Source: Curtobacterium sp. 458 (GTDB lineage: Bacteria; Actinomycetota; Actinomycetes; Actinomycetales; Microbacteriaceae). Taken from it: 64,000 nucleotides of DNA. Where the stretch lies: NCBI RefSeq assembly GCF_030406605.1, contig NZ_CP129104.1:3424687-3488686 (forward strand), written 5' to 3'. Positions 1-64,000 of the stretch are shown in pieces. Every line of letters starts with the position of its first letter. Position 1 is the stretch's first letter. A program made the translations under genes and the position numbers. Below the pieces are notes generated by a model. That model saw nothing but the letters and a program-made list of their open reading frames with translations, was not told the DNA's origin and ran no database searches.

Positions 1-299
1 GCGACACCGACCACGAGGGTGGCGATCGCCCAGCCGTGAGCGGCACCGACCCGACGGCGCAGACCTCGGGCACCGGTGACGAGGCACGTCACGGGCAGGC
101 CGACACCGAGGAGCCACGCGAGCACGAACCACCCGAGGGCACCGGCCAGTCCGTTCGCCTCGTCCGAGAACGCGGCGGTGAGGAACAGCAACCACGCGAC
201 GACGAGCGACAGGACGACCCCGCCCGCTGCGGCGAGCATCACCACGAGGTCGATGGCCCACCGCGCTGATGACGGTCGGACGGCGGTCTGGTCGGTCAC
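1..299 (-). CDS. Membrane protein, partial (3' end outside window)
   Basis: Reading the minus strand from a GTG at 299 gives an open frame that runs off the window edge. The visible protein starts VTDQTAVRPSSARWAID and then has hydrophobic stretches separated by short polar turns, for example VVMLAAAGGVVLSLVVAWL and LGWFVLAWLLGVGLPVTCLV, consistent with at least two or three membrane segments. I do not recognise the family. The start is the only GTG/ATG near the beginning of the hydrophobic frame, and it lies 36 bases from the stop of the next gene on the same strand, so the two may be cotranscribed. Confidence 0.6.
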   Translation of the reverse strand, partial: MTDQTAVRPSSARWAIDLVVMLAAAGGVVLSLVVAWLLFLTAAFSDEANGLAGALGWFVLAWLLGVGLPVTCLVTGARGLRRRVGAAHGWAIATLVVGV

Positions 300-335
300 G
301 GGCCCACCCTACGGGGGCCGAGGGCCCGGTGCGGG

Positions 336-1301
336 TCAGCTCCCGGCGGGCAGGAGGCGCGCGAAGTGGTGCGCGGCCGGGTACATCGGGACGATGTCGA
401 CGACCTCGCCCGGGTGCGGCGCCTGCAGGACGAGCCCCTGGCCGAGGTAGATGCCGACGTGGTCCTCGTTGTCGTAGACCACGAGGTCGCCGGGCTTCGC
501 CTCGGACTCGGGGATGGTCGTCGCCGCGGCGTCCTGCGTCGGGACGTAGTGCACGAGCGGGATGCCCACGGCGGCGTACGCGACCATGGTCAGGCCCGAG
601 CAGTCGATGCCCGAGTGGGAGGCACCGCCCTCGACGTAGGGGTCCCCCAGGTACTGGAGCGCGGTCGCGAGGATCCTCGCACGGTCACCGCCGGCGGACA
701 GCGCCGCGGAGATCGCCGACTCGGCCTGCGCCGTGGTCACACCGAACCGGGTCACCACGGTCGGGTAGGAGACCACGGTGGTCGTGGTCGAGACCCCGTC
801 GATCGCGGTCACGGGCACCTCGACGTCGTGCGCCACGGTGTAGGTCTGCAGCTCGGCGGCAGGGACCCCGGCCAGCGCGGACTGCGAGGTCGTCGTGCCC
901 GAGTGCGCCTCGGTCGACGGGGTCGCGGCGTTCGCGGGCACGGCGAGGGTCAGGCTCGAGGTCACGGCCAGCGCCGGTGCGAGGAGGATCGCGGCGCGCT
1001 TGGCGTTCGCGGCACGACGCACGTGCCGGGGGTCGAGGGCGCGCTCGGCCTTGAGCGTCGCGGTGCGGGAGAGCACGGCGGAGCCGGCGGCCGCGACGGG
1101 CACGGGACGCATCGCGACGACGCGGGACTGCTTCGTCGGCTGGACGAAGGTCGACCGAGCGGCGGCGGGGCCGAGCGCGGAGCGACGACCGCGCGGACGG
1201 CGGAGCACGGGGTCGGCCGTCGACGGGGAGGGAGCGGAGGGTGCGGGCAGCGCTTCAGCGTGCTGGCTGTCGGCTGCTGCGGGCAGAGCGTGGCGTCCCA
1301 T
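336..1301 (-). CDS. Secreted NlpC/P60 (C40) peptidoglycan hydrolase
   Basis: A 321-residue cell-wall endopeptidase of the NlpC/P60 family, which cleaves D-Glu-diaminopimelate type links in peptide stems. The ATG at 1301 is chosen because GGAAGG lies just upstream; the frame stays open further upstream but without that support. A long basic N-terminal region precedes a hydrophobic segment (AAILLAPALAVTSSLTLAVP) ending near ANAAT, which looks like a signal peptide at about residues 95-120. The C-terminal 110 residues hold the catalytic domain: nucleophile Cys in GIDCSGLTMVAYAAVG, the His in EDHVGIYLG, and a third polar position near QAPHPGEV. The middle is probably a spacer or wall-binding region. 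Its long leader contains a GTAAC-N6-GTCAC box (separate entry). Family assignment is firm; substrate is inferred. Confidence 0.9.
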   Translation of the reverse strand: MGRHALPAAADSQHAEALPAPSAPSPSTADPVLRRPRGRRSALGPAAARSTFVQPTKQSRVVAMRPVPVAAAGSAVLSRTATLKAERALDPRHVRRAANAKRAAILLAPALAVTSSLTLAVPANAATPSTEAHSGTTTSQSALAGVPAAELQTYTVAHDVEVPVTAIDGVSTTTTVVSYPTVVTRFGVTTAQAESAISAALSAGGDRARILATALQYLGDPYVEGGASHSGIDCSGLTMVAYAAVGIPLVHYVPTQDAAATTIPESEAKPGDLVVYDNEDHVGIYLGQGLVLQAPHPGEVVDIVPMYPAAHHFARLLPAGS

Positions 1302-1368
1302 GGTTCCTTCCGTCGCGACCTCGGGAGAGGCGGCTCGGGCCGGCCCACCGGAGGGACGACCCGAGAAA

Positions 1369-1384
1369 GTAACGTATTGGTCAC
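1369..1384. promoter_or_regulatory. MtrA-like direct repeat upstream of the NlpC/P60 gene
   Basis: The plus strand reads GTAACGTATTGGTCAC, two GTNAC half-sites as a direct repeat with 6 bases between them. This matches the known form of actinobacterial MtrA response-regulator sites, and MtrA is known to control cell-wall hydrolase genes of this kind. It lies 68 bases upstream of the chosen start. Function is inferred from motif and context only. Confidence 0.4.
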
Positions 1385-1414
1385 GACGGACCGCGATGCT
1401 GGGCGGTTCCGGCG

Positions 1415-1439
1415 TGTTCCTGCGGTTGGTCACAGGAAC
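1415..1439. other. Inverted repeat in the leader of the NlpC/P60 gene
   Basis: GTTCCTG at 1415-1421 pairs perfectly with CAGGAAC at 1433-1439, with an 11-base loop that contains another GGTCAC half-site. It sits about 115-140 bases upstream of the start. It may be part of a structured leader RNA or a protein site. I could not match it to a riboswitch consensus, including the c-di-AMP (ydaO) type often found before such genes. The rest of the 1302-1629 gap shows nothing I recognise. Confidence 0.35.
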
Positions 1440-1629
1440 CGCCGCTCCTTGCAGGGTCCTCAGATGGACTCCACGGCTGCGGTGCCGGCCATCCGGCGGC
1501 CGTCTGCCGCATGACGGCGGCGATCCGGGCCTCCCGGTCGGTCGCGAGGCGGTCCGCTCAGGACCCGACCTGCCGGACCGGCACGTGCACCGGGCTGTCC
1601 CCCGAGTTGTCCCCCGGTCGGCCGCGGCA

Positions 1630-2523
1630 TCAGCCGCGGAGGTGGGCCCGCACCCGCTCCTGCACCGCGGCGGCGTCGTGGTGGTCCCACACCGCGAAGT
1701 GCGTGCCGCCCGGGAGCCGGAGGAGCTCGGCGTCCGGCACCTCGCGGAGTGCCCGCTCGCTGTGCTCCGGCAGGACGTCGGTGTCCGCGTCACCGTGCAC
1801 GAGGAGCGTCGGTGCCCGCACCGCCCCGAGGTCGAGGGAGGTGATCGCGCCGAGGTTCGCGACGTCGTTGCGCCAGCCGTCGCGGTGCGCGCCGGAGCTG
1901 TTGCCGGTGGCCGCGAGGTCGAGCACGAAGCGGCGACGACCAGGGTCCGCCATGACGTCGCGGACGTGGGCGTCGAGCGCTGCCCCGCGGAGCGAGCTCA
2001 CCCCGGCGATCGCCGTGCGGACCACGAGCCCGGGGACGACCCGTGCGGCGAGCGCGGAGGCGAGGGCGCCGGCCCGGGTCTGGGTCACGAACCACTCGGC
2101 GGGGGTCGTGCGCGGGGGCCTCCATCGTGCGGAGAGCCCGGCGGCGACGACGAGCGCCGAGACGCGGTCGGGGTGGGACACGGCCAGTCGGTAGGCGCTC
2201 GGTCCGCCACCGGACCACGCGAACACGGCTGCTCGGTCGATGCCGAGCCGGTCGAGCAGTGCGACGGCCCGGTCGGCGTCGTCGTCGAGGCTGCTGCGGC
2301 CGTGGCGGACGGGCGTGCCGAGGTAGCCCGGACGCGAGACCGTGACGACCCGGAACCCGTCGGACGGCAGGAACCGTGCCATCACGTCGGCGGTGTCGAC
2401 CCCGCCAGGGGTGCCGTGCAGGACCAGGACGGGTGTGCCCTCGCCGCGCACCCGCACGACGTCGCGACGCAGCGCCCGTGCCTGACCGTCCGAGGTCGGT
2501 CCGGTGCGGGTGTCGGCGTGCAT
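1630..2523 (-). CDS. Alpha/beta hydrolase
   Basis: A 297-residue cytoplasmic alpha/beta-fold hydrolase. The oxyanion-loop region is VLVLHGTPGGVD (residues about 33-44). The nucleophile elbow reads FAWSGGGPS, with Ser as catalytic residue; a late acidic residue lies in HGDADTDVLP and the catalytic His in GGTHFAVWD. The cap domain lies between the elbow and the acid. No signal peptide or membrane segment is seen. The family covers esterases, haloperoxidase-like and epoxide hydrolase-like enzymes, and the substrate cannot be read from sequence. It is followed on the same strand by the NlpC/P60 gene after 328 bases, so cotranscription is unlikely. Confidence 0.85.
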   Translation of the reverse strand: MHADTRTGPTSDGQARALRRDVVRVRGEGTPVLVLHGTPGGVDTADVMARFLPSDGFRVVTVSRPGYLGTPVRHGRSSLDDDADRAVALLDRLGIDRAAVFAWSGGGPSAYRLAVSHPDRVSALVVAAGLSARWRPPRTTPAEWFVTQTRAGALASALAARVVPGLVVRTAIAGVSSLRGAALDAHVRDVMADPGRRRFVLDLAATGNSSGAHRDGWRNDVANLGAITSLDLGAVRAPTLLVHGDADTDVLPEHSERALREVPDAELLRLPGGTHFAVWDHHDAAAVQERVRAHLRG

Positions 2524-2610
2524 GCCTCGACGCTAGCCGCGCGGTGCCGTGGACGCGCCATGGAGGGGGTACGGATCGCCTGGACGAGCGGCGGCCCACC
2601 GGCGCCCGGC

Positions 2611-3588
2611 TCAGCGCACGGCGGTCCGACCACGCAGACGGAGTGTCTCGCCGGGGTACTCCCCGAACTCCTCGTGGTACGCCCCGGAGAACCGGCCCAT
2701 GTGCTTGAAGCCGCAGGAGATCGCGACCGCGGCGACCGAGGAGACGTCGGGGTCGGCGAGCTGCAGGCCGAGCCGGGCCTTCTCGAGGCGGATCTCACGG
2801 AGGAACGCCATCGGGGTGACCCCCTCGTACCGCTGGAAGGCCTCCTGGAGCGTGCGGACGCTGACCTCGGCGGCCTCGGCGATCTCCGGGACGGTGAGGG
2901 GGCGGTCGAAGCGGGCGTGCATGAAGGTCTTCGCCCGCTGGACGGTGCTCGCGTGCGGCCCGGCGACGTGGCCGTCGGGCATCGGTTCGAAGGCGGCGAG
3001 CACGGCCTCGGCGAGCATGAGGTCGAGGGCATCCCGCCCCTCGCCCACGGTCGAGCGGTCGAAGAGCGCCGGAGCCACGGCCCGGACGATCTCCTGGAGC
3101 GGACCGAGCCGTTCGGGCTCGACCACGACGGGGAGGTTCAGCGGGCGCGGTGCGGCGCCGGTGTCCATCGTGGCGACGGCCTCGAGGAAGTCCGCCCCGA
3201 AGTGCACGAAGTGGTGCGTCCCCGCGACGGCGTCGATGGTGAACTCGCGACCGGTCGGGAAGGCGACGGGGACCGAGGCGTGCATCGTGACGGGTGCCGG
3301 CCCGTCCGCATCGATCACGGTCCCGCCGTCGACCGCCCACGCGAGCACGTACTGGCGCTCGGGTTGCAGGACACCGGAGAAGCGCGACGACGACGAGGAC
3401 GTCCGCAGGCTCACCCGGCCGTCGCTCATCGCGCGGTAGCGGAGTCGGAACGCGGTGTGGTCGGCGAAGTGCAGGTGGCGACCGTTGTGGACGTCGCGGA
3501 GCAGGGCACTCGCCTCGCCGGGGTCCGTCAGCGTGTGGACGACGTCCTGCACGGCACCGCGGTGCCGGTCGGACCGTCCCGGCGTCAC
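2611..3588 (-). CDS. AraC-family transcriptional regulator
   Basis: A 325-residue regulator with an N-terminal effector domain and a C-terminal double helix-turn-helix of AraC type (about residues 225-318; first helix pair around LTVPEIAEAAEVSVRTLQEA, second around VAAVAISCGFKHMGRFS). The GTG start at 3588 is chosen because the upstream small gene ends in a GTGA overlap exactly there; a longer in-frame reading to an ATG at 3828 gives N-terminal sequence unlike a protein domain and overlaps that gene. Translation is therefore probably coupled to the 55-residue ORF. It may control the neighbouring hydrolase (1630-2523), 87 bases downstream on the same strand. Effector unknown. Confidence 0.85.
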   Translation of the reverse strand: MTPGRSDRHRGAVQDVVHTLTDPGEASALLRDVHNGRHLHFADHTAFRLRYRAMSDGRVSLRTSSSSSRFSGVLQPERQYVLAWAVDGGTVIDADGPAPVTMHASVPVAFPTGREFTIDAVAGTHHFVHFGADFLEAVATMDTGAAPRPLNLPVVVEPERLGPLQEIVRAVAPALFDRSTVGEGRDALDLMLAEAVLAAFEPMPDGHVAGPHASTVQRAKTFMHARFDRPLTVPEIAEAAEVSVRTLQEAFQRYEGVTPMAFLREIRLEKARLGLQLADPDVSSVAAVAISCGFKHMGRFSGAYHEEFGEYPGETLRLRGRTAVR

Positions 3589-3752
3589 GTGCGGCTCGAT
3601 CCACCCGTGGCTCGCGACCAGCTCAGGTCGGCCAACGTCGGCGCGGCGTCCTGCTCTTCGACCGCCCAGCCGCGACGGGCAGCCTTGCGGAGGTGCCGGT
3701 ACGTCGTGATCCGGACCGGATCGACTGCTCGGTTCGACTCGTACTTCGTCAT
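3585..3752 (-). CDS. Small 55-residue protein coupled to the AraC gene
   Basis: ATG at 3752 follows AGGGAG at good spacing, and the frame ends in a TGA that overlaps the GTG of the AraC gene (GTGA at 3585-3588). The protein begins MTKYESNRAVDPVRITTYR, then has a basic stretch (RHLRKAARRGW) and an acidic-to-neutral tail. It has no Cys, no membrane segment and no domain I recognise. The stop-start overlap and the strong ribosome site make translation likely. Whether the peptide works itself or only feeds ribosomes into the AraC gene cannot be told. Confidence 0.6.
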   Translation of the reverse strand: MTKYESNRAVDPVRITTYRHLRKAARRGWAVEEQDAAPTLADLSWSRATGGSSRT

Positions 3753-3967
3753 GGTGCGCTCCCTGGACGGCATCACGGCGCCCAGGACACAGCAGCTCGA
3801 CTGGTCGATTTGCGCATTCCCTGGACACGAAACGGACTCGTTGCTACGGCTCGACGGTACGCGCGGCGTGGACGGTGCACACGGATGCGGCATCCAGGCT
3901 GCCCGTATCCGCGCGTTCTGGATGCCCCTCGCACGGGGGCCGCCGGACACGACCGGTCTCCGGACTG

Positions 3968-3997
3968 GAGGCCCGTGGCGGCGCCGCCACAGGCCTC
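3968..3997. repeat. 30-bp near-perfect palindrome in a divergent intergenic region
   Basis: GAGGCC, one base, GTGGCGGC/GCCGCCAC, one base, GGCCTC: arms of 6 and 8 pairs separated by a single C/A mismatch. It sits between the divergent AraC-linked genes and the GntR gene (gap 3753-4042), where a simple terminator has no obvious upstream gene to serve. It may belong to the GGAGGC-type palindromic repeats elsewhere in the window, or be a protein site. Confidence 0.5.
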
Positions 3998-4023
3998 GAG
4001 CTCGATGGTGCGCACGCCGTATT

Positions 4024-4042
4024 GTTCGCATACAATGCGAAC
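4024..4042 (+). promoter_or_regulatory. Operator and leaderless promoter of the GntR/DUF1648 operon
   Basis: GTTCGCAT-ACA-ATGCGAAC is a perfect 8-bp inverted repeat ending one base before the ATG at 4043. A TACAAT hexamer (4031-4036) lies inside it, with its last T 6 bases before the A of the ATG. That is the geometry of an extended -10 element driving a leaderless transcript. YtrA-type GntR repressors usually bind their own promoter, so the palindrome is the likely autoregulatory operator. No good -35 is visible. Confidence 0.65.
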
Positions 4043-4393
4043 ATGTTGATCACCGTCGACCCGGCTGCGCGCGCCTCGCTGGCCGACCAGGTCGCGACGC
4101 AGGTGCGCGTCGCGATCGCGCGCGGCGACCTCGCCGCGGGCGACCGTCTGCCGTCCGCCCGCGACCTCGCCGCGTCGATCGACGTCAACATGCACACGGT
4201 GCTCCGCGCCTACGCGCGGCTGCAGGAGGACGGGCTCATCGAGCTGCGACGCGGACGCGGAGCGACGGTGCTCCGGTCCGGGAACGCGTCGTTCGACCGG
4301 CTCCGCGACCTCGTCGGGGAGCTCCGTGACCAGGCGGACGCCCTCGGGGTGCCGCTCGACGAACTGTTCACGATGCTGAAGGGGGCACGATGA
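4043..4393 (+). CDS. GntR-family regulator, YtrA type
   Basis: A 116-residue one-domain repressor. Residues about 10-75 form the GntR winged helix (SLADQVATQV, GDLAAGDRLPSARDLAASI, NMHTVLRAYARLQEDGLIEL, then the wing RRGRGATVL). The C-terminal tail of about 40 residues is short, typical of the YtrA subfamily, which senses cell-envelope stress or antibiotics and controls adjacent membrane-protein genes. ATG at 4043 sits right after the operator. The gene overlaps the next one by ATGA, so the two form one operon under autoregulation. Ligand unknown. Confidence 0.9.
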   Translation: MLITVDPAARASLADQVATQVRVAIARGDLAAGDRLPSARDLAASIDVNMHTVLRAYARLQEDGLIELRRGRGATVLRSGNASFDRLRDLVGELRDQADALGVPLDELFTMLKGAR

Positions 4394-5343
4394 CGACCAC
4401 ACGGACGACGATCGGGACACGACTGGCGGTGGTGGCGCCGAACGTCGTGGCGCTCGTGGCGCTCGCGGTGACGGGGGCACTCCTCTCGCCGCGGCTGCCG
4501 GCACGGATCGCGACGCACTTCGGTGCCGACGGACGCGCGGACGGCTCCGGGTCGCCGTGGCCGATCTTCTGGTTGACGCTCGCGCTGTGTACGGCATCGG
4601 CCGTCACGGTCGTGCTCGCGCTCCGCGCACGGGACCGGCGGACGGGTGCGCTGCTGGTGCTCGTCGCCGCGTTGCTCGGTCCGATCGTCGCGGCGGCGTG
4701 GATCGTGATCGCCGTGCTCGCACGCTCGGGCAGCGAGCGCTTCGAACCGTGGTGGACGCTGCTGTTCCTCGCCGTCGGAGTCGTCGCGGCGGCGATCTCG
4801 GTCCCGCCGCTGTGGCGATCGGCGGCGCCGGTCCCGGCCCGGGAGTCCCGACCGCTCGACGTCGGCCCGGAGGCCCGTGTCGCCTGGCGCTCGCACGTCG
4901 GGAGCCCGTGGTTCGCCCTGCTCGGCCTGGTCCTCGTCGTCCTGGGCGCCGCGACCGCCGTGTGGACGGCGACGACGAGCGCCGGTTCCGCCGTGGTGGC
5001 GGGGGCCGCCGTCGTGGTCGCAGGGCTCGCGCTGCTCTGGCTCGCCCGCGTCGAGGTCACCGTCGACCGTCGAGGGCTCCGGGTGACGTCGGCGTGGACG
5101 CGGGTCCCGGTGATGCGGGTGCCACTCGACCGCATCGACTCGTGCGGGTGGGAGCAGGTCTCCCCCGGGCAGTGGGGCGGGTGGGGGTACCGCATCTCCG
5201 GGCGGGGCATCGCGTACGTCTCCCGGTCCGGACCGGGCATCGTGGTGCGGCTGCGGGGTGGCGGCGCGCGCGCGGTCACCGTGGACGACGCCGAACGCGG
5301 TGCGGCCGCACTCGGGGCGTTGCTCGAGCGGACCCCGGCCTGA
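4390..5343 (+). CDS. DUF1648-domain membrane protein
   Basis: A 317-residue integral membrane protein whose N-terminus carries the DUF1648 signature (LPARIATHFGADGRADGSG at about residues 37-55, between the first two membrane segments). About six hydrophobic helices follow (for example TASAVTVVLALRA, LLVLVAALLGPIVAAAWIVI, WFALLGLVLVVLGAATAVW), and the last 100 residues form a soluble beta-rich domain resembling a PH-like module. Proteins of this type are typically encoded beside YtrA regulators and may act in envelope stress or transport. It is translationally coupled to the regulator by ATGA. A bidirectional terminator follows. Confidence 0.85.
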   Translation: MTTTRTTIGTRLAVVAPNVVALVALAVTGALLSPRLPARIATHFGADGRADGSGSPWPIFWLTLALCTASAVTVVLALRARDRRTGALLVLVAALLGPIVAAAWIVIAVLARSGSERFEPWWTLLFLAVGVVAAAISVPPLWRSAAPVPARESRPLDVGPEARVAWRSHVGSPWFALLGLVLVVLGAATAVWTATTSAGSAVVAGAAVVVAGLALLWLARVEVTVDRRGLRVTSAWTRVPVMRVPLDRIDSCGWEQVSPGQWGGWGYRISGRGIAYVSRSGPGIVVRLRGGGARAVTVDDAERGAAALGALLERTPA

Positions 5344-5360
5344 CACCGGCCGACCACAGG

Positions 5361-5397
5361 GGAACGCCCCGCCGGAAGGGGGTCGGCGGGGCGTTCC
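5361..5397. terminator. Bidirectional intrinsic terminator
   Basis: GGAACGCCCCGCC (5361-5373) pairs perfectly with GGCGGGGCGTTCC (5385-5397) over 13 bp around an 11-base loop. It lies between the convergent DUF1648 gene (plus) and the apionate operon (minus). There is no clear T-tract, which is common in high-GC actinobacteria. Confidence 0.75.
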
Positions 5398-5415
5398 GGT
5401 TCGTGGGGAGGCGGG

Positions 5416-6333
5416 TCAGCGCTTGACGGCGTCGATCTTCAGCATCTTGGCGATCACCGAGTCGAGCTCGCTGTCGTCGAAGACCTGCTTCCAGTCCTCC
5501 TTGATGAGCTTCTCGCGGCCGTAGCCCATCGCGATGTGGCACGCGTCCGAGAACGGGTTCGAGCCGCGCAGGCCGTTCGTGAGGGCGATCCAGGTGTGGC
5601 CGTAGAGCATGGCGCGGGCGGCCTCACGGGGCACACCGACGCCCGTGACGGTCTCCTCGAGCGCATCGTTGAGGAAGTCGCCGATCATGCAGGCGATCGT
5701 CTCGACGAGGGTGGGCTCGAGCACGGCGAGCTGCTTGACGGTGACCCAGTGCACCTGGATGACCGGGGCGTACATGGTCGTGATGACGGCCTCGGCGATC
5801 GCCTTCGCGCGGTCGCCCTCGTCGCCCAGGGACTCGGAGGCGTCGAACGCGGCGATGACCTCCTGCGGCGCGGCGATGCCGCCGAAGGTGTCGTCCCACT
5901 CCTCCTTCGTGGTGCGCTCGAGGAACACCGACGGGTGGCACGGGTGCGCGACGGCGTAGTGGACGTCCTCGCGCTCCGCGAGCAGCCCCGCGTAGGCGGC
6001 GGCCGGGTCGAGGGTGAGGATCGTCGCGCCGGGCTTCATGGCCGGGACGAGCTGCTCCGAGATGCTGCCGAGCAGGACGTCCGGGACCGCGAGGACGACG
6101 ACGTCGGCGGCCGCCGCTGCCTCGACGCTGTCGGTGAGCGACCGGCCGAGGGCCTGGATGCGCTCCTGGCCGGCGGGCGAGGCCTCGCTGTAGAGCGTCG
6201 TGTACTCGCTCTTGGCGAAGTTGTTCGAGACGCGGGTGCCCATCTTGCCGCCGGCACCGATCACGGCGACGGTGACGTCGGCCGTGCCGGACCCGGCAGC
6301 GACGGTGTGCGTGGTGGTGGCGGTGTCGGTCAT
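5416..6333 (-). CDS. apnO: D-apionate oxidoisomerase-like NAD(P)-dependent enzyme
   Basis: A 305-residue two-domain enzyme. The N-terminal Rossmann fold has VTVAVIGAGGKMGTRVSNNF (GxGGxMG, residues about 20-39). The C-terminal half matches the phosphogluconate dehydrogenase C-terminal-like family (LGDEGDRAKAIAEAV, TLVETIACMIGDFLNDALEE). In the published apiose/apionate pathways ApnO belongs to this family and converts D-apionate to 3-oxo-isoapionate. The assignment rests on fold plus exact neighbours: OiaC-, LerI-, DerI- and LerK-like genes in one operon. The ATG at 6333 has AAGGA upstream and overlaps the previous stop (ATGA). It is the last gene of the operon before the terminator at 5361-5397. 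Confidence 0.75.
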   Translation of the reverse strand: MTDTATTTHTVAAGSGTADVTVAVIGAGGKMGTRVSNNFAKSEYTTLYSEASPAGQERIQALGRSLTDSVEAAAAADVVVLAVPDVLLGSISEQLVPAMKPGATILTLDPAAAYAGLLAEREDVHYAVAHPCHPSVFLERTTKEEWDDTFGGIAAPQEVIAAFDASESLGDEGDRAKAIAEAVITTMYAPVIQVHWVTVKQLAVLEPTLVETIACMIGDFLNDALEETVTGVGVPREAARAMLYGHTWIALTNGLRGSNPFSDACHIAMGYGREKLIKEDWKQVFDDSELDSVIAKMLKIDAVKR

Positions 6334-7175
6334 GATTCCTTGCTCCTGATGTGGTCGATGGTGTGCTGGGTCCACTCCGCCTCGGTGCGGGTGGTGGTCT
6401 GTGCGGGGGTCTCGTCGCCGTCCGGCTCGGCCCCGGCCGCGGCGTCCTGCCACGGGAGCCAGAACTCGACCACGCGGTTGATCCCCCGGGTGTCCGGGTG
6501 GATCGCGGCGCTGACGCCCGCGTAGTCGAGGAGGCCGGTCCCCGTACGGACGCCGGTGTACTGAAAGCCGACCCATCCGGGCGACCGGGTGAACGCAGCG
6601 TCCTTGACGTGCCAGTTGCGGACGTACGGTGCGGTCAGAGCGACGACCTCGGCGGGGCGTTCGAGCCGCGCGACGGTGTTCGCGGGGTCGAGGCAGATGC
6701 CGAGGTGGTCGGAGTCGATCGCCGCGACGACGGCGACGAGGTCCGCGGTCGCGACGACCTCGTACGTCTCCAGCGCCAGGGTCACGCCGGCTCGCTCGTA
6801 CGCGGGCAGTGCGGTCCGCAGGCGTCGTTCGGTCTCGGTGGCGTCGGGCTGGTCGTCCCCGCTCGTCCACATGCTCCGCACGAGCGTCGCGCCGAGCTGC
6901 TGGGCGACGTGCAGGTACCGGGCGAGGTGGTCCGGGTGCGTGCCGCGTGTGCCGACCTCGAGCGTGAGGCCGAGGTCGTCGGCCAGTGTCCGGATCGCCG
7001 CGAGTCGCTCGTCCGACGCGGTGTCGAGCGGGAGGTGGTCGCAGACCTGGAAGAGGTCGACGCCGTCGTGGGAGGCCGCGTCGCGCATCGCGTCGTCGAG
7101 CGACATCGGGTCCGGGACGCGGTCGGACATGCGCCAGGAGTAGGCGTAGGTGGAGAGACCGAGCAGGGACGTCAT
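6330..7175 (-). CDS. oiaC: 3-oxo-isoapionate decarboxylase-like TIM-barrel protein
   Basis: A 281-residue sugar phosphate isomerase/epimerase (AP-endonuclease 2-like) TIM barrel. Visible barrel elements include LGLSTYAYSWRM at the N-terminus, the metal-ligand candidates in LALETYEV (Glu) and ICLDPANT (Asp), and NWHVKDA (His) followed by late residues near NRVVEFWLPWQ. OiaC of this superfamily decarboxylates 3-oxo-isoapionate to L-erythrulose, which fits the kinase and isomerases beside it. The ATG at 7175 is chosen because it overlaps the previous stop (ATGA); a longer frame to 7433 only runs through the TIM gene in another phase. Superfamily is sure; the specific reaction is inferred from the operon. 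Confidence 0.72.
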   Translation of the reverse strand: MTSLLGLSTYAYSWRMSDRVPDPMSLDDAMRDAASHDGVDLFQVCDHLPLDTASDERLAAIRTLADDLGLTLEVGTRGTHPDHLARYLHVAQQLGATLVRSMWTSGDDQPDATETERRLRTALPAYERAGVTLALETYEVVATADLVAVVAAIDSDHLGICLDPANTVARLERPAEVVALTAPYVRNWHVKDAAFTRSPGWVGFQYTGVRTGTGLLDYAGVSAAIHPDTRGINRVVEFWLPWQDAAAGAEPDGDETPAQTTTRTEAEWTQHTIDHIRSKES

Positions 7176-7948
7176 GCGCGCACCACCTGCTCCTGCAGGG
7201 TCAGTGCCTCGTCGAGGATGGTGGCGATCGCGGCCGGGTCGTGCGCGAAGCGTCCGAGGAACAGCCCGCCGATCCGCCCCTGCCCACGGGTGAGCAGCCC
7301 CGGTCCGGCACTGCCGCCGTAGATCACCGTGCTGCCGGTGAGTTCCGGCCGCGACGCGAGGTGCGCCTCGAGCCCGGCGAGCACGTCCACGATGTGGTCG
7401 TCCGGCGCGGGCGCCGGCGCACCGATCGCCCACACGGGCTCGTACGCGACGATCAGCGGCCCGGCGAGACCGTCCGCGGTCGCGGTGGCGAGCGAGCGGT
7501 CCAGTTGCGCGGTCACCTCGTCGATCGCGTCCGCACTGGAGGCACGGTGCGGCTCCCCGACGCAGACCAGCGGCCGCAGGTGGTTGCGGTACGCCGCGTG
7601 CACCTTCCCCGCGACGTCCTCGTCGGTCTCGTGGAACAGGCTCCGCCGTTCGGCGTGGCCGATCTCGACGAGGTCGACGCCGATCTCACGGAGCTCGGCG
7701 CCCGAGACCTCTCCCGTGAACGCCCCCTCGTCGGCCCACGCCAGGTCCTGCGCCCCGAGCAGCACCGGAGCATCGCCGATGACCTCGCGCACGGGCACGA
7801 GCGCCGGGAACGTCGGGACCACGAACAGCTCGACCGCACCCGACCGGACCGCGGGGTGGGTGCGCGCGGTCTCCACGACCGCGGCCGTCCACTCCAGGGT
7901 CCGGGCGTGCGAGAAGTACGTCTTCAGCGACACCCCGACGAGCGTCAC
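7172..7948 (-). CDS. lerI: Triose-phosphate isomerase homologue, probably L-erythrulose-1-phosphate isomerase
   Basis: A 258-residue TIM-type isomerase. The active-site Lys is in VSLKTYFSH, where standard TIM has an N-x-K motif; this variant (SLKTYF) is typical of the LerI/EryH group. The catalytic His is in [12 protein letters not shown] (canonical TIM has GHSERR, here GHAERR), the Glu in AYEPVWAIG, and the phosphate loop in YGGSAGPG. The GTG start at 7948 overlaps the TGA of the previous gene (GTGA). In the pathway it would convert L-erythrulose-1-phosphate to D-erythrulose-4-phosphate. A housekeeping tpiA is expected elsewhere next to gap/pgk, so a dedicated role is likely. Confidence 0.8.
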
Positions 7949-8448
7949 GGTGCGTCGGTCCCGACCGGCGCCGAGCCGTCGTAGGCGCAGATGGCCTGGA
8001 CCTTCTCGGCGCTCGCGCTGGACGGGTCGAAGGTGTAGCCGAGCCACTCCTTCGCCATCCGTCGCGCGACCTCGACACCGACGACCCGCTGGCCCATGCA
8101 GAGGACCTGGGCGTCGTTCGACAGGATCGAGCGCTCGACGCTGAAGGAGTCGTGCGCCGTGACCGCACGGATGCCCGGGACCTTGTTCGCGCTGATCGCG
8201 ACGCCGAGCCCGGTGCCGCAGACCAGGATCGCCCGGTCGGCCTCGCCGTTCGCGACCATGCGTGCGGCGTCGACGGCGACGTGCGGGTAGGCGGTGTGCC
8301 CGTCCGCGTCCACACCGACGTCGACCACGGAGGCGACGCGCGGGTCGGCCTCGAGGTCGCGCTTGATCGTCTCCTTGTACTCGAAGCCGGCGTCGTCGGA
8401 GCCGACGACGAGACGGAACTGCTGCGCGGGCTGCTCGGTGTCAGGCAT
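7945..8448 (-). CDS. derI: RpiB/LacAB-family isomerase, probably D-erythrulose-4-phosphate isomerase
   Basis: A 167-residue isomerase of the ribose-5-phosphate isomerase B family. Family features visible: [13 protein letters not shown] near the N-terminus (the GSDHAG position, with D for H), [20 protein letters not shown] containing the catalytic Cys, and [20 protein letters not shown]. In erythritol/threitol/apionate routes RpiB homologues (DerI/EryI) make D-erythrose-4-phosphate. The ATG at 8448 overlaps the end of the kinase gene by 8 bases. The change of His to Asp in the first motif distinguishes it from pentose enzymes. Confidence 0.8.
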
Positions 8449-10177
8449 GCTGCTCTTCCTTCTGCGGGGTGAGGGTCGCGAGGACCGCTGCGGTGATGAG
8501 GGCGAACGAGATCGCGCCGGCGTCCGGCGTACCGACCGCGTCCTCGCCGTGCGTGCGGGCGCGGCCCTTGCGCGGGAGGAGGTCGGCGGTCGCGCTGGCG
8601 GCCGCGCTGGCCGCTGCCGAGGCGGCCGACCAGGCGGTGACGAGGTCGTCCCCCGCCCGGACCCGCGCGGACAGCACGTCGTCGAACGGTACGAGGGCGT
8701 CGACCATCGTCTTGTCGCCGACGACGGCGCCGAAGGCCAGGACCGCCTCCGCGGCGGCGTGCACTGCGTCCGCGACGGTGGCGGCGGACGGACGCGACTC
8801 GTCCCCGACCACGCGACCCAGTGCCTCCAGGGCGGCTCCCCAGATCGCACCGGACGTGCCGCCGGCCTTGTCGGACCAGGCGTCCCCGGCGATCGCGAGG
8901 AGGCCACCGGCTCCGGCGCCGCGCTCGACGGCGCCGCGCGCCGCGGCAGCCGCTGCGGTGGAGCCGCGCTGCATCCCGATGCCGTGGTCGCCGTCGCCCG
9001 CGACGGCGTCGATGCGCCCGAGTTCGTCGACGTGGTCGTCGACGGTCGCACGGACCGCGTCGATCGCGCGGGCCACGACCGCCGCCGAGCGACGGGACGC
9101 CTCGGAGCCGACGGTGACCGGGGCCAGGGTGCCGGCGACGAGTTCCTGCTCGGACACCGGCTCGGCCGGCACGGCTCCGCCCTTCCGGTACGCGGGGCTG
9201 TCGGCGGGCGCTGCCCAGAGGTGCTCGAGTTCGTCGTCGAGCCAGAGGAGCGTCAACGAGACGCCGGCCATGTCGAAGCTCGTGACGAGTTCGCCGACCT
9301 CGGGCTCGACGACGACCGCTCCGGCCGCCTCGAGCAGACGGACGACGCTGCCGAAGACGACGAACAGCTCCTCGTACTTGACGCTGCCGAGGCCGTTGAG
9401 GATCGGCACGACCCGGGCACCGTCCGGCACGACGCCGGTCGGGAGCTCGGTGAGCAGGCGGTCGACGAGCAACTCCGCGAGACCGGCCGCGCTCGGGACG
9501 TCCGCCTCCGCGATGCCCCGCTCGCCGTGGATGCCCATGCCGATCGCCATGCGCCCCTCCGGGACCGTGAAGAGCGGTTCGTCGGCGCCCGGGAGCGAGC
9601 AGCCGGAGAAGGCGACACCGAAGCTCCGCGTCCGGTCGTTCGCGCGCTCGGCGAGGGTGGCGACGGCGTCGAGGTCGTCCCCGCGCTCGGCCGCGGCGCC
9701 GGCGACCTTGAACACGCAGAGGTCCCCGGCGATCCCGCGACGCTCGTGCGCCCGGTCCGCCGGTGCACTGGCGACGTCGTCGGTCACCCGGACCGTGCGG
9801 ACGGGGATGCCCCGCGCCTCGAGGGTCCGGGCGGCGGCGTCGAAGTTCAGCACGTCGCCGGCGTAGTTGCCGTAGGAGAGGAGGACTCCCCCGCCGTGGT
9901 CGACGGCGGCCGCCACCGCGGTGACCTGCTGGGCACTCGGGCTGGCGAAGAGGTTCCCCATCGCCGCGCCCGCCGCGAGGCCGTGCCCCACGAGGCCGCC
10001 GAACGCCGGGTAGTGACCGGAGCCACCGCCGACGACGAGGGCGACGGTGCCGTCGGGGCTCGTGGTGGCGCGGGCGACCCCGCCGTGCACCTTCCGGACC
10101 CGCGCCCGGTTCGCGGCGACGAACCCGTCCACCATCTCGTCGGCGAAGTCCGCCGGGTCGTTGTACAGCCGGGTCAT
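8441..10177 (-). CDS. lerK: Dihydroxyacetone kinase family protein, probably L-erythrulose kinase
   Basis: A 578-residue single-chain, ATP-dependent DhaK-DhaL kinase. The DhaK half (about 1-330) has [19 protein letters not shown] and the covalent-substrate His in GMGIHGERG. The DhaL half (about 370-578) has the Mg-ADP binding [13 protein letters not shown] and the C-terminal signature [18 protein letters not shown]. LerK enzymes of this architecture phosphorylate L-erythrulose at C1. Neighbouring LerI and DerI homologues support this over glycerone or triose kinase. It overlaps the permease gene upstream (ATGA at 10174) and derI downstream. Confidence 0.82.
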
Positions 10178-11556
10178 GCGCGGGTCTCCGCCCGCTCGGA
10201 CTCGACCGTGCGGATGCTGCCGGTCAGCTCGCCCTTGCTGCGGCGGGCGAGCACGACCATGAGCACGCTCGACAGCAGCATGAAGAACCCGACCACGAAC
10301 ATCGGGAGCTGGTAGCCGCCCGTGGCGTCCTTGAGCGCACCCGTGATGTACGGCGCGGCGAACCCGCCGAGGTTGCCGAGCGTGTTGATGAGCGCGACAC
10401 CCGCCGCGGCCGCCGCACCGGAGAGGAACCGGGTCGGCATGGTCCAGAAGTTCGGGAGGGCGGCGAAGATCGCGCAGGCGGTGACCGCGATGACGGCGAC
10501 GGTGGCCGCCGGCGAGTTCATGTAGAGCGCGACGGGGATCGACAGGCCGCCGACGAGGGCCGGGACCGCGATGTGCCAGACCTGCACGCCGCGGCGGAAC
10601 GCGTCACGGGACCAGAAGTAGAGGACCACCGCGGCGGGGAGGTACGGGATGGCCGTGATGAGGCCCTTCTGGAACAGGTCGAACGTGGTGCCGAACTGCT
10701 GCTGGAAGCCGTCGATGATCGTGGGGAGGAAGAAGCTCAGCGCGTAGAGGCCGTAGATGAAGCCGAAGTAGACGCCGGCGAGCATCCAGACCCGGCCGGA
10801 CCCGAAGGCTGCCTTGAGACCGCCCTTCGCGCCGTGCCCGTCCTGCTTGTCCTTGTTCTCCGCTGCGAGCGCGCCCTCGAGCCAGGTCTTCTCGTCCTCG
10901 TCGAGCCACTTCGCCTGGGACGGCTTGTCCTTGAGCACGACGAGGCAGAGGAGGCCGACGATGATCGCGGGGATGGAGACGCAGAGGAACATGAAGCGCC
11001 AGCCCTCGAGGCCGCCGAGCAGTCCCTCGTGGGTCATCAGCCAGCCGGCGAGCGGCGACCCGATGACACTGGTGAGCGGCTGCGCCAGGTAGAACAGCGC
11101 GAGCATCTTGCCGCGGTGACGTGCGGGGACCCAGGTCGAGAGGAACAGGATCGCGCCCGGGAAGAACCCCGCTTCGGCGACACCGAGCAGGAAGCGGAGG
11201 CCGACGAGCTGCGGGTAGTTCTGCACCCACGTGAAGAGCAGCGAGACGATGCCCCACGTGATCATGATGCGGGCGAGCCACACGCGGGCGCCGAACTTGT
11301 GGAGCGCCAGGTTCGACGGGACCTCGAGCACGAGGTAGCCGATGAAGAAGACCCCGGACGCGAACCCGAACTGCGCCGCCGTCAGACCGAGGTCGGCCTC
11401 GAGACCGTTCGGGGCGGCGAACGAGATCGCGGTGCGGTCGAGGAAGTTGATGAAGAACATCAGCGCCACGAAGGGCACGATGCGTGTCGCGATCTTGCGG
11501 ATGGCCGATCGTTCGACCGCCGAGGTCGGGATGCCTCGGGTCGCGGGGATGTCCAC
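10174..11556 (-). CDS. MFS permease, anion:cation symporter type, probably for apionate
   Basis: A 460-residue, 12-helix major facilitator protein. It begins with a cytoplasmic segment and FVALMFFINFLDRTAISFA (the D-R-T of helix 1), then GVFFIGYLVLEVPSNLAL and the motif EAGFFPGAILFLSTWVP typical of the ACS/phthalate permease family, which carries organic acids. The GTG at 11556 is chosen for AGGAG upstream; a longer frame to 11655 starts in the promoter. First gene of the apionate operon. A TTGACA inside the palindrome at 11659-11672 (read on the minus strand) is a plausible -35. The substrate is inferred. Confidence 0.8.
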   Translation of the reverse strand: MDIPATRGIPTSAVERSAIRKIATRIVPFVALMFFINFLDRTAISFAAPNGLEADLGLTAAQFGFASGVFFIGYLVLEVPSNLALHKFGARVWLARIMITWGIVSLLFTWVQNYPQLVGLRFLLGVAEAGFFPGAILFLSTWVPARHRGKMLALFYLAQPLTSVIGSPLAGWLMTHEGLLGGLEGWRFMFLCVSIPAIIVGLLCLVVLKDKPSQAKWLDEDEKTWLEGALAAENKDKQDGHGAKGGLKAAFGSGRVWMLAGVYFGFIYGLYALSFFLPTIIDGFQQQFGTTFDLFQKGLITAIPYLPAAVVLYFWSRDAFRRGVQVWHIAVPALVGGLSIPVALYMNSPAATVAVIAVTACAIFAALPNFWTMPTRFLSGAAAAAGVALINTLGNLGGFAAPYITGALKDATGGYQLPMFVVGFFMLLSSVLMVVLARRSKGELTGSIRTVESERAETRA

Positions 11557-11658
11557 GGTGACTCCTGCTCTGGGGGGATGGTTCGGACGCTCCTGCGCGC
11601 CGGGTCCTGCGGGCGCCGCTGTGCGCCGGGGTCCAGTGTGGGCGCTCACCCGCAACTT

Positions 11659-11672
11659 GTCAACCGGTTGAC
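11659..11672. promoter_or_regulatory. Perfect FadR/FCD-type operator before the apionate operon
   Basis: GTCAACCGGTTGAC is a perfect 14-bp palindrome, 103 bases upstream of the permease start. On the minus strand TTGACA overlaps its edge and CACACT lies 17 bases further on, so bound repressor would block a -35/-10 pair. The core AACCGGTTGAC recurs at 11748-11758. Confidence 0.65.
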
Positions 11673-11747
11673 CATGCTACGCGGTCGGAGGGTCGACAGA
11701 GCACGCGGACAGCCACCGCGACCCCCGGCCCGGCGCGGGCGAGCGGG

Positions 11748-11758
11748 AACCGGTTGAC
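11748..11758. promoter_or_regulatory. Second AACCGGTTGAC operator before the GntR gene
   Basis: AACCGGTTGAC repeats 11 bases of the palindrome at 11659-11672, with one arm intact. It is 20 bases upstream of the regulator ATG. TACGCT at 11766-11771 would be a -10 for a leaderless transcript. The pair suggests the regulator controls both itself and the divergent operon. Confidence 0.55.
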
Positions 11759-11777
11759 CGACCGGTACGCTCGCCCC

Positions 11778-12536
11778 ATGCCCGCGTTCAGTGAGAACGA
11801 CCCGCTCAACATCCGCCTCGAACTCGAGTCGGTGCCGGCCGGGTCCCCCGCCTCCGAGGTCGCGCGGCAGCTCGTGTCCCTGCTGACCGCGGGTGACCTG
11901 GCGCCCGGCTCCCGGCTGCCGTCCGAGCGGGTGCTCTCCGAGCGCCTCGGTGTCGGCCGGTCCGCCGTGCGGGAAGCCCTCGCGGCGCTGGAGATCCTCG
12001 GCATCGTGCAGATCCGACCGGGATCGGGCACCTACCTGCGTGGCGGCACCTCGGACCTGCTGCCCACGACGCTCTCGTGGGGGCTCATGCTCGCCTCGAA
12101 CCGGACACGGGAACTGCTCGAGGTGCGGTCCTCGCTCGAGCGGACGGCGGCGATCCTCGCGGCGCAGCGGGCCACCCCGGAGCAGCTCGACGAGCTGCAG
12201 ACCTACCTCGACCGCCAGCAGGAGTCACTCGACGACCCGGACGCGTTCATCGATGCCGACGTCCGGTTCCACGTCCTCATGGCCCGGGCCGCGGGGAACG
12301 ACGTGCTCGCGGACCTGCTGCAGAGCCTCCGGTCGATGCTGAGCGTCTGGGTCGGTCGACGGGTGCGCACGCGGCAGGCGACCGAGGCCGCGTACGACGA
12401 GCACCGGGCGATCCTCGCTGCCCTGCGCGCCGGGGACGTCGCGGCGACGCAGCGGGCGATGGACGAGCACATGGCCACGGCGAGCGCCCGCATCGAGAAC
12501 GCCGAGCCCGTCCCGGCGGAGGCCGACGCCAGCTGA
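11778..12536 (+). CDS. FadR-type GntR regulator (FCD domain), likely repressor of the apionate operon
   Basis: A 252-residue regulator. The N-terminal winged helix (about 25-90) has RLPSERVLSERLGVGRSAVR and LEILGIVQIRPGSGTYL. The FCD ligand domain (about 100-230) shows the usual metal-binding pattern with DADVRFHVLMARAAGN and DEHRAILAALRAGD followed by MDEHM. The ATG at 11778 is used; a TTG further upstream at 11754 lies inside the operator. Divergent arrangement and the paired operators imply control of the permease/lerK/derI/lerI/oiaC/apnO genes. The effector is probably a pathway acid or sugar phosphate. Confidence 0.88.
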   Translation: MPAFSENDPLNIRLELESVPAGSPASEVARQLVSLLTAGDLAPGSRLPSERVLSERLGVGRSAVREALAALEILGIVQIRPGSGTYLRGGTSDLLPTTLSWGLMLASNRTRELLEVRSSLERTAAILAAQRATPEQLDELQTYLDRQQESLDDPDAFIDADVRFHVLMARAAGNDVLADLLQSLRSMLSVWVGRRVRTRQATEAAYDEHRAILAALRAGDVAATQRAMDEHMATASARIENAEPVPAEADAS

Positions 12537-12561
12537 TCCGGAGCGGAGCGGCGGCGGAGGC

Positions 12562-12578
12562 GTTGCCGTCCCGGCAAC
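12562..12578 (+). terminator. Possible weak terminator hairpin
   Basis: GTTGCCG pairs with CGGCAAC around a TCC loop, 26 bases after the GntR stop and before the methyltransferase start. No T-run follows, so it may be an attenuator or chance. Confidence 0.3.
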
Positions 12579-12619
12579 ACCGCTTGCGGTCGACGGCGTC
12601 GGTCGGCTGGAGTACCCCC

Positions 12620-13267
12620 GTGCACCTCCACGACGACCCCACGTCCGACACCGACGCCCGCTCCTGGTGGGAGGCCCGGTACGCCGAGCGCGACGGCATC
12701 TGGTCGGGCCGGGTCAACGCCGTGCTCGCCTCGGTGGCGGCGGGACTCCCGGTCGGTCGGGCGCTCGACCTCGGCTGCGGTGAGGGCGGCGACGTCGTCT
12801 GGCTCGCCGAGCGCGGGTGGTCGGTGGTCGGGGTCGACCTGTCCGTGACCGCGCTGACCCGGGCCTCGGCGGCGGCCGTCGCGGCCGGGGTCGAGGAACG
12901 GACGGCGTTCGTCGCGGCGGACCTCGCGTCGTGGGAGACCGACGGACGGTTCGACCTCGTGACGGCGTCGTTCCTGCAGTCGTGGCCGGTCGAGATCCCG
13001 CGCGTGGCGATCCTCCGTCGGGCGGCCGGGTTCGTCGCACCGGGCGGGTACCTGCTCGTCACCGCGCACGCCGCTCCCCCGCACGGCGACCTGCCCGAGG
13101 AGCTCCGCGGGTACCGGTTCCCGTCGCCGTCGGACGACCTCGCGGCGCTCGGGCTCGACGACCGGTGGGAGGTCCTCGAGGCCGCCGGACGCCCGCGGAC
13201 CGCGACGACCCCGGACGGCCACGAGCACCACACCGTCGACGGCGTCGTGCTCGTCCGGCGACGTTGA
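12620..13267 (+). CDS. Class I SAM-dependent methyltransferase
   Basis: A 215-residue methyltransferase with motif I ALDLGCGEGGDVVWLAERG (about residues 47-65), the acidic end of beta 2 in VVGVDLS, motif II near VAADLASWETD and motif IV-like RFDLVTASFLQSW. The N-terminal WWEARYAERDGIWSGR is typical of TehB/thiopurine-methyltransferase-like small-molecule enzymes. The GTG at 12620 has GGAG upstream; the frame remains open upstream but overlaps the GntR gene. Substrate unknown. It sits in the same direction after the GntR gene but is probably unrelated to apionate use. Confidence 0.8.
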   Translation: MHLHDDPTSDTDARSWWEARYAERDGIWSGRVNAVLASVAAGLPVGRALDLGCGEGGDVVWLAERGWSVVGVDLSVTALTRASAAAVAAGVEERTAFVAADLASWETDGRFDLVTASFLQSWPVEIPRVAILRRAAGFVAPGGYLLVTAHAAPPHGDLPEELRGYRFPSPSDDLAALGLDDRWEVLEAAGRPRTATTPDGHEHHTVDGVVLVRRR

Positions 13268-13279
13268 GCGCGGGTCGCG

Positions 13280-14209
13280 TCAGCGCGGCAGCGGCCGCGG
13301 CAGCGGCACCTCGGCGGCGAAGGCCCGGACGACCCGGTCCACGACCTCCGGCGCCGGCGCGTCCCACACGGCCTGGTTGAAGATCTCGACCTCCACGTCC
13401 CCGGTCCACCCGGCCGCCGTCACGGCAGCGGTCACCGGCCCGAAGTCGACGTGCCCCTCACCCATCACCCCGCGGGAGAGCAGCGGGTCGGCGGCGATCG
13501 GGGTCGTCCAGTCGCACACCTGGAACGACGCGATGCGGCCGGCGGCCCCCGCGCGTGCGACCGACGTCTCGAGCGCCGGGTCCCACCACACGTGGAACGT
13601 GTCGACGACGACCCCGACCGCGGCGGCCGGGAACGGCGCGGCGAGGTCGAGCGCCTGCGCGAGCGTCGACACCACGGCACGGTCGGCGCAGTACATCGGG
13701 TGCAGCGGTTCGACGGCGAGCCGGACCCCGGCGTCGAGCGCGTGCGGCACGAGGGCCGCGAGCGCGTCGGACACGCGGGACCGGGCGCCGACGAGGTCCT
13801 TCGAGCCGTCCGGCAGGCCGCCGGCGACGAGCACGAGGACGGGCGCGGACCCGGGTGCCCCGGCAGCGGCGAGCGCGGCGGTCTCGTCGATCGCCCGGCG
13901 GGTGTCGTCGAGCGCTGCGGTGCGTCCGGCGCCGTCCGGGATCGTGAAGAACCCGCCGCGGCAGTGCGACGACACCCGGAGTCCGGAGTCGGCCACGATG
14001 CGGACGGCCTCGGCGAGCCCGACGGCGGCGACCGGCTCTCGCCAGGTGCCGATCGCCCCGACACCGGCGGCCGACACGACGTCGAGCGCCTCGGGGAGGG
14101 TCGCGTACTTGACGGTCGCCTGGTTGATCGAGAGCCGCGGGTGCGGCGCGGCGGTCGTCGGCGCGTCCACGGTGTCGGCGGGCGTGGCGAGCCGGCCCCC
14201 GGCTGTCAC
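13280..14209 (-). CDS. Sugar phosphate isomerase/epimerase (TIM barrel)
   Basis: A 309-residue xylose-isomerase-like TIM barrel. Elements seen: RLSINQATVKYATLPEAL at the first strand, the metal Glu in LAVEPLHPMYC, Asp in VGVVVDTFHVWWDP, His/Asp around SFQVCDW, and Glu in DVEVEIF near the end. The GTG at 14209 overlaps the preceding TGA (GTGA), fixing the start. It is the last gene of a three-gene operon with the DUF993 and Gfo/Idh genes, a set that recurs in actinobacteria and is probably used to take an unusual sugar or cyclitol apart. Confidence 0.82.
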   Translation of the reverse strand: MTAGGRLATPADTVDAPTTAAPHPRLSINQATVKYATLPEALDVVSAAGVGAIGTWREPVAAVGLAEAVRIVADSGLRVSSHCRGGFFTIPDGAGRTAALDDTRRAIDETAALAAAGAPGSAPVLVLVAGGLPDGSKDLVGARSRVSDALAALVPHALDAGVRLAVEPLHPMYCADRAVVSTLAQALDLAAPFPAAAVGVVVDTFHVWWDPALETSVARAGAAGRIASFQVCDWTTPIAADPLLSRGVMGEGHVDFGPVTAAVTAAGWTGDVEVEIFNQAVWDAPAPEVVDRVVRAFAAEVPLPRPLPR

Positions 14210-15513
14210 GCGACCACCCCGGCGAGGTGTGCTGCGTCGGGAGCCGAGCCGTGCCTCCCGGCCGACGCGGCCGACGACGACGCCGACGAGACCGACGACG
14301 ACGTCGACGGCGCCGCGACCCCTGCCAGCGCGAGCAGGTCGTGCCAGCGCTGGGCTGCGAGGGCGGGGTCCTCGAGGGCGCCGCCCGCGTTCGCGAGCCG
14401 GACCGTCTCGGACAGGTGCGGCAGCGAGCGGCCCGCGTGCAGCCCGCCGACCATCGTGAAGGCGGGCTGGTGGCCGTTCAGCCAGGCGAGGAAGGCGATG
14501 CCGGTCTTGTAGTGCCACACGGGTGCGCTGAAGACGTGGCGCGAGAGCGCCTCGGTCGGGCCGAGCAGGGCGCGGAACGCCGTCTCGTCGGGCAGGGCCT
14601 GCACGGCGGCCGAGGCGACGGGACCGAGCGCCGCGAAGGCGCCGAGCAGGGCGTCGGAGTGGTGCGTGCCGTCACCGGCGATGAGGTCGACGTAGTGGTG
14701 GTCGTCGCCGGTGAACATCCGGACGCCCTCGGGGAGGCGCGCACGGAGGTCCGTCTCCGCGCGGGCGTCGAGGAGGCTCATCTTGATGCCGCTGACGCGG
14801 TCGCCGGCCTCGCCCATGACGGCGAGGACGGTGTCCGCGCCGGTCGCGCCGCCGTCGGCCCGGCCGGCGGTCGCGCCGAAGTAGCCCGCGAGCGCCGGGT
14901 CGAACGCCTCGCCGAGCCAGTGCAGCACGACCGGGGCGGACGCCCGCGAGAGGACCGCCGCGTACACGCGCCGGTAGGTCGCGGCGGGGTCGGAGTCGCT
15001 GCGTGCGAGGCGTGCGAGGTGTCGGCTGGCCATGAGGACGACCCCCGCGCCGGCGTCCTCGGCGTGGTGGAGCTGTCCGACGTAGGCGTCGACGACCTGC
15101 TGCTCGGTGGCCGGCGCGTCGGGGAGGTCGTCGGTGTTCACCCCGACGACGAGCCGGCCGTCGACGGACTGCGCCTCGCGGGCACTGCGGGTGACCAGCT
15201 CGCGGGTCGCCGCAGGATCGAGGCCCATGTTCCGCTGCGCCGTGTCCATGGCGTCGGCCACGCCGAGCCCCCACGACCAGAGGTGGTGCCGGAAGGCGAG
15301 GGTGGCGTCCCAGTCGAGGTCGGCCGGGGCTCCGGGGGTGTTGTCCGCGGCGGCGCGCGGGACCACGTGCGCGGCGGCGTACACGACGCGTTCGGTCAGC
15401 GGCGCCGTCGGCTTCGCGGCCGGCTGCACGGCCGCGAGCGGCTCGCGCAGCGGCTCCGTGGTGACGGAGCCGTCGGCGGCGAGGAGCGTCAGCTGGTCGG
15501 GGCGGGCGGTCAT
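14206..15513 (-). CDS. DUF993 dihydrodipicolinate synthase-like protein
   Basis: A 435-residue protein of the DUF993 family, annotated as dihydrodipicolinate synthase-related TIM barrels and likely a Schiff-base aldolase or lyase. Recognisable parts are YAAAHVVPRAAADNTPG, FRHHLWSWGLGVADAMDTAQ, RLVVGVNTDDLPDA, VLHWLGEAFDP and the probable Lys-bearing GDRVSGIKMSLLDA. The final 40 residues are a low-complexity Ser/Ala tail. The ATG at 15513 overlaps the previous stop (ATGA). It lies between a Gfo/Idh oxidoreductase and a sugar isomerase, suggesting oxidation, cleavage and isomerisation steps of one pathway. Confidence 0.8.
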   Translation of the reverse strand: MTARPDQLTLLAADGSVTTEPLREPLAAVQPAAKPTAPLTERVVYAAAHVVPRAAADNTPGAPADLDWDATLAFRHHLWSWGLGVADAMDTAQRNMGLDPAATRELVTRSAREAQSVDGRLVVGVNTDDLPDAPATEQQVVDAYVGQLHHAEDAGAGVVLMASRHLARLARSDSDPAATYRRVYAAVLSRASAPVVLHWLGEAFDPALAGYFGATAGRADGGATGADTVLAVMGEAGDRVSGIKMSLLDARAETDLRARLPEGVRMFTGDDHHYVDLIAGDGTHHSDALLGAFAALGPVASAAVQALPDETAFRALLGPTEALSRHVFSAPVWHYKTGIAFLAWLNGHQPAFTMVGGLHAGRSLPHLSETVRLANAGGALEDPALAAQRWHDLLALAGVAAPSTSSSVSSASSSAASAGRHGSAPDAAHLAGVVA

Positions 15514-16754
15514 GCGCTGACGGCCTCGACGTCGGCGGTCTGTGCCGCGGCGGGCTGCGCCGTGTCCGTCTCGGCGTCGGCCTGGAGGCACGACTCGGCC
15601 GGGGTGCGCAGGTCCAGCTCCGGCAGGTCGATGCGTCGACCCTCGGCGCTGGACCGCAGACCGGCCTCGGCGAGCGCCACCCCGCGGGCGCCGGAGAGCA
15701 GGTCGTACCGGTGCGGCCGTCCGGCGACGAGGTCGCGGACGAAGTCCTCCCACTGGGCACGGAAGCCGTTGCCGTACTCCTCGTCGGGGACCTCGAGCCA
15801 CTGCCCGCGGTAGTCGCGCTCGTCGCGGAGGTCCGGGTTCCAGACCGGCTTCGGGGTGGCGGTGCGCGGCTGGATCCGGCAGCCGAACAGCCCGACGACC
15901 GCGCTGCCGAGGGTGCCGTCGACCTGGAACTCGACGAGTTCGTCACGGTCGACGCGCACGGCCCAGCTCGAGTTGATCTGCGCGATGACGCCCCCGGCGA
16001 GGTCGAACACCCCGTACGCGGCGTCGTCGGCGGTGGCGGCGTAGGGACGACCCTGCTCGTCGGAGCGCTGCTCGACGTGGGTCACCGCCCGGGCGTAGAC
16101 GGACTCGACGCGACCGAAGAGCTGCTCGAGGACGTAGTTCCAGTGCGGGAACATGTCGACGACGATGCCGCCGCCGTCCTCCTTGCGGTAGTTCCAGCTC
16201 GGGCGCTGCGCGGCCTGCCAGTCCCCCTCGAACACCCAGTAGCCGAACTCGCCCCGGACGCTGAGGACGCGGCCGAAGAACCCGGAGTCGATCAGCCGGC
16301 GGAGCTTCCGGAGGCCCGGCAGGTACAGCTTGTCGTGCACGACGCCGTTCGCGACCCCGGCGTCGGCGGCGGCCTGGGCGAGTTCGAGGGCCTCGGCGGA
16401 GGTCTCGGCGGTCGGCTTCTCAGTGTAGACGGCCTTCCCGGCGGCGATGGCCTTGCGGAGGGCTCCGGCACGGGCGCTCGTCACGGCGAAGTCGGCGAAC
16501 ACGTGCCAGCGGGGGTCGGCGAGCGCGGCGTCGAGGTCGGTCGTCCAGTGCTCGAGGCCGTGGCGCGTGGCGATCTCCTCGAGCTTGGCGGCGTTGCGCC
16601 CGACGAGGATCGGTTCGAGCTGCACGCGGGTGCCGTCGGGCAGGAGCACGCCGCCCTCCTCGCGGATGGCGAGCACCGAGCGGACGAGGTGCTGGCGGTA
16701 CCCCATGCGTCCCGTGACGCCGTGCATGATGATGCCGATCGTGCGTGTGGTCAT
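15510..16754 (-). CDS. Gfo/Idh/MocA-family oxidoreductase
   Basis: A 414-residue NAD(P)-dependent sugar or cyclitol dehydrogenase. The N-terminal Rossmann fold is unusual, with GIIMHGVTGRMGYRQHL near the start; the catalytic EKP motif is present in KAVYTEKPTAETS. The C-terminal domain has GGGIVVDMFPHWNYVLEQL with Asp/His typical of the family. ATG at 16754 follows AAGGGAG. First gene of the operon, 40 bases downstream of a LacI-type operator at 16795-16808. It is annotated in related genomes only as an oxidoreductase; substrate unknown. Confidence 0.85.
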   Translation of the reverse strand: MTTRTIGIIMHGVTGRMGYRQHLVRSVLAIREEGGVLLPDGTRVQLEPILVGRNAAKLEEIATRHGLEHWTTDLDAALADPRWHVFADFAVTSARAGALRKAIAAGKAVYTEKPTAETSAEALELAQAAADAGVANGVVHDKLYLPGLRKLRRLIDSGFFGRVLSVRGEFGYWVFEGDWQAAQRPSWNYRKEDGGGIVVDMFPHWNYVLEQLFGRVESVYARAVTHVEQRSDEQGRPYAATADDAAYGVFDLAGGVIAQINSSWAVRVDRDELVEFQVDGTLGSAVVGLFGCRIQPRTATPKPVWNPDLRDERDYRGQWLEVPDEEYGNGFRAQWEDFVRDLVAGRPHRYDLLSGARGVALAEAGLRSSAEGRRIDLPELDLRTPAESCLQADAETDTAQPAAAQTADVEAVSA

Positions 16755-16794
16755 CGCGTGCTCCCTTGCTCGCCGTGGCCGCCTCCACCGTTAC

Positions 16795-16808
16795 GGAAAG
16801 CGCTTGCC
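16795..16808. promoter_or_regulatory. LacI-type operator before the Gfo/Idh operon
   Basis: GGAAAGCGCTTGCC contains the AAGCGCTT core of LacI/GalR-family sites. An almost identical copy stands at 18186-18200 upstream of the ABC importer, and the LacI gene lies between them. The remaining intergenic sequence (16809-17041) holds nothing I recognise. Confidence 0.7.
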
Positions 16809-17041
16809 AGGCACCGTACACCACGGCTCGAGCGCTCCGCAGCCCCTCGAACACGAATCGCACATGCTCGGGGCGGAGGGCAGCGTGCCGGACTCCGCAG
16901 CCTCCACGGCGGTCGCGACTCCCCGCCTGTGCCGATCGATCGGTCACGAACGGTCGTTCTCCCGACCGCCGGACGACGATTCGCGACCGCCCGACGGTCG
17001 AGCGCGGGCGAGTCGCGGCAGGGCGGACGGCGCGCCGCGGA

Positions 17042-18076
17042 TTACCGGGCCGTGCTCGCGCGCAGCACGACCTCGCCGTCGACCGCGCCGCCCGCGTCGG
17101 TGCCGAGCGCACGCCGAACGGCCCGCGCCCCGATCTCCTCGAGCGGCAGGCGGACGGTGCTGAGCGCCGGGACGACGTCGGCGAGCATCCGGACGTCGTC
17201 GAACCCCGCGACGCCGACGTCGACGCCGGGCACGAGACCACGCTCCCGGATCGCGGCGAGCGCCCCGACCGCCATGAGGTCCGTGACCGCGAACACGCAG
17301 CGTGGCAGCGGTGCCGCTCCCCCGGCGGCGGCGTCGAGGAGGGTCTCCATCGCGCGGTGACCGCCGTCGCGCGTGAAGGCCGACGGCACCACCCAGGGGT
17401 CCGGCACCGCCAGTCCGTGTGCGGCGAGCCCGGCGACGAACCCCTCGTAGCGGGCGTGGGCGGTGGCGAGGGTCGGGTCGCCCGCGAGGACCGCGAACGA
17501 GTCGTGCCCCTGCTCGACGAGGGCTCCGGCCAGCGCTGCGGCTCCACTGAGGTTCCGGATGACGAGCCCCTCGACGCCCGGCACCGATCCGCCGTCGAGG
17601 TCGGAGACGAGCGCGGCGACCCCGGCACCGCCGGCGACGAGTGCCTGCACCGCGGCTCCGGTGTCGGACGCGGCACCGAGCCTGCGGCTGACGGCGAGCA
17701 CCACGGCGCGAGGGCGGAGGCCGGCGACCACGGCGAGCACCTCCTGCTCGCGCGAGGCGTCCCCGCCCGTGGAGGTGATGGTGACGACGAGTCCGGCTTC
17801 GTCGGCGGCGCGGATCGCCCCGGCGGCGATCGCGGCGAAGTACGGGTCGGCGATGTCACCCACGACGAGGGCGAGGGTCGTGGTGGTCCCGCGGGCGACC
17901 GCCTGGGCCTGCACGTTGGCGGTGTACCGGAGCTCCCGCGCGGCGGCGTGCACCCGGTCGAGTGACTCCTGCCGGACCTTCCGCGCGCTGCCGTTGAGCG
18001 CCCGCGAGGCGGTCGCGAGCGACACGCCTGCACGCTCGGCCACGTCCGCCAGGGTGACCGTGCCCCGCTCCGGCAT
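17042..18076 (-). CDS. LacI-family transcriptional repressor
   Basis: A 344-residue regulator with the LacI helix-turn-helix at residues about 8-30 (TLADVAERAGVSLATASRAL), the hinge helix ELRYTANVQAQA and a periplasmic-binding-protein-like effector domain (LALVVGDIADPYFAAIAAG, FAVTDLMAVGALAAIRERG, VGVAGFDDV). It is flanked by two matching operators, one before each arm, so it is the obvious local regulator of both the Gfo/Idh-DUF993-isomerase genes and the ABC importer operon. The inducer should be the imported sugar or its derivative. Confidence 0.9.
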   Translation of the reverse strand: MPERGTVTLADVAERAGVSLATASRALNGSARKVRQESLDRVHAAARELRYTANVQAQAVARGTTTTLALVVGDIADPYFAAIAAGAIRAADEAGLVVTITSTGGDASREQEVLAVVAGLRPRAVVLAVSRRLGAASDTGAAVQALVAGGAGVAALVSDLDGGSVPGVEGLVIRNLSGAAALAGALVEQGHDSFAVLAGDPTLATAHARYEGFVAGLAAHGLAVPDPWVVPSAFTRDGGHRAMETLLDAAAGGAAPLPRCVFAVTDLMAVGALAAIRERGLVPGVDVGVAGFDDVRMLADVVPALSTVRLPLEEIGARAVRRALGTDAGGAVDGEVVLRASTAR

Positions 18077-18185
18077 GTCGTGCCTCCAGTCCGGACCGCG
18101 ACCGCGGTCTGAGCGCGAGGATAGCGATTTCCGCCGCCGACCGCGCCGTTCGGCGGCGCAGGTCGCGTTGTCATCACATGATTTT

Positions 18186-18200
18186 CGAAAGCGCTTGCCA
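18186..18200. promoter_or_regulatory. LacI-type operator before the ABC importer operon
   Basis: CGAAAGCGCTTGCCA, with the AAGCGCTT core, lies 97 bases upstream of the binding-protein gene and matches 16795-16808. A TTGCCA at its right end could serve as -35 with TAGACC 17 bases further. The binding site is thus placed to block initiation. Confidence 0.7.
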
Positions 18201-18296
18201 ACCAGCGTTCGCTCGTGTAGACCTGTGGCACTCGGCCGAGACCCCCTGAACGCTCACCCGCGGCGCACGCCGTGGTCCCGAACGAAAGCAGTGACG

Positions 18297-19580
18297 ATGA
18301 AGTCCTCGAAGAGAATGCTCGCCCTCGCCGGCGGCATCGCCGCGCTCGCCCTCCTGAGCGGCTGCGCGTCCGGCGGCTCCGGCTCGAACGGCGGGAAGGT
18401 CGACCAGCTCACCTTCTGGCTGTCCACCTCCACCGCGCAGGAGAAGGGGTACCAGAACCTCGCCGACTCCTACGAGAAGGAGAGCGGGGTCTCGGTCAAG
18501 ATCGTGAACCTCCCCTACGACGGTCTCCAGACGAAGCTCCGTGAGTCCGCCCAGGCGAACTCGCTCCCCGACGTCGTCCGTGCCGCGGGCATCGACCCGA
18601 TCTGGACCGGCAAGACCGTCGACCTCGCGTCCATCGTCGACGACGACGCGAACAAGATCGACCAGGACATCATCGCGAAGGACAAGGACGGCAAGATCAC
18701 CTCGATCCCGTCCGACGTCACCGCGGCAGGGCTGTTCGTCAACAAGTCGCTGTTCGACAAAGCCGGGGTGTCCTACCCGACCGACCCGTCGAAGGCCTGG
18801 ACCTGGGACGAGTTCCTGCAGAAGGCCGACCAGGTCAAGGAGAAGACCGGCGCGAAGTACGACCTCGTGTTCGACTCCTCGCCCTCGCGACTCCGGGCGT
18901 ACATGTTCACCAAGGGCACGGACTTCATGCAGCAGGAGGAGGACGGGTCCTTCCCCACCGACTCGAAGACCGTGAAGGCGCTGCAGGACTTCGCCGACAT
19001 GAACGACGACAAGACGATGCCGAAGTCGGTGTGGACCAGCGGGCAGGACCCGAACGCGCTGTTCAAGAGCGGTCAGGTCGTCGCGTACTTCTCCGGCGTC
19101 TGGCAGTCGTCCGACTTCGCGTCGAACATCACCGACTTCGACTGGGCGAGCGCCGCGACCCCGGCCGATCCGACCCACGCGACGGAGATCAACTACGGCG
19201 GCAACATCGTCGGGTTCGAGAACTCCGACACCCGTGGCGCCGCGGCGAAGAAGTTCATCGCCTACATGTACGACCCGACGAACTACGCGAAGCTCGTGAC
19301 CACGAACGGGTTCCTGCCCGTCGAGTCCGGCCTCGACATCACGTACCCGTTCGAGTCGCAGGCTGCGAAGGACTCGTTCGCGCTGTACCAGAAGGAGATC
19401 GAGGCAGCGGCACCGATCTCGAGCTCCTACGCGAAGGAGAGCGCCCGCTGGGGTGTCGAGGGCAAGGAACTCGGCACCGACCCGACGACGGCCGAGGTGG
19501 GGAAGCTCATCAACGGCCAGCAGTCGGCGAAGCAGACGCTCGAGACGATCACGAAGTACTACGAGGACCACGTCGGCTGA
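18297..19580 (+). CDS. Sugar ABC transporter substrate-binding lipoprotein
   Basis: A 427-residue extracytoplasmic solute-binding protein, family 1 (CUT1). The signal peptide ends in the lipobox LLSGC (Cys at about residue 22), so the mature protein is lipid-anchored. The fold is recognisable from VDQLTFWLSTSTAQEKGYQN, NSLPDVVRAAGIDP and VVAYFSGVWQSSDF. The ATG at 18297 begins the signal peptide. It is followed by a strong hairpin (19586-19613) and two permease genes. No ATPase gene is present, as is usual for CUT1 operons in actinobacteria, which share MsiK-type ATPases. The ligand is unknown but must fit a sugar that is later handled by lyase- and Gfo/Idh-type enzymes. Confidence 0.9.
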   Translation: MKSSKRMLALAGGIAALALLSGCASGGSGSNGGKVDQLTFWLSTSTAQEKGYQNLADSYEKESGVSVKIVNLPYDGLQTKLRESAQANSLPDVVRAAGIDPIWTGKTVDLASIVDDDANKIDQDIIAKDKDGKITSIPSDVTAAGLFVNKSLFDKAGVSYPTDPSKAWTWDEFLQKADQVKEKTGAKYDLVFDSSPSRLRAYMFTKGTDFMQQEEDGSFPTDSKTVKALQDFADMNDDKTMPKSVWTSGQDPNALFKSGQVVAYFSGVWQSSDFASNITDFDWASAATPADPTHATEINYGGNIVGFENSDTRGAAAKKFIAYMYDPTNYAKLVTTNGFLPVESGLDITYPFESQAAKDSFALYQKEIEAAAPISSSYAKESARWGVEGKELGTDPTTAEVGKLINGQQSAKQTLETITKYYEDHVG

Positions 19581-19585
19581 CGGAG

Positions 19586-19613
19586 CGGGCCGGGCGCGCG
19601 AGCGCCCGGCCCG
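19586..19613 (+). terminator. Intercistronic hairpin after the binding-protein gene
   Basis: CGGGCCGGGCGC pairs perfectly with GCGCCCGGCCCG around a GCGA tetraloop. It lies between the binding protein and the first permease. Such hairpins usually protect the upstream mRNA or terminate part of transcription, giving more binding protein than permease. Confidence 0.65.
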
Positions 19614-19674
19614 TCCGCCTTCCCCCCGACGACCCCGACGAACACGACGACCGCGACGAACGAAGAGGACCATC

Positions 19675-20634
19675 GTGAGCACCCAGACCGCCGTCCCCCG
19701 CGCGGTGCCGTCCAGCGACACCGTCCGACCCCCCGGCCGCGGCACCCGCCGCCGACGCTCCGGCGTCCGGAAGCCCCTGCTGGCACCGATCGCCTTCGTC
19801 AGCGTCAACGTCGTCCTGTTCGCGGTGTTCTTCGTCTGGCCGGCCGTCATCGGCCTCGGCTACTCGTTCACCGACTACAACGGCGTCGTCTCCCCGAACT
19901 TCATCGGGCTGCAGAACTACGTCGAACTGTTCCAGGACGACACCTTCTACGCCGCACTCGTCCGCACCCTGCTCTACGCTGTGGTCGCGGTCCCCCTCGG
20001 GTTCGTGCTCTCGCTGTCGATGGCGCTCATGCTCACGAGTCCCGCCGCCAAGGGGCGGAGCGTCGCCCGCATCGTGTTCTTCGTCCCGTGGCTGATCTCC
20101 CCGATCGTCACCGGCGTCATCTGGCGGTGGATGTTCGGCGAGAACTTCGGCCTCGCGAACTTCGTCGTCGAGTCCCTCGGCGGCAAGGCCGTCCCGTGGC
20201 AGTCGAACGCGGACCTCTCGCTGCTCGTCGTCGTGTTCGCGAGCGCGTGGGCGGGGTCGGCGTTCAACATGCTGCTCTTCGTCGCCGCGATCCGGAACGT
20301 GCCCCGCTCCTACTACGAGGCCGCCGCGCTCGACGGCGCCGGCGCCTGGCACCAGTTCCGGTACATCACGCTGCCGAGCATCGCGCCGACGTCGTTCATC
20401 GTCGTGCTGCTGTCGTCCCTCGGCGCGTTCAAGGAGTTCGCGACGATCCAGGCCCTCAACGGCGGCGGCCCCGGCACCGACAACAACCTGCTCGTGCAGT
20501 ACATCTACACGAACGGGTTCCAGAACGCCCACATCGGCTACGCCTCGGCGGCGTCGATGGTCCTCATGCTCATCCTCATGGCCATCGCCCTGATCCAGCT
20601 GGCCGTGAACCGTCGGACGGAGAAGCGCCGATGA
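19675..20634 (+). CDS. Sugar ABC transporter permease (MalF type)
   Basis: A 319-residue inner-membrane permease with six predicted helices. It starts with a positively charged cytoplasmic segment, then PIAFVSVNVVLFAVFFVWP. The ATPase-contacting EAA loop reads EAAALDGAGAWHQFRYITLP. The GTG at 19675 is chosen for AGAGGA just upstream and because the frame upstream overlaps the hairpin and binding-protein gene. It overlaps the second permease by ATGA, so the two are made together as a heterodimer. Confidence 0.9.
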   Translation: MSTQTAVPRAVPSSDTVRPPGRGTRRRRSGVRKPLLAPIAFVSVNVVLFAVFFVWPAVIGLGYSFTDYNGVVSPNFIGLQNYVELFQDDTFYAALVRTLLYAVVAVPLGFVLSLSMALMLTSPAAKGRSVARIVFFVPWLISPIVTGVIWRWMFGENFGLANFVVESLGGKAVPWQSNADLSLLVVVFASAWAGSAFNMLLFVAAIRNVPRSYYEAAALDGAGAWHQFRYITLPSIAPTSFIVVLLSSLGAFKEFATIQALNGGGPGTDNNLLVQYIYTNGFQNAHIGYASAASMVLMLILMAIALIQLAVNRRTEKRR

Positions 20635-21614
20635 CCACGACCCTGCCCGGTGCCGGCGCACCCGGCGCCGCGAACCCGGACGCCACCCGCCCCGACGCGG
20701 GCGACGGGGACCTGACCCGATCCGTGACCACCGCCGGCCGACGCGCCGCGAAGCGTGCGGCGAAACGGGCCGCCACCCGCGGCGGCCTCGACCGCGTGCC
20801 GAAGCCCAAGGCGATCGCGGTCAGCGCGCTCCTCTGGGTCTTCATCATCGGCTTCGGGTTCCCGGTGCTGTGGTTCGTCCTCAGCGCGTTCAAGCCCGGC
20901 GGCGAACTGTTCTCCTACCCACTGACGCTGTTCCCGGAGCAGTGGTCGGTGTCCGGCTTCGTCGAGGCCTGGCAGAGCTTCGACTTCGCCCGCTACTTCG
21001 GCAACACGATCGTCGTCGCCCTCGTGACCACCGTGCTGACGGTCCTCGCGAGTGCCGCCACCGGGTACGCCCTGGCGAAGTACGACAACCGGTGGCTCAA
21101 GGTGTTCTTCGTGTGCATCCTCGCCACGACCATGCTCCCGACCGAGGTCATCCTCGCGCCGACGTTCATCGTGATCCGTGACCTCGGCATGTACGACTCG
21201 CTCGCGGGCATCATCGTGCCGTCGATCATCACCGCGACCGGCATCTTCATGTTCCGGCAGTTCTTCCTCACCGTCCCGGACGACCTCGTCGAGGCCGCAC
21301 GGATCGACGGCGCGAGCGAGTTCGGGATCTTCTGGCGGATCATGCTGCCGATCTCCCGGCCGATCATGCTGACGCTCGCGATCTTCTCGTTCCAGTGGCG
21401 GTGGAACGACTACATCTGGCCGCTGCTGGTCCTCAACGACCCGCACCAGTTCACGATCCAGATCGCCCTGCAGAGCATCGTCGGGGCCGAGAACGTCAAC
21501 TGGACCGTGCTGCTCGGTGCCTCGGTGATCTCGATCCTGCCGCTGCTGCTCATCTACCTGGTGTTCCAGAAGTACGTGAACGGCGCGGACCTCAACGCGG
21601 GGCTCAAGGACTGA
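20631..21614 (+). CDS. Sugar ABC transporter permease (MalG type)
   Basis: A 327-residue permease. A long N-terminal cytoplasmic extension of about 60 residues, rich in Ala/Arg/Lys (RRAAKRAAKRAA), precedes helix 1 (AVSALLWVFIIGFGFPVLWF). The EAA loop reads EAARIDGASEFGIFWRIMLP. It ends NGADLNAGLKD, typical of MalG-like proteins. The stop overlaps the next start (TGATG), so the enzyme gene downstream is coupled to the importer. Confidence 0.9.
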   Translation: MTTTLPGAGAPGAANPDATRPDAGDGDLTRSVTTAGRRAAKRAAKRAATRGGLDRVPKPKAIAVSALLWVFIIGFGFPVLWFVLSAFKPGGELFSYPLTLFPEQWSVSGFVEAWQSFDFARYFGNTIVVALVTTVLTVLASAATGYALAKYDNRWLKVFFVCILATTMLPTEVILAPTFIVIRDLGMYDSLAGIIVPSIITATGIFMFRQFFLTVPDDLVEAARIDGASEFGIFWRIMLPISRPIMLTLAIFSFQWRWNDYIWPLLVLNDPHQFTIQIALQSIVGAENVNWTVLLGASVISILPLLLIYLVFQKYVNGADLNAGLKD

Positions 21615-23347
21615 TGGGGTTCCTCGACGCGGTCGGCCCCGCCGCCGAAGCCGAGCTCGCCGCGTGGCGGACGGCGCCGGGCGACCCGGCGGCGCTGTCG
21701 CACCGCGAGCTGATGGCACGTGCCCTCGCCTTCGTGGGTGCCCGGGTCCGGCACGAGCGGCCGGGAGGCCCGGATCGCCTCCCCGACGACGACCTCGCCA
21801 CCGCGCACGGGTACGTCCGGCACCTCACTACCCGGCAGTCGGCCGGAGGCACCTTCGTCGGTGGGGACAACGTGCTCTCGCCGCCCGACTCTGCGTTCAC
21901 GGTGAACGACGTGTGCGACGCCCTCGAGCTGCTCGAGCCGCTGCGCGACCGGGACCCGGCCGCCGAGGCACTCGCCGCCGACCTCGACCGGATCGTCGAG
22001 CGGGCGACCCCGGCGCTCCTGACCGGCGGCGTGCACACGCCGAACCACCGGTGGGAGATCAGCGCGGCCCTCGCCCGGATCCACCGCCTGCACCCGTCGG
22101 ACGCCCTCGTCGAGCGCATCCACGAGTGGCTCGCCGAGGGGCCGGACATCGACGCCGACGGGCTGTGGTCCGAACGGAGCCCGAACTACGCCGCCGCGGT
22201 GTCCTGCCCGTCGTTCCTCGTGCTCGCCGACGTGCTCGACCGACCGGCGCTCGTCGACCCGGTCCGGCGCTCGCTCGACGCCACCCTCGCGCTGCTCCTC
22301 CGCGACGACACCGTCGAGACCGTGCAGTCCCGGCGACAGGACCAGTCGGAGCCGTTCGGGATCGGGCCCTTCGCGCCGCTGCTCTGGCACGTCGCGGTGC
22401 TCGACCAGCGCGGGGACCTCGCCGCCGTGGCGGCCCGCGCGGCCGTCGCCCCGATGTGGCAGCCCGCCGTGACCGCGGCCCGCGCGATGACCGACCCGCT
22501 CCTCGCCGAACCGCTACCCGCCCCGGAGCCACTCCCCCTCGGCACCACCGTGTTCGACGGCGCCCGGCTCGTCCACGTCCGCGAGGCGCACCGGGACGTC
22601 GTCGTCTTCGCCGGGTCGGACGTGCCGGCGCAGGGCCACGTGCGCTCCGGGCTCGCGAACAGCCCCACGTTCCTCCGCGTGCTGTCCGGCGACGCCGTGC
22701 TCTCCGACGTCCGGCTCTCGCGGGAGTTCTTCGGCCTCGGCCCCTTCCGGCCGACCTCGCTCGATGATCTCGGGGACGGACGGTGGCGACTCAGCGAGAC
22801 CGTCTCCGCCGGCTACCACCAGCCGCTCGTCCCCGCCGACCGACGGGCCGACGGCGACTACGCCCTCGGCGACGAGGGCCGGTTCTCCGGCTCCATGGCG
22901 TTCGGGTCCCGCGCGGTCGACGAGGTGTCGCTCCGCACGGTCGTCACGCTCGCCGTCGAGCCCGAGCGGGTGGTCCTCGACCTCGAGACCGACGGCGCCG
23001 ACGTGCCGTGGTCGCTCCAGCTGACCTTCCGCGACGGGGGTACGGTGACCGGTGTGAGCACCGACGCCGCGACCGGGGAGACCGTCCTCGTCGCGGGCTC
23101 CGGCACCCACCGCGCCGGTGGATCGACGATCACCTTCGGACCGGGCGGCGGCACCGGGTACGGGCAACCGGCGTTCTACGCCCCCGGCCAGGACTACGCG
23201 TTCCTCGGCGGCACCGACCGACCCGAGGGCCGGCACGTGCACGTCACCGGACGGGCGCCGGGCCGCACGCGCCTCGTGCTCGGCACCCCGCGCACGACCG
23301 ACGCCGAGGACGTGACCACCGGTGCCGCGACGGCGGTGATCGGGTGA
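21614..23347 (+). CDS. Heparinase-like (alpha/alpha toroid) carbohydrate-active protein
   Basis: A 577-residue cytoplasmic protein (no signal peptide). The first 280 residues are helical with repeats such as TPNHRWEISAALARIHRLHP and DIDADGLWSERSPNY, matching the toroid of heparinase II/III-like polysaccharide lyases, and the rest looks like a beta-sandwich rich in Gly and Thr. The Asn-His, Tyr and Arg/Glu of those segments are candidate active-site residues. It is translationally coupled to the permease (TGATG) and to the Gfo/Idh-DUF6807 gene (GTGA), so it probably acts on the imported oligosaccharide. It could instead be a hydrolase; the family is not well described. Confidence 0.6.
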   Translation: MGFLDAVGPAAEAELAAWRTAPGDPAALSHRELMARALAFVGARVRHERPGGPDRLPDDDLATAHGYVRHLTTRQSAGGTFVGGDNVLSPPDSAFTVNDVCDALELLEPLRDRDPAAEALAADLDRIVERATPALLTGGVHTPNHRWEISAALARIHRLHPSDALVERIHEWLAEGPDIDADGLWSERSPNYAAAVSCPSFLVLADVLDRPALVDPVRRSLDATLALLLRDDTVETVQSRRQDQSEPFGIGPFAPLLWHVAVLDQRGDLAAVAARAAVAPMWQPAVTAARAMTDPLLAEPLPAPEPLPLGTTVFDGARLVHVREAHRDVVVFAGSDVPAQGHVRSGLANSPTFLRVLSGDAVLSDVRLSREFFGLGPFRPTSLDDLGDGRWRLSETVSAGYHQPLVPADRRADGDYALGDEGRFSGSMAFGSRAVDEVSLRTVVTLAVEPERVVLDLETDGADVPWSLQLTFRDGGTVTGVSTDAATGETVLVAGSGTHRAGGSTITFGPGGGTGYGQPAFYAPGQDYAFLGGTDRPEGRHVHVTGRAPGRTRLVLGTPRTTDAEDVTTGAATAVIG

Positions 23348-25275
23348 CCGCGCCCGACGACGGAACGCGACCGGCGGGGCGGACCGGAGGCGGGCCTCCC
23401 GGCATCGTCCTGGTCGGCGCCCGCGGGTACGGACTGCACCACCGCGCGACCATCGACCGGATGACCGCCGCCGGCCGGTGCGTGCTGACCGCGGTCGTGG
23501 ACCCGACGCTCGGCGTGGACACCGACGGCGGCGTGCCCGTCGTCGCGGACGTCACGGCCGCTCGCGAGCACGGCGCCGTCGACGTCGTCGTGGTCGCCGC
23601 GCCGATCGGCGCGCACCTCCCGCTCGCGCTCGCCGCGCTCGAGGCGGGCGCCGACGTCCTGCTCGAGAAGCCGCCCGTGACCACCCGGGCCGCACTCGCC
23701 GAGCTGCTCGACGCCGAGCGCCGCACCGGCCGGGTCGTGCAGGTCGGGTTCCAGAGCCTCGGCTCGGCCGCGCTCCCGGCCCTCCGCGACGGGTCGGTCG
23801 TGGGCCCGGTGCGGTCGGCTGCCGCAGTGGGGACGTGGACGCGCGACCAGGCCTACTGGTCCCGCTCGGGCTGGGCCGGCCGTCGGCGCGTGGCCGGCGT
23901 CGACGTCCTCGACGGCGTCGTGACGAACCCGCTCGCGCACGCCGTCGCCACCGCACTCGCGCTCGTCGGCTGCCGTCGCGCCACGGAGGTCGCCCGCGTC
24001 GAGGTCGAGCTGTACCGCGCGAACGCCATCGAGGGCGACGACACCTCGGCGGTCCGGGTCACGACGACCGCTGGCCGGGAGGCCACGGCGGCCCTCACGC
24101 TCTGCGCGCCGACCGAGGTGCTCCCGACCGTCCGGGTGACGGGTGCGGCGGGACGGGCCGTCCTCGGCTACACGACCGACGAGGTCACCGTGGACGGCGC
24201 GACCACGACGTACGAGCGGACCGAGCTCCTGGAGAACCTGCTCGACCACCGGGCGAGCGGAACGCCGCTCCTCGTGCCGCTCGACTCCACGGGGGCGTTC
24301 GTCGAGGTGCTCGAGGCCGTCCGCGCCGCCGAGCCCGTGCAGATCGACCACCCCTGGGTCACGTGGGAGGGCGAGGGTCCGACGCGCCGACCGCTCGTCG
24401 CCGACGTCGAGGCGATCGTCGACCGGGCGGCCGATCGGCTCGCGCTGTTCTCCGAGGTCGGAGCACCGTGGGCGCACACGGCGCACGACGAGGTACTCGC
24501 GACGCTCCGGGTCGACGGTGCCCCGGTCGCCACCGTCCTCGACGGCTCGGGGACCATCCCGACGTCGTCGCCGCGGCCCTACCTGCACCCCGTCCGGACC
24601 CGCGGCGGCGTGACGGTGTCGGCGCACCACCCCGGCGACCACGACTGGCACTGCGGCGTCGGGTTCGCGATCCCCGACCTCGACGGCGTGAACTGCTGGG
24701 GTGGCCGCACCTACGTGCACGGCGACGGGTACGTGTGGCGGGACGACCACGGCCGCGTCGACGTCGTGCACGCCGAACAGCGGCCCGGCTGGTCGGGGCA
24801 GGAGCTCGTCTGGCGCGGTCCCGACGGCGGGGTCGTCCTGCACGAGGACCGGGTGCTGACCTGGGCCGGGCAGGAGGACGGCTGGGCGCTCGACTGGTCG
24901 TCGTCGTTCCGTGCGCCGGGCTCCGCCCCCGTCCGGCTCGGCGGCCCCGGGTCGAACGGGCGCGTCGGTGCCGGGTACGGCGGCCTCTTCTGGCGGTTTC
25001 CCCCGTGCGGCCCGGTGTCCGTCCGGACCGCCGACGCCGCCGGTGAAGCGGCCGTGCACGGGTCCGTCACACCGTGGGTCGAGTGGACGGCGGACTTCGA
25101 CGGTGGGCCGGCGACGGTCCGGGTCACGGCGCTCGACCACCACGACCCGTGGTTCGTCCGTGTCGAGGAGTACCCCGCCGTCGGGTCGGCGCTCGCGTGG
25201 CGCTCCCCCGTGACCGTGCGGCCGGACGTGCCGCTCGTGCGGTCGTTCCGGGCGTCGGTGCGCGACGGTCGCTGA
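23344..25275 (+). CDS. Gfo/Idh oxidoreductase fused to a DUF6807 (PmoA-like) domain
   Basis: A 643-residue fusion. Residues about 15-350 are a Gfo/Idh/MocA dehydrogenase with GIVLVGARGYGLHHRATIDR as a degenerate dinucleotide site and EKPPVTTR as the catalytic EKP motif. Residues about 370-643 match DUF6807 (PmoA family): YLHPVRTRGGVTVSAHHPGD, HWHCG-type site in HDWHCGVGFAIPDL, then FWRFPPCGP. In other bacteria these are two adjacent genes. The GTG at 23344 overlaps the previous stop (GTGA). Together with the toroid protein it suggests a pathway for modified oligosaccharides in which the DUF6807 part handles an intermediate of the dehydrogenase. Confidence 0.8.
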   Translation: MTAPDDGTRPAGRTGGGPPGIVLVGARGYGLHHRATIDRMTAAGRCVLTAVVDPTLGVDTDGGVPVVADVTAAREHGAVDVVVVAAPIGAHLPLALAALEAGADVLLEKPPVTTRAALAELLDAERRTGRVVQVGFQSLGSAALPALRDGSVVGPVRSAAAVGTWTRDQAYWSRSGWAGRRRVAGVDVLDGVVTNPLAHAVATALALVGCRRATEVARVEVELYRANAIEGDDTSAVRVTTTAGREATAALTLCAPTEVLPTVRVTGAAGRAVLGYTTDEVTVDGATTTYERTELLENLLDHRASGTPLLVPLDSTGAFVEVLEAVRAAEPVQIDHPWVTWEGEGPTRRPLVADVEAIVDRAADRLALFSEVGAPWAHTAHDEVLATLRVDGAPVATVLDGSGTIPTSSPRPYLHPVRTRGGVTVSAHHPGDHDWHCGVGFAIPDLDGVNCWGGRTYVHGDGYVWRDDHGRVDVVHAEQRPGWSGQELVWRGPDGGVVLHEDRVLTWAGQEDGWALDWSSSFRAPGSAPVRLGGPGSNGRVGAGYGGLFWRFPPCGPVSVRTADAAGEAAVHGSVTPWVEWTADFDGGPATVRVTALDHHDPWFVRVEEYPAVGSALAWRSPVTVRPDVPLVRSFRASVRDGR

Positions 25276-25300
25276 GGGCCGGTCACGCTACGGTCGGGGG

Positions 25301-25780
25301 ATGACCGATGCTGCATGGGAACACGACGTCGCCGAGACCTGGGCGGCGGACCTCGACGACGAACAGCTGGTGTCGCGGATGACGTCGCTCGCAGCAGTGG
25401 CGCCGCACCCGGCACTCGCCGCCTTCGAACTCGGCGGCGCGTACGACTCCACCGGGCGCGAAGCCGAGGCCGACGAGCAGTACGCCGCGGCGACGGCGTC
25501 CGGCCTCGCCGAGGTCGACCCCGACCGCGCGGCACGGATGGTGGTGCAGCACGCCTCGACCCTCCGGAACCTCGGCCGGGTCGACGAGGCGATCACGATG
25601 CTCCGGGACGCACCCGAGCACCCGGCGACCGGTGCCGCGCCGCGGGTCTTCCTCGCGCTCGCGCTGCACAGCGCCGGACTGATGGACGAGGCGCTGCGCG
25701 TGGCGATCGAGGCCGTCGAGCCGACGCTCCCCCGCTACCACCGGTCCGTTCGGGCGTACGCGGCGGCCCTCACCGACTGA
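25301..25780 (+). CDS. Tetratricopeptide-repeat protein
   Basis: A 159-residue soluble helical protein. Helix pairs with TPR character are seen at LAAFELGGAYDSTGREAEAD, VQHASTLRNLGRVDEAITM and LALALHSAGLMDEALRVA. This type (TPR_5-like) is widespread in actinobacteria as stand-alone scaffolds of unknown role. It starts at an ATG 25 bases after the sugar operon but is probably independent. It converges on the kinase gene. Confidence 0.8.
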   Translation: MTDAAWEHDVAETWAADLDDEQLVSRMTSLAAVAPHPALAAFELGGAYDSTGREAEADEQYAAATASGLAEVDPDRAARMVVQHASTLRNLGRVDEAITMLRDAPEHPATGAAPRVFLALALHSAGLMDEALRVAIEAVEPTLPRYHRSVRAYAAALTD

Positions 25781-25786
25781 GCTCGA

Positions 25787-27286
25787 TCAGCGGGGGCGGT
25801 CGAGGGGCAGGGCGTCGCTCGTCGTCCGCAGGGACTCCTGGCGGAGCTCGAGCTGCGCCACGGCGAGCGCCGCGAGGTCGCGCAGGTTCGCAAGGTCACC
25901 CTCGGTGGCCTCGCGGGGTTTCGCGTCGAGCACCGCGAGCGTGCCGATCGTCGTGCCGTCGTGCTTCACGAGGGGGACGCTCACGAAGAACCGGATGCCG
26001 AGGGGGCCGGTCACGAGCGGGCTCTCCCGCATCTCCGGGTGGGTGGCGCCGTCGGGGATGACGACGGGTTCGGGGACCGGCGCGAACCCGTTGCGGAAGC
26101 TGATCTTGCGCGCCGACGGGTCGACACCCTCGGCGATCCACGACTGGGACCACTCGCGGTCCTCGTCGAGCACCTCGACCAGGGCGATGGGTGCGTCGAA
26201 GAGGCGAGCCGCCATGGCGGTGGTGCGGTGCAGGGCCTCCTCGGGGAGTTCGTCGAGCGTCGCGGGCCGGTCGGCCGTGCCCGCCGGCGCGGGCGCAGCG
26301 TGCGCGCCGGACGGCGCGACGGGGTCCGGAGCGGAGCCACCGGCGGGCGGGACCTGGGTGCCCTGGACCGGCGCGGCGGCCGCCGGGACCTGCGTGACGG
26401 GGGCGGTGGGTGCCTCCAGGCTGTCCGGGTCGACCACCACGTCGGGCGCGGAGGTGTCCGCGATGACGACGTCGCGGAGCATCGCCACGAGCTCGGACCC
26501 GAGCGGCCGGTCGGCCGGGTCCTGCGCCGTCATCGCGCGCAGCGCGGACTTCCAGTGCTCGGGGAGCGGCTCGGGCACGACCGGGTCGCGGGAGAGCCGT
26601 GCGATCGCCGACTCGACGACGGAGCCGGGGAACTCCCGGCGGCGGGTGAAGCACTGGAGCAGGACGAGGCCGAGCGAGTAGACGTCACTCGCGGGTCCGA
26701 CCTCGCCGCCGCGGGCCTGCTCGGGGCTGAGGTAAGCGGCGGTGCCGGTCGTGACGCCGTCGGCGGTGAGTCGTTCGGCGCCCTCCGCGATCGCGATCCC
26801 GAAGTCGGTGAGCCGGGCGCGGGCCCGGTCGGCGTCGTGTCCGTAGTCGACGAGCAGGATGTTCGAGGGCTTGATGTCGCGGTGCACGACCCCGTGCGCG
26901 TGGATGTAGTGCAGCGCCTCGGCCATGTCGAACCCGACCTCGGCGATGTGCCGGACGGCGAGCGGGCCGACCTTCAGCCGCGCCTCGAGGTCCTGTCCGA
27001 CGACGAGCGACATGACGAGGAAGCGCTGCTGCGCACCGTCGGCGTTGGTGAGGACACCGGCGTCGAGGAGGCCGACGAGGTTGTGGTGCTCGAGCGAGGC
27101 CAGCACCCCGAGTTCGGCGTCCTGTCGGGCGATGTCGACCGAACCGGAGTGGAACACCTTGACGGCGACCGGTCGGCGGAGCACTTCGTCGGTGGCCTGG
27201 TAGACGACGGACATGCCGCCCTGGCCGATCGCCCGTTCGACCCGGTACCGGCCGTCGAGGAGCGGCGCTGCGTCGTCGTGCGTCAT
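25787..27286 (-). CDS. Serine/threonine protein kinase with C-terminal GAF domain
   Basis: A 499-residue cytosolic Hanks-type kinase. The Gly-rich loop is IGQGGMSVVYQ, the Lys is in VAVKVF, the catalytic loop is HRDIKPSN, the Mg-binding DFG is in LTDFGIA and the activation segment ends GTAAYLSPEQ. After a Pro/Ala-rich linker (about residues 280-345) comes a GAF domain (about 345-490: TTAMAARLFDAPIALVEVLD, NGFAPVPEPVVIPD, SVPLVKHDGTTIGTLAV). Unlike PknB-type kinases there is no membrane segment or PASTA repeat. The ATG at 27286 has GAGGA upstream. The GAF part could sense a ligand or redox state. Confidence 0.9.
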   Translation of the reverse strand: MTHDDAAPLLDGRYRVERAIGQGGMSVVYQATDEVLRRPVAVKVFHSGSVDIARQDAELGVLASLEHHNLVGLLDAGVLTNADGAQQRFLVMSLVVGQDLEARLKVGPLAVRHIAEVGFDMAEALHYIHAHGVVHRDIKPSNILLVDYGHDADRARARLTDFGIAIAEGAERLTADGVTTGTAAYLSPEQARGGEVGPASDVYSLGLVLLQCFTRRREFPGSVVESAIARLSRDPVVPEPLPEHWKSALRAMTAQDPADRPLGSELVAMLRDVVIADTSAPDVVVDPDSLEAPTAPVTQVPAAAAPVQGTQVPPAGGSAPDPVAPSGAHAAPAPAGTADRPATLDELPEEALHRTTAMAARLFDAPIALVEVLDEDREWSQSWIAEGVDPSARKISFRNGFAPVPEPVVIPDGATHPEMRESPLVTGPLGIRFFVSVPLVKHDGTTIGTLAVLDAKPREATEGDLANLRDLAALAVAQLELRQESLRTTSDALPLDRPR

Positions 27287-27437
27287 GGGGTCCTCGTCGT
27301 CGGGCGGGTGTGACGTTGTATCTTCCCATCCCCGCCGGTCCGGTGCCCGGAACGCTCCGCCCGGCTTCGCGCAGCGGACCGTGCGGCGCGCTGCGGGCGT
27401 AGTCTCGCGGCATCGCAGGTCCGACGAGGGAGTCGCC

Positions 27438-28046
27438 ATGCCCGCACGGTTCGTGTACTGGATGAACGTGTCCGTGGACGGCTTCATCGAGCGCGCGCCC
27501 GGGGAGCACAGCGGCCCGGACGGCCCCGAGTGGGTCAGTATCGACGAGGAGCTGCACCGCGAGTTCAACCGGCGCGCTGCGGCGATGACGCTCTCCGTCG
27601 AGGGCCGCGTCGTGCGGGACATGATGGACCCGTACTGGCCGGACGCCCGCTTCGACGAGTCCCTCCTCCCCATCGAGCGCGAGTACGGCGAGATCTACGT
27701 CGCGCAGCCGAAGGTCCTCGTCTCGCGGACCCGGACGACCGCCGATCACAACACCCGCGTGATCGGGTCCGACGGCCGGGCGATCGAGGCCCTCGCGCGG
27801 ATCCGGCAGGAGACCGAGGGCGACGTCGGGGTCGGTGGGGCGGACCTCGCGTCGCAGTTGCTCGACGCGGGGCTCATCGACGAGTTGCTGCTGTTCACGC
27901 ACCCCGCGGTGCTCGGCGGCGGTCGGCCGTTGTTCGACCCGCCGCGGGCGGGTGAGCGGGCTCCGGTGCGGCTCGGGCTGCTCGAGGAACAGCGCTTCTC
28001 GTCGGGCGTGGTGTTGCGACGGTGGGATGTCCTGCGGTCTCGGTGA
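27438..28046 (+). CDS. Dihydrofolate reductase-family (RibD C-terminal-like) protein
   Basis: A 202-residue reductase-like protein with the DHFR/RibD-C fold: VYWMNVSVDGFIE at the N-terminus, GVGGADLASQLLDAGLIDEL and HPAVLGGGRPLF. Such proteins use NADPH, but their substrates are mostly unknown; they are not the essential folate enzyme. ATG at 27438 follows GAGGGAG. Divergent from the kinase gene with a 151-base gap. Confidence 0.85.
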   Translation: MPARFVYWMNVSVDGFIERAPGEHSGPDGPEWVSIDEELHREFNRRAAAMTLSVEGRVVRDMMDPYWPDARFDESLLPIEREYGEIYVAQPKVLVSRTRTTADHNTRVIGSDGRAIEALARIRQETEGDVGVGGADLASQLLDAGLIDELLLFTHPAVLGGGRPLFDPPRAGERAPVRLGLLEEQRFSSGVVLRRWDVLRSR

Positions 28047-28094
28047 CGTGCAGGCCGGCACGGCGTCGGTGGACCCTCCGACGCACGCCACACC

Positions 28095-28928
28095 TCACCG
28101 CACCCGGGCCCGGTACTCCCCCGGCGCACACCCCCGCGCACGGGTGAAGTGCGCGTAGAAGCTCGACTGCGACCCGAACCCGGCAGCGTGCGCGACCTCG
28201 GCCGTCGTCATCGACGTGGTCGCGAGCAACCGCTGTGCCTCGGCCACCCGGCACCGGGTGAGGTACTCGACGATCGTCGACCCGACGTCCTGCCGGAACA
28301 CCGTCATCGCGTGGTTCGGGTGGAGGTGCGCCGCCGCGGCGACGTCGGCGACCCCGATGGGCTCTCGGAACCGGTCGACCACGAACCGGACCATGTCGAT
28401 CACCCGGTCCATGCCGGCCGGCCCGTGCCCGCCGTCCGGCCGGAGGTCGATCGTGTCCCGGTGGTGCCGGAGCAGTCGACGGACGAACGCCTGCGCCTCG
28501 AGGCCGGCGATCAGCTCGGCCCCGTCGTCGGCGAAGTCACGCTGCCACGACCGGAACATCGACTCGACGTCGCGTCCGGCGGCGATCGCCGGGACGAGCA
28601 CCGGCCGGTTGAGGAGCATCGCGCCGAGGTCGTGGTCGGGCAACCCCCACGCCAGCACGTCCCCGAGCGGGATGTGCGCCCACAGGAAGTCCCCTGATCC
28701 CGCTCCGGCACCCGGCCCCTCGCCGACGAGCTGGTGCGGCGTCCAGCCCCAGAAGAGCGCGACCTCCCCTGCGTGGACGGACACGTCGGTGCCGCCGAAG
28801 CGGTAGTCGAGTCGCCCGTCGAGCACGAGGTTGATCTCGAGGTCGTCGTGCCGGTGGGAGGACAGCATGACGGGCGCCGGGCCGCGATGGCTCCAGTAGG
28901 CCGCTTCCACCGTCTCGACGTCGAGCAC
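28095..28928 (-). CDS. AraC-family regulator, MelR-like
   Basis: A 277-residue activator. The N-terminal cupin (about 15-150) has SSHRHDDLEINLVLDG and HAGEVALFWGWTPH, a sugar-sensing pattern shared with MelR and RhaS-type proteins. The C-terminal AraC double helix-turn-helix (about 180-275) has GVADVAAAAHLHPNHAMTVF and VAHAAGFGSQSSFYAHF. It is divergent from melA (113-base gap), which implies melibiose/alpha-galactoside-dependent control of that gene. Confidence 0.87.
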   Translation of the reverse strand: MLDVETVEAAYWSHRGPAPVMLSSHRHDDLEINLVLDGRLDYRFGGTDVSVHAGEVALFWGWTPHQLVGEGPGAGAGSGDFLWAHIPLGDVLAWGLPDHDLGAMLLNRPVLVPAIAAGRDVESMFRSWQRDFADDGAELIAGLEAQAFVRRLLRHHRDTIDLRPDGGHGPAGMDRVIDMVRFVVDRFREPIGVADVAAAAHLHPNHAMTVFRQDVGSTIVEYLTRCRVAEAQRLLATTSMTTAEVAHAAGFGSQSSFYAHFTRARGCAPGEYRARVR

Positions 28929-29041
28929 GGCCCGAGCCTACGTGAGCGCACCGATGGCCGGACGGCCGCACCGGAGGATCCTGGAACCGTGGCCTCCGAA
29001 GCCGGATGCACCGTCGACGCCCCGTTTCCTAGCGTCGGACC

Positions 29042-30469
29042 ATGACCAAGATCACCATCATCGGCGCCGGCGGCTTCGTCTTCCCCTTCCGCCTCATCGG
29101 CGACCTCGTCAGCTTCCCCGCCCTGCAGGACGCGACCCTGCACCTCATGGACCTCGACGCGGGCAGGGTTGCCCGCACCGCGAACGCCGCCCGTGAGCTG
29201 GTCGCACACCACGGCCTCGGCGTCGAGGTCCTGGAGACCACCGACCGTCGTGAGGCGTTGGCCGACGCCGACGTCGTGATCATCACGTTCCAGGTCGGCG
29301 GCGTCGAGTCCTACCGGTGGGACGTCGAGATCCCGCGGAAGTACGGCATCGACCAGGCGGTCGGCGACACCGTCGGACCCGGTGGGGTGTTCCGGTTCCT
29401 GCGGTCGGTGCGGGCCTACGAGGACATCGCACGCGATGCGCTGGAACTCTGCCCGGACGCGCAGTTCATCAACTACGCGAACCCGATGGCCATGGCCACG
29501 GCCTTCCTCAACGCCAAGGGGCTGCGGACGGTGGGTCTGTGCCACAGCGTGCAGGGCACGACACGGATGCTCGCCCGCACCCTCGACGTCCCCTACGACG
29601 AGATCGAGTACGTCTGCGCCGGCATCAACCACCAGGCGTGGATCCTCGAGTTCAAGCGACGCAGCGGTGAGGACCTGTACCCGCGGCTCCGCGAGGTCAT
29701 GACCGCGAAGCACCAGCGCGGCGTCGCGGCGGCGGACCTGCACGACGACGACGGCGACCACAGCGAGGCCGCGGCCGCCGCGAGCAACTACGAGGGCGGC
29801 AACGAGCAGGTCCGCACGCAGCTCATGCGGTCCTTCGGGTACTTCGAGACGGAGTCGAGCCACCACGCGAGCGAATACGTGCCGTACTTCCGCAAGGACC
29901 CGGAAACGGTGCTCGAGTACATCCCGGAGCGCTGGGACTACTTCGAGATCTGCCTCGCGCACGATGAGCAGGGCGACGTCGACCAGCAGCTCGAGAAGCT
30001 CAAGGCCGACCTGTCGCCGTCCGTCGAGTACGGCGCGAGCATCGTCAACGCGATCGTCACGGGCGTCCCCGCGGTGGTCTACGGCAACGTGCCGAACAAC
30101 ACCGGCGTGATCAGCAACCTCCCCGCGGAGGCCTGTGTCGAGGTCGCCTGCCTCGCCGACGGCAACGGCGTCACCCCGACCTCGTTCGGCGAGCTCCCCC
30201 CGCAGCTCGCGGCCCTCAACCGGACGAACACGAACGTGCAGACCCTTGCCGTCCGCGCGGCGCTGACCGGCGACGTCGAGCACGTGCACCACGCGGTGGC
30301 ACTCGACCCGCTGACGGCCGCGCACCTGACGCTCGACCGCATCGCCGAGATGACCGACGAACTCCTGCACGCCCACGCGGCGCTGCTCCCGGAGTCGTTG
30401 CGTCCGGCGGACGCGGTCGCGGCACCACAGGAGACGACCGGCCTGGAGGCACGCCCCACCCCGGTCTGA
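29042..30469 (+). CDS. melA: Alpha-galactosidase, glycoside hydrolase family 4
   Basis: A 475-residue NAD- and Mn-dependent GH4 enzyme that hydrolyses alpha-galactosides through an oxidation-elimination mechanism. The NAD site is ITIIGAGGFVFPFRLIGDL. The GH4 metal-binding Cys-His motif reads LCHSVQGT, and the second signature is AGINHQAWILEF. The CHSVQ form is the MelA/AglA subclass rather than the phospho-glucosidase one. It is cytoplasmic and no transporter gene adjoins it. Length is usual for the family. An AraC gene lies upstream in the opposite direction and a hairpin follows. Confidence 0.92.
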   Translation: MTKITIIGAGGFVFPFRLIGDLVSFPALQDATLHLMDLDAGRVARTANAARELVAHHGLGVEVLETTDRREALADADVVIITFQVGGVESYRWDVEIPRKYGIDQAVGDTVGPGGVFRFLRSVRAYEDIARDALELCPDAQFINYANPMAMATAFLNAKGLRTVGLCHSVQGTTRMLARTLDVPYDEIEYVCAGINHQAWILEFKRRSGEDLYPRLREVMTAKHQRGVAAADLHDDDGDHSEAAAAASNYEGGNEQVRTQLMRSFGYFETESSHHASEYVPYFRKDPETVLEYIPERWDYFEICLAHDEQGDVDQQLEKLKADLSPSVEYGASIVNAIVTGVPAVVYGNVPNNTGVISNLPAEACVEVACLADGNGVTPTSFGELPPQLAALNRTNTNVQTLAVRAALTGDVEHVHHAVALDPLTAAHLTLDRIAEMTDELLHAHAALLPESLRPADAVAAPQETTGLEARPTPV

Positions 30470-30485
30470 ACGGTCGCGCCCGAGC

Positions 30486-30509
30486 GGGCGGGCGGGGCGG
30501 AACCCGCCC
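30486..30509. terminator. Bidirectional terminator between melA and the esterase gene
   Basis: GGGCGGG (30486-30492) pairs with CCCGCCC (30503-30509). It separates two convergent genes. Confidence 0.55.
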
Positions 30510-30520
30510 ACCCGACTCCG

Positions 30521-31315
30521 TCAGTCCGCCAGCAGGAACGCCGCGAACCGCTCGATGGTCCGGAACGCCGCGGCGCTGCCCTCGTCGTTCAGGTGCCCGT
30601 GGAACGTCCCCGGCTCGACCGCGTAGCTCACGGCGACACCCGCAGCCCGCAGCTCCTCTGCGAACGCCGCACCGCTCGCCCGCAGGTCGTCCCGCTCGGA
30701 GTCGACGATGCAGGTCGGCGGGTACCCCGTGAGGTCCGCCCCGCCCGCGAACACCCCGTCGCCGGCGCCGTGGGCGTGGTTCGCGTTCATCTGCCGCACC
30801 GCCTCCGGAGCGAAGCGTCGTGCCGGGTCGACGCCGACCATCGCCGCCGCGAGCTCGTCGGACAGCGGCGGCAGCTCGGCGTGCACGGTCGGGTACGCGA
30901 GCAGGACCTGCCTCGGGGCCTCGCCGTCGGCGACGAGCCGGAGCGCTGCGGAGGCCGTGATCGAGGCCCCGGCGCTCGCTCCCCCGATCGCCCAGTCCCG
31001 GCCCCCGTTGTCGAGGGACGCATCGCCGCGGACGGTGGCGAGGACGTGCCGCACCTCGTCCTGCGGCACCGGGAAGTGCACGCCGTCGGGGCGCTCGTCG
31101 CTCGGCGCGAGGCGGTACTCGACCTCGACGGTCGTGACGCCGCGGGCAGCGAGCTCGCGGGCGGTCTGCACGGACTCGGGCATGTCGAGGTCGCCGAACA
31201 TGAACCCGCCACCGTGCGACCAGACGAGTGCGGCGCGCGCGGGGCCGTCGGTGGTGTGGACCCGGATGCGCAGCGGCCCGTGGGGTCCGTCGAGGGTGCG
31301 TTCGGTCGTCGTCAT
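30521..31315 (-). CDS. Alpha/beta hydrolase fold-3 (HSL-family) esterase
   Basis: A 264-residue carboxylesterase of the hormone-sensitive lipase family. The oxyanion-hole motif is SHGGGFMFGDLD, the nucleophile is in GGASAGASIT (G-x-S-x-G), the catalytic Asp is in VDSERDDLRASG and the His in GTFHGHLND. It lacks a signal peptide, so it acts inside the cell. Some members hydrolyse small acyl or aryl esters. It stands alone, with palindromic repeats at its upstream side. Confidence 0.88.
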   Translation of the reverse strand: MTTTERTLDGPHGPLRIRVHTTDGPARAALVWSHGGGFMFGDLDMPESVQTARELAARGVTTVEVEYRLAPSDERPDGVHFPVPQDEVRHVLATVRGDASLDNGGRDWAIGGASAGASITASAALRLVADGEAPRQVLLAYPTVHAELPPLSDELAAAMVGVDPARRFAPEAVRQMNANHAHGAGDGVFAGGADLTGYPPTCIVDSERDDLRASGAAFAEELRAAGVAVSYAVEPGTFHGHLNDEGSAAAFRTIERFAAFLLAD

Positions 31316-31414
31316 GTCGTGTCGTCCTCGTCACGTCGGGTCGCGGGTCGGCGGCGGTGCGTGCCGTCACGGTACCGGACGACGGCGGCGCGCTGCGCCG
31401 GCAGCGGGCGGTCT

Positions 31415-31540
31415 GGAGGCACGGTGCAGGTGAGCAGGTCCGCGCACCGGCACCGCGTACCGGCACCGCGTACCGGCACCGCGTACCGGCCTGGAGGCGC
31501 GGTGCAGGTGAGCGGGTCCGCGCACCGGCACCGTGCCTCC
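31415..31540. repeat. Palindromic repeat cluster with 13-bp tandem repeats
   Basis: The unit GGAGGC[A/G]CGGTGC occurs at 31415-31427 and 31493-31505. Its inverted copy GCACCGTGCCTCC lies at 31528-31540. Between the two forward units the 13-mer GGCACCGCGTACC is repeated three times (31449-31487) plus 3 bases. The same arms form the perfect palindrome at 62025-62070. It fills the gap between the esterase and the DHA2 exporter (31316-31546). Confidence 0.75.
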
Positions 31541-31546
31541 CGTCCG

Positions 31547-33001
31547 TCACGCCGCGACGCGGCCGCTGCGCGACCGCAGCAGACCGGCGACGACGATGCC
31601 TGCCGCGAGCGCCGTCAGGAGGACCCCTGAGACGGTGAGTCCGTCCTGGAAGTCGGCGAGCCGGGCCGCCGACGAGGCGCCGGCGGTGATGCTCCCCGGG
31701 ACGAGCGCGGCGAGGACCGTCCCGACGACGGCCGTGCCGGCGCCGGTCGCGACCTCGCTGGACGTGTCGACGAGGGCGGCGCCGATGGACGTGCGGTCTG
31801 CCGGGAGGCCGTGCAGGACGTCGTTGCCGGCGACCGCGCCGACCACCCGCATGCCCGCCCCGACGAGGACGAGGGCGACGGCGATCCAGGCGTAGCCGGC
31901 ACGGCTGCCGGCGGCGGCGACGGCGAGGCCCGCGACGACGGCGGCGGCGCTCGTCCAAGCGGCGGTGCCGGTGCCGACCCGCTCGACGAACGGACCGACG
32001 AACCGGCCGCCGACGAGCAGGACGACGACCATCGGCAGCATCGCGATCGCCGCGGCGGAGGGCGCCCAGCCCCAGACGTACTGGAGCTGCAGGGTCGTCA
32101 GGTAGGTGAGGCCGGACACGGCGAGGCCAGCGGCGGCCTTGTACGCCAGGCCGCTCGCGACCAGGGGGCGGGCGAGCAGGGCGAGGTCGAGGAGCGGACG
32201 GGCCGCCGCGCGCTCGCGCCACACGAACGCCCCCGCGGCGACGATCGTGGCGACGAGGGCTGCGCTGCCGACGGCGGGCCCGGCTTCGACGAACGCCGTC
32301 GGGGTGAGGAGCGCACCGACGAGCGTGACGGTGCCGAGGACGGCCCCGGCGACGTCGATGCGGTCGGCGTGGAGGTCCTCCGGGCGGTCGGCGCCGATGC
32401 CGGCGCGGATGCCCACGATCGCGAGCACGGCGACCGGGACGTCGACGAGCAGCAGCGCCTGCCAGGGGACGACCGCGAGCGCGAAGCCGCCGGCGGTGGG
32501 ACCGACCGCGTAGCCGACGAGGCCCGCCGTGGAGATGACGGTGAGGGCGCGGATGCGGAGGTCCTGCCGGTCGAACAGCCGGAACGCCAGAGCCATCGAG
32601 CCGGGGGTGGTCATGGCGGCGGCGAGGCCGGTGACCGCTCGGACCGCGATGAGTTCGCCCGGCGTGTGCACGAGGGCGGTGGCCGCGCTGGCGACGGCGA
32701 GCAGGACGAGGCCCGTGAGCATCACCCGGCGGCGGCCGAAGCGGTCGGCGACGGCGCCGAAGAGGAGCATCGTGGCGCCGAACACGACCGAGTACGCGCT
32801 GGTCACCCACTGGAGGCCGACGGTGGAGGCGTGGAGCTCACGGCCGATGGTGGGCAGCGCGACGGTGAGGACGGCGTTGTCGAGCATCTCGAACAGGAAC
32901 ACCGCGGACAGGCCGGCGAGAGCGAGCCAGGCGTCACTGAGACGGGCGGGGGCTGGGGGCGCCGTGCGGGCGGGGGCCGTGGGCCGGGACGTGACGGACA
33001 T
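31547..33001 (-). CDS. MFS drug/proton exporter, DHA2 (14-helix) family
   Basis: A 484-residue proton-driven multidrug exporter. Helix 1 has FLFEMLDNAVLTVALPTIG (the L-D-x-x-x-x-x-V-A-L-P motif of DHA2). The loop motif A is GAVADRFGRRRVM and motif C is GYAVGPTAGGFAL. The number of hydrophobic stretches fits 14 helices and the length is normal. The closest known types are EmrB/QacA-like. No TetR gene adjoins it; it is preceded at 120 bases by the acyl-CoA ligase gene on the same strand. Confidence 0.88.
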   Translation of the reverse strand: MSVTSRPTAPARTAPPAPARLSDAWLALAGLSAVFLFEMLDNAVLTVALPTIGRELHASTVGLQWVTSAYSVVFGATMLLFGAVADRFGRRRVMLTGLVLLAVASAATALVHTPGELIAVRAVTGLAAAMTTPGSMALAFRLFDRQDLRIRALTVISTAGLVGYAVGPTAGGFALAVVPWQALLLVDVPVAVLAIVGIRAGIGADRPEDLHADRIDVAGAVLGTVTLVGALLTPTAFVEAGPAVGSAALVATIVAAGAFVWRERAAARPLLDLALLARPLVASGLAYKAAAGLAVSGLTYLTTLQLQYVWGWAPSAAAIAMLPMVVVLLVGGRFVGPFVERVGTGTAAWTSAAAVVAGLAVAAAGSRAGYAWIAVALVLVGAGMRVVGAVAGNDVLHGLPADRTSIGAALVDTSSEVATGAGTAVVGTVLAALVPGSITAGASSAARLADFQDGLTVSGVLLTALAAGIVVAGLLRSRSGRVAA

Positions 33002-33121
33002 CGGGACTCCTTCGTGGTGAAGAAGTAGCGGCCCGTTCGGTGCCGTGTCCGTGCGCCCTCTCGGGCGGTTTTCCCTCTGGGGTGAGTGTCACACGCCGGC
33101 GGTGCCGGCGCAAACCGCGGG

Positions 33122-34774
<1,653 letters not shown>

Positions 34775-34814
34775 ACCGGTCTCTCATCTCCGTCGACGGA
34801 CGCGTGGCCCGATC

Positions 34815-35804
34815 CTACGGCCGCCGCTCGGACGGCGTTCCGTCGCCGCGGTCCCCACGGGCGCGTCGCAGCGTCTCGCTCGGCGCCTCGCCGAACCGCT
34901 CCGCGTAGTTCGCGGCGAAGCGGCCGAAGTGGCCGAAGCGCCACCGTCGGGCGACGTCGCGGACGTGCGTCCCCGGCTCGGCGAAGCGGAGGTCGGTGCG
35001 GGCGCCGTCGAGCCGCTCGGCACGCAGCCGTTCCATCGGGGTCTCGTCGAACCGGCGGCGGAACGCGCTCTGCAGCCCGCGTTCGCTCAGCCCGACCGCT
35101 GCCGCGATGTCGCGGAGGACGATCGGGTCCGCGGCGTGCTCGTGCACCCAGTGGGCGGCGCGGAGCGCTGCCGAGGACGGCTCCTCCGGGTCCGCGCCGA
35201 GCAGCGGGAACGCGTCGACGACCGACGCGGCGATCTCGGCGTTGAGTTCGTCGCGGTGTGCGCCGTCGACCTGTTCATCGGTCAGCGCGGCGGCGCGGTT
35301 GCGGAGGATCGCGCGGAGGGGTCCGAGCGCGGACGCGATGTCCGGCTGCTGGCCGAACACGAGTGGGCCGTGCACGACCTGGTCCCGCCGGGCGAGGGCC
35401 TGCCGGAGGATCCGGTCGGACAGGTGCAGCATGGTGATCTTGCGGGTGTCCGCGGTGAACCGGTAGGGCACGGAGGCCGAGAGCACCACGGGGTGCCCGG
35501 GCTCGGCCGTGAGGGTCGAGCCGTCCGTGCAGTCCTCGATGGTGGCGGTGCCGTCGCCGATCCAGAAGACGATGTGGTCCGGGCGGGGGTCGAGCCGGCC
35601 CGAGCGGGTGCCCTCGACCTCGGCGCCGCGCATCGACACGTCGGCGTCACCGGCTCCCACGTACCGGTAGGCCTCGAGCGCGCCGCCGACGCCGTCCACG
35701 ATCCCGTAGGTGCGGTCGATCTCGGGGCTGCGGTTCTCGCTGATGGTCTCGACACGGAAGCGACGGAAGGACGGGGTGCCCTCCCCCGGTGCCGTGGATC
35801 CCAT
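34815..35804 (-). CDS. AraC-family transcriptional regulator
   Basis: A 329-residue regulator with a C-terminal AraC DNA-binding domain (about 225-325: IVLRDIAAAVGLSERGLQSA, then VRDVARRWRFGHFGRFAANY) and an N-terminal AraC-binding-like domain. The ATG at 35804 is preferred because the upstream open reading (to 35885) reads as non-protein sequence and overlaps the end of the response regulator region. It is 41 bases downstream-oriented towards the ligase gene on the same strand, so it may control that gene. Ligand unknown. Confidence 0.82.
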   Translation of the reverse strand: MGSTAPGEGTPSFRRFRVETISENRSPEIDRTYGIVDGVGGALEAYRYVGAGDADVSMRGAEVEGTRSGRLDPRPDHIVFWIGDGTATIEDCTDGSTLTAEPGHPVVLSASVPYRFTADTRKITMLHLSDRILRQALARRDQVVHGPLVFGQQPDIASALGPLRAILRNRAAALTDEQVDGAHRDELNAEIAASVVDAFPLLGADPEEPSSAALRAAHWVHEHAADPIVLRDIAAAVGLSERGLQSAFRRRFDETPMERLRAERLDGARTDLRFAEPGTHVRDVARRWRFGHFGRFAANYAERFGEAPSETLRRARGDRGDGTPSERRP

Positions 35805-35888
35805 GGGGGCATCATGGCAGATCGCGTCGCGCCGCTCGGGACGACGCCCCGAGTTGGTCGGGGCGACGCGGTCGGGGTGTCGCACTGG

Positions 35889-36614
35889 TCAGGGCACCGG
35901 TGCCAGCCGGTAGAGCACCTGCGGGCGTCCCCGCCGACCGTAGCGGTGCGCGAGGTCGATCGCGCCCGTCGCGACCAGGTGGTCGAGGTACCGCCGCGCC
36001 GTCGCCCGCGACGTCCCAGTGGCTGCCGCGACCTCGTCGGCCGACCGGGCGACCGCGGGGTCGAGCGCCGCGACGACCCGTTCGAGCGTCGGCGCGCTCA
36101 CGCCCTTGGGCAGCGCCTGACCTGTGTGCGCCGCAGCGCCCCGCGCGGGTACGGGTACCCGCACCGAACCGGTGGCGAGCAGCCGGTCGACGTCGCCCTG
36201 CCCCATCGGCACGGCGCGCTGCGGGGTCTCCCGTCCGCGACGCTCGGCGGCGTACGCACGGAGCCGGTCCTGCAGCGCTTCGCGGTCGAACGGCTTCATG
36301 AGGTAGCCGACCGGGTGCGCGGCGAGTGCCTGTCGGACGGTGACCTGGTCGCGCGACGAGCTCACGACCAGGACGTCGGTGGCCTCGACACCCGCGAGGC
36401 GCATGCGGTGCAGGACCTCGACACCGCTGATGTCGGGCAGGCGCATGTCGAGGAGCACCAGGTCGACGCCGTGCTCGACGTGGGCGAGCGCGGCGCTGCC
36501 GGACGCTGCGGCACCGACCACCTCGAACCCCTCGGTCGCGGCGACCCACCGCACGTGCAGCGCGCGGGCACCGGCGTCGTCGTCGACGACGAGCACGCGG
36601 ACCGGCGGCGTCAC
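35889..36614 (-). CDS. CitB/DcuR-family response regulator for the Tct system
   Basis: A 241-residue response regulator. The receiver domain (1-120) has the acidic pocket VLVVDDDAGAR, phospho-acceptor Asp in VLLDMRLPDISG, and the conserved Lys in GYLMKPFDRE. The C-terminal part has the CitB-type helix-turn-helix (RSADEVAAATGTSRATARRY) plus a wing (GRRGRPQVLYRL). The GTG at 36614 overlaps the kinase stop (GTGA). The adjoining tctCBA genes make tricarboxylate uptake the likely target. Confidence 0.87.
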   Translation of the reverse strand: MTPPVRVLVVDDDAGARALHVRWVAATEGFEVVGAAASGSAALAHVEHGVDLVLLDMRLPDISGVEVLHRMRLAGVEATDVLVVSSSRDQVTVRQALAAHPVGYLMKPFDREALQDRLRAYAAERRGRETPQRAVPMGQGDVDRLLATGSVRVPVPARGAAAHTGQALPKGVSAPTLERVVAALDPAVARSADEVAAATGTSRATARRYLDHLVATGAIDLAHRYGRRGRPQVLYRLAPVP

Positions 36615-37888
36615 GGCGCCACCGCCATCTCGACGTCCAGCCGTGCCCCGCCGAGCGACGCCGACCGCCCGACGACCACCGAGCCGCCGCGGTCGGTCGC
36701 CGTGCGTCGCACGACCGCGAGCCCGACGCCACGACCGAGGCCGGTCTCGTCGGCCTTCGACGACCAGCCGGACCCGAGCACCCGGTGGGCGTCCGCCGGG
36801 TCGATACCGGGGCCGTCGTCCTCGACGGTGACCGCCACCAGGTCGCCCCGGGTGCCGATCGTGCAGCGCACCCGTGCCGCACCCGCCTCGGCGGCGTTCC
36901 GGCACAGGTTCGCGACGACGAGCAGGACCTCGTCGTCGAGCACGACGTCGTCGGCGACCCGCAGCTCGAGCGTGGCCCCGTGCGCGTCGACCTCGGAGCG
37001 CACCGCCTCGATCGTGGCGGTCGCCACGGCGCCGCGCCGCGGGGACCCCGCGCCGCCTCCGCTGGTCAGCCCTGGTGCCACCGCGTCGATGTACGCGAGC
37101 GCGTCCGGACCGTCGCCCCGCGCCACGAGCCCGCGGACGACGTGCAGCCGCGTCCCGAACTCGTGCGCCTGCTCGCGCAGCGCGTCGGTGGTCCGCCGCA
37201 CCTGTCGGCTCTCCGCGTCGACGGCGTCCGCTCGCCGCAGCCGCCGTGCGATCCCGAGCGAGAGCAGCACGCTCGCGAGCGTCGCCACGACGAGGGCGCC
37301 CGTGCTCCAGGGCAGCAGCGCGCCGAACGCCCGTGCACGGTCGGCCGCGATCGCCGACTCGAGCACGCCGACCGCGACGACCCCGACCACCTCGCCGTCG
37401 TCACCGACGATCGGCACCTTCGCACGCAGGGTCGGGCCGGACGGACCGGTCTCGGTGCCGACGAACCGTTCGCCCGCGAGCACTGGCGCGATCGTCGTCT
37501 CGACGAGCTCGCCGCGCTCGGACGGGTCGGGGTGGGTGATGCGCACCCCCTCGTCGTCCGTGACCACGACGTACGAGACCCCCGAGGCGCCCTCGACGAG
37601 GGAGGCGATCGGCTGGAGCGACGCCGTGGCCGACGTCAGACCGTCGGCGTCGGCGAGCGCTCCGGGAGCGCCGGCGTCGACGACCGACGTGACGGCGGCC
37701 CGGACCTCGGGCAGGTCGGCGAGGTTCGACGCGACACCGGACACCTGGTCGACCACGGAGGCCCGGATGCTCTGCTCCTGCACGGCTGCGGCGACCCCCG
37801 TGGTCACGCCGGTCGCCGCCAGCACGATGATGCTCGGCAACGCCAGCACGGCGCTGCGTCCGAGTCGGGTGGCACGCGGTCTCCTCAC
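36611..37888 (-). CDS. CitA/DcuS-family sensor histidine kinase
   Basis: A 425-residue membrane kinase. Helix 1 (AVLALPSIIVLAATGVTTGV) and helix 2 (LLPWSTGALVVATLASVLLS, about 195-215) flank an extracytoplasmic sCache-like sensor of about 150 residues. The phospho-acceptor is in the CitA-type H-box QAHEFGTRLHVVRGL. The ATP-binding part has NLCRNAAEAG (N box), DDGPGIDP (G1) and GRGVGLAVV (G2). It is divergent from tctC (133-base gap), the arrangement known for TctE/TctD-like control of tricarboxylate transport. Confidence 0.9.
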   Translation of the reverse strand: MRRPRATRLGRSAVLALPSIIVLAATGVTTGVAAAVQEQSIRASVVDQVSGVASNLADLPEVRAAVTSVVDAGAPGALADADGLTSATASLQPIASLVEGASGVSYVVVTDDEGVRITHPDPSERGELVETTIAPVLAGERFVGTETGPSGPTLRAKVPIVGDDGEVVGVVAVGVLESAIAADRARAFGALLPWSTGALVVATLASVLLSLGIARRLRRADAVDAESRQVRRTTDALREQAHEFGTRLHVVRGLVARGDGPDALAYIDAVAPGLTSGGGAGSPRRGAVATATIEAVRSEVDAHGATLELRVADDVVLDDEVLLVVANLCRNAAEAGAARVRCTIGTRGDLVAVTVEDDGPGIDPADAHRVLGSGWSSKADETGLGRGVGLAVVRRTATDRGGSVVVGRSASLGGARLDVEMAVAP

Positions 37889-38021
37889 CGTGGTCCCCCT
37901 CCGGTCGTCACGTCGTGAGCGTCAATGAGCACAACTCCGCCGTCGGATGCCGGTCCGGACGGCGGCTGCCATCGTACTTCTCGACCTGCGGCACGACGAC
38001 GTGCGCAGGAGGGAGCCATCC

Positions 38022-39041
38022 ATGACAGAGCAGTCAGCACCGGCGACGCCCGCACGGCCACGGGGCCGTCGCGCCGTCGCCCGCGCGGTCGGCGCAGCCG
38101 TCGCCGCGGTGTCCATCGGCGTCGCGGCCTTCGGGTCCATCACCTCCGCCGCGGCCGGTGGCGACCCCACGACCTCCGTGACGATCGTGGCGCCCGCTGC
38201 GGCCGGCGGCGGCTGGGACGGCGTCGCGCGGTCGATGCAGCAGGCGCAGCGCGCGAACGGCATCGTGAACTCGGTGCAGGTCGTCAACATGCCGGGTGCC
38301 GGCGGCACGATCGCGCTCGGCAACGTCGCACGGCTCGAGGGCCAGACGGACACGCTGCTCGTGGGCGGGACCGGCCTGCTCGCCGCCGAGGTCCAGTTCG
38401 GGTCCGCCGTGACCCACGACGACATCACGCCCCTCGCGGTGACCGTCGAGGAGTACGACGTCATCGTCGTCCCCGCCGACTCCCCCTACGAGACACTCGA
38501 CGACCTCGTCGAGGCCTGGCGCGCGCGGCCCGGCTCCGTTCCGTGGACGGGCGGCGGTTCGTTCGACCAGCTCGTCGTCACCGATCTCGCCGTGTCGGCC
38601 GGGCTCGACCCGGCGGACACGAACTACATCCCCTCGGACGGTGGCGGCGAGGCCATCCAGGCGCTGCTCAACGGCACCGCCGCGGCGGCCTCCGGCGGCT
38701 ACCCCGACAACATCGACCAGATCGAGACGGGCCGTCTGCGCGCGCTCGCGCTCGTGGCGCAGCAGCCGGTCCAGGGCATCGACATCCCCACCGCGGTCGA
38801 CCAGGGGTACGACGTGACGCTGACCAACTGGCGCATGATCGCTGCTCCGGGCGGACTCGACGAGACCGAACGGACGCAGCTCACGGGCATCGTACGCGAC
38901 ACCCTGCGGACGCCCGAGTGGCGCGACGCGATGGACCGGTACCACTGGACGGAGCGGATCATCACGGGCGACGACCTCGATGCGTTCATCGTCGAGGAAC
39001 GGGAACGCATCCAGGGGCTCTACGAGGAGTTGGGCCGATGA
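38022..39041 (+). CDS. tctC: Tripartite tricarboxylate transporter substrate-binding protein
   Basis: A 339-residue Bug-family binding protein. A basic N-terminus and hydrophobic segment (VGAAVAAVSIGVAAFGSITS) form a signal peptide with cleavage near SAAAGGD. The binding loops are visible in VTIVAPAAAGGGWDGVARSM and VNMPGAGGTIALGNVARL. ATG at 38022 follows GGAGGGAG. Typical ligands are citrate or other tri- and dicarboxylates. The stop overlaps the tctB start (ATGA). Confidence 0.9.
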   Translation: MTEQSAPATPARPRGRRAVARAVGAAVAAVSIGVAAFGSITSAAAGGDPTTSVTIVAPAAAGGGWDGVARSMQQAQRANGIVNSVQVVNMPGAGGTIALGNVARLEGQTDTLLVGGTGLLAAEVQFGSAVTHDDITPLAVTVEEYDVIVVPADSPYETLDDLVEAWRARPGSVPWTGGGSFDQLVVTDLAVSAGLDPADTNYIPSDGGGEAIQALLNGTAAAASGGYPDNIDQIETGRLRALALVAQQPVQGIDIPTAVDQGYDVTLTNWRMIAAPGGLDETERTQLTGIVRDTLRTPEWRDAMDRYHWTERIITGDDLDAFIVEERERIQGLYEELGR

Positions 39042-39694
39042 CGCGTCCGAGCAACCCCACGTCGTCGTCCGCGGTCGTCGGACAGCGTCTCACGCTCCGC
39101 GCCGACCCCGGCCGTGTCGCCGAAGTGGCGAAGGAGCTCACGACGCCGGCGCTCTTCACAACCTTCGCGGTGTACCTGATCGTCGGGATCGTGACGATGG
39201 AGGTGCCCGCCGGCACCGCGTTCCCGGGGCCCGCGGTGTTCCCCGGGCTCGTCGCCGCGGCACTCCTGCTGCTGGCGGGCCTGCTCGTCGTCCGGTCCGT
39301 CCGACAGCTGCGGCACGGCCCGGACGAAACCCGAGCCGCGGCGAGCGCAGCAGCACCCGCCGCGGCTGCACCGGCCCCGGCCGCGCCCGGCGCCGCCGGC
39401 CCGGCGGACACCGTCGTCGTCGAACAGGCGGAGCCGGAGCGGTCGGTCCGCGTCGACTGGCGCTCACTGGCCTGGGTCGTCGTGTCGTTCGCCGCCTTCG
39501 CCCTGCTGCTCGACGTGCTCGGCTGGATCGTCGGCGCCGGTCTGCTGTTCCTCGGCGTCGCCAAGGGCCTCGGTGCCCCCGGCTGGCTCCGCCCCCTCGT
39601 CGTCGGACTGACGGTGGCTGCGCTCAGCTACATCGCCTTCGACATGGTGCTCGACCTGTCGCTGCCCTCGGGCATCGTCGGATGGAGGTTCTGA
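39038..39694 (+). CDS. tctB: Tripartite tricarboxylate transporter small membrane subunit
   Basis: A 218-residue protein with four hydrophobic helices: LFTTFAVYLIVGIVTM, FPGLVAAALLLLAGLLVV, then after an Ala/Pro-rich cytoplasmic insertion (about 105-140) SLAWVVVSFAAFALLLDVLG and a C-terminal pair. The long insertion is not usual for TctB (about 150 residues) and makes it larger. It overlaps tctC by ATGA and is followed by tctA one base after its stop. Confidence 0.85.
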   Translation: MTRPSNPTSSSAVVGQRLTLRADPGRVAEVAKELTTPALFTTFAVYLIVGIVTMEVPAGTAFPGPAVFPGLVAAALLLLAGLLVVRSVRQLRHGPDETRAAASAAAPAAAAPAPAAPGAAGPADTVVVEQAEPERSVRVDWRSLAWVVVSFAAFALLLDVLGWIVGAGLLFLGVAKGLGAPGWLRPLVVGLTVAALSYIAFDMVLDLSLPSGIVGWRF

Positions 39695-39695
39695 C

Positions 39696-41216
39696 ATGGA
39701 CGTGCTCGGTCTCCTCGGTGACGGGTTCGCGGGAGCCCTGACGCCCGCCAACCTGCTCTGGGTCGTCGTCGGCTGCCTCCTCGGCACCGCCGTCGGCGTG
39801 CTCCCCGGTCTCGGGTCGTCGATGGCGGTGGCGCTGCTGCTGCCCGTGACGTTCTCGCTCGACCCGACGGCGGCGTTCATCATGTTCGCCGGCGTCTACT
39901 TCGGCGGCCTCTTCGGCGACTCGACGATGGGCATCCTGATGAACACGCCGGGGCAGGCCTCGGCGATCGCGTCGACGTTCGAGGGCCACAGGATGGCGCT
40001 GAACGGTCGGGCGGCACAGGCGCTCGCGACCGCGGCGATCGGCGCGTTCGTCGGCGGCATGGTCGCGTCGGTCCTCGTCGTGTTCCTCGCACCGGCGCTC
40101 GCGACGTTCTCGTCGAGCTTCGGACCGGCCGAGTTCTTCGCCCTCGCGCTCTTCGCGTTCGTCACGACGTCGTCGGTCGTGACCGACGACGCGCTCAAGG
40201 GACTCGGGTCGCTGTGCCTCGGTCTCGGCATCGCGGTCATCGGCGTCGACGGCATCTCCGGCGCACCCCGATTCACGATGGGCGTCCCCGAGTTGTTCGA
40301 CGGCATCTCGCTCGTCACGGTGACCGTGGCGATCCTCGCCCTCGGCGAGGTCATCCACGTCGCGTGCCTCGCCCGCCACCTGCAGGACGGGAAGATGGTG
40401 CGGGCCACCGGTCGCCCGTGGCTGTCGAAGAAGGAGCTCCGCGAAGCGGCACCCGCCTGGCTGCGCGGCACCGCGATCGGGCTGCCGTTCGGCGTCGTCC
40501 CCGCCGGCGGCTCCGAGATCCCGACGTTCCTCGCGTTCGGCCTGGAGAAGCGGCTCGACGCGCGACGGAAGGACCCGCAGTTCGGACGCGGGGCGATCCG
40601 GGGCCTCGCCGCTCCCGAGGCGGCCGGCAACTCGACGACGGGGATGGCGATGGGCGCGCTGCTGTCACTCGGCCTCCCGGTGTCGGCGACCGCCGCGATC
40701 ATGCTCGCCGCCTTCCGACAGTACGGTCTGCAGCCCGGCCCGCTGCTGTTCGACCGGTCCCCCGACCTCGTCTGGGCGCTGCTCGCGTCGTTCTTCATCG
40801 CGATGGTGGTGCTGCTCATCATCAACCTGCCGTTCGCGATGCTCTGGGCGAAGCTGCTCCGCATCCCGCGCGCGTACCTCTACGCCGGCATCGCGGTGTT
40901 CTGCGGCCTCGGCATCTACGCGACGAGCGGCTCGGTGTTCGACCTGCTCATGCTGCTCGGCATCGGCATCGTCGGCTTCCTGATGCGGGCGCTCGACGTG
41001 CCGCTCGCGCCGCTCGTGATCGGCATGGTGCTCGGCCCGCTCGCGGAGACCAGCCTGCGTGACGCGGCGCTGAGCGCCGACGGCGACTTCTCGGTGCTCG
41101 TCGCGGGGCCGATCCCGATCGTGCTGTACGCCGTGCTCGCCGTCGTCCTCGCGCTCACGGTGCGGAGCCGCGTCATCGCGCGACGCGCGCGACGACGGGA
41201 GGCAGCGGTCCGGTGA
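39696..41216 (+). CDS. tctA: Tripartite tricarboxylate transporter large permease subunit
   Basis: A 506-residue permease with about 11-12 helices. The TctA signatures are present: LPGLGSSMAVALLLPVTF near residues 32-50 and GGLFGDSTMGILMNTPG; a second half motif is GVVPAGGSEIPTFLAFG, followed by AAPEAAGNSTTGMAMGALL. The loop GDSTMGIL differs slightly from the more common GGSI form. With TctB and TctC it makes a secondary, binding-protein-dependent carboxylate importer driven by an ion gradient. Confidence 0.92.
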   Translation: MDVLGLLGDGFAGALTPANLLWVVVGCLLGTAVGVLPGLGSSMAVALLLPVTFSLDPTAAFIMFAGVYFGGLFGDSTMGILMNTPGQASAIASTFEGHRMALNGRAAQALATAAIGAFVGGMVASVLVVFLAPALATFSSSFGPAEFFALALFAFVTTSSVVTDDALKGLGSLCLGLGIAVIGVDGISGAPRFTMGVPELFDGISLVTVTVAILALGEVIHVACLARHLQDGKMVRATGRPWLSKKELREAAPAWLRGTAIGLPFGVVPAGGSEIPTFLAFGLEKRLDARRKDPQFGRGAIRGLAAPEAAGNSTTGMAMGALLSLGLPVSATAAIMLAAFRQYGLQPGPLLFDRSPDLVWALLASFFIAMVVLLIINLPFAMLWAKLLRIPRAYLYAGIAVFCGLGIYATSGSVFDLLMLLGIGIVGFLMRALDVPLAPLVIGMVLGPLAETSLRDAALSADGDFSVLVAGPIPIVLYAVLAVVLALTVRSRVIARRARRREAAVR

Positions 41217-41255
41217 CGCGGGCGGGCCGCCCTCCAGGACACGTGACCGGATGAC

Positions 41256-41297
41256 GGACGGGAGGCTCGTGACGGCGCCGTCAACAGCCTCCCGTCC
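41256..41297. repeat. Nested palindrome after tctA
   Basis: Outer arms GGACGGGAGGCT (41256-41267) and AGCCTCCCGTCC (41286-41297) pair over 12 bp; inside sits the perfect palindrome TGACGGCGCCGTCA. It may end tctA transcription. Its GGGAGGC/GCCTCCC arms resemble the palindromic repeats at 31415-31540 and 62025-62070. Confidence 0.65.
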
Positions 41298-41419
41298 CCC
41301 GGTGCGGCGCCTGCGCTGGCACTCCCCCGTTGCTGCCGCCCGAAACGAGCTCGGTACCCGGCGGGCGACGTGCTCGGCCGACGCCAGCGGCCGAGCACCG
41401 GCGAGAAGAGCCCCGACGA

Positions 41420-41453
41420 GAAGAGCCCCGACGGGATCCCGTCGGGGCTCTTC
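41420..41453. terminator. Perfect 34-bp terminator palindrome at the left edge of the island
   Basis: GAAGAGCCCCGACGGGA and its exact complement form a 17-bp stem with no loop bases to spare around GATC. The left half is preceded by a second copy of CGAGAAGAGCCCCGA (41402-41416). A 12-base word that starts here (41416-41427) recurs at 56844-56855, at the other end of the island. The stretch 41298-41602 otherwise holds an AT-rich spot (TTAATTCGCTAATA at 41489-41502). Confidence 0.7.
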
Positions 41454-41602
41454 GATGCGGTGCGGTCGGCCTTGTCCACCTCTGTTCCATTAATTCGCTA
41501 ATAGGGGTGAGGACGGCGGATCTGCGGCAGATCCGGGCGCGTCGGGAGGCCACGGGCGAGGCCACCCGCTCCGCACCGCAGCATCGCCGCAAGTGAAGTC
41601 GC

Positions 41603-41902
41603 TTGAGCGAAGAGGCGAGAGCCATAGTCATCGCCCGATACTCAGCGGGCGAGACGACGACTCTCTTGGCAGAGGAGTTCGACGTCGCCAAGTCCACAAT
41701 CCTCGGGATCCTTCGGGCGAACAATGTCGTCGTGTGGCGGCAGCCCTCGACGCCCGAACAGGTCGTTGAGGCGGGACGCCTCTACCAGGCCGGGCTCTCG
41801 CTATGGCAGGTGGCTGAACGGCTGTCGGTGAACCAGGAGACGATGCGCGTGGCAATCATCGCCAGCGGAGTGACCGTTCGGCCGCCAAGCGGAGGGAATT
41901 GA
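41603..41902 (+). CDS. Helix-turn-helix protein related to serine-recombinase C-termini
   Basis: A 99-residue protein with two tandem resolvase-type helix-turn-helix units: ARYSAGETTTLLAEEFDVAK followed by STILGILRAN, and GRLYQAGLSLWQVAERLSVN followed by QETMRVAIIASG. Such pairs occur at the C-terminus of some recombinases or as stand-alone island proteins. The start is a TTG at 41603. An in-phase open frame lies directly upstream and ends in a TGA only 7 bases before it (…QHRRK, stop, then SRLSEEAR), so this may be the tail of a longer gene cut by a nonsense mutation. Confidence 0.5.
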   Translation: MSEEARAIVIARYSAGETTTLLAEEFDVAKSTILGILRANNVVVWRQPSTPEQVVEAGRLYQAGLSLWQVAERLSVNQETMRVAIIASGVTVRPPSGGN

Positions 41903-41918
41903 GCGCGCTGACCGCGTG

Positions 41919-44492
41919 TCATCTCGCGTATTGCTTCACGCGGGCATGCCATACCTTCAACCAGGCGACCTCCTCGCAAAGCTCATCGACTGTAGGCGCG
42001 ACATAGTTCTCTTCTGGCGCGTTGTCGTGCCGTGCCGCCCAGCTCGACGTCTTCGAGTACGCCGCCTGAAACTCGTCGTGGTCAGCCTGCGTGAATCTCG
42101 GTAGGATCTTCAACATCCTCGTCTGCACTTCGTTCGTTCCGCGATCGACGAGTTCATTGACGATGAGCAGGTTCATCGCCCGCTCAAGAGCCTCAGAAAG
42201 TCGTCCCGCGATCTGCGCGGTCCGATCGGTGTAGTCGTCGTCCGTCAAAGTCTCGCGCTCTCTTCGCAAGCGCGCCAGATCTGCCTCGAGCTTGTTTATC
42301 CGCTCCGGGATGTCCTTCGCCGCCCAGGGAAGCTGCTCGGCGATGAGGCCGGGTTGAGTACCGCCCATTCGCTGAATTGATCGTGTTGTGGTGGCGACCG
42401 ATTTGCTCATTGCCGCTTTGAGCAGGGCATGAACGAAGGTGATCTCGTGTGTGAAAACGATTACCTGTCGTTCGCTTGCCAGCTCGACCAGGCGGAGTGC
42501 AACCTTTGACCGCCGCTCCGCGTCAAGCGATGAGACAGGATCGTCAAAGACGACGCTCGAGAGCGACTTGTCGAGTTCCACTTCGGTGAGGAAGCCGGCC
42601 AGACCGAGCGCCGTCTGCTCCCCTTCGCTCAGTACCTGATCGACGACTGCGTTACGTCGTGACCCAAGCAGGCTCGGCTGATGTTCGAGCGCTGAGTTGC
42701 GCCCTCGTCCGGTCCGGTTGAGGGTGACTCTGCGGAGATCGAGGCGTTCGGTCTCTCGCGTGAAATGATCCCGGACCTCCGCTGTCACGTATGTCTCGGT
42801 CAGCTCGCCACGTTTCGTCGTTATCGCGTTTGTAGCGGTAAGGCGGCGGACGTCTTCGATCGCCTTGCGCTCCACAAGGCGTGTCACTTCGGCCTCGATG
42901 GCCGCCCTTGCCTCGTGGAGCGTCTTGGCGTCCTGCAGTTCGACCACTTTCTTGCTTGTAGTGGTGAGCGTTCGGGCGAAGGTCGATGCGTCGATAGCTC
43001 CCGCCTCCGTCATCAACGCTTGCTCGCGCGTAGCCGCCATGCTTCTGAACGAGTCCGCGAGCGGAAGTAGATCGACGCCGGGCTCTCCATCGATCCAGGC
43101 GACGGCTGCAGCAGCTGCGCGCGTCCCGGTATCAAACCAGTCGAGCACCGACTGCACGTCTTCGCCGGCCTCTTGTAGTCGATTGATTGCTGCGGAAACT
43201 GCGATAGGGAGGGTCTGAAGATCGACGAAGTGGCTCCTGAACATCGCCCGTGCTTTGGAGGCGGTGTCCGCGTCCCTCGACGTTGTGTCTTTGACGAACG
43301 CCTCGAACCGAGCGAGTCGGTCGGCGGCCTGCTCGTTCAGCGGCTGCTGGCAGAGGACGCAGACTGCGTCACCGCTTGTCACCGGGAAGTCGTGATCGTG
43401 GTAGGCGTCGCCGACTGAGAACTTGCGCGCGGCTTCCCACAGCGCCCGCCAGGTGTCAGAGCCGACACTCGGCAAAGGCTCCGTATCGAATGTGCGAGCG
43501 GATGCAATGCGCGCCGCTTCCTGAAGGTCGACGACCCTCTGTTGCAGGTCTTTTAGCTCACGCTGCTCGTTTTCTCCCAGTGCGTCCTCTACCGTCCTGG
43601 CGTGAACTGCAACAGCTGACCAGTCCCGGCCGAGCGCTGTGAGACGGTCTTTCTCTTTCGTCGGGTCGCTTCCCTTGAGCCGCGCCTCCGCCGCGAGCTG
43701 CTTCGCAAGCTGCGCACCATGATCCTCGGCCAGTGTGATGGCGTCCTCGATCGCGGCACTTGTAGTGGTGGCCGAGATGCCTGAAAGGAACGCTGATGCT
43801 GGAGTTCCTGGCTGGAGCATCGGAAGCTGCGGTCGCTCGGTCTGGTTCGTGCCAAGTCGGCGACTGAGTTCAGCCGCGACCGCTTCGCAAGCTTCGGACA
43901 GGTGGTCGAGAATCGTGAGCGCTGATGGCCGGTAGTTGGCTTCCGAGGCGGTCGTGACATACGCATCACCGCAGTCCTCGTCGTAGAAGCGGATTCGGGA
44001 TAGCTCGATGCTCTGTGTCTCTCCGAGATCCCACGTCGCGTCGTTAGCACCAACCTTGAAGTCGAGCTTCGCCGACTGCTCAGTATCCGTATCCGAGAAA
44101 ACATCACCAAGTAGCTGCGCGTCCTTGACGCGAGCGGTAACGGCTTCTCGGATCAGCCGCGCGTACCCGGACTTGCCGCTGGCGTTGTTGCCGAAGGCGA
44201 CCGTCAGTCCCGCGGCACCGAACGAGAGGGTCTGACCTGTGGCGAGCGCGTTGATGCCCTCGACGCCCGACACCTTAACGAGGCTGACGGGATCTCCTGC
44301 GGCTGTCGAACCCGGAATGTCAGCAGCCTCTACGTTTGCAGCGGTGGGGTAGGTTCCCGCGATCAACTGATCCGCAATGGCGGACACATCATCCGCGGAC
44401 AACGCCTCGTTGCGACAGAAGCGCGCGACGGCGTCCTTCTGCCAATCAGGCCGCATAGTAAGCCAGCTCGCCAAGTCCTCATTGAGGGTCAT
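41919..44492 (-). CDS. Zinc-hook AAA ATPase of RloC/Rad50 type
   Basis: An 857-residue SMC/Rad50-like ATPase. Walker A is GNNASGKSG (101-109). After long helical, coiled-coil-like segments comes CVLCQQPL (378-385), a Cys-x-x-Cys hook able to bind zinc between two protomers. The second ATPase half has the ABC signature VLSEGEQTALGLAGF (620-634), Walker B SSVVFDDPVSSLD (645-657) and the H-loop FTHE (680-683). About 175 residues follow, and I see no clear anticodon-nuclease motif there. RloC-type proteins sense DNA damage or restriction alleviation and trigger abortive responses; here it sits 150 bases after a type III-like Res gene. GGAGGAG precedes the ATG at 44492. Confidence 0.85.
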   Translation of the reverse strand: MTLNEDLASWLTMRPDWQKDAVARFCRNEALSADDVSAIADQLIAGTYPTAANVEAADIPGSTAAGDPVSLVKVSGVEGINALATGQTLSFGAAGLTVAFGNNASGKSGYARLIREAVTARVKDAQLLGDVFSDTDTEQSAKLDFKVGANDATWDLGETQSIELSRIRFYDEDCGDAYVTTASEANYRPSALTILDHLSEACEAVAAELSRRLGTNQTERPQLPMLQPGTPASAFLSGISATTTSAAIEDAITLAEDHGAQLAKQLAAEARLKGSDPTKEKDRLTALGRDWSAVAVHARTVEDALGENEQRELKDLQQRVVDLQEAARIASARTFDTEPLPSVGSDTWRALWEAARKFSVGDAYHDHDFPVTSGDAVCVLCQQPLNEQAADRLARFEAFVKDTTSRDADTASKARAMFRSHFVDLQTLPIAVSAAINRLQEAGEDVQSVLDWFDTGTRAAAAAVAWIDGEPGVDLLPLADSFRSMAATREQALMTEAGAIDASTFARTLTTTSKKVVELQDAKTLHEARAAIEAEVTRLVERKAIEDVRRLTATNAITTKRGELTETYVTAEVRDHFTRETERLDLRRVTLNRTGRGRNSALEHQPSLLGSRRNAVVDQVLSEGEQTALGLAGFLTEVELDKSLSSVVFDDPVSSLDAERRSKVALRLVELASERQVIVFTHEITFVHALLKAAMSKSVATTTRSIQRMGGTQPGLIAEQLPWAAKDIPERINKLEADLARLRRERETLTDDDYTDRTAQIAGRLSEALERAMNLLIVNELVDRGTNEVQTRMLKILPRFTQADHDEFQAAYSKTSSWAARHDNAPEENYVAPTVDELCEEVAWLKVWHARVKQYAR

Positions 44493-44643
44493 TAACTCGC
44501 TCCTCCGGCAGTTCCAGACAGGTATTCAAACAACGTGCCGACCTGGCGGGAGGCACGCTGTTCGCCGTCGCGACCTTCCCCGTCCAGACAGAGTGGGGAG
44601 ACAGATCCAAGCACCATGGTGTTCGCGTCTCTGAACGCCAGCA

Positions 44644-47637
44644 TCACACTCGCCACTTCCCGGGCACAGACACCGCGTAGTTGCCGACGCCGATGGCCTC
44701 GAAGTGACGCTTCGCGGACTTGATCTTGGCATTCTCGGTCGGGCGTCGCTTCAACTCATTCTCGGTGCTCTTCGTCTCGCGAATCATGTACACACGCTCC
44801 TCGCCGTCCTCGTGCTTCACGATGGCCCAGTCTGGGTTGTACGGTCCGACTGGGGTGTCGATCTTGAACTTGTCCGGCAGCTTCATGAAGAGCTTGATGT
44901 CCTCGCGCCCATCAAGCAGCTCGGCAAACTGGCGCTCCGGATCAGAGTCGTACACCACGTAATCGAAGTTCGACTTCTCCGTGTTTTCGAGCTTGTACAT
45001 CTGGTCGAGGAAGCGTTCCTTCTCCTCCTCGCCGTCCTTGCGGAGCTCACGCAGTTCGTAGACAGAGCCCGCAATCCGCTCGTACTGGACGCCATTGACG
45101 ACAAGCTCGGCGAGTGTGTTGCGTAGGATGCGCTTCGCCATGGCAATGAAGTCGTTGGGGTTTGCGATGAACTCTTCGAGCCGGCCGCTCCCGACAAGGA
45201 TGTCGACAATGGTCTTCCGGGTAAGGGAGGTGGCTTCCTGGAGCTCACCGATGACATCTGGCAGGTCGTAGCCGCCCTTGAGCTCCTGCTGGCGTGAGCC
45301 GAGTTCCTGGCCCTTGGCGCCACCTCGAAGCACCTTCAAGCCAGCGCGGGTGACCTGGATGCGCAGTGGCTCGATCTCGGGCGCAGCCTCGATCGCGTCG
45401 ATCGACTTCTCGACAATCTCGTCTCGTTCAACCTCGACCCGATAGGTCGTGCGGCGGCTGATCGTCTCCCAGAACTGTTCGAACTCGGGGTTGGCGAACA
45501 GTTGCTTGTTGATCGTTCGAGCGTGCCGCTTGCTCTTCGGCTTGATGTATTTGCCGATGTTCGCGCGGCCGACGAGCTCGATCACGAAGGGCTCCGCCCA
45601 CGCGAAGTCGACAGGCATGTTCAAGCTGAAGCCGAGCGTGTTGGGCTGGAACTTCGGCTGTACGACGCCGTCCTGGTCGATAAAGCGCTGCGACAGGAGG
45701 TGCTCCCAGATAGACACAGAACCCGCGTAGCCGAGGTTTTCGTCCGAGAGCGATCCGTCCGGTGCTTGCAGTGGGATCTTCGAGAACTCGGCCTTACGTA
45801 CCCGGCCGATCTCGACTCCGGCGTCTTTGTATTCCTTCTGGAGGGCGTCCGCGAACTGTTTGTAGGACTCGTTCGCGATCACCGTTAGAGTGGCGATGCC
45901 ACGGTCGGCAACACGTTCGTAACCGCCATCGCGCTGAGCGACTGGCAGACGCAGTCCTCGGCCAAGGGTCTGCCGCCGCTCTGTCTCCGCGCCCATCTCG
46001 CGCAGGGTGCAGATCTGGAACACGTTCGGGTTGTCCCAGCCCTCTCGGAGGGCCGAGTGGCTGAAGATGAACCGCACCGACTCGCTCTCGTCGAGTAGGC
46101 GTTCCTTCTGCTGCATGATGAGCTCGTAGGCATCATCATCCGCTTTTGTCGCGCCCGTCGTGTCCTGGAATGTGTCGGCCGCGCCCTTCTTGCCCTTGAG
46201 GACAGAGAAGTAGCCGCGTCGCAGTTCAGCCGGATCTTGCGGCAGTAGCTCCTGCCATTGCGGAGACTTCGCGCGCTCCTCGCGGAACAGCTCATCGAAC
46301 CACTGAACGAACTGACCGTTTGCGTCGACATTGTTGGCGCCGTCGCCGAGGAAACTCTCGACCTTGTCAATGAAGAACAGGCTCAGCACCTTGATGCGCT
46401 TGAAACGCAGCTGGGTTTCTTTGCGCAGGTGTTCCTTGATCGTCTCGCGGATCATCTCCTTGTAGATCGCACCCGAGGCGCCACCAATAGCCTCGCCCTG
46501 GTGCAGATAGCCGGAGTGGAGCGTCAAGTCGACGAATGAAGGCTCCAAGCTCATCTCATTGATGCGCCATCCCTCATAGCGAGCGTTGCCAGTCAGGCGT
46601 GGATCTGACAGTTCCTGGTTCTGCTTGACGTTGACGACCCGCCGCTCGAGCGAGCCATCTGCCTTGCGGCAAGAGAGTTCGAGACGCGCGACCCAGCCCT
46701 TGTCGTTTCGGACATCGATGAGCTTGATGTACGGGGTGGCGTCAGCGCCTTGCTGCTGGACGTCGGCCACAACGATCTGCTTCACCAGACCGAGGTCGTG
46801 AGCATCGACCGGGTCGAGCCGATAGACGACGTTGCGCAGCTTCTTGTGCGTGGCGCTGTATCGGAGTGTGAAGACTGGATCGAGCTCGCCGACAGCCGAC
46901 TGCGACAGCAACGACTCCATGTTCTGCGGCTCGTCCATGATGACGACCGGATGCGTCGCCTTGAGGTAGTCGATCGGCCGGAGGCCGTTCAGCTTGTCAC
47001 GGGTCTGATGAATGACGCGCGTGTTCTTGTCGCCGCGAAGGGAAGCGATCGTCATCACCATGATCTGCACGTTGGTCGACGTCGCGAACGACTGAACCTC
47101 CTCTGCGTTCTGACCGCTGTAGACGGACGAATCGAAGGTGATGTTTCGCTTCTTGTAGAGGTCTTCGAAGTGTGAGCGCATGAGCCGGATGCTCGTGTTC
47201 ACGCCCTCACGGATCGCAACACTTGGCACGAGAATGACGAACTTCGTGAAGTTGTACCGCTCGGCAAGCTCGAAGATCGTGCGCAGATACACGTAGGTCT
47301 TGCCAGTACCCGTCTCCATCTCGATGTCAAAGTCGAGCGCCCCGTCGAACAGCTTCGAGGACACCTCCAGACCGTTCTTGTCCTGCACGCGCTGGAGGTT
47401 TGCGAGGACTGTGTCACGATCGAGGACGAGGCGGTTGCCCACCGCGCCGACTTCCTGAGACAGGTCAAGATCAAGCGCCGTATTGCTCGTCTCGTCGACT
47501 GCGGCAATCTGGCCCCGAAGTGTCGTCTCCAGCTTCTCGGCATCCTTCGGCTGTCCATCGAAGAGGTCGACGACCGACTTGATCGCATCGAGCTGATACT
47601 GCTGGCTTGAATCGAATTTGAATCCGCCGCTCATCAC
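44644..47637 (-). CDS. Type III restriction Res-like helicase/nuclease
   Basis: A 997-residue DEAD-like superfamily 2 protein. Walker A is METGTGKT (107-114), motif II is DEPQ (235-238) as in type III Res subunits, motif III is near RYSATHK, and motifs V-VI are ALREGWDNPNVFQI and RRQTLGRGLRLP. The C-terminus carries a PD-(D/E)xK nuclease: PDW at 935-937 and ETK at 954-956. All key residues are present, so it should translocate and cut DNA. The start is GTG 47637 (or ATG 47634), overlapping the methyltransferase stop. It is followed by the ATPase gene after a 150-base gap without a gene. Confidence 0.9.
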   Translation of the reverse strand: MMSGGFKFDSSQQYQLDAIKSVVDLFDGQPKDAEKLETTLRGQIAAVDETSNTALDLDLSQEVGAVGNRLVLDRDTVLANLQRVQDKNGLEVSSKLFDGALDFDIEMETGTGKTYVYLRTIFELAERYNFTKFVILVPSVAIREGVNTSIRLMRSHFEDLYKKRNITFDSSVYSGQNAEEVQSFATSTNVQIMVMTIASLRGDKNTRVIHQTRDKLNGLRPIDYLKATHPVVIMDEPQNMESLLSQSAVGELDPVFTLRYSATHKKLRNVVYRLDPVDAHDLGLVKQIVVADVQQQGADATPYIKLIDVRNDKGWVARLELSCRKADGSLERRVVNVKQNQELSDPRLTGNARYEGWRINEMSLEPSFVDLTLHSGYLHQGEAIGGASGAIYKEMIRETIKEHLRKETQLRFKRIKVLSLFFIDKVESFLGDGANNVDANGQFVQWFDELFREERAKSPQWQELLPQDPAELRRGYFSVLKGKKGAADTFQDTTGATKADDDAYELIMQQKERLLDESESVRFIFSHSALREGWDNPNVFQICTLREMGAETERRQTLGRGLRLPVAQRDGGYERVADRGIATLTVIANESYKQFADALQKEYKDAGVEIGRVRKAEFSKIPLQAPDGSLSDENLGYAGSVSIWEHLLSQRFIDQDGVVQPKFQPNTLGFSLNMPVDFAWAEPFVIELVGRANIGKYIKPKSKRHARTINKQLFANPEFEQFWETISRRTTYRVEVERDEIVEKSIDAIEAAPEIEPLRIQVTRAGLKVLRGGAKGQELGSRQQELKGGYDLPDVIGELQEATSLTRKTIVDILVGSGRLEEFIANPNDFIAMAKRILRNTLAELVVNGVQYERIAGSVYELRELRKDGEEEKERFLDQMYKLENTEKSNFDYVVYDSDPERQFAELLDGREDIKLFMKLPDKFKIDTPVGPYNPDWAIVKHEDGEERVYMIRETKSTENELKRRPTENAKIKSAKRHFEAIGVGNYAVSVPGKWRV

Positions 47638-49613
47638 GCAGTCCAGAGCTCGATGCCCTTGCTCTTGCAGAGCTGAGCCAAGTTGGTTTTGAGCTGGTCA
47701 TCGCCCTGGAACGCGTCCTCGAGGACGATCAGGCGAGCGGGGTCTTCGTCAACGACCGCGCGAAGCTGCTCCAGCGTCGGCTTGACGTGCTCGTCCAGGT
47801 AGGCGAGGACAACGCCACCGCCAACCGCTTGCAAGCTGAGGCCGGCCACATCGAGCGTCGAAATCTGCTCGGTCAACGAGTAGCCCTGCTTGAGCAGAAT
47901 CTCTGACAGAAGGTCGCTTGCAGACGCATCATCAGCGCTGCTGGACTCGCGCAGATCAAAGAGGTGCTGTTCGAGCTGATTTCTGTCTACGTCACTCGAC
48001 ACCTTCCACTTCGAGAAGCTCGTGTCCGCGAGCGTGTACGCCCGAAATCCGACATCGAGTGTCCCCTCGGCGGTAGAACCTTTGGAGGCTTGGGCATCCA
48101 AGACGGCTGCACCGCTCAAGTCGATGCGGGCCCGCGACAGCTCAGCAATGGTGCTGTATCCAGTCTCACGAGCAGGACTTCCAGACGGTGTCGGCTCCGG
48201 CAGCTGGACCTGAATGTGGCGCCTTGATCCACCGTCCTCGACGTTTGCCCTCATCACCGCGTGTGCCGTTGTTCCCGACCCGCTAAAGCAGTCCAAGATG
48301 AGATCGTCACTGCTCGTGCACATTTCGATCAGCGACTCGATTACCGATTCGTCCTTCGGAAAGTCGAAAACCTTACTTCCGAAGAGGTTCATCAGTCGCT
48401 TTGTCGCTGCGCGGCCGTCCTGGTAGAAGACGCTGTAAGGGGTTTGATACTCCTTGTCGCGCAGGTAGCTCTTGATGCACGGCACGCTGTTCTCATCGAC
48501 ACCAAAGTGCACTCGGTCGTCATCAATCCAGGACTGCATCTTTGCCGGGTCACTCGTCATCCATCCTCGCGATGGGACCTTGACCGCCTTCTGGGTGAGC
48601 GGATGCAAGACCTCGTACTTCGGCCCGCCGCCACCTGGCCAGGAGATGTTGTCGGGGAAGTACAGTCCCCGACGGTCCACGTGTGCGTAATGCTTGTGGG
48701 CCTTGGAAGGGTGGCTGTCGGGCAGACCTCGATACCAAGCCTTCATTCCTTCGGTCATCGAGTTGTAGTCAGAACCATGCGTGCGCTGGAGACGCGCGAG
48801 CTGGGCGTAGATCTCATCGAGACCCTTCTTCCGCTGGCGCCAGGTAACTTGTTGCTCCCGCAGATAGTCCGCGTCGCGCACGTAAACGAGGATGTACTCG
48901 TGCGAAACTGACACTAGGCGAGAGTCATTCTTGCGGCCCGCTGCCCAGATCATTGTCGCGACGAAGTTAGCCTCACCGAAAATCTCGTGCGCAAGCCGCT
49001 TGAGGTTCTCAACCTCTGAGTCATCGATCGAGATGAAGATCGCACCGTCGCGCGTCAGTAGATTACGTGCAAGCTTGAGGCGCGGATACATCATGTTTAG
49101 CCAGTTGGAGTGGTAGCGGCCTTCAGTGTCGCTGTTCGTCGACAGCTTCTTTCCCTGCTCATTGACCTGCTGAGTCCACTGCAGATAGTTCTCCAGACCC
49201 TCCTTGTAATTGTCCGGGTAGACGAAGTCCTTACCGGTGTTATACGGCGGATCCATGTAGATCATCTTGATCTTGGCGTGGTAATGCTTCTGCAGGATCT
49301 TCAGCACCTCGAGGTTGTCACCCTCGATAAACACGTTCTTCGTCGTGTCCCAATCTTTAGAGTTCTCGATATCGGGACGAAGCGTTGCTGTCGTGGGCTC
49401 CTGCGCAGCACGCAGGGCACGCTTCTTGCCGGGCCAGAACAGACCGAAGCGTTCGCTACCGTCGGCCGCGTCGCCGTCGAGCAGTTCCTTGAGCTTCTCC
49501 ACGTCCACCTTGCCATCGGCGATGGCCTCAGGAATCAGATCGGCAAGCTGCGCTGCGAGCTCGGTCTGGAAGTTCGGGGTAGTAGATGGTGTTTCGTGGA
49601 CTTCTTCGCTCAT
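47634..49613 (-). CDS. Type III-like DNA methyltransferase (Mod), beta class
   Basis: A 659-residue amino-methyltransferase. Motif IV DPPYNTGKDF (121-130) precedes motif I DCFSGSGTTAHA (441-452), the order of the beta class used by Mod subunits. The target recognition region lies between them (about 220-420), so the recognised site cannot be read. It probably makes N6-methyladenine on one strand. The stop overlaps the Res start (GTGA), as in other mod-res pairs. Ribosome site before the ATG at 49613 is weak (AGAAAGAGA). Confidence 0.9.
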   Translation of the reverse strand: MSEEVHETPSTTPNFQTELAAQLADLIPEAIADGKVDVEKLKELLDGDAADGSERFGLFWPGKKRALRAAQEPTTATLRPDIENSKDWDTTKNVFIEGDNLEVLKILQKHYHAKIKMIYMDPPYNTGKDFVYPDNYKEGLENYLQWTQQVNEQGKKLSTNSDTEGRYHSNWLNMMYPRLKLARNLLTRDGAIFISIDDSEVENLKRLAHEIFGEANFVATMIWAAGRKNDSRLVSVSHEYILVYVRDADYLREQQVTWRQRKKGLDEIYAQLARLQRTHGSDYNSMTEGMKAWYRGLPDSHPSKAHKHYAHVDRRGLYFPDNISWPGGGGPKYEVLHPLTQKAVKVPSRGWMTSDPAKMQSWIDDDRVHFGVDENSVPCIKSYLRDKEYQTPYSVFYQDGRAATKRLMNLFGSKVFDFPKDESVIESLIEMCTSSDDLILDCFSGSGTTAHAVMRANVEDGGSRRHIQVQLPEPTPSGSPARETGYSTIAELSRARIDLSGAAVLDAQASKGSTAEGTLDVGFRAYTLADTSFSKWKVSSDVDRNQLEQHLFDLRESSSADDASASDLLSEILLKQGYSLTEQISTLDVAGLSLQAVGGGVVLAYLDEHVKPTLEQLRAVVDEDPARLIVLEDAFQGDDQLKTNLAQLCKSKGIELWTA

Positions 49614-49684
49614 CGGGTATTTCTCTTTCTCAGTTTAACAATGTCAGTGTCTTTTGTGAATGTTCAGCGTTCGCGCGCTACGGG

Positions 49685-52567
49685 TCAGGGGGCGATGCGC
49701 CACCGGATAGCGAAGAGGTGCTCCGTGCTCTGTGTTCCTTGGAGCGACTGTTCGATCATGTCGAGCTTTTCGTCAATCTCCGATTGAAGCTTCTTGCGGG
49801 CATTCCGGAATTCGTCGTCGGCTTCGTCGGCGCGACGCTCCCACTTGCGTGCCTCGCGCTTGAGCTTGAGTTGCTCCATCGGGTCATCGGCCTGGCGCGC
49901 AGCCTTGCGTGCGTCCTTCTCCTTGGCCCGATACTCACGGATCTTGCCCTCGTGCTCGGCCTTGCGGTCTTGCTGATTCCTGTAAAGCAGCTCTTCCTGC
50001 TGGTCGTAGTAGCGGGAGTTCCGCCCCTGCACCTCTTTCTCTAGCTCCGAAACACGGGCGTTGAGATGCGGCTCGAGCTGGTGAGCGTCGACCGAGACGG
50101 GCTCTGCGCCGACCTGCAGGCAAGCGAGGTCGAGAATGTCGGCGACGTACTCCTCATCGAGGTAGACGCCGTCATCAGTCATACCACCGGCAAGCATGTA
50201 CGACTCTGAGATGTCCTCGTCGCGCGCTCGCATGGTGAAGGTGAGGAGATCAACGATCAGCTCGCCGCTCTTGCCCTGGAGCTTTTTGACGGCGTTCGTC
50301 GCGCGCGCCGACTGGCCGATCGAGAAGGTCAGCTCGCGGGGCGGCGTCTGATGCGACTTGGCGGTCTCCGCGACGTACTGAGCAAGCGGGCTGGCGTACC
50401 GATACTGATGAGCGTTCGGTAGCGGCTTCGACTTAAAGAAGTATCGGCCTGGCTTCGCGTCACTCGTCGGTGCTTCATTCAGGACAAAGGTGCGGCCGTC
50501 CTCATCGAACGAAGCAACATCGCGGAGCTCGTATTGCGTGATTGCCAGCAAGAGCCGCTCGAACTTGTTGAGCACATCGCCCGACTGCTCGTCGTACGCC
50601 TTCAAACGATCCTGAACGTGCGGGTCGAGGTTGTCGAAGACCTTCGCCTTGGCGTTTGCCATCTCCTGCGAGATCTCACCCGCGAACTGATTCTCGAGCT
50701 CCCTGAACGCGGCATCAATCTCGCCAGCGGTTCTGCAGCGGGTGAGAATGTCGCTGATCCGCTTCTCGAAGTCGAGTCCGTCCTCAACCGCACCAAGCAC
50801 CTCGTCGCTTGCGCCGAACACGCTCGAGAACAGCTGGAACTTGTTGGTCAGCAGCTCCAGGATGCGCTGCTCGGCGAGGTTGCCCTTGTTGCTGAAGTTC
50901 ACGACAACGACGTTGTGCTGTTGCCCGAAGCGATGCACGCGACCGATGCGTTGCTCGACTCGCTGCGGGTTCCATGGCAGGTCATAGTTCACGAGCATCG
51001 AGCAGAACTGCAAGTTGATGCCCTCGGCTGCGGCCTCGGTGGCAATCATGATCGTGCCGTGCTCGCGGAAGTAATCAACGAGTGCCTTGCGCCGGTCGAC
51101 TGCCGGGATGCCGGTGATCAGGTCGCTGTCTTGGTTGGCCTTGAGCCAAGCGTTGTAGATCGCAGTCTGCTCGGGCGCGCTGTTGGAGCCGTTGAAGAGC
51201 ACGACGCCCTCGCCGCGGCCAGCATTAGCAAGCGTCCGCGCGATGTACTCCTGCGTCTTCGTCGAGTCAGTGAAGATAATCGCCTTCTCAGCCGCGCCCA
51301 ACTCTCTGAGCCGGTCGAAGCCGAGATCCAGCGCCTCGTTCAGCTTCACGGCCTTCTGATTGGTTGTGATCGAACGAGCCAAGGCGGCATACTCACGCAG
51401 CTCGTCGACCTCAGCATGCATCAGTTTCAGCGTCTCTTCGTTGAGCCTCGCGGAGCTTGGCTGAGCCGCAGTTGCTTCGGCTTCCTCGACGATCTCCTCG
51501 TCGACTTCGTCATCGGCTTCGAAATCCGCCAGGAAGAGGCCGCCTCGATTGTCACGGCGCATCCCAGACGCCACCTCGTCGGCGAGGCGGTTGGCGATGT
51601 TCTCAAGGGTGCTCGCGACTGCGAAGGTCGACGAACCCAGACGTTTGCGAATGATGAGCGCCGAGAGGTGCCTCTGGCTCCCGGCGAACGCGAAGAGCTC
51701 GTCGCGTTGCAGGTAGTCGTTCACGAGATCGTAAAGCCGGACCTCTTCAGGCGAAGGCGTGAACTCGACCGTCAACGGCATGCGTTGCGTGAATCGAATG
51801 TATTTATTGGCGTCCTTGCGCAGCGTGCGCTTCGAGATCGCCGCGACACGCTCGACCAGATCATTGTCACCAGTCAGGTCGCGGTTCTTGATATACCGCT
51901 CGCGGAAGGCATCAAGGGAGTAGAAGTAGTTCGGGTCGAAGATCGAGACCAGTCCGTAGAGCTCCTCCAGCTTGTTCTGAAGAGGCGTCGCGGTGAGCAG
52001 CACGGTCTTATGCGCACCGCGAGCTACATGCGAAACAGCCTCGGCCATCTTGGCTTTGCCGTTCCAGTAGCTCCGCAAGCGGTGCGCTTCGTCAGCGACG
52101 ACCAGATCCCATGGCTTGAGAAGCGATGTCTCGTGACGCAGTGCGAACTCGTAAGAGCAGATCAGTACCTCAGCGGAGCGCGTCTCGGACTTGGCGAGCA
52201 GCGGGTCCTTCGTCTTCGCATCGATGATCGTCGAGGGAATCAGGAACTTCTCGAAGAGCTCCTGCTTCCACTGTTGACGCAGGCTGGACGGCGCGATGAT
52301 GAGGATGCGGCGTTTCCGCTCGGCCCAGTACTGCGAGATGACGATTCCCGCTTCGATTGTCTTACCGAGTCCGACCTCATCCGCCAGGATCACTCCGGGC
52401 AGGAACGGAGTCTGCAGGGCGAACAGCGCTGCATCAATCTGATGCGGCTTCGGCTCTACCTGCGCGTCGAAAAGCAACCCGGCCAGCTTGCCGACATGAT
52501 CGTTCGCATAGCTGCGCTGCAGCTCGTGCGCGAAGTACTTCGCCTGATAGTCGCTGAGTAGAGTCAT
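49685..52567 (-). CDS. SNF2/RapA-type DEAH helicase of a defence operon
   Basis: A 960-residue superfamily 2 helicase. Walker A is DEVGLGKT (63-70), motif II is DEAH (159-162), motif III is TATPLQN (192-198), and motif VI is QRIGRVHRFGQQ. The middle of the second helicase half contains an acidic insertion (DFEADDEVDEEIVEEAEA), and the last 130 residues are a long charged coiled coil (from about SELEKEVQG to IDEKLDMIEQSL). The closest style is the RapA/HepA and DrmD-like group that remodels DNA or protein-DNA complexes. ATG 52567 has AAGGGGG. It is first in the operon with the Mod, Res and ATPase genes. Confidence 0.88.
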   Translation of the reverse strand: MTLLSDYQAKYFAHELQRSYANDHVGKLAGLLFDAQVEPKPHQIDAALFALQTPFLPGVILADEVGLGKTIEAGIVISQYWAERKRRILIIAPSSLRQQWKQELFEKFLIPSTIIDAKTKDPLLAKSETRSAEVLICSYEFALRHETSLLKPWDLVVADEAHRLRSYWNGKAKMAEAVSHVARGAHKTVLLTATPLQNKLEELYGLVSIFDPNYFYSLDAFRERYIKNRDLTGDNDLVERVAAISKRTLRKDANKYIRFTQRMPLTVEFTPSPEEVRLYDLVNDYLQRDELFAFAGSQRHLSALIIRKRLGSSTFAVASTLENIANRLADEVASGMRRDNRGGLFLADFEADDEVDEEIVEEAEATAAQPSSARLNEETLKLMHAEVDELREYAALARSITTNQKAVKLNEALDLGFDRLRELGAAEKAIIFTDSTKTQEYIARTLANAGRGEGVVLFNGSNSAPEQTAIYNAWLKANQDSDLITGIPAVDRRKALVDYFREHGTIMIATEAAAEGINLQFCSMLVNYDLPWNPQRVEQRIGRVHRFGQQHNVVVVNFSNKGNLAEQRILELLTNKFQLFSSVFGASDEVLGAVEDGLDFEKRISDILTRCRTAGEIDAAFRELENQFAGEISQEMANAKAKVFDNLDPHVQDRLKAYDEQSGDVLNKFERLLLAITQYELRDVASFDEDGRTFVLNEAPTSDAKPGRYFFKSKPLPNAHQYRYASPLAQYVAETAKSHQTPPRELTFSIGQSARATNAVKKLQGKSGELIVDLLTFTMRARDEDISESYMLAGGMTDDGVYLDEEYVADILDLACLQVGAEPVSVDAHQLEPHLNARVSELEKEVQGRNSRYYDQQEELLYRNQQDRKAEHEGKIREYRAKEKDARKAARQADDPMEQLKLKREARKWERRADEADDEFRNARKKLQSEIDEKLDMIEQSLQGTQSTEHLFAIRWRIAP

Positions 52568-52929
52568 CGCTGGCCCCCTTCAACGGTTTCGAACGAACAC
52601 GAAAGGCGAGGGGATGGGGCAAGCACGCACCGCGGCGATCGTGTCGTGATGCGTCTCATACGGCGGCGGCGCTCCTTTGCGCCGAGGCGCGATTAAGTAG
52701 TTCTCATGTGTGTCTCCACCGTACTGGCGTCCGCTGACACTGGTACTGTGCCGCGCCGGACGCGTGTCGCGGAGCATCGCAGCCGGGAGCTCGGGGAGAC
52801 TCAACCGAACGCTGTGATTGCACATATTACCTCATGACCAGGCATTTTGGTCAAGAGCTGCGATATCTAGACTGGCGAGTACGGTGATCTCCGCCTCCGC
52901 TCCCCCGGTCGGCATGCCACGATCAGAAG
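52568..52929. other. Divergent intergenic region with promoters of the defence operon and a plus-strand gene
   Basis: 362 bases without a gene. AT-rich patches at 52690-52705 (GCGATTAAGTAGTTCTCA) and 52813-52840 (ATTGCACATATTACCTCATG) are candidate -10 regions, the first for the minus-strand helicase, the second for either direction. I see no clear operator or hairpin. A regulator gene for the defence operon is not adjacent. Confidence 0.4.
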
Positions 52930-53478
52930 GTGAGCGAAGACCCGTGGTACGCCGAGCGCCGGGCGCGCTGGCAGCCTGAGCGCGTCCGACTGCTTCTCGT
53001 CGCCGAGAGCGCGCCTGACGACGGAGGCGACCTCGCCAATCGTCGCTTCTTCTTCGACGAGACGCTGACCTCGAAGGACGGCCTCTTCCGCGAGGTTGTC
53101 CGCGCTCGGTACGACGATCCACCGCTCACCAGCGGCCCAAACGCGAAGACGCCGTGGCTGGCGAGGCTCCAAGCTGACGGCGTCTTCCTTATCGATCTCG
53201 CCGCAGAGCCGGTGAACTATCACGGGGCAGAGCAACGAGCAGCAACGCTCCGCCGGAACATCGAAGCGACCGTCACCCTCGCGTCATCTCTGGAGCCCGA
53301 GGGCATCGTCCTGGTGAAGCGCAATGTCTTCAAGCTACTGAACTCGCCCATGCGCGACGCCGGCCTGCGGGTGCTTCACGATGACTTCATCCCGTTCCCG
53401 GGTAGCGGTCAACAGCGCCGGTTCCGCGAGCGGTTCGCACAGGCGATCAGCTCATTGGACCGCTTCGGGACAACGTGA
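52930..53478 (+). CDS. Conserved hypothetical protein, uracil-DNA-glycosylase-like N-terminus
   Basis: A 182-residue soluble protein starting at GTG 52930. RVRLLLVAESAPDDGG followed by NRRFFFDE resembles the start of hypothetical proteins related to the uracil-DNA glycosylase superfamily, and FIPFPGSGQQRRF near the end resembles the end of the same group. I would not claim glycosylase activity, because no catalytic motif is clear. It diverges from the defence operon and might be part of the same module, or simply island cargo. Confidence 0.65.
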   Translation: MSEDPWYAERRARWQPERVRLLLVAESAPDDGGDLANRRFFFDETLTSKDGLFREVVRARYDDPPLTSGPNAKTPWLARLQADGVFLIDLAAEPVNYHGAEQRAATLRRNIEATVTLASSLEPEGIVLVKRNVFKLLNSPMRDAGLRVLHDDFIPFPGSGQQRRFRERFAQAISSLDRFGTT

Positions 53479-53569
53479 AGAAGGCGGCACCGACTGGAGA
53501 GCGCCGAAGCACTCCATCCAGTCGATGCCGCCGGGTTGTCTGTCTGCCGCGAGGCAAGACGACTTCGGG

Positions 53570-54142
53570 TTACCGGTCCGGTCGCGGCCGCCCCTCAACG
53601 AGTGGCACAACTTTGACTCCATCTGCCTCTGGCCAGCGCTGTTCAAGCACCAAGGCCCACGCTAAGGCGTCGAAATAGCTCGCGAAGCGCGCAGACGACA
53701 TGAGCAAGCTCGGATCTCCCGCCGTCAGTGGCAGGACAATCTGGGCGAGCCTGCTCATCGGGTGAACATCGCTTCCGGGCGCGTTATCGAGCCTGACCGT
53801 GATGCCGTGCTCGATGGGCTCCGTCAGCAGCCACAGCACCGCGTCCGGAACATCCGTGCTCTCACCATCGGCGTCAGGCCAGCCGACAATCACAGCGTCG
53901 CCCACAAGCAGTGACTCCCGCGCGGCAGGCACGTAATACCACCACAGAAACGACGCCCTCGAGTTGAACGGCAGCCGCCGAAGCAACCCAATCTCGTTGA
54001 CGTAAATCGTGATGCCCAAGTCCGGCACGTCCACGGATTCGAAGTACCCATCGACGCAGCGCGTGTAGTCGCTGGCGTCCGCGAAATCACGCACGACAAG
54101 TTCCTCCCGGTCATCTGCCGGGAGGTAGATCCCTCTGACCAT
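53570..54142 (-). CDS. DUF3846-domain protein
   Basis: A 190-residue protein. The central part (about 30-110) has the DUF3846 pattern: GYFESVDVPDLGITIYVNEI, LLRRLPFNSRASFLWWYYVP and LLVGDAVIVGWPDADGES. Such domains are found in phages, plasmids and conjugative elements and their function is unknown. The ATG at 54142 is chosen because AAGGAG lies 6 bases before it; an ATG two codons earlier directly abuts that site. Supports the mobile nature of the region. Confidence 0.8.
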   Translation of the reverse strand: MVRGIYLPADDREELVVRDFADASDYTRCVDGYFESVDVPDLGITIYVNEIGLLRRLPFNSRASFLWWYYVPAARESLLVGDAVIVGWPDADGESTDVPDAVLWLLTEPIEHGITVRLDNAPGSDVHPMSRLAQIVLPLTAGDPSLLMSSARFASYFDALAWALVLEQRWPEADGVKVVPLVEGRPRPDR

Positions 54143-54289
54143 CGTCATCTCCTTGCTCTATGCGGCCGGCAAACCGATTGGTTCTCCTGGCAAGCCGCGG
54201 CAGAGCAACGAGCGGTGAGTGTGTAGCGGCAGCCGCCCCGGAGGAGCACGTCAGCACTCGACTCCAGGAACGGCCACCGTCTGGCATGA

Positions 54290-54580
54290 TCAGGCGCCGG
54301 ATGACGCCTGCTTGGATGCACGAGCGGTCGGCTTGGCGGTCTTGCCGCCCAACACGGCCTCGATCGCGTTGCGGCGCGTCTCGGCGTCACGTTCGATCTC
54401 GGCACGTACCTGCTCAGCACGCCTCAGCACGGCCGGGGCGGACTTGCTCTTCTCGACCCAGTGCTCCAGCGCGAGCCGTGTCTCTTCCGTGAGAGAGCGC
54501 TCGTTCAGCTGCGCCAGGATCTCGAGCTGAGCCCGGGTTCCGTCGCTCATGCGCACTGACAGTGGGCGCAGCGGCCCCAT
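54290..54580 (-). CDS. Ribbon-helix-helix DNA-binding protein
   Basis: A 96-residue protein with the beta strand PLSVRMSDGT followed by helices AQLEILAQLNERSLTEETRL and ALEHWV, the pattern of CopG/Arc-type repressors found on plasmids and islands, with a Lys/Ala-rich tail. The ATG at 54580 is preferred because it includes the whole beta strand. A later ATG at 54550 overlaps the stop of the 27-codon ORF (ATGA) and would lose that strand. Its target is unknown; it may repress its own promoter. Confidence 0.65.
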   Translation of the reverse strand: MGPLRPLSVRMSDGTRAQLEILAQLNERSLTEETRLALEHWVEKSKSAPAVLRRAEQVRAEIERDAETRRNAIEAVLGGKTAKPTARASKQASSGA

Positions 54581-54630
54581 GCGTTCTCGTGCATCGTGCC
54601 GCCCATCGCGGCGGCGGTCTCCTCGCTCAT
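54547..54630 (-). CDS. Possible 27-residue Cys-rich microprotein
   Basis: An ORF from ATG 54630, preceded by a perfect GGAGGT with 6-base spacing, encodes MSEETAAAMGGTMHENAWGR followed by CAHCQCA. The C-x-x-C-x-C tail could bind a metal. It overlaps the beginning of the ribbon-helix-helix gene in another frame and ends in ATGA with an internal Met of that gene. It may be a leader that couples translation, or a real peptide. Confidence 0.4.
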   Translation of the reverse strand: MSEETAAAMGGTMHENAWGRCAHCQCA

Positions 54631-54818
54631 GGCGAGACCTCCTTCAAGCGAGCGACCCGCGATCCAGGACGGATCACGTTCAAGTCGCTCTGCATGAACG
54701 AGGACTCGTGATTATGACGGGCTAGACGGCAGCGTCAATATTCCGTTCGGGAACGTTGTAATTCCTACGGCACGAGAAGCCTTGAAAAGCAAAAGCACTT
54801 CCCGCATAGTCAAAGCAC

Positions 54819-55112
54819 ATGAGATGGGTACAACTTGATACAGATACGTCAATAGCAACCTTGGAACAGACGAATCAACGCGGCTTCACTATCGTCGAGT
54901 TGCTGATTGTGATTGTGGTCATCGCAATACTGGCGGCAATCTCGATTGTTGCTTACTCGGGCATACAGAACCGAGCGAACGACAGTGCAGTCCGGAGTGA
55001 TATGCGCTCAACATACGTCCGAATCCTGGAGTTCACGACGCTCAATGGGCGGCTCCCCACGTCTCAACCTGAGATCAATCAAACGTTTTGTGCATCCAGG
55101 GGATCCTATACC
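54819..55112 (+). pseudogene. 5' fragment of a type IV prepilin gene
   Basis: From ATG 54819 the frame encodes a prepilin: a 20-residue leader, the peptidase site QRGFTIVELL with the obligatory Glu at +5, a hydrophobic helix (VIVVIAILAAISIVAYSGIQ) and the start of a pilin head up to about QPEINQTFCASRGSY. It then continues without a stop into a different, chromosome-like protein sequence from 55113, so the pilin C-terminus is missing. Base composition is clearly AT-richer than the surroundings, suggesting transfer. The upstream gap 54643-54818 is AT-rich and holds no gene. Confidence 0.65.
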
Positions 55113-55406
55113 ATGAGCGACGACTTCACATACGAAGACGAACTGGCCGCCGGTCGCGAGATCTGGAAACTGGTCTCGACCATTCTCGGCATGCCCGAGG
55201 GCACCGAGGACGCGCGCGAGTACTGGCCGGAGGCCATGCAAGGCACGGGACTGCTACTCGGCATGCTCTACAAGCTCGCCAACGAGCTGAACGAGCACCA
55301 CAACGAGTGCGACGCGACGATGCCGGCGACGACGCGACATCTCATTCAGCAGGTACTCGCCCACGAAGATCTTATTCGAGATACATGGCAGAGCGCCTTG
55401 CACTGA
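55113..55406 (+). CDS. Small helical hypothetical protein fused in frame to the pilin fragment
   Basis: A 97-residue segment starting at ATG 55113: MSDDFTYEDELAAGREIWKL and further amphipathic helices ending DLIRDTWQSALH. It is probably the native N-terminus of an island gene, because its composition matches the recombinase rather than the pilin. It stays in frame with the pilin piece, so a 195-residue chimera could be made. I do not recognise the family. Its end overlaps the recombinase fragment by 22 bases, as genes in one operon do. Confidence 0.55.
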   Translation: MSDDFTYEDELAAGREIWKLVSTILGMPEGTEDAREYWPEAMQGTGLLLGMLYKLANELNEHHNECDATMPATTRHLIQQVLAHEDLIRDTWQSALH

Positions 55407-56843
55407 CTCGTGTTCGTCGCTCACCCACGGCCCGGGGCTCTGGCTATAAGCCGGACGCCTCGGGCCCGCAGTTCAAGAAGATGCTCCGCTACATCGACGA
55501 GCACCCCGACGTGAAGTACGTCATCCTCTACATGCGCTCCCGCGTCTTCCGAAACCACCTCGACGCCGCGATGGTCAAGCGGCAGCTCCGCGCCAAGGGT
55601 GTCGAGCTCGTTTCCGCCAAGGAGAACTTCGGCGACGGCTACATGGGCGATGCGATGGAAGCCATCACCGACGTCGTCAACGAGCTCCAGGTCCGCATTA
55701 GCGGTGAGGACATCAAGATCAAGATGGCCCACAAGGTCGAACGCGGCGGAACCGTCGGACGCGCCAAGCTCGGCTACCTCAACGCCCGCAAGGACTTCGA
55801 CGGGCGCCTCGTCAACACCATCGACGTCGACCCGAACCGAGCACCGCTCATCCGCTGGGCATTCGAGCAGTACGCCACCGGACAGCACTCGATCACGCAG
55901 CTCCAGATGATGCTAGAAGATCAGGGGCTCACCACTCGGCCCTCGAGTAAGCGACCCGCCCGGCCACTGTCGAGCAGCCAGCTGGCGATCATCCTGCGCG
56001 ACCCGTACTACACCGGCGTCATCCGCTACGAAGGTCGCCTCTATCCGGGACGCCACGAACCGATCATCGGCAAAGAGCTGTTCCTCGCAGTCCAGAAGGT
56101 GCTCGATGGCCGCAACCGCAAGGGCGATCGCGACCGCACGCACTTTCCACTTCCTTCGCGGACTCCTGTACTGCGCCGAGTGTCGCGAGGCAGGACGTGA
56201 CAGTCGCCTTGTCTACAGCCAGAACACCGGCAACGGCGGCACCTACGAGTACTACGTCTGCACCGCCAAGCAGCGCGGCCTCTGCACCATGCGCACCGTC
56301 CGCCTCGACGAAGCCGAAGCAGCGGTCGCACGCGCCGTCGCATCGCAGCGATTCCCGGAGACCGAGCTGGCAGACATCCGCGATGAGGTGCGCCGCGCGC
56401 TCGTCGACATGCAGGCTGCCGACATCGAGGAGAAGGACGCACTCCGTGCGCGGCTCCGTACACTCGAAGAGCAGGAGGACCGCCTGGTCGAGCTCGCCGC
56501 CGAAGGCACCATCGCGAGCAGCAAGCTCCGCGACCGGCTGGAGTCCGTCACGATGCAGAAGGGCGCCATCGCCGAAAGTCTGGCCCGCACCGGCAGCCGC
56601 ATCCAGCGCGGCGCCGACATGGTCTTCGCCTACGTCGACCTGCTTGATGATCCGGCCGAGCTGTACGAAAGCATCGTCGACAGCGCGAAGCGCGACTTGC
56701 TCGGCGCATTCTTCGACCGCATCGACGTCCTCGTCAGCGACGATGACCTGCGCATCTCGCCCCAGCGGACGGAGATCAACGAAGCGCTGCACGAGTGGAA
56801 GTCCCAGCACAGCTTCAACTCGCAGCCTGAGACTTTTGAAGAA
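55385..56843 (+). pseudogene. Decayed large serine recombinase
   Basis: The first frame (55385-56150) covers the middle of a large serine recombinase: the back of the resolvase domain (YVILYMRSRVFRNHLDAAMV, VELVSAKENFGDGYMGDAME) and the Recombinase domain (PLIRWAFEQYATGQHSITQL, DPYYTGVIRYEGR). The N-terminal 50-60 residues with the catalytic Ser motif are missing or collapsed to MAERLALTRVRRSPTARG. Near 56144-56146 (TTT) one extra base shifts the frame; the continuation has the zinc-ribbon (LLYCAEC...CTAKQRGLCTM) and coiled-coil (ADIEEKDALRARLRTLEEQE). No stop follows until 56967-56969 inside tRNA-Pro. The enzyme cannot be active. Confidence 0.85.
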
Positions 56844-56849
56844 ACGAGA

Positions 56850-56879
56850 AGAGCCTCCCGCATTTCTGCGGAAGGCTCT
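56850..56879 (-). terminator. Terminator of tRNA-Pro
   Basis: AGAGCCTCCCGCA and TGCGGAAGGCTCT form a 13-bp stem with one mismatch around TTTC. On the minus strand, downstream of the tRNA, it is followed by TTCTCGTTTCTTC, a T-rich tail. It marks where core chromosome resumes right of the island. Confidence 0.7.
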
Positions 56880-56931
56880 CCTGCTGACCTAAACCGGCTC
56901 ACTCAGTCCAAAGGTTTGAATAAGCCTGTAT

Positions 56932-57008
<77 letters not shown>

Positions 57009-57121
57009 CGAGGCCCGACGAGCGGACCCCACTGCCCCGTCCGGAGCAGCCCGACCAGCATAGCGGACGCCGGACCCTCCCCGTGCACGCCCCGTGGAGC
57101 CGCCGCTCGTAGGGTGTCCTG

Positions 57122-58609
57122 ATGCCCACCCGCACCACCCGTCTCGCCATCGCCCTGACGACCGCCGGACTGCTGCTCGGAGCCGCGGGCTGCACGGGAG
57201 CCGGGCCGGACACGCCCCGTGCCACGCTCGCCGCTGCAGCGTCGGACACGGTGACGGTCGTCGACCAGGCAGACGCCGCCGAACGGTCGGTCCGGGCGAG
57301 TCGCGCCCTCTTCGCGTCTACGCCGGGTGCCGTGGTCGCACCGGCCGACGACGCGAGTGCGGTCGCGGCGGCAGCGAAGGCGGCGGAACGCGCGCACGTG
57401 CCTGTTCTCGTGACCGACGGCGACGGCGACGACAGCCGCGCGGCGCGCGACGTCGCCCGAGAGCTCGACCGCCTCGGCGCCCGCTGGTACCAGGCCGAGG
57501 GCGACGTGACCCTCGACACTGACGTCGAGCAGCGGGAGGCGCCGGAGGGGACGCACGCGCCGGGCTCGACCCGTGCCTCCCGGCCGGTGACGGTGGTGGT
57601 GGCGGACCGTAGCGCGGACGCAGCGGTCGTCGCGACCGCACGCGCTGCCGGTGCACGCGTCGTGGCGATGCCCGACGGCGTCAGCGACCCGGCGGCCGCG
57701 CCCGACGTGGTGACGGCGCTGCACGAGCGGAAGGGCCACCCCACCGTGCTCGTGGGGACGACGTTCGACGCGCTGGCGGACCCGGACTGGACGGTGCGCG
57801 CCGCGGAGAGCGGCTGGCAGCTGCCGCACGGCGGTCAGCGCCCGTTCGACGGCCACCGCTACGTCGCCCTGTACGGCGCACCCGGCGCGCCGGTGCTCGG
57901 TGTCCTCGGTGAGCAGGACCCGGAGGCGACGGTCGCGCGGGCGGAACGGCTCGCCCACCGCTACGACGACGTGTCGGACGAGCCGGTCACGCCCGCGATG
58001 GAGGTCATCGCGACCGTGGCTGCTGGTGACGCCGGTTCGGACGGCGACTACTCGAGCGAGCTGCCGGTGTCGACGCTCGAGCCGTACGTGGACGCCGCGC
58101 ACGACGCGGGGATGCCGGTGATCCTCGACCTCCAGCCCGGCCGGTCGGACTTCCTCGCCCAGGCGAAGCGCTACGAGTCACTGCTGTCGAAGCCGGGCGT
58201 GTGGCTCGCGCTCGACCCGGAGTGGCGGCTGACGAAGGACCAGGTGCCGCTCCGACAGATCGGCAGTGTGAGCGCCGACGAGGTGAACCGCACGGCGGAC
58301 TGGCTCGCCGACCTCGTGCGGTCGAAGGGGCTGCCACCGAAGGCGTTCGTGCTCCACCAGTTCCGCTCGACGATGATCCAGGACCGCTCCTCGCTGGAGC
58401 AGCACCCGGAGCTCGACGTGCTCATCCACGTCGACGGGCAGGGGTCGCAACCGGAGAAGCAGGCGACGTGGAAGGCGCTGCACGAGGGCGCACCCGCCGA
58501 CGTGCACTGGGGCTGGAAGAACTTCATCGACGAGGACCAGCCGATGCTGTCGCCGGAGCAGACGATGCGGGACGTGCGGCCGAGTCCGGCGCTCATCACC
58601 TACCAGTGA
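57122..58609 (+). CDS. Secreted lipoprotein with cell-surface/wall-binding-type repeats
   Basis: A 495-residue lipoprotein: signal peptide IALTTAGLLLGAAGC with the lipobox Cys at about residue 24. The first 250 residues have repeated Rossmann-like segments (ALFASTPGAVVAPADDASAV, HPTVLVGTTFDALADP) similar to cell wall-binding repeat 2 proteins. The C-terminal 200 residues contain MPVILDLQPGRSDFLAQAKR and VWLALDPEWRLTKDQVP, a conserved actinobacterial surface domain of unknown activity. A linker (about residues 138-155) overlaps a palindromic repeat (57533-57582) that may have entered the gene. Anchored outside the membrane. Confidence 0.8.
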   Translation: MPTRTTRLAIALTTAGLLLGAAGCTGAGPDTPRATLAAAASDTVTVVDQADAAERSVRASRALFASTPGAVVAPADDASAVAAAAKAAERAHVPVLVTDGDGDDSRAARDVARELDRLGARWYQAEGDVTLDTDVEQREAPEGTHAPGSTRASRPVTVVVADRSADAAVVATARAAGARVVAMPDGVSDPAAAPDVVTALHERKGHPTVLVGTTFDALADPDWTVRAAESGWQLPHGGQRPFDGHRYVALYGAPGAPVLGVLGEQDPEATVARAERLAHRYDDVSDEPVTPAMEVIATVAAGDAGSDGDYSSELPVSTLEPYVDAAHDAGMPVILDLQPGRSDFLAQAKRYESLLSKPGVWLALDPEWRLTKDQVPLRQIGSVSADEVNRTADWLADLVRSKGLPPKAFVLHQFRSTMIQDRSSLEQHPELDVLIHVDGQGSQPEKQATWKALHEGAPADVHWGWKNFIDEDQPMLSPEQTMRDVRPSPALITYQ

Positions 58610-58692
58610 GGCGCCCTGTGGACAGGGGCACGTCCTCCACAGCCGGGAGGCTCGGGTCGGCTTCCGTCGGTCGCTCCTGACACGATGGGGTC

Positions 58693-60882
58693 ATGGACTC
58701 CCCCGACACGGCTCCGACCGTCGACCCACCCGTCGCGGGTGGTGCGCTGCCCGCCGGCATCGCTCCGCCGTCGGCGGACATCGCGGCCGAGGCGCAGCAG
58801 GCGCTCGCTGCGCTCACGGGTCGGCCCGACGCGGTGTTCCACCCCGGGCAGCTCGAGGCGATCTCGGCGCTCGTGGAGCACCGGCAGCGTGCGCTCGTCG
58901 TGCAGCGCACCGGGTGGGGCAAGTCCGCGGTGTACTTCCTCGCGACGCTGTTGCTCCGGCGGCGCGGGGGTGGGCCGACCGTGCTCGTGTCGCCGCTCCT
59001 CGCGCTGATGCGCGACCAGGTGGCCGCGGCCGCCCGTGCCGGGGTGCGAGCGGTGTCGATCAACTCCGCGAACGCACACGAGTGGGGTGAGACGCAGGCG
59101 GCGCTCGCCCGTGACGAGGTCGACGTGCTGCTCGTCTCCCCCGAGCGGCTCAACAACCCGCGCTTCCGCGACGAGCAGCTGCCGACGCTGATCGCGCGCA
59201 TGGGCATGCTCGTCGTGGACGAGGCGCACTGCATCTCCGACTGGGGCCACGACTTCCGCCCGGACTACCGGCGGCTCGCCGAGCTCATCCGTTCGCTGCC
59301 GCACGGTGTGCCGGTGCTCGCCACGACCGCCACCGCGAACGAGCGCGTGGTCGAGGACGTCGCCGAGCAGCTGACCGCCGGCCCGGACGACCCCGTGTTC
59401 ACGATCCGCGGGTCGCTCGCGCGGGCGTCGCTCCGGCTCGGGGTGCTCACGCTGCCGGACGCACGGCAGCGGCTCGGCTGGCTGCTGGCCCACCTCGGTG
59501 ACCTCCCCGGCAGCGGCATCATCTACACGCTGACGGTCTCCGCTGCCGAGGACATCGCGCGGCTGCTGCGCGAGAACGGGTACGCCGTCCGCGCCTACAC
59601 GGGCCGTACGGACACCGAGGAACGTGAGCAGCTCGAGCAGCAGCTCAAGGGCAACGAGCTGAAGGCGCTGGTCGCCACGAGCGCGCTCGGCATGGGCTTC
59701 GACAAGCCGGACCTCGGGTTCGTCGTGCACGTCGGGGCGCCGTCCTCCCCCGTCGCCTACTACCAGCAGATCGGCCGTGCCGGGCGTGCGACCGACAACG
59801 CCGACGTGCTGCTCCTGCCCGGTCGCGAGGACACCGAGATCTGGCAGTACTTCGCCAGCGCGTCGATGCCGACCGAGCCGCGAGCGGCAGCGGTGCTCGA
59901 CGCCCTGTCCACGTCCGGATCGGCTCTCTCCACCGTCGCGCTGGAGGGACTGGTCGACATCAAGCGGTCCACGCTCGAGCTCCTGCTCAAGGTCCTCGAC
60001 GTCGACGGTGCCGTGCAGCGGGTCACCGGCGGATGGGTCGCAACGGGTCAGCGGTGGGAGTACGACGCCCCGCGGTACGAGCGGGTCGCCGCGGCCCGTG
60101 CTGCCGAGGCCGCGTCGATGCTCACGTACGAGTCCACGTCGGCGTGCCGGATGCAGCTCCTGCAGCAGGACCTCGACGACCCCTCCGCGGAGCCCTGCGG
60201 TCGCTGTGACAACTGCGCGGGTGTCTGGTACCCGGTCGACGTCTCGTCCTCCGATGCCTCGGGTGCGGCCGCTGCGCTCGACAAGGTCGGGGTCGAGATT
60301 GCGCCGCGCGCCCAGTGGCCGTCGGGCATGAGCGCGCTCGGCGTCCCGGTCCGCGGCAAGATCGGTGCCGACGAGCTCGTCGAGCCCGGGCGTGCAGTCG
60401 CCCGTCTGACCGACCTCGGCTGGGGCGGTCCCCTGCGTGCGCTCTTCGCCGCGACGACGCCCGACGGCCCGGTGTCGAAGGAGCTCGTCGACGGGTGCGT
60501 CCGCGCGCTCAAGGACTGGCCGTGGGTCGAGCGACCCACGGGGGTGGTCGCGATGTCGTCCCGGTCACGACCGTCGCTCGTCGCGTCCGTGGCCGAGGCC
60601 ATCGCCACCATCGGTCGGCTGCAGTTCCTCGGGACGCTCGACCGGTCCGGGGGAACGCCACGGGGCGACGGCGCGACGAACAGCGCCTACCGGCTCTCCG
60701 GCGTGTGGGACACCTTCGTCGTCGGCTCGGAGTTGGCGGCCGCCCTGCAGTCGCACGAGGGGCCCGTGCTGCTCGTGGACGACCTCGTCGACAGCCGGTG
60801 GACCATGACGGTCGCGGGGCGGGAGCTCCGGCGGGCCGGGGCGTCGGCCGTGTTGCCGTTCGCGTTGGCGACGGTGGCCTGA
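58693..60882 (+). CDS. RecQ-family DNA helicase with C-terminal phosphoribosyltransferase-like domain
   Basis: A 729-residue helicase. Walker A region VVQRTGWGKSAVYFLA, motif II DEAHCISDWGHDFRPDYRRL (DEAH plus the RecQ-type aromatic-rich loop), motif III LATTATAN, motif VI QQIGRAGRA. A four-Cys zinc module follows: C at CRMQLLQQ and C-x-x-C-x-x-C in PCGRCDNC. The C-terminal 170 residues end with VLLVDDLVDSRWTMT, the PRPP-binding motif of type I phosphoribosyltransferases. The fusion occurs in other actinobacteria. It unwinds DNA 3' to 5' in repair; the role of the extra domain is unknown. Confidence 0.88.
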   Translation: MDSPDTAPTVDPPVAGGALPAGIAPPSADIAAEAQQALAALTGRPDAVFHPGQLEAISALVEHRQRALVVQRTGWGKSAVYFLATLLLRRRGGGPTVLVSPLLALMRDQVAAAARAGVRAVSINSANAHEWGETQAALARDEVDVLLVSPERLNNPRFRDEQLPTLIARMGMLVVDEAHCISDWGHDFRPDYRRLAELIRSLPHGVPVLATTATANERVVEDVAEQLTAGPDDPVFTIRGSLARASLRLGVLTLPDARQRLGWLLAHLGDLPGSGIIYTLTVSAAEDIARLLRENGYAVRAYTGRTDTEEREQLEQQLKGNELKALVATSALGMGFDKPDLGFVVHVGAPSSPVAYYQQIGRAGRATDNADVLLLPGREDTEIWQYFASASMPTEPRAAAVLDALSTSGSALSTVALEGLVDIKRSTLELLLKVLDVDGAVQRVTGGWVATGQRWEYDAPRYERVAAARAAEAASMLTYESTSACRMQLLQQDLDDPSAEPCGRCDNCAGVWYPVDVSSSDASGAAAALDKVGVEIAPRAQWPSGMSALGVPVRGKIGADELVEPGRAVARLTDLGWGGPLRALFAATTPDGPVSKELVDGCVRALKDWPWVERPTGVVAMSSRSRPSLVASVAEAIATIGRLQFLGTLDRSGGTPRGDGATNSAYRLSGVWDTFVVGSELAAALQSHEGPVLLVDDLVDSRWTMTVAGRELRRAGASAVLPFALATVA

Positions 60883-60904
60883 CCGCGCGGTCGGGCTCGC
60901 GGCC

Positions 60905-61022
60905 GCGCGCGGCGTCGGCTGCGCGCGGCGTCGGCTGCGCGCAACGTCGGTTCAGGCGCGGCGTCGGTTCAGGCGCGGCGTCGGTTCAGGCGTGGCGTCG
61001 GTTCAGGCGCGGCGTCGGCTGC
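60905..61022. repeat. Tandem GCGGCGTCGGTTCAGGC repeats
   Basis: After the helicase gene a 17-bp unit (GCGGCGTCGGTTCAGGC, with small changes) is repeated about four times (60944-61013), preceded by two copies of a related 14-bp unit GCGCGGCGTCGGCT. No coding role is seen; it fills the gap between convergent genes. Confidence 0.75.
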
Positions 61023-61037
61023 GGGCGTGGCGCCGGG

Positions 61038-61919
61038 TCAGGCGGCGCCGAGCGCTTCCAGTTCGGCCACGGCGTCCGGTGGCAGGTCGAACCCGGCCGA
61101 CGCGATGTTCTCGTGCAGGTGTTCCACCGACGACGTCCCCGGGATGAGCAGGATGTTCGGCGAGCGCTTCAGCAACCACGAGAGCGCCACCGTCAGCCGC
61201 GACACGTGCAGCCGGTCCGCGACCCGGTCGAGCGTCGCGTAGTCGATCGGCGAGAACCCGCCGAGTGGGAAGTACGGCACGTAGGCGATGCCCTGCTCCG
61301 CCGTCGCCTCGACCAGCGCCTCGTCCTCGCGCCGCGCCACGTTGAACATGTTCTGCACGCACACCACCGGGGCGATGCCCTGCGCTTCCGCGAGCTGCTC
61401 CGCCGTCACCGTCGAGACGCCGAGGTGCCGGATGACGCCCTGCTGCCGGAGCTCCGCGAGCGCCTCGAACTGCGGCGCCAGGCTGCCGGGCTCCGGCGCG
61501 TCGAAGCCACCGACCCGGAGGTTCACGACCTCGAGCTGCTCGAGCCCGAGTGTCCGGAGGTCGTCGTGCACCTGCTCGACCAGCTGCTCGGGTTCCCGCG
61601 CCTGGGGCCACCGCCCCTTGTCGTCCCGCCGGGTGCCGACCTTCGTCACGATGTGCAGTTCCTCGGGGTACGGGTGCAGGGCTTCGCGGATGAGTTCGTT
61701 CGTGACGTGCGGGCCGTAGAAGTCGGCCGTGTCGACGTGGGTGATGCCGGCGTCCACCACCGCACGGAGGACCCGGACCGCTTCGTCGTGGTCCTTCGGC
61801 GGGCCGAAGACGTTCGGGCCGGCAAGCTGCATGGCGCCGTACCCGAACCGGGTCAGCTCGAGGTCGTCGGCGAGGCGGTAGGTGCCACCGGGGAGCAGAG
61901 TGCTGGCGTCGTCGGTCAT
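61038..61919 (-). CDS. Aldo/keto reductase (copy 1)
   Basis: A 293-residue NADPH-dependent (beta/alpha)8 oxidoreductase. Family motifs: TRFGYGAMQLAGPNVFG, ITHVDTADFYGPH (Asp and Tyr of the tetrad), LHIVTKVGTR (Lys), and AQQ-less HFxxxN site near LELVNLRVGG, then SRLTVALSWLLKRSPNILLI with the cofactor loop. Copy 2 (62087-62959) is about 80 percent identical, so the pair arose by tandem duplication. The ATG at 61919 matches the start of copy 2; an ATG four codons earlier exists. Substrate unknown. Confidence 0.88.
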   Translation of the reverse strand: MTDDASTLLPGGTYRLADDLELTRFGYGAMQLAGPNVFGPPKDHDEAVRVLRAVVDAGITHVDTADFYGPHVTNELIREALHPYPEELHIVTKVGTRRDDKGRWPQAREPEQLVEQVHDDLRTLGLEQLEVVNLRVGGFDAPEPGSLAPQFEALAELRQQGVIRHLGVSTVTAEQLAEAQGIAPVVCVQNMFNVARREDEALVEATAEQGIAYVPYFPLGGFSPIDYATLDRVADRLHVSRLTVALSWLLKRSPNILLIPGTSSVEHLHENIASAGFDLPPDAVAELEALGAA

Positions 61920-62024
61920 GCCCCGAAGCATGCGCTGCGATCCCCCGTGCGAGCCGTGGCAGGTCGTCCCCCGGTCACCGAGCGCCGTCGCGGGACCGGC
62001 GTCGGGTGGCGGACGCATCCCCCA

Positions 62025-62070
62025 TCGGCCGGGAGGCACGGTGCGGGCCCGCACCGTGCCTCCCGGCCGA
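62025..62070. repeat. Perfect 46-bp palindrome between the aldo/keto reductase genes
   Basis: Each arm is 23 bases (TCGGCCGGGAGGCACGGTGC plus GGG), with the centre between 62047 and 62048. It should form a very stable hairpin in RNA of either strand. The core GGAGGCACGGTGC recurs at 31415-31427 and, inverted, at 31528-31540. It is most likely a mobile-type palindromic repeat that also ends transcription. Confidence 0.9.
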
Positions 62071-62086
62071 CAGACGGCGCAGCCCG

Positions 62087-62959
62087 TCAGGCCGCGCCGA
62101 TCGCGTCAAGCTCGGCCACCGCGTCCGCCGGCAGGTCGAACCCGGCCGACACGACGTTGTCGCGCAGGTGCGCGACCGACGAGGTGCCCGGGATCAGGAG
62201 CATGTTCGGCGAGCGCTGCAGCAGCCAGGACAGGGCCACGGTGAGCCGGGAGACCCGGAGCCGGTCGGCGACCGCGTCGAGCGCACCCGACTGGATCGGC
62301 GAGAAGCCGCCGAGCGGGAAGTACGGCACGTAGGCGATGCCCTGCGCGGCAGTGGCGTCCACGAGGGCGTCGTCCTCGCGGCGGGCCACGTTGTACATGT
62401 TCTGCACGCAGACCACGGGGGCGATCGTCTGCGCCTCGGCGAGCTGCTCGGCGTTCACGGTGGAGAGTCCGAGGTGCCCGATCAGCCCCTGCTGCTGCAG
62501 TTCGGCGAGCGCCTCGAACTGCGGCGCGATGCTGCCCGGCTCGGGAGCGTCGAAGCCGCCCATCCGGAGGTTCACCACGTCGAGCCGTTCGAGACCGAGG
62601 TTCCGGAGGTTGTCGTGCACCTGCTCGACGAGTTCGTGCGGCTCGCGGGCGTGCGGCCAGCCACCGTCGGCGTCGCGGCGGGCGCCGACCTTCGTCACGA
62701 GGTGCAGGTCCTCGGGGTAGGGGTGCAGGGCCTCGCGGATGATCTCGTTCGTGACGTGCGGACCGTAGAAGTCGGAGGTGTCGATGTGGGTGATGCCGAG
62801 CTCGACGACGGTGCGGAGCACCCGGACGGCTTCGTCGCGGTCGGCGGGCGGACCGAAGACGCCGGGTCCGGCGAGCTGCATGGCGCCGTACCCGACTCGG
62901 GTGAGTTCGAGGTCGTCGGCGAGGCGGTACGTGCCGCCGGGGAGGGTCGTGTTCGTCAT
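62087..62959 (-). CDS. Aldo/keto reductase (copy 2)
   Basis: A 290-residue aldo/keto reductase, paralogue of 61038-61919: TRVGYGAMQLAGPGVFG, ITHIDTSDFYGPH, LHLVTKVGAR and SRLTVALSWLLQRSPNMLLI. Differences are spread along the chain, with more in the region 95-140. It is divergent from the XRE-type regulator at 63064 (104-base gap), which probably controls it. A palindrome separates it from copy 1, so the two may be expressed separately. Confidence 0.88.
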   Translation of the reverse strand: MTNTTLPGGTYRLADDLELTRVGYGAMQLAGPGVFGPPADRDEAVRVLRTVVELGITHIDTSDFYGPHVTNEIIREALHPYPEDLHLVTKVGARRDADGGWPHAREPHELVEQVHDNLRNLGLERLDVVNLRMGGFDAPEPGSIAPQFEALAELQQQGLIGHLGLSTVNAEQLAEAQTIAPVVCVQNMYNVARREDDALVDATAAQGIAYVPYFPLGGFSPIQSGALDAVADRLRVSRLTVALSWLLQRSPNMLLIPGTSSVAHLRDNVVSAGFDLPADAVAELDAIGAA

Positions 62960-63063
62960 GGACACCACGATGCGCGCGTGCTGCTCCGGCCGGCAGTCCC
63001 CTCGCGTCCCTGGGACCACGGGGACCAGGATCGCCCGCGCGGCGCGGTCGTAGCATCGGGACC

Positions 63064-63927
63064 GTGGACGACAACACCCTCGGCGAGTACCTCCGCGCCC
63101 GGCGTGCGCTCGTGCGCCCCGAGGACGCCGGCATCCGGGTGACCGGGGTCCGGCGGACGCCGGGGCTCCGGCGTGAGGAGGTGGCGACGCTCGCCGGCAT
63201 CAGTGCCGACTACTACCTGCGGCTGGAGCAGGGACGGGACCGGAACCCGTCCGTGCAGGTCCTCGACGCACTCGCGCGGGTGTTCGGCCTCGACGGGGTG
63301 GCTCGGGACTACCTGCACGGCCTGGCGGGGGCCTCGCCGGCACCGCGGCGTCGGGCGATCCGCGCGGAACGGGTGCCGACCGGGACGCTGCAGTTGCTCG
63401 ACGTCATCGGTCTGCCTGCCTTCGTCGAGGACCGCGCTTTCGACGTCCTCGCGGCGAACGCCCTCGCCACCGAGCTCGCCCCCGGGCTGCGGGCGGGCGA
63501 GAACCGGCTCCGCACGATGTTCCTCGACGACGCGGAGACCGCACGGTACCCGGACTGGCAGGACCAGATGGCGGGCATGGTCGCGGCCTTCCGGGCATCC
63601 ATCGGCACCGACGTGCAGGAGCCAGCCGTCACCGCGCTCGTCGGCGAGCTGTCCCTCGGCAGTGAGGACTTCCGGCGCCTGTGGGCACGCCACGACGTCC
63701 GGCCGCTGAGCGGTGCCGCGGTGCGCATGTGGCACCCGGAGGTCGGCGCACTGGAGCTGCGTCGGGAGAAGCTCGGCATCGGTGGCACGGACGGGCAGCT
63801 CCTCGTGGTGCACCACGCGGAACCCGGGTCGGCCTCGGCGCAGGGGCTGGCGGTGTTGGCGTCGCTGGCGGCGTCGCGGGCGGCGTCCGGGTTCGAGGAG
63901 CTGGCGACCGGCGGTCCCGAGGACTGA
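63064..63927 (+). CDS. XRE-family regulator with MmyB-like ligand domain
   Basis: A 287-residue regulator. The N-terminal helix-turn-helix (about 8-75) has GLRREEVATLAGISADYYLR and RNPSVQVLDALARVFGLD. The C-terminal part (about 100-270) matches the MmyB-like ligand-binding family: VIGLPAFVEDRAFDVLAANA, DWQDQMAGMVAAFRASI and RLWARHDVRPLSGAAVRMWH. The family may bind fatty acids or small metabolites and often sits beside oxidoreductases it regulates. GTG at 63064 is chosen as the start; it diverges from the aldo/keto reductase genes. Confidence 0.88.
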   Translation: MDDNTLGEYLRARRALVRPEDAGIRVTGVRRTPGLRREEVATLAGISADYYLRLEQGRDRNPSVQVLDALARVFGLDGVARDYLHGLAGASPAPRRRAIRAERVPTGTLQLLDVIGLPAFVEDRAFDVLAANALATELAPGLRAGENRLRTMFLDDAETARYPDWQDQMAGMVAAFRASIGTDVQEPAVTALVGELSLGSEDFRRLWARHDVRPLSGAAVRMWHPEVGALELRREKLGIGGTDGQLLVVHHAEPGSASAQGLAVLASLAASRAASGFEELATGGPED

Positions 63928-63930
63928 CCG

Positions 63931-64000
63931 TCAGGCGCCCTCCCGCCGTACGGGCTTCGGGAACGTCGACCGCATGTGGTCCGAGGTGAGCACGTCCCCG
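63931..64000 (-). CDS. C-terminal end of an unidentified gene (5' part outside window)
   Basis: On the minus strand the last 22 codons of a gene are visible before a TGA at 63931-63933, reading GDVLTSDHMRSTFPKPVRRE then GA. The fragment VLTSDHMRSTF resembles late parts of iron-siderophore ABC ATPases, but it is too short to assign. It converges with the XRE gene. Confidence 0.45.
   Translation of the reverse strand, partial: GDVLTSDHMRSTFPKPVRREGA

Follow-up and report, generated by a model that had tools for sequence, protein, structure and literature searches.

A probable helicase-associated Type III restriction-modification system with one accessory defence gene in Curtobacterium sp. 458

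Genes and features of the locus

In Curtobacterium sp. 458 (GCF_030406605.1, contig NZ_CP129104.1), four adjoining open reading frames lie on the minus strand at positions 41919-52567 of the window, that is, of the whole 64,000-nt stretch analysed (3,424,687-3,488,686). Their motifs are intact, as claimed in the preliminary description, and they are transcribed in the order H, Mod, Res, A. H (49685..52567, minus strand, 960 aa) is an SNF2-type helicase/translocase. By its coordinates it is separated by 71 nt from Mod (47634..49613, minus strand, 659 aa), a beta-class Type III DNA methyltransferase. Res (44644..47637, minus strand, 997 aa) is a Type III helicase-nuclease with a C-terminal PD...ETK nuclease. 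The mod stop and the res start overlap by the four bases GTGA (47634..47637, minus strand); this overlap, also described earlier, is borne out in the sequence and suggests translational coupling. The last gene, A (41919..44492, minus strand, 857 aa), encodes a Rad50/SMC-like ABC ATPase with a CxxC zinc hook. It is the cargo gene of the locus, and the 151-nt gap between the Res stop and A (44493..44643, minus strand) marks the position of what is termed here the cargo slot. The start of A is preceded by a GGAGGAG stretch of its own.

Two features on the plus strand flank the operon. A 99-aa ORF (41603..41902), whose product has a resolvase-type helix-turn-helix (HTH_7), is convergent with the operon and is a possible edge gene; its relatives are found beyond the cargo in loci L005, L009 and L014 and, in L020, between mod and a fragment of it. 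On the 5' side of the operon, a serine recombinase in two overlapping frames (55088..56969) is a possible integrase of the element, the frame at 55088-56200 carrying the Resolvase and Recombinase domains and that at 56106-56969 the Zn_ribbon_recom domain. Scans for promoters and terminators gave counts close to those expected at random (3 versus a mean of 2.1, and 10 versus 8.4, respectively).

The Type III core

Mod contains DPPY at residue 121 followed by FSGSGTT at 443, which is the beta-class order, and matches the MTase_III profile with 609 bits. Res contains GTGKT at 110, DEPQ at 235, PDW at 935 and ETK at 954, and matches the REase_III profile (880 bits) as well as the Pfam family RE_endonuc. 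The top solved relatives of the two proteins are the Mod and Res of EcoP15I, and EcoP15I Res (190 bits) is the sole PDB match of Res at E <= 0.01. The pair thus combines a beta-class Mod with a Res that has an SF2 motor and a C-terminal PD-(D/E)xK nuclease, as expected of Type III systems. These profiles and motifs confirm that a Type III core is present in a layout other than the classical two-gene one.

The helicase and its published subgroup

H contains DEVGLGKT at residue 63 and DEAH at 159. Its Pfam matches are SNF2-rel_dom and Helicase_C, and no nuclease domain is among them. A full-length homologue (39% identity, 979 columns, E = 0) is encoded beside Mod and Res in Escherichia coli NCTC86 (5046030-5048921; L078:6031-8922), and this NCTC86 locus is presumably Eco86II, judging from strain and layout. 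According to the available text of PMC8259958, helicase, Mod and Res together form a Type III subgroup that includes the m4C systems Eco86II and BspHIV. In the same text, over 500 genomes are said to carry a helicase gene on the 5' side of mod; the gene is reported as dispensable for methyltransferase activity, and its product as having no endonuclease motif. Mass spectrometry of partly purified Eco86II revealed Mod and Res, no helicase, and partial cutting was kept; in that 2021 account the conserved helicase was reported without a known role (PMC8259958). A literature search largely confined to open-access papers likewise found no role for the subgroup helicase. In Curtobacterium, a helicase gene free of nuclease motifs lies directly 5' of mod and is homologous to the NCTC86 helicase. 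By predicted products and gene order, the three-gene core of helicase, Mod and Res therefore matches the published subgroup.

Several other helicase systems were considered. Among PADLOC profiles H matches DrmD best (591.5 bits), yet assignment to DISARM was rejected: H reaches 596 bits against an NCBIfam DrmD_b cut-off of 950, and the genes beside it are Mod, Res and A in place of DrmA and DrmB. The preliminary description had seen a likeness to the Hma grouping, and this was not sustained; the HmaA profile gives H 190.6 bits, below three DrmD/BrxH models, and HmaB and HmaC are absent from the matches of Mod (best 25 of 34) and from all 17 of the 17 matches of A. MADS was considered because PGAP calls a small HTH gene adjoining H in E. 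coli 'mads1'; no mad profile occurs among the best 25 of 47 matches of H, and A reaches only 40.5 bits with mad3, so MADS was set aside. The YprA/ARMADA (PMC12458937) and MORC (PMC2292703) operons, as presented in the available text of those papers, are different helicase systems.

Co-occurrence of H, Mod and Res

When actinobacterial loci were sought with H alone, Mod and Res were present in 29 of the 32 found. Two of the three remaining loci end at contig ends; the third, L008, has a truncated mod and no Res. Since Mod and Res recur so regularly, the adjacency of the three genes is not a matter of chance. Outside the actinobacteria, H has both a methyltransferase gene and a Res-type gene no more than 10 kb away in all 14 proteobacterial, deinococcal, bacteroidetal and planctomycete loci inspected, a non-random set picked from ranked hit lists. 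Across 29 loci, distances correlate strongly between H and Res (r = 0.94) and between Res and the C-terminal part of Mod (0.90), and hardly between H and the central block of Mod (0.09). Joint inheritance, combined with selection favouring new alleles of mod, may be all that lies behind the H-Res correlation. Because some of the Res proteins found with H do not align with one another, what is conserved is not necessarily a direct contact between H and Res. Retention of H with non-aligning Res, and its covariation with Res and hardly with the mod block, point to a role in restriction and not in modification.

These observations bear on the proposal that H is an independent DISARM- or BREX-like helicase which inhibits phage DNA alone and merely travels with the Type III genes. 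The DrmD match would suit such a helicase, as would the report that the subgroup helicase is unneeded for methylation and was unseen in the Eco86II preparation (available text of PMC8259958). The shortfall of H from the DrmD_b cut-off argues against it, as does the finding that L008 is the only one of the 32 actinobacterial loci to lack Res away from a contig end. We regard independent action of H as improbable.

Exchange of the central block of Mod

Mean identity of Mod between loci is 0.83 over residues 1-210 and 0.73 over residues 531-659, and falls to 0.33 over residues 221-510. In 21 pairs of loci whose Res proteins are at least 95% identical, the identity of the block is 26-42%. These alignments show that a central block of Mod (about residues 211-510) has been exchanged between loci. 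Replacement of the whole mod gene was rejected, since the block analysis shows a swap of the centre only, with both ends staying with H and Res. Two Brevibacterium loci illustrate the pattern: the left flank, H, the mod ends, res and the right flank are common to both, and the mod block and the cargo differ. The comparisons thus show a chassis of H, both mod ends and res that is conserved across different genera.

The cargo slot after Res

For 51 of 56 pairs of related cores, the end of DNA homology falls between -43 and +16 nt relative to the Res stop; in the remaining five, the next gene after Res is shared. Occupants of the slot include OLD-, Ppl-, YobI/Tmn-, Hachiman- and RloC-like genes, among others. 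Nine of the ten cargo proteins scanned match a PADLOC defence family at E <= 1e-5, some of them weakly, and no domain is common to all of those scanned; the cargo proteins of L004 and L009 have no Pfam match above cut-off. Spacing was compared with that in another Type III group. The distance from the Res stop to the start of the next gene is at most 100 nt in 18 of 28 loci versus 1 of 8 in the comparison group (Fisher p 0.016); a start codon of the next gene and the Res stop overlap in 11 of the 28 loci versus 0 of the 8 (p 0.08). In 10 of the 28 loci no ORF comes as close as 100 nt to the Res stop, in 4 none comes as close as 200 nt, and in L010 a serine recombinase is situated there. No earlier report of a cargo slot after a Type III res was found in a search, by titles and the starts of abstracts, of mainly open-access literature.

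The zinc-hook ATPase

A contains a Walker A motif (NASGKSG, residue 103), the CVLC hook (378-381), SEGEQ (622) and DDP (650), and matches the PADLOC family PDC-S06 (PDLC04891) with 574.8 bits over residues 1-853. In an alignment of A with 117 relatives, from which the L021 cargo (P0121) was left out, N103, K107, C378 and C381 are present in 118 of 118 sequences and D650 in 117 of 118. E770 and H822 are likewise invariant (118/118), and position 766 is Ser throughout (118/118). The RloC motif, as given in the available text of PMC2610378, is R-x3-E-x36-52-H, and replacement of its Arg by Ala abolished activity. In A, an Arg directly precedes the catalytic His, in place of the triad Arg of RloC. 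The earlier term 'RloC-like' thus holds for the ABC ATPase and the zinc hook and fails for the catalytic triad, and A was not filed as RloC because it lacks R-x3-E-x36-52-H. It is the Glu and His alone that suggest an RNase role for A. A structure model of A has a pTM of 0.47, with pLDDT below 50 at residues 779-789 and 822-827, so that the active-site loop is of low confidence. Most of the Foldseek matches shown for this model are heads of the SMC, Rad50 and related kinds, with long-range rmsd, and they do not address the RNase region. Scans of viral contigs, sensitive to close relatives only, found no relatives of A or H.

Relation of the cargo gene to the core

The preliminary description had joined helicase, Mod, Res and ATPase in one composite system. 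The four genes are indeed adjoining and co-directional, here and in L003, and in L050 a 27% relative of A lies 10 nt after Res in an independent operon of an HKD/SNF2 helicase, DUF4391, Mod and Res. A further relative (28%) lies 1.9 kb after Res in L012. Against a fixed machine, only one of the 32 related loci, L003, has a close A homologue after Res, and unrelated genes fill the slot in other loci. Type III genes adjoin the A relative in none of eight plasmid contexts of 28-32% relatives (drawn from 25 listed of 149 records). At 52-53% identity (L064, L065), A adjoins another AAA ATPase, with no H, Mod or Res. Co-occurrence of A with the core is therefore rare, an outcome that the preliminary description had itself named as refuting its composite system, and the conserved four-gene unit is not upheld; that the four genes form one machine is very improbable. 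A is a separate gene, one of several defence genes that occupy the slot. The abortive arm suggested earlier for the ATPase gains partial support: abortive-type and other defence genes do fill the slot, and the L050 relative does follow Res.

The position after Res may be a place in a mobile defence island that tolerates insertions. Cargo genes would then act alone, having nothing in common with the chassis but transcription and transfer, and this account, taken as a whole, we hold to be somewhat the likelier case. It is in keeping with the resemblance of several cargo types to stand-alone systems (HamA-HamB, OLD, Ppl and PDC-S06 names), with the loci in which no ORF follows Res closely, with the L010 recombinase, with the GGAGGAG stretch before A, and with the occurrence of A relatives near other systems, namely a BREX set (L059) and a Type II system (L060). 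Against it, the start overlaps and short spacings are tighter than chance insertion needs. A guarded system in the manner of PrrC and EcoprrI is unlikely; here the restriction-modification chassis would silence the cargo, and a phage anti-restriction protein that inhibits the chassis would free it. In the available text of PMC2610378, PrrC is silenced by its linked Type I enzyme, and linkage to Type I or III loci is described for a small number of RloC genes; in addition, RloC-like genes of two separate clades, A and the cargo of L021, occupy the slot. The same text describes RloC as rarely linked to a Type I system; according to the available text of PMC3710099, the ABC domain of RloC keeps the protein itself inactive; and the cargo proteins scanned have no domain shared by all.

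Proposed function and significance

The locus is probably a helicase-associated Type III restriction-modification system with one accessory defence gene. From what is established for its family, Mod would bind an asymmetric site and methylate one strand. Res, guided by Mod, would hydrolyse ATP, slide and cut where complexes meet at unmodified sites. H would most likely be an ATP-driven dsDNA translocase that aids restriction in the cell, for example by removing proteins bound to phage DNA or remodelling such complexes. Cutting in vitro may not require it, because the Eco86II preparation, in which no helicase was seen, still cut partially (available text of PMC8259958). A would most likely be a zinc-hook ABC ATPase that acts independently, carries an RNase-like region at its C-terminus and serves as a second-line, abortive-type gene.

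A more elaborate model is possible though doubtful when all its parts are taken jointly. The system would have two plug-in sites, a swappable mod specificity block and a socket, exactly at the Res stop, for one of many abortive or DNA-targeting modules. The constant H would link unlike Res families with these modules, the chassis would sense foreign or inhibited restriction and license the module, and the catalytic Arg would have been relocated in the A clade (R-x3-E to RH).

Because defence genes are exchanged precisely at the Res stop, the slot offers a natural assay of whether restriction-modification systems and abortive genes are coupled in function. It is also a place to seek undescribed defence genes; the cargo proteins of L004 and L009, as noted, lack a Pfam match above cut-off.

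Comparison with known systems

Hma has enzyme kinds in common with the locus (helicase, methylase and ATPase), but Mod and A match other families and HmaA is a far weaker match than DrmD. PDC-S06 is a single-gene PADLOC candidate family that A matches over its whole length. With RloC and PrrC, A shares the Rad50-like ABC ATPase, the CxxC hook, and Glu and His at the RloC spacing (51 residues between them), whereas the Arg of the RloC triad is replaced by Ser in all 118 sequences. Eco86II and BspHIV have the same gene order, helicase-mod-res, as the window locus, and the available text of PMC8259958 does not describe a cargo slot for them; they are m4C systems, and the window Mod may make either m4C or m6A. 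The NCTC86 Mod is only 27% identical to the window Mod over the methyltransferase part; the two Res proteins do not align and belong to different PADLOC families (03647 in the window, 03654 in NCTC86). EcoP15I is homologous to Mod along most of its length and to Res in two stretches that cover the motor and the nuclease. EcoP15I and other classical Type III systems consist of two genes, whereas here a third gene, the helicase, is conserved.

Gene content and the helicase-Mod-Res core

The four minus-strand genes of the preliminary description, H (52567-49685), Mod (49613-47634), Res (47637-44644) and A (44492-41919), are present with intact motifs according to an ORF and motif check; the host genome is a single contig of 3.68 Mb. 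By profile name they are a SNF2-type helicase, a Type III Mod, a Type III Res and a PDC-S06-type ABC ATPase, and the nearest solved relatives of Mod and Res are those of EcoP15I.

With H as the only query, a single scan of the species-genome collection yielded 32 loci, all of which we take to be actinobacterial from their record titles. Mod and Res homologues are found, order kept, in 29 of these. The contig end falls inside H in L019, which has no Mod-Res; the mod ORF of L026 is short, with the contig end 291 nt beyond; L008 has a truncated mod without Res; and additional DNA in L020 separates a mod fragment from a full mod-res. An even draw of 296 class genomes contained H in two, the host and one other, and in both Res lies about 2 kb from H with Mod in between. 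Eight further genomes of this draw carry Res at 34-37% identity without a close H, and another genome (G078) has Mod and a 55% identical Res with no H within the 14 kb fetched. In the comparison Type III group of eight loci (L050 and L067-L073; Res 34-37%, no close H), an unlike helicase stands upstream of Mod in the four whose fetched stretch shows it (L050, L068, L069 and L072). In L050 this helicase matches 'HKD+Snf2' at 402 bits, and the next gene encodes a DUF4391 protein (152.6 bits).

A tblastn search of plasmids with H matched 978 records at E <= 1e-5, many sharing just the SNF2 motor; matches covering at least 80% of H in one place came from 44 records. All 14 loci opened (nine plasmids and five E. 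coli chromosomes, chosen from ranked hit lists) have both a methyltransferase and a Res-type gene no more than 10 kb from H.

Some individual loci depart from this layout. In L017 (2-11701), a second copy of the mod end, at the contig edge, and a full Res stand immediately upstream of H, possibly a tandem duplication of mod-res. The helicase of an E. coli record (L043, 10001-12837) is matched in two frames and looks interrupted. A small HTH gene preceding H in L047 (11814-12014) and similar loci bears the PGAP label 'mads1'; genes adjoining HTH genes so labelled include SNF2, Abi, methyltransferase and DEAD/DEAH genes, and the PGAP model is possibly over-wide.

Exchange within mod and at the Res stop codon

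The window and 28 related loci have H, Mod and Res in full. Averaged over the pairs of these 29 loci, identity is 0.79 for H and 0.77 for Res, while Mod falls from 0.83 (residues 1-210) to 0.33 (221-510) and returns to 0.73 (531-659). Distances are strongly correlated for H-Res (0.94), Res-Mod C (0.90) and H-Mod C (0.85), less so for H-Mod N (0.62) and Res-Mod N (0.60), and hardly for the central Mod block with H (0.09) or Res (0.06). In 2000 permutations the first five values were never reached, the H-Mod block value was reached 53 times and the Res-Mod block value 169 times. The block is 26-42% identical in 21 pairs whose Res are at least 95% identical.

A second point of exchange is located at the end of res. 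We compared 56 non-independent pairs whose Res share 90% identity or more. In 51 of them the DNA ceases to be homologous close to the Res stop codon, from 43 nt upstream to 16 nt downstream of it. The remaining five have the next gene or its start in common: A (L003 and the window), a DUF6414-type gene (L012, L015 and L030) or an AAA ATPase (L014 and L016). The Brevibacterium loci L007 and L028 agree in both flanks (the right one at 75% over 804 nt), in H, in the mod ends and in res, but have unlike mod blocks and cargo, which indicates exchange in place. Mycobacterial L016 and L018 have 4.9 kb upstream in common, but their mod blocks and cargo are different; the contig of L018 ends before any shared right flank.

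Spacing was counted in 28 loci with at least 1 kb downstream against the small eight-locus comparison group. Within 100 nt of the Res stop, 18/28 vs 1/8 loci have the start of a same-strand ORF of 100 aa or more (Fisher p 0.016), the 18 including the serine recombinase of L010 and a doubtful 111-aa ORF of L034. The next gene starts within 200 nt in 24/28 vs 3/8 (p 0.013) and within 30 nt in 13/28 vs 1/8 (p 0.11), and a possible start overlaps the Res stop in 11/28 vs 0/8 (p 0.08).

Pfam was used to scan 20 downstream proteins from 14 loci, ten of these also with PADLOC, and five further cargo proteins (L009, L012, L016, L027 and L029). The cargo includes OLD (L013, 179 bits), an AriA/OLD-like AAA ATPase (L014, 70 bits; similar in L016 and L009), Ppl (L014, 143 bits; L018, 142; L005, 111), a YobI ATPase/Tmn (L007), an RloC-like AAA_13 protein (L021, 404 bits with PDC-S06), HamA and HamB with a Ymh-type protein (L022, HamB 730 bits), a Mko-like helicase (L023, 125 bits) and GmrSD as second gene (L025). 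Others are an AAA+ protein with DUF6414 (L028), DUF6414 (L012), DUF6414, AAA and an OLD-like ATPase (L030), AAA_15 (L027), an SMC-like protein (L029) and a PD-(D/E)XK protein 167 nt distant (L052). L004 gave a weak nSTAND1 match below cut-off and no PADLOC match at 1e-5; the first gene of L009 gave nothing above cut-off.

Outside actinobacteria, additional genes in the loci opened stand more often between H and Mod. Examples are IetA (350 bits) and IetS (1206 bits) in E. coli L046 and, by annotation name, Abi in L037 and L047 and AIPR with VapC in L038; L036 has DUF262, likewise by annotation name, between Mod and Res. The L046 genes (13379-16756, E. coli FDAARGOS_772) are the known IetA-IetS pair.

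On the flanks, a serine recombinase in two overlapping frames lies at 55088-56969 (+) of the window. The opposite side has, at 41603-41902 (+), a small ORF with a resolvase-type HTH, whose relatives lie beyond the cargo in L005, L009 and L014. The recombinase and this ORF are possible boundaries of a mobile element. Genes at 37947-41216 (+), presumably of tripartite tricarboxylate transporter type, end beside the island, and a DUF3846 protein (52 bits) is encoded upstream of H at 53570-54148 (-).

The ATPase as a passenger

The proposal that A belongs to a fixed four-gene system is rejected, as a close A homologue stands behind Res in only one of the 32 loci (L003, 89%). A is a passenger. At E <= 1e-100 it occurs in 1 of 249 family genomes, the host itself. 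The looser limit of E <= 1e-60 gives four of the 396 genomes of the order: the host, that of L003 and two others, in which A overlaps another AAA ATPase by four bases and roughly 20 kb of sequence contain none of H, Mod and Res. On plasmids, A relatives occur in 149 records (E <= 1e-30); Type III genes adjoin them in none of eight contexts opened among 25 listed. Relatives also stand behind a BREX set (L059) and near a Type II system (L060). In two counter-cases, however, a relative does follow Res: one of 27% after 10 nt in L050, and one of 28-29% after 1.9 kb in L012. L050 (G202:C1:3220000-3238000) provides an independent example of A downstream of a Type III set that includes a helicase, its single operon comprising a small HTH-like ORF (by eye), the HKD/SNF2 helicase, DUF4391, Mod, Res and the A relative.

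In L064 (9004-13508) and L065 (4882-9386), A (52%) shares four bases with the gene of a 646-aa AAA_15/AAA_21 ATPase. The beginning of this ATPase is similar to the L014 and L016 slot cargo; the two overlapping genes are possibly a defence pair.

The RloC-like label of A holds in part. RloC requires R-x3-E-x36-52-H (PMC2610378). All 118 sequences aligned (A and 117 relatives, being those longer than 800 aa among A and its 120 best hits) have E770 and H822, separated by 51 residues. Position 766 is Ser and position 821 Arg in all 118; thus, unlike RloC, A lacks the canonical arginine and has an arginine beside the histidine. Nine distant rows (L050, L012 and L054-L060) have Arg at 766 and a residue other than Arg at 821, and the L021 cargo keeps R682-x3-E686, with H736 preceded by Ser and 49 residues between. 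An AlphaFold2 model of A (mean pLDDT 81.9, pTM 0.47) is unreliable in the Arg/His loop.

Proposed working and comparison with known systems

In Type III systems, Mod recognizes an asymmetric site and methylates it on one strand; ATP sets the complexes sliding along DNA, and Res cleaves when they meet. Beyond the gene content, motifs, exchange pattern and co-variation established here, H probably supports restriction, the mod block probably sets specificity, and A and the other cargo would provide a second line of defence.

In a published study (PMC8259958), two Type III systems, Eco86II (E. coli NCTC86) and BspHIV, have a helicase-like gene on the 5' side of mod, and hundreds of putative systems contain close homologues; methylation was independent of the helicase, and an Eco86II preparation was without helicase peptides. 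The NCTC86 chromosome carries a helicase-Mod-Res set at 5046030-5055447, which we infer from strain and layout to be Eco86II. Over 979 alignment columns, H and the helicase of this set share 39% identity, and the two Mod share 27% over the MTase part, whereas the NCTC86 Res has no significant match to that of the window (best E 0.059). The helicase is thus the shared element, and H-type helicases accompany Res of PADLOC families 03647, 03648 and 03654. An earlier account of an exchange slot at a Type III Res stop was not found in the open-licence literature searched. The locus belongs to a Type III subgroup that is published but little known, and it has in addition an exchange slot at the Res stop codon.
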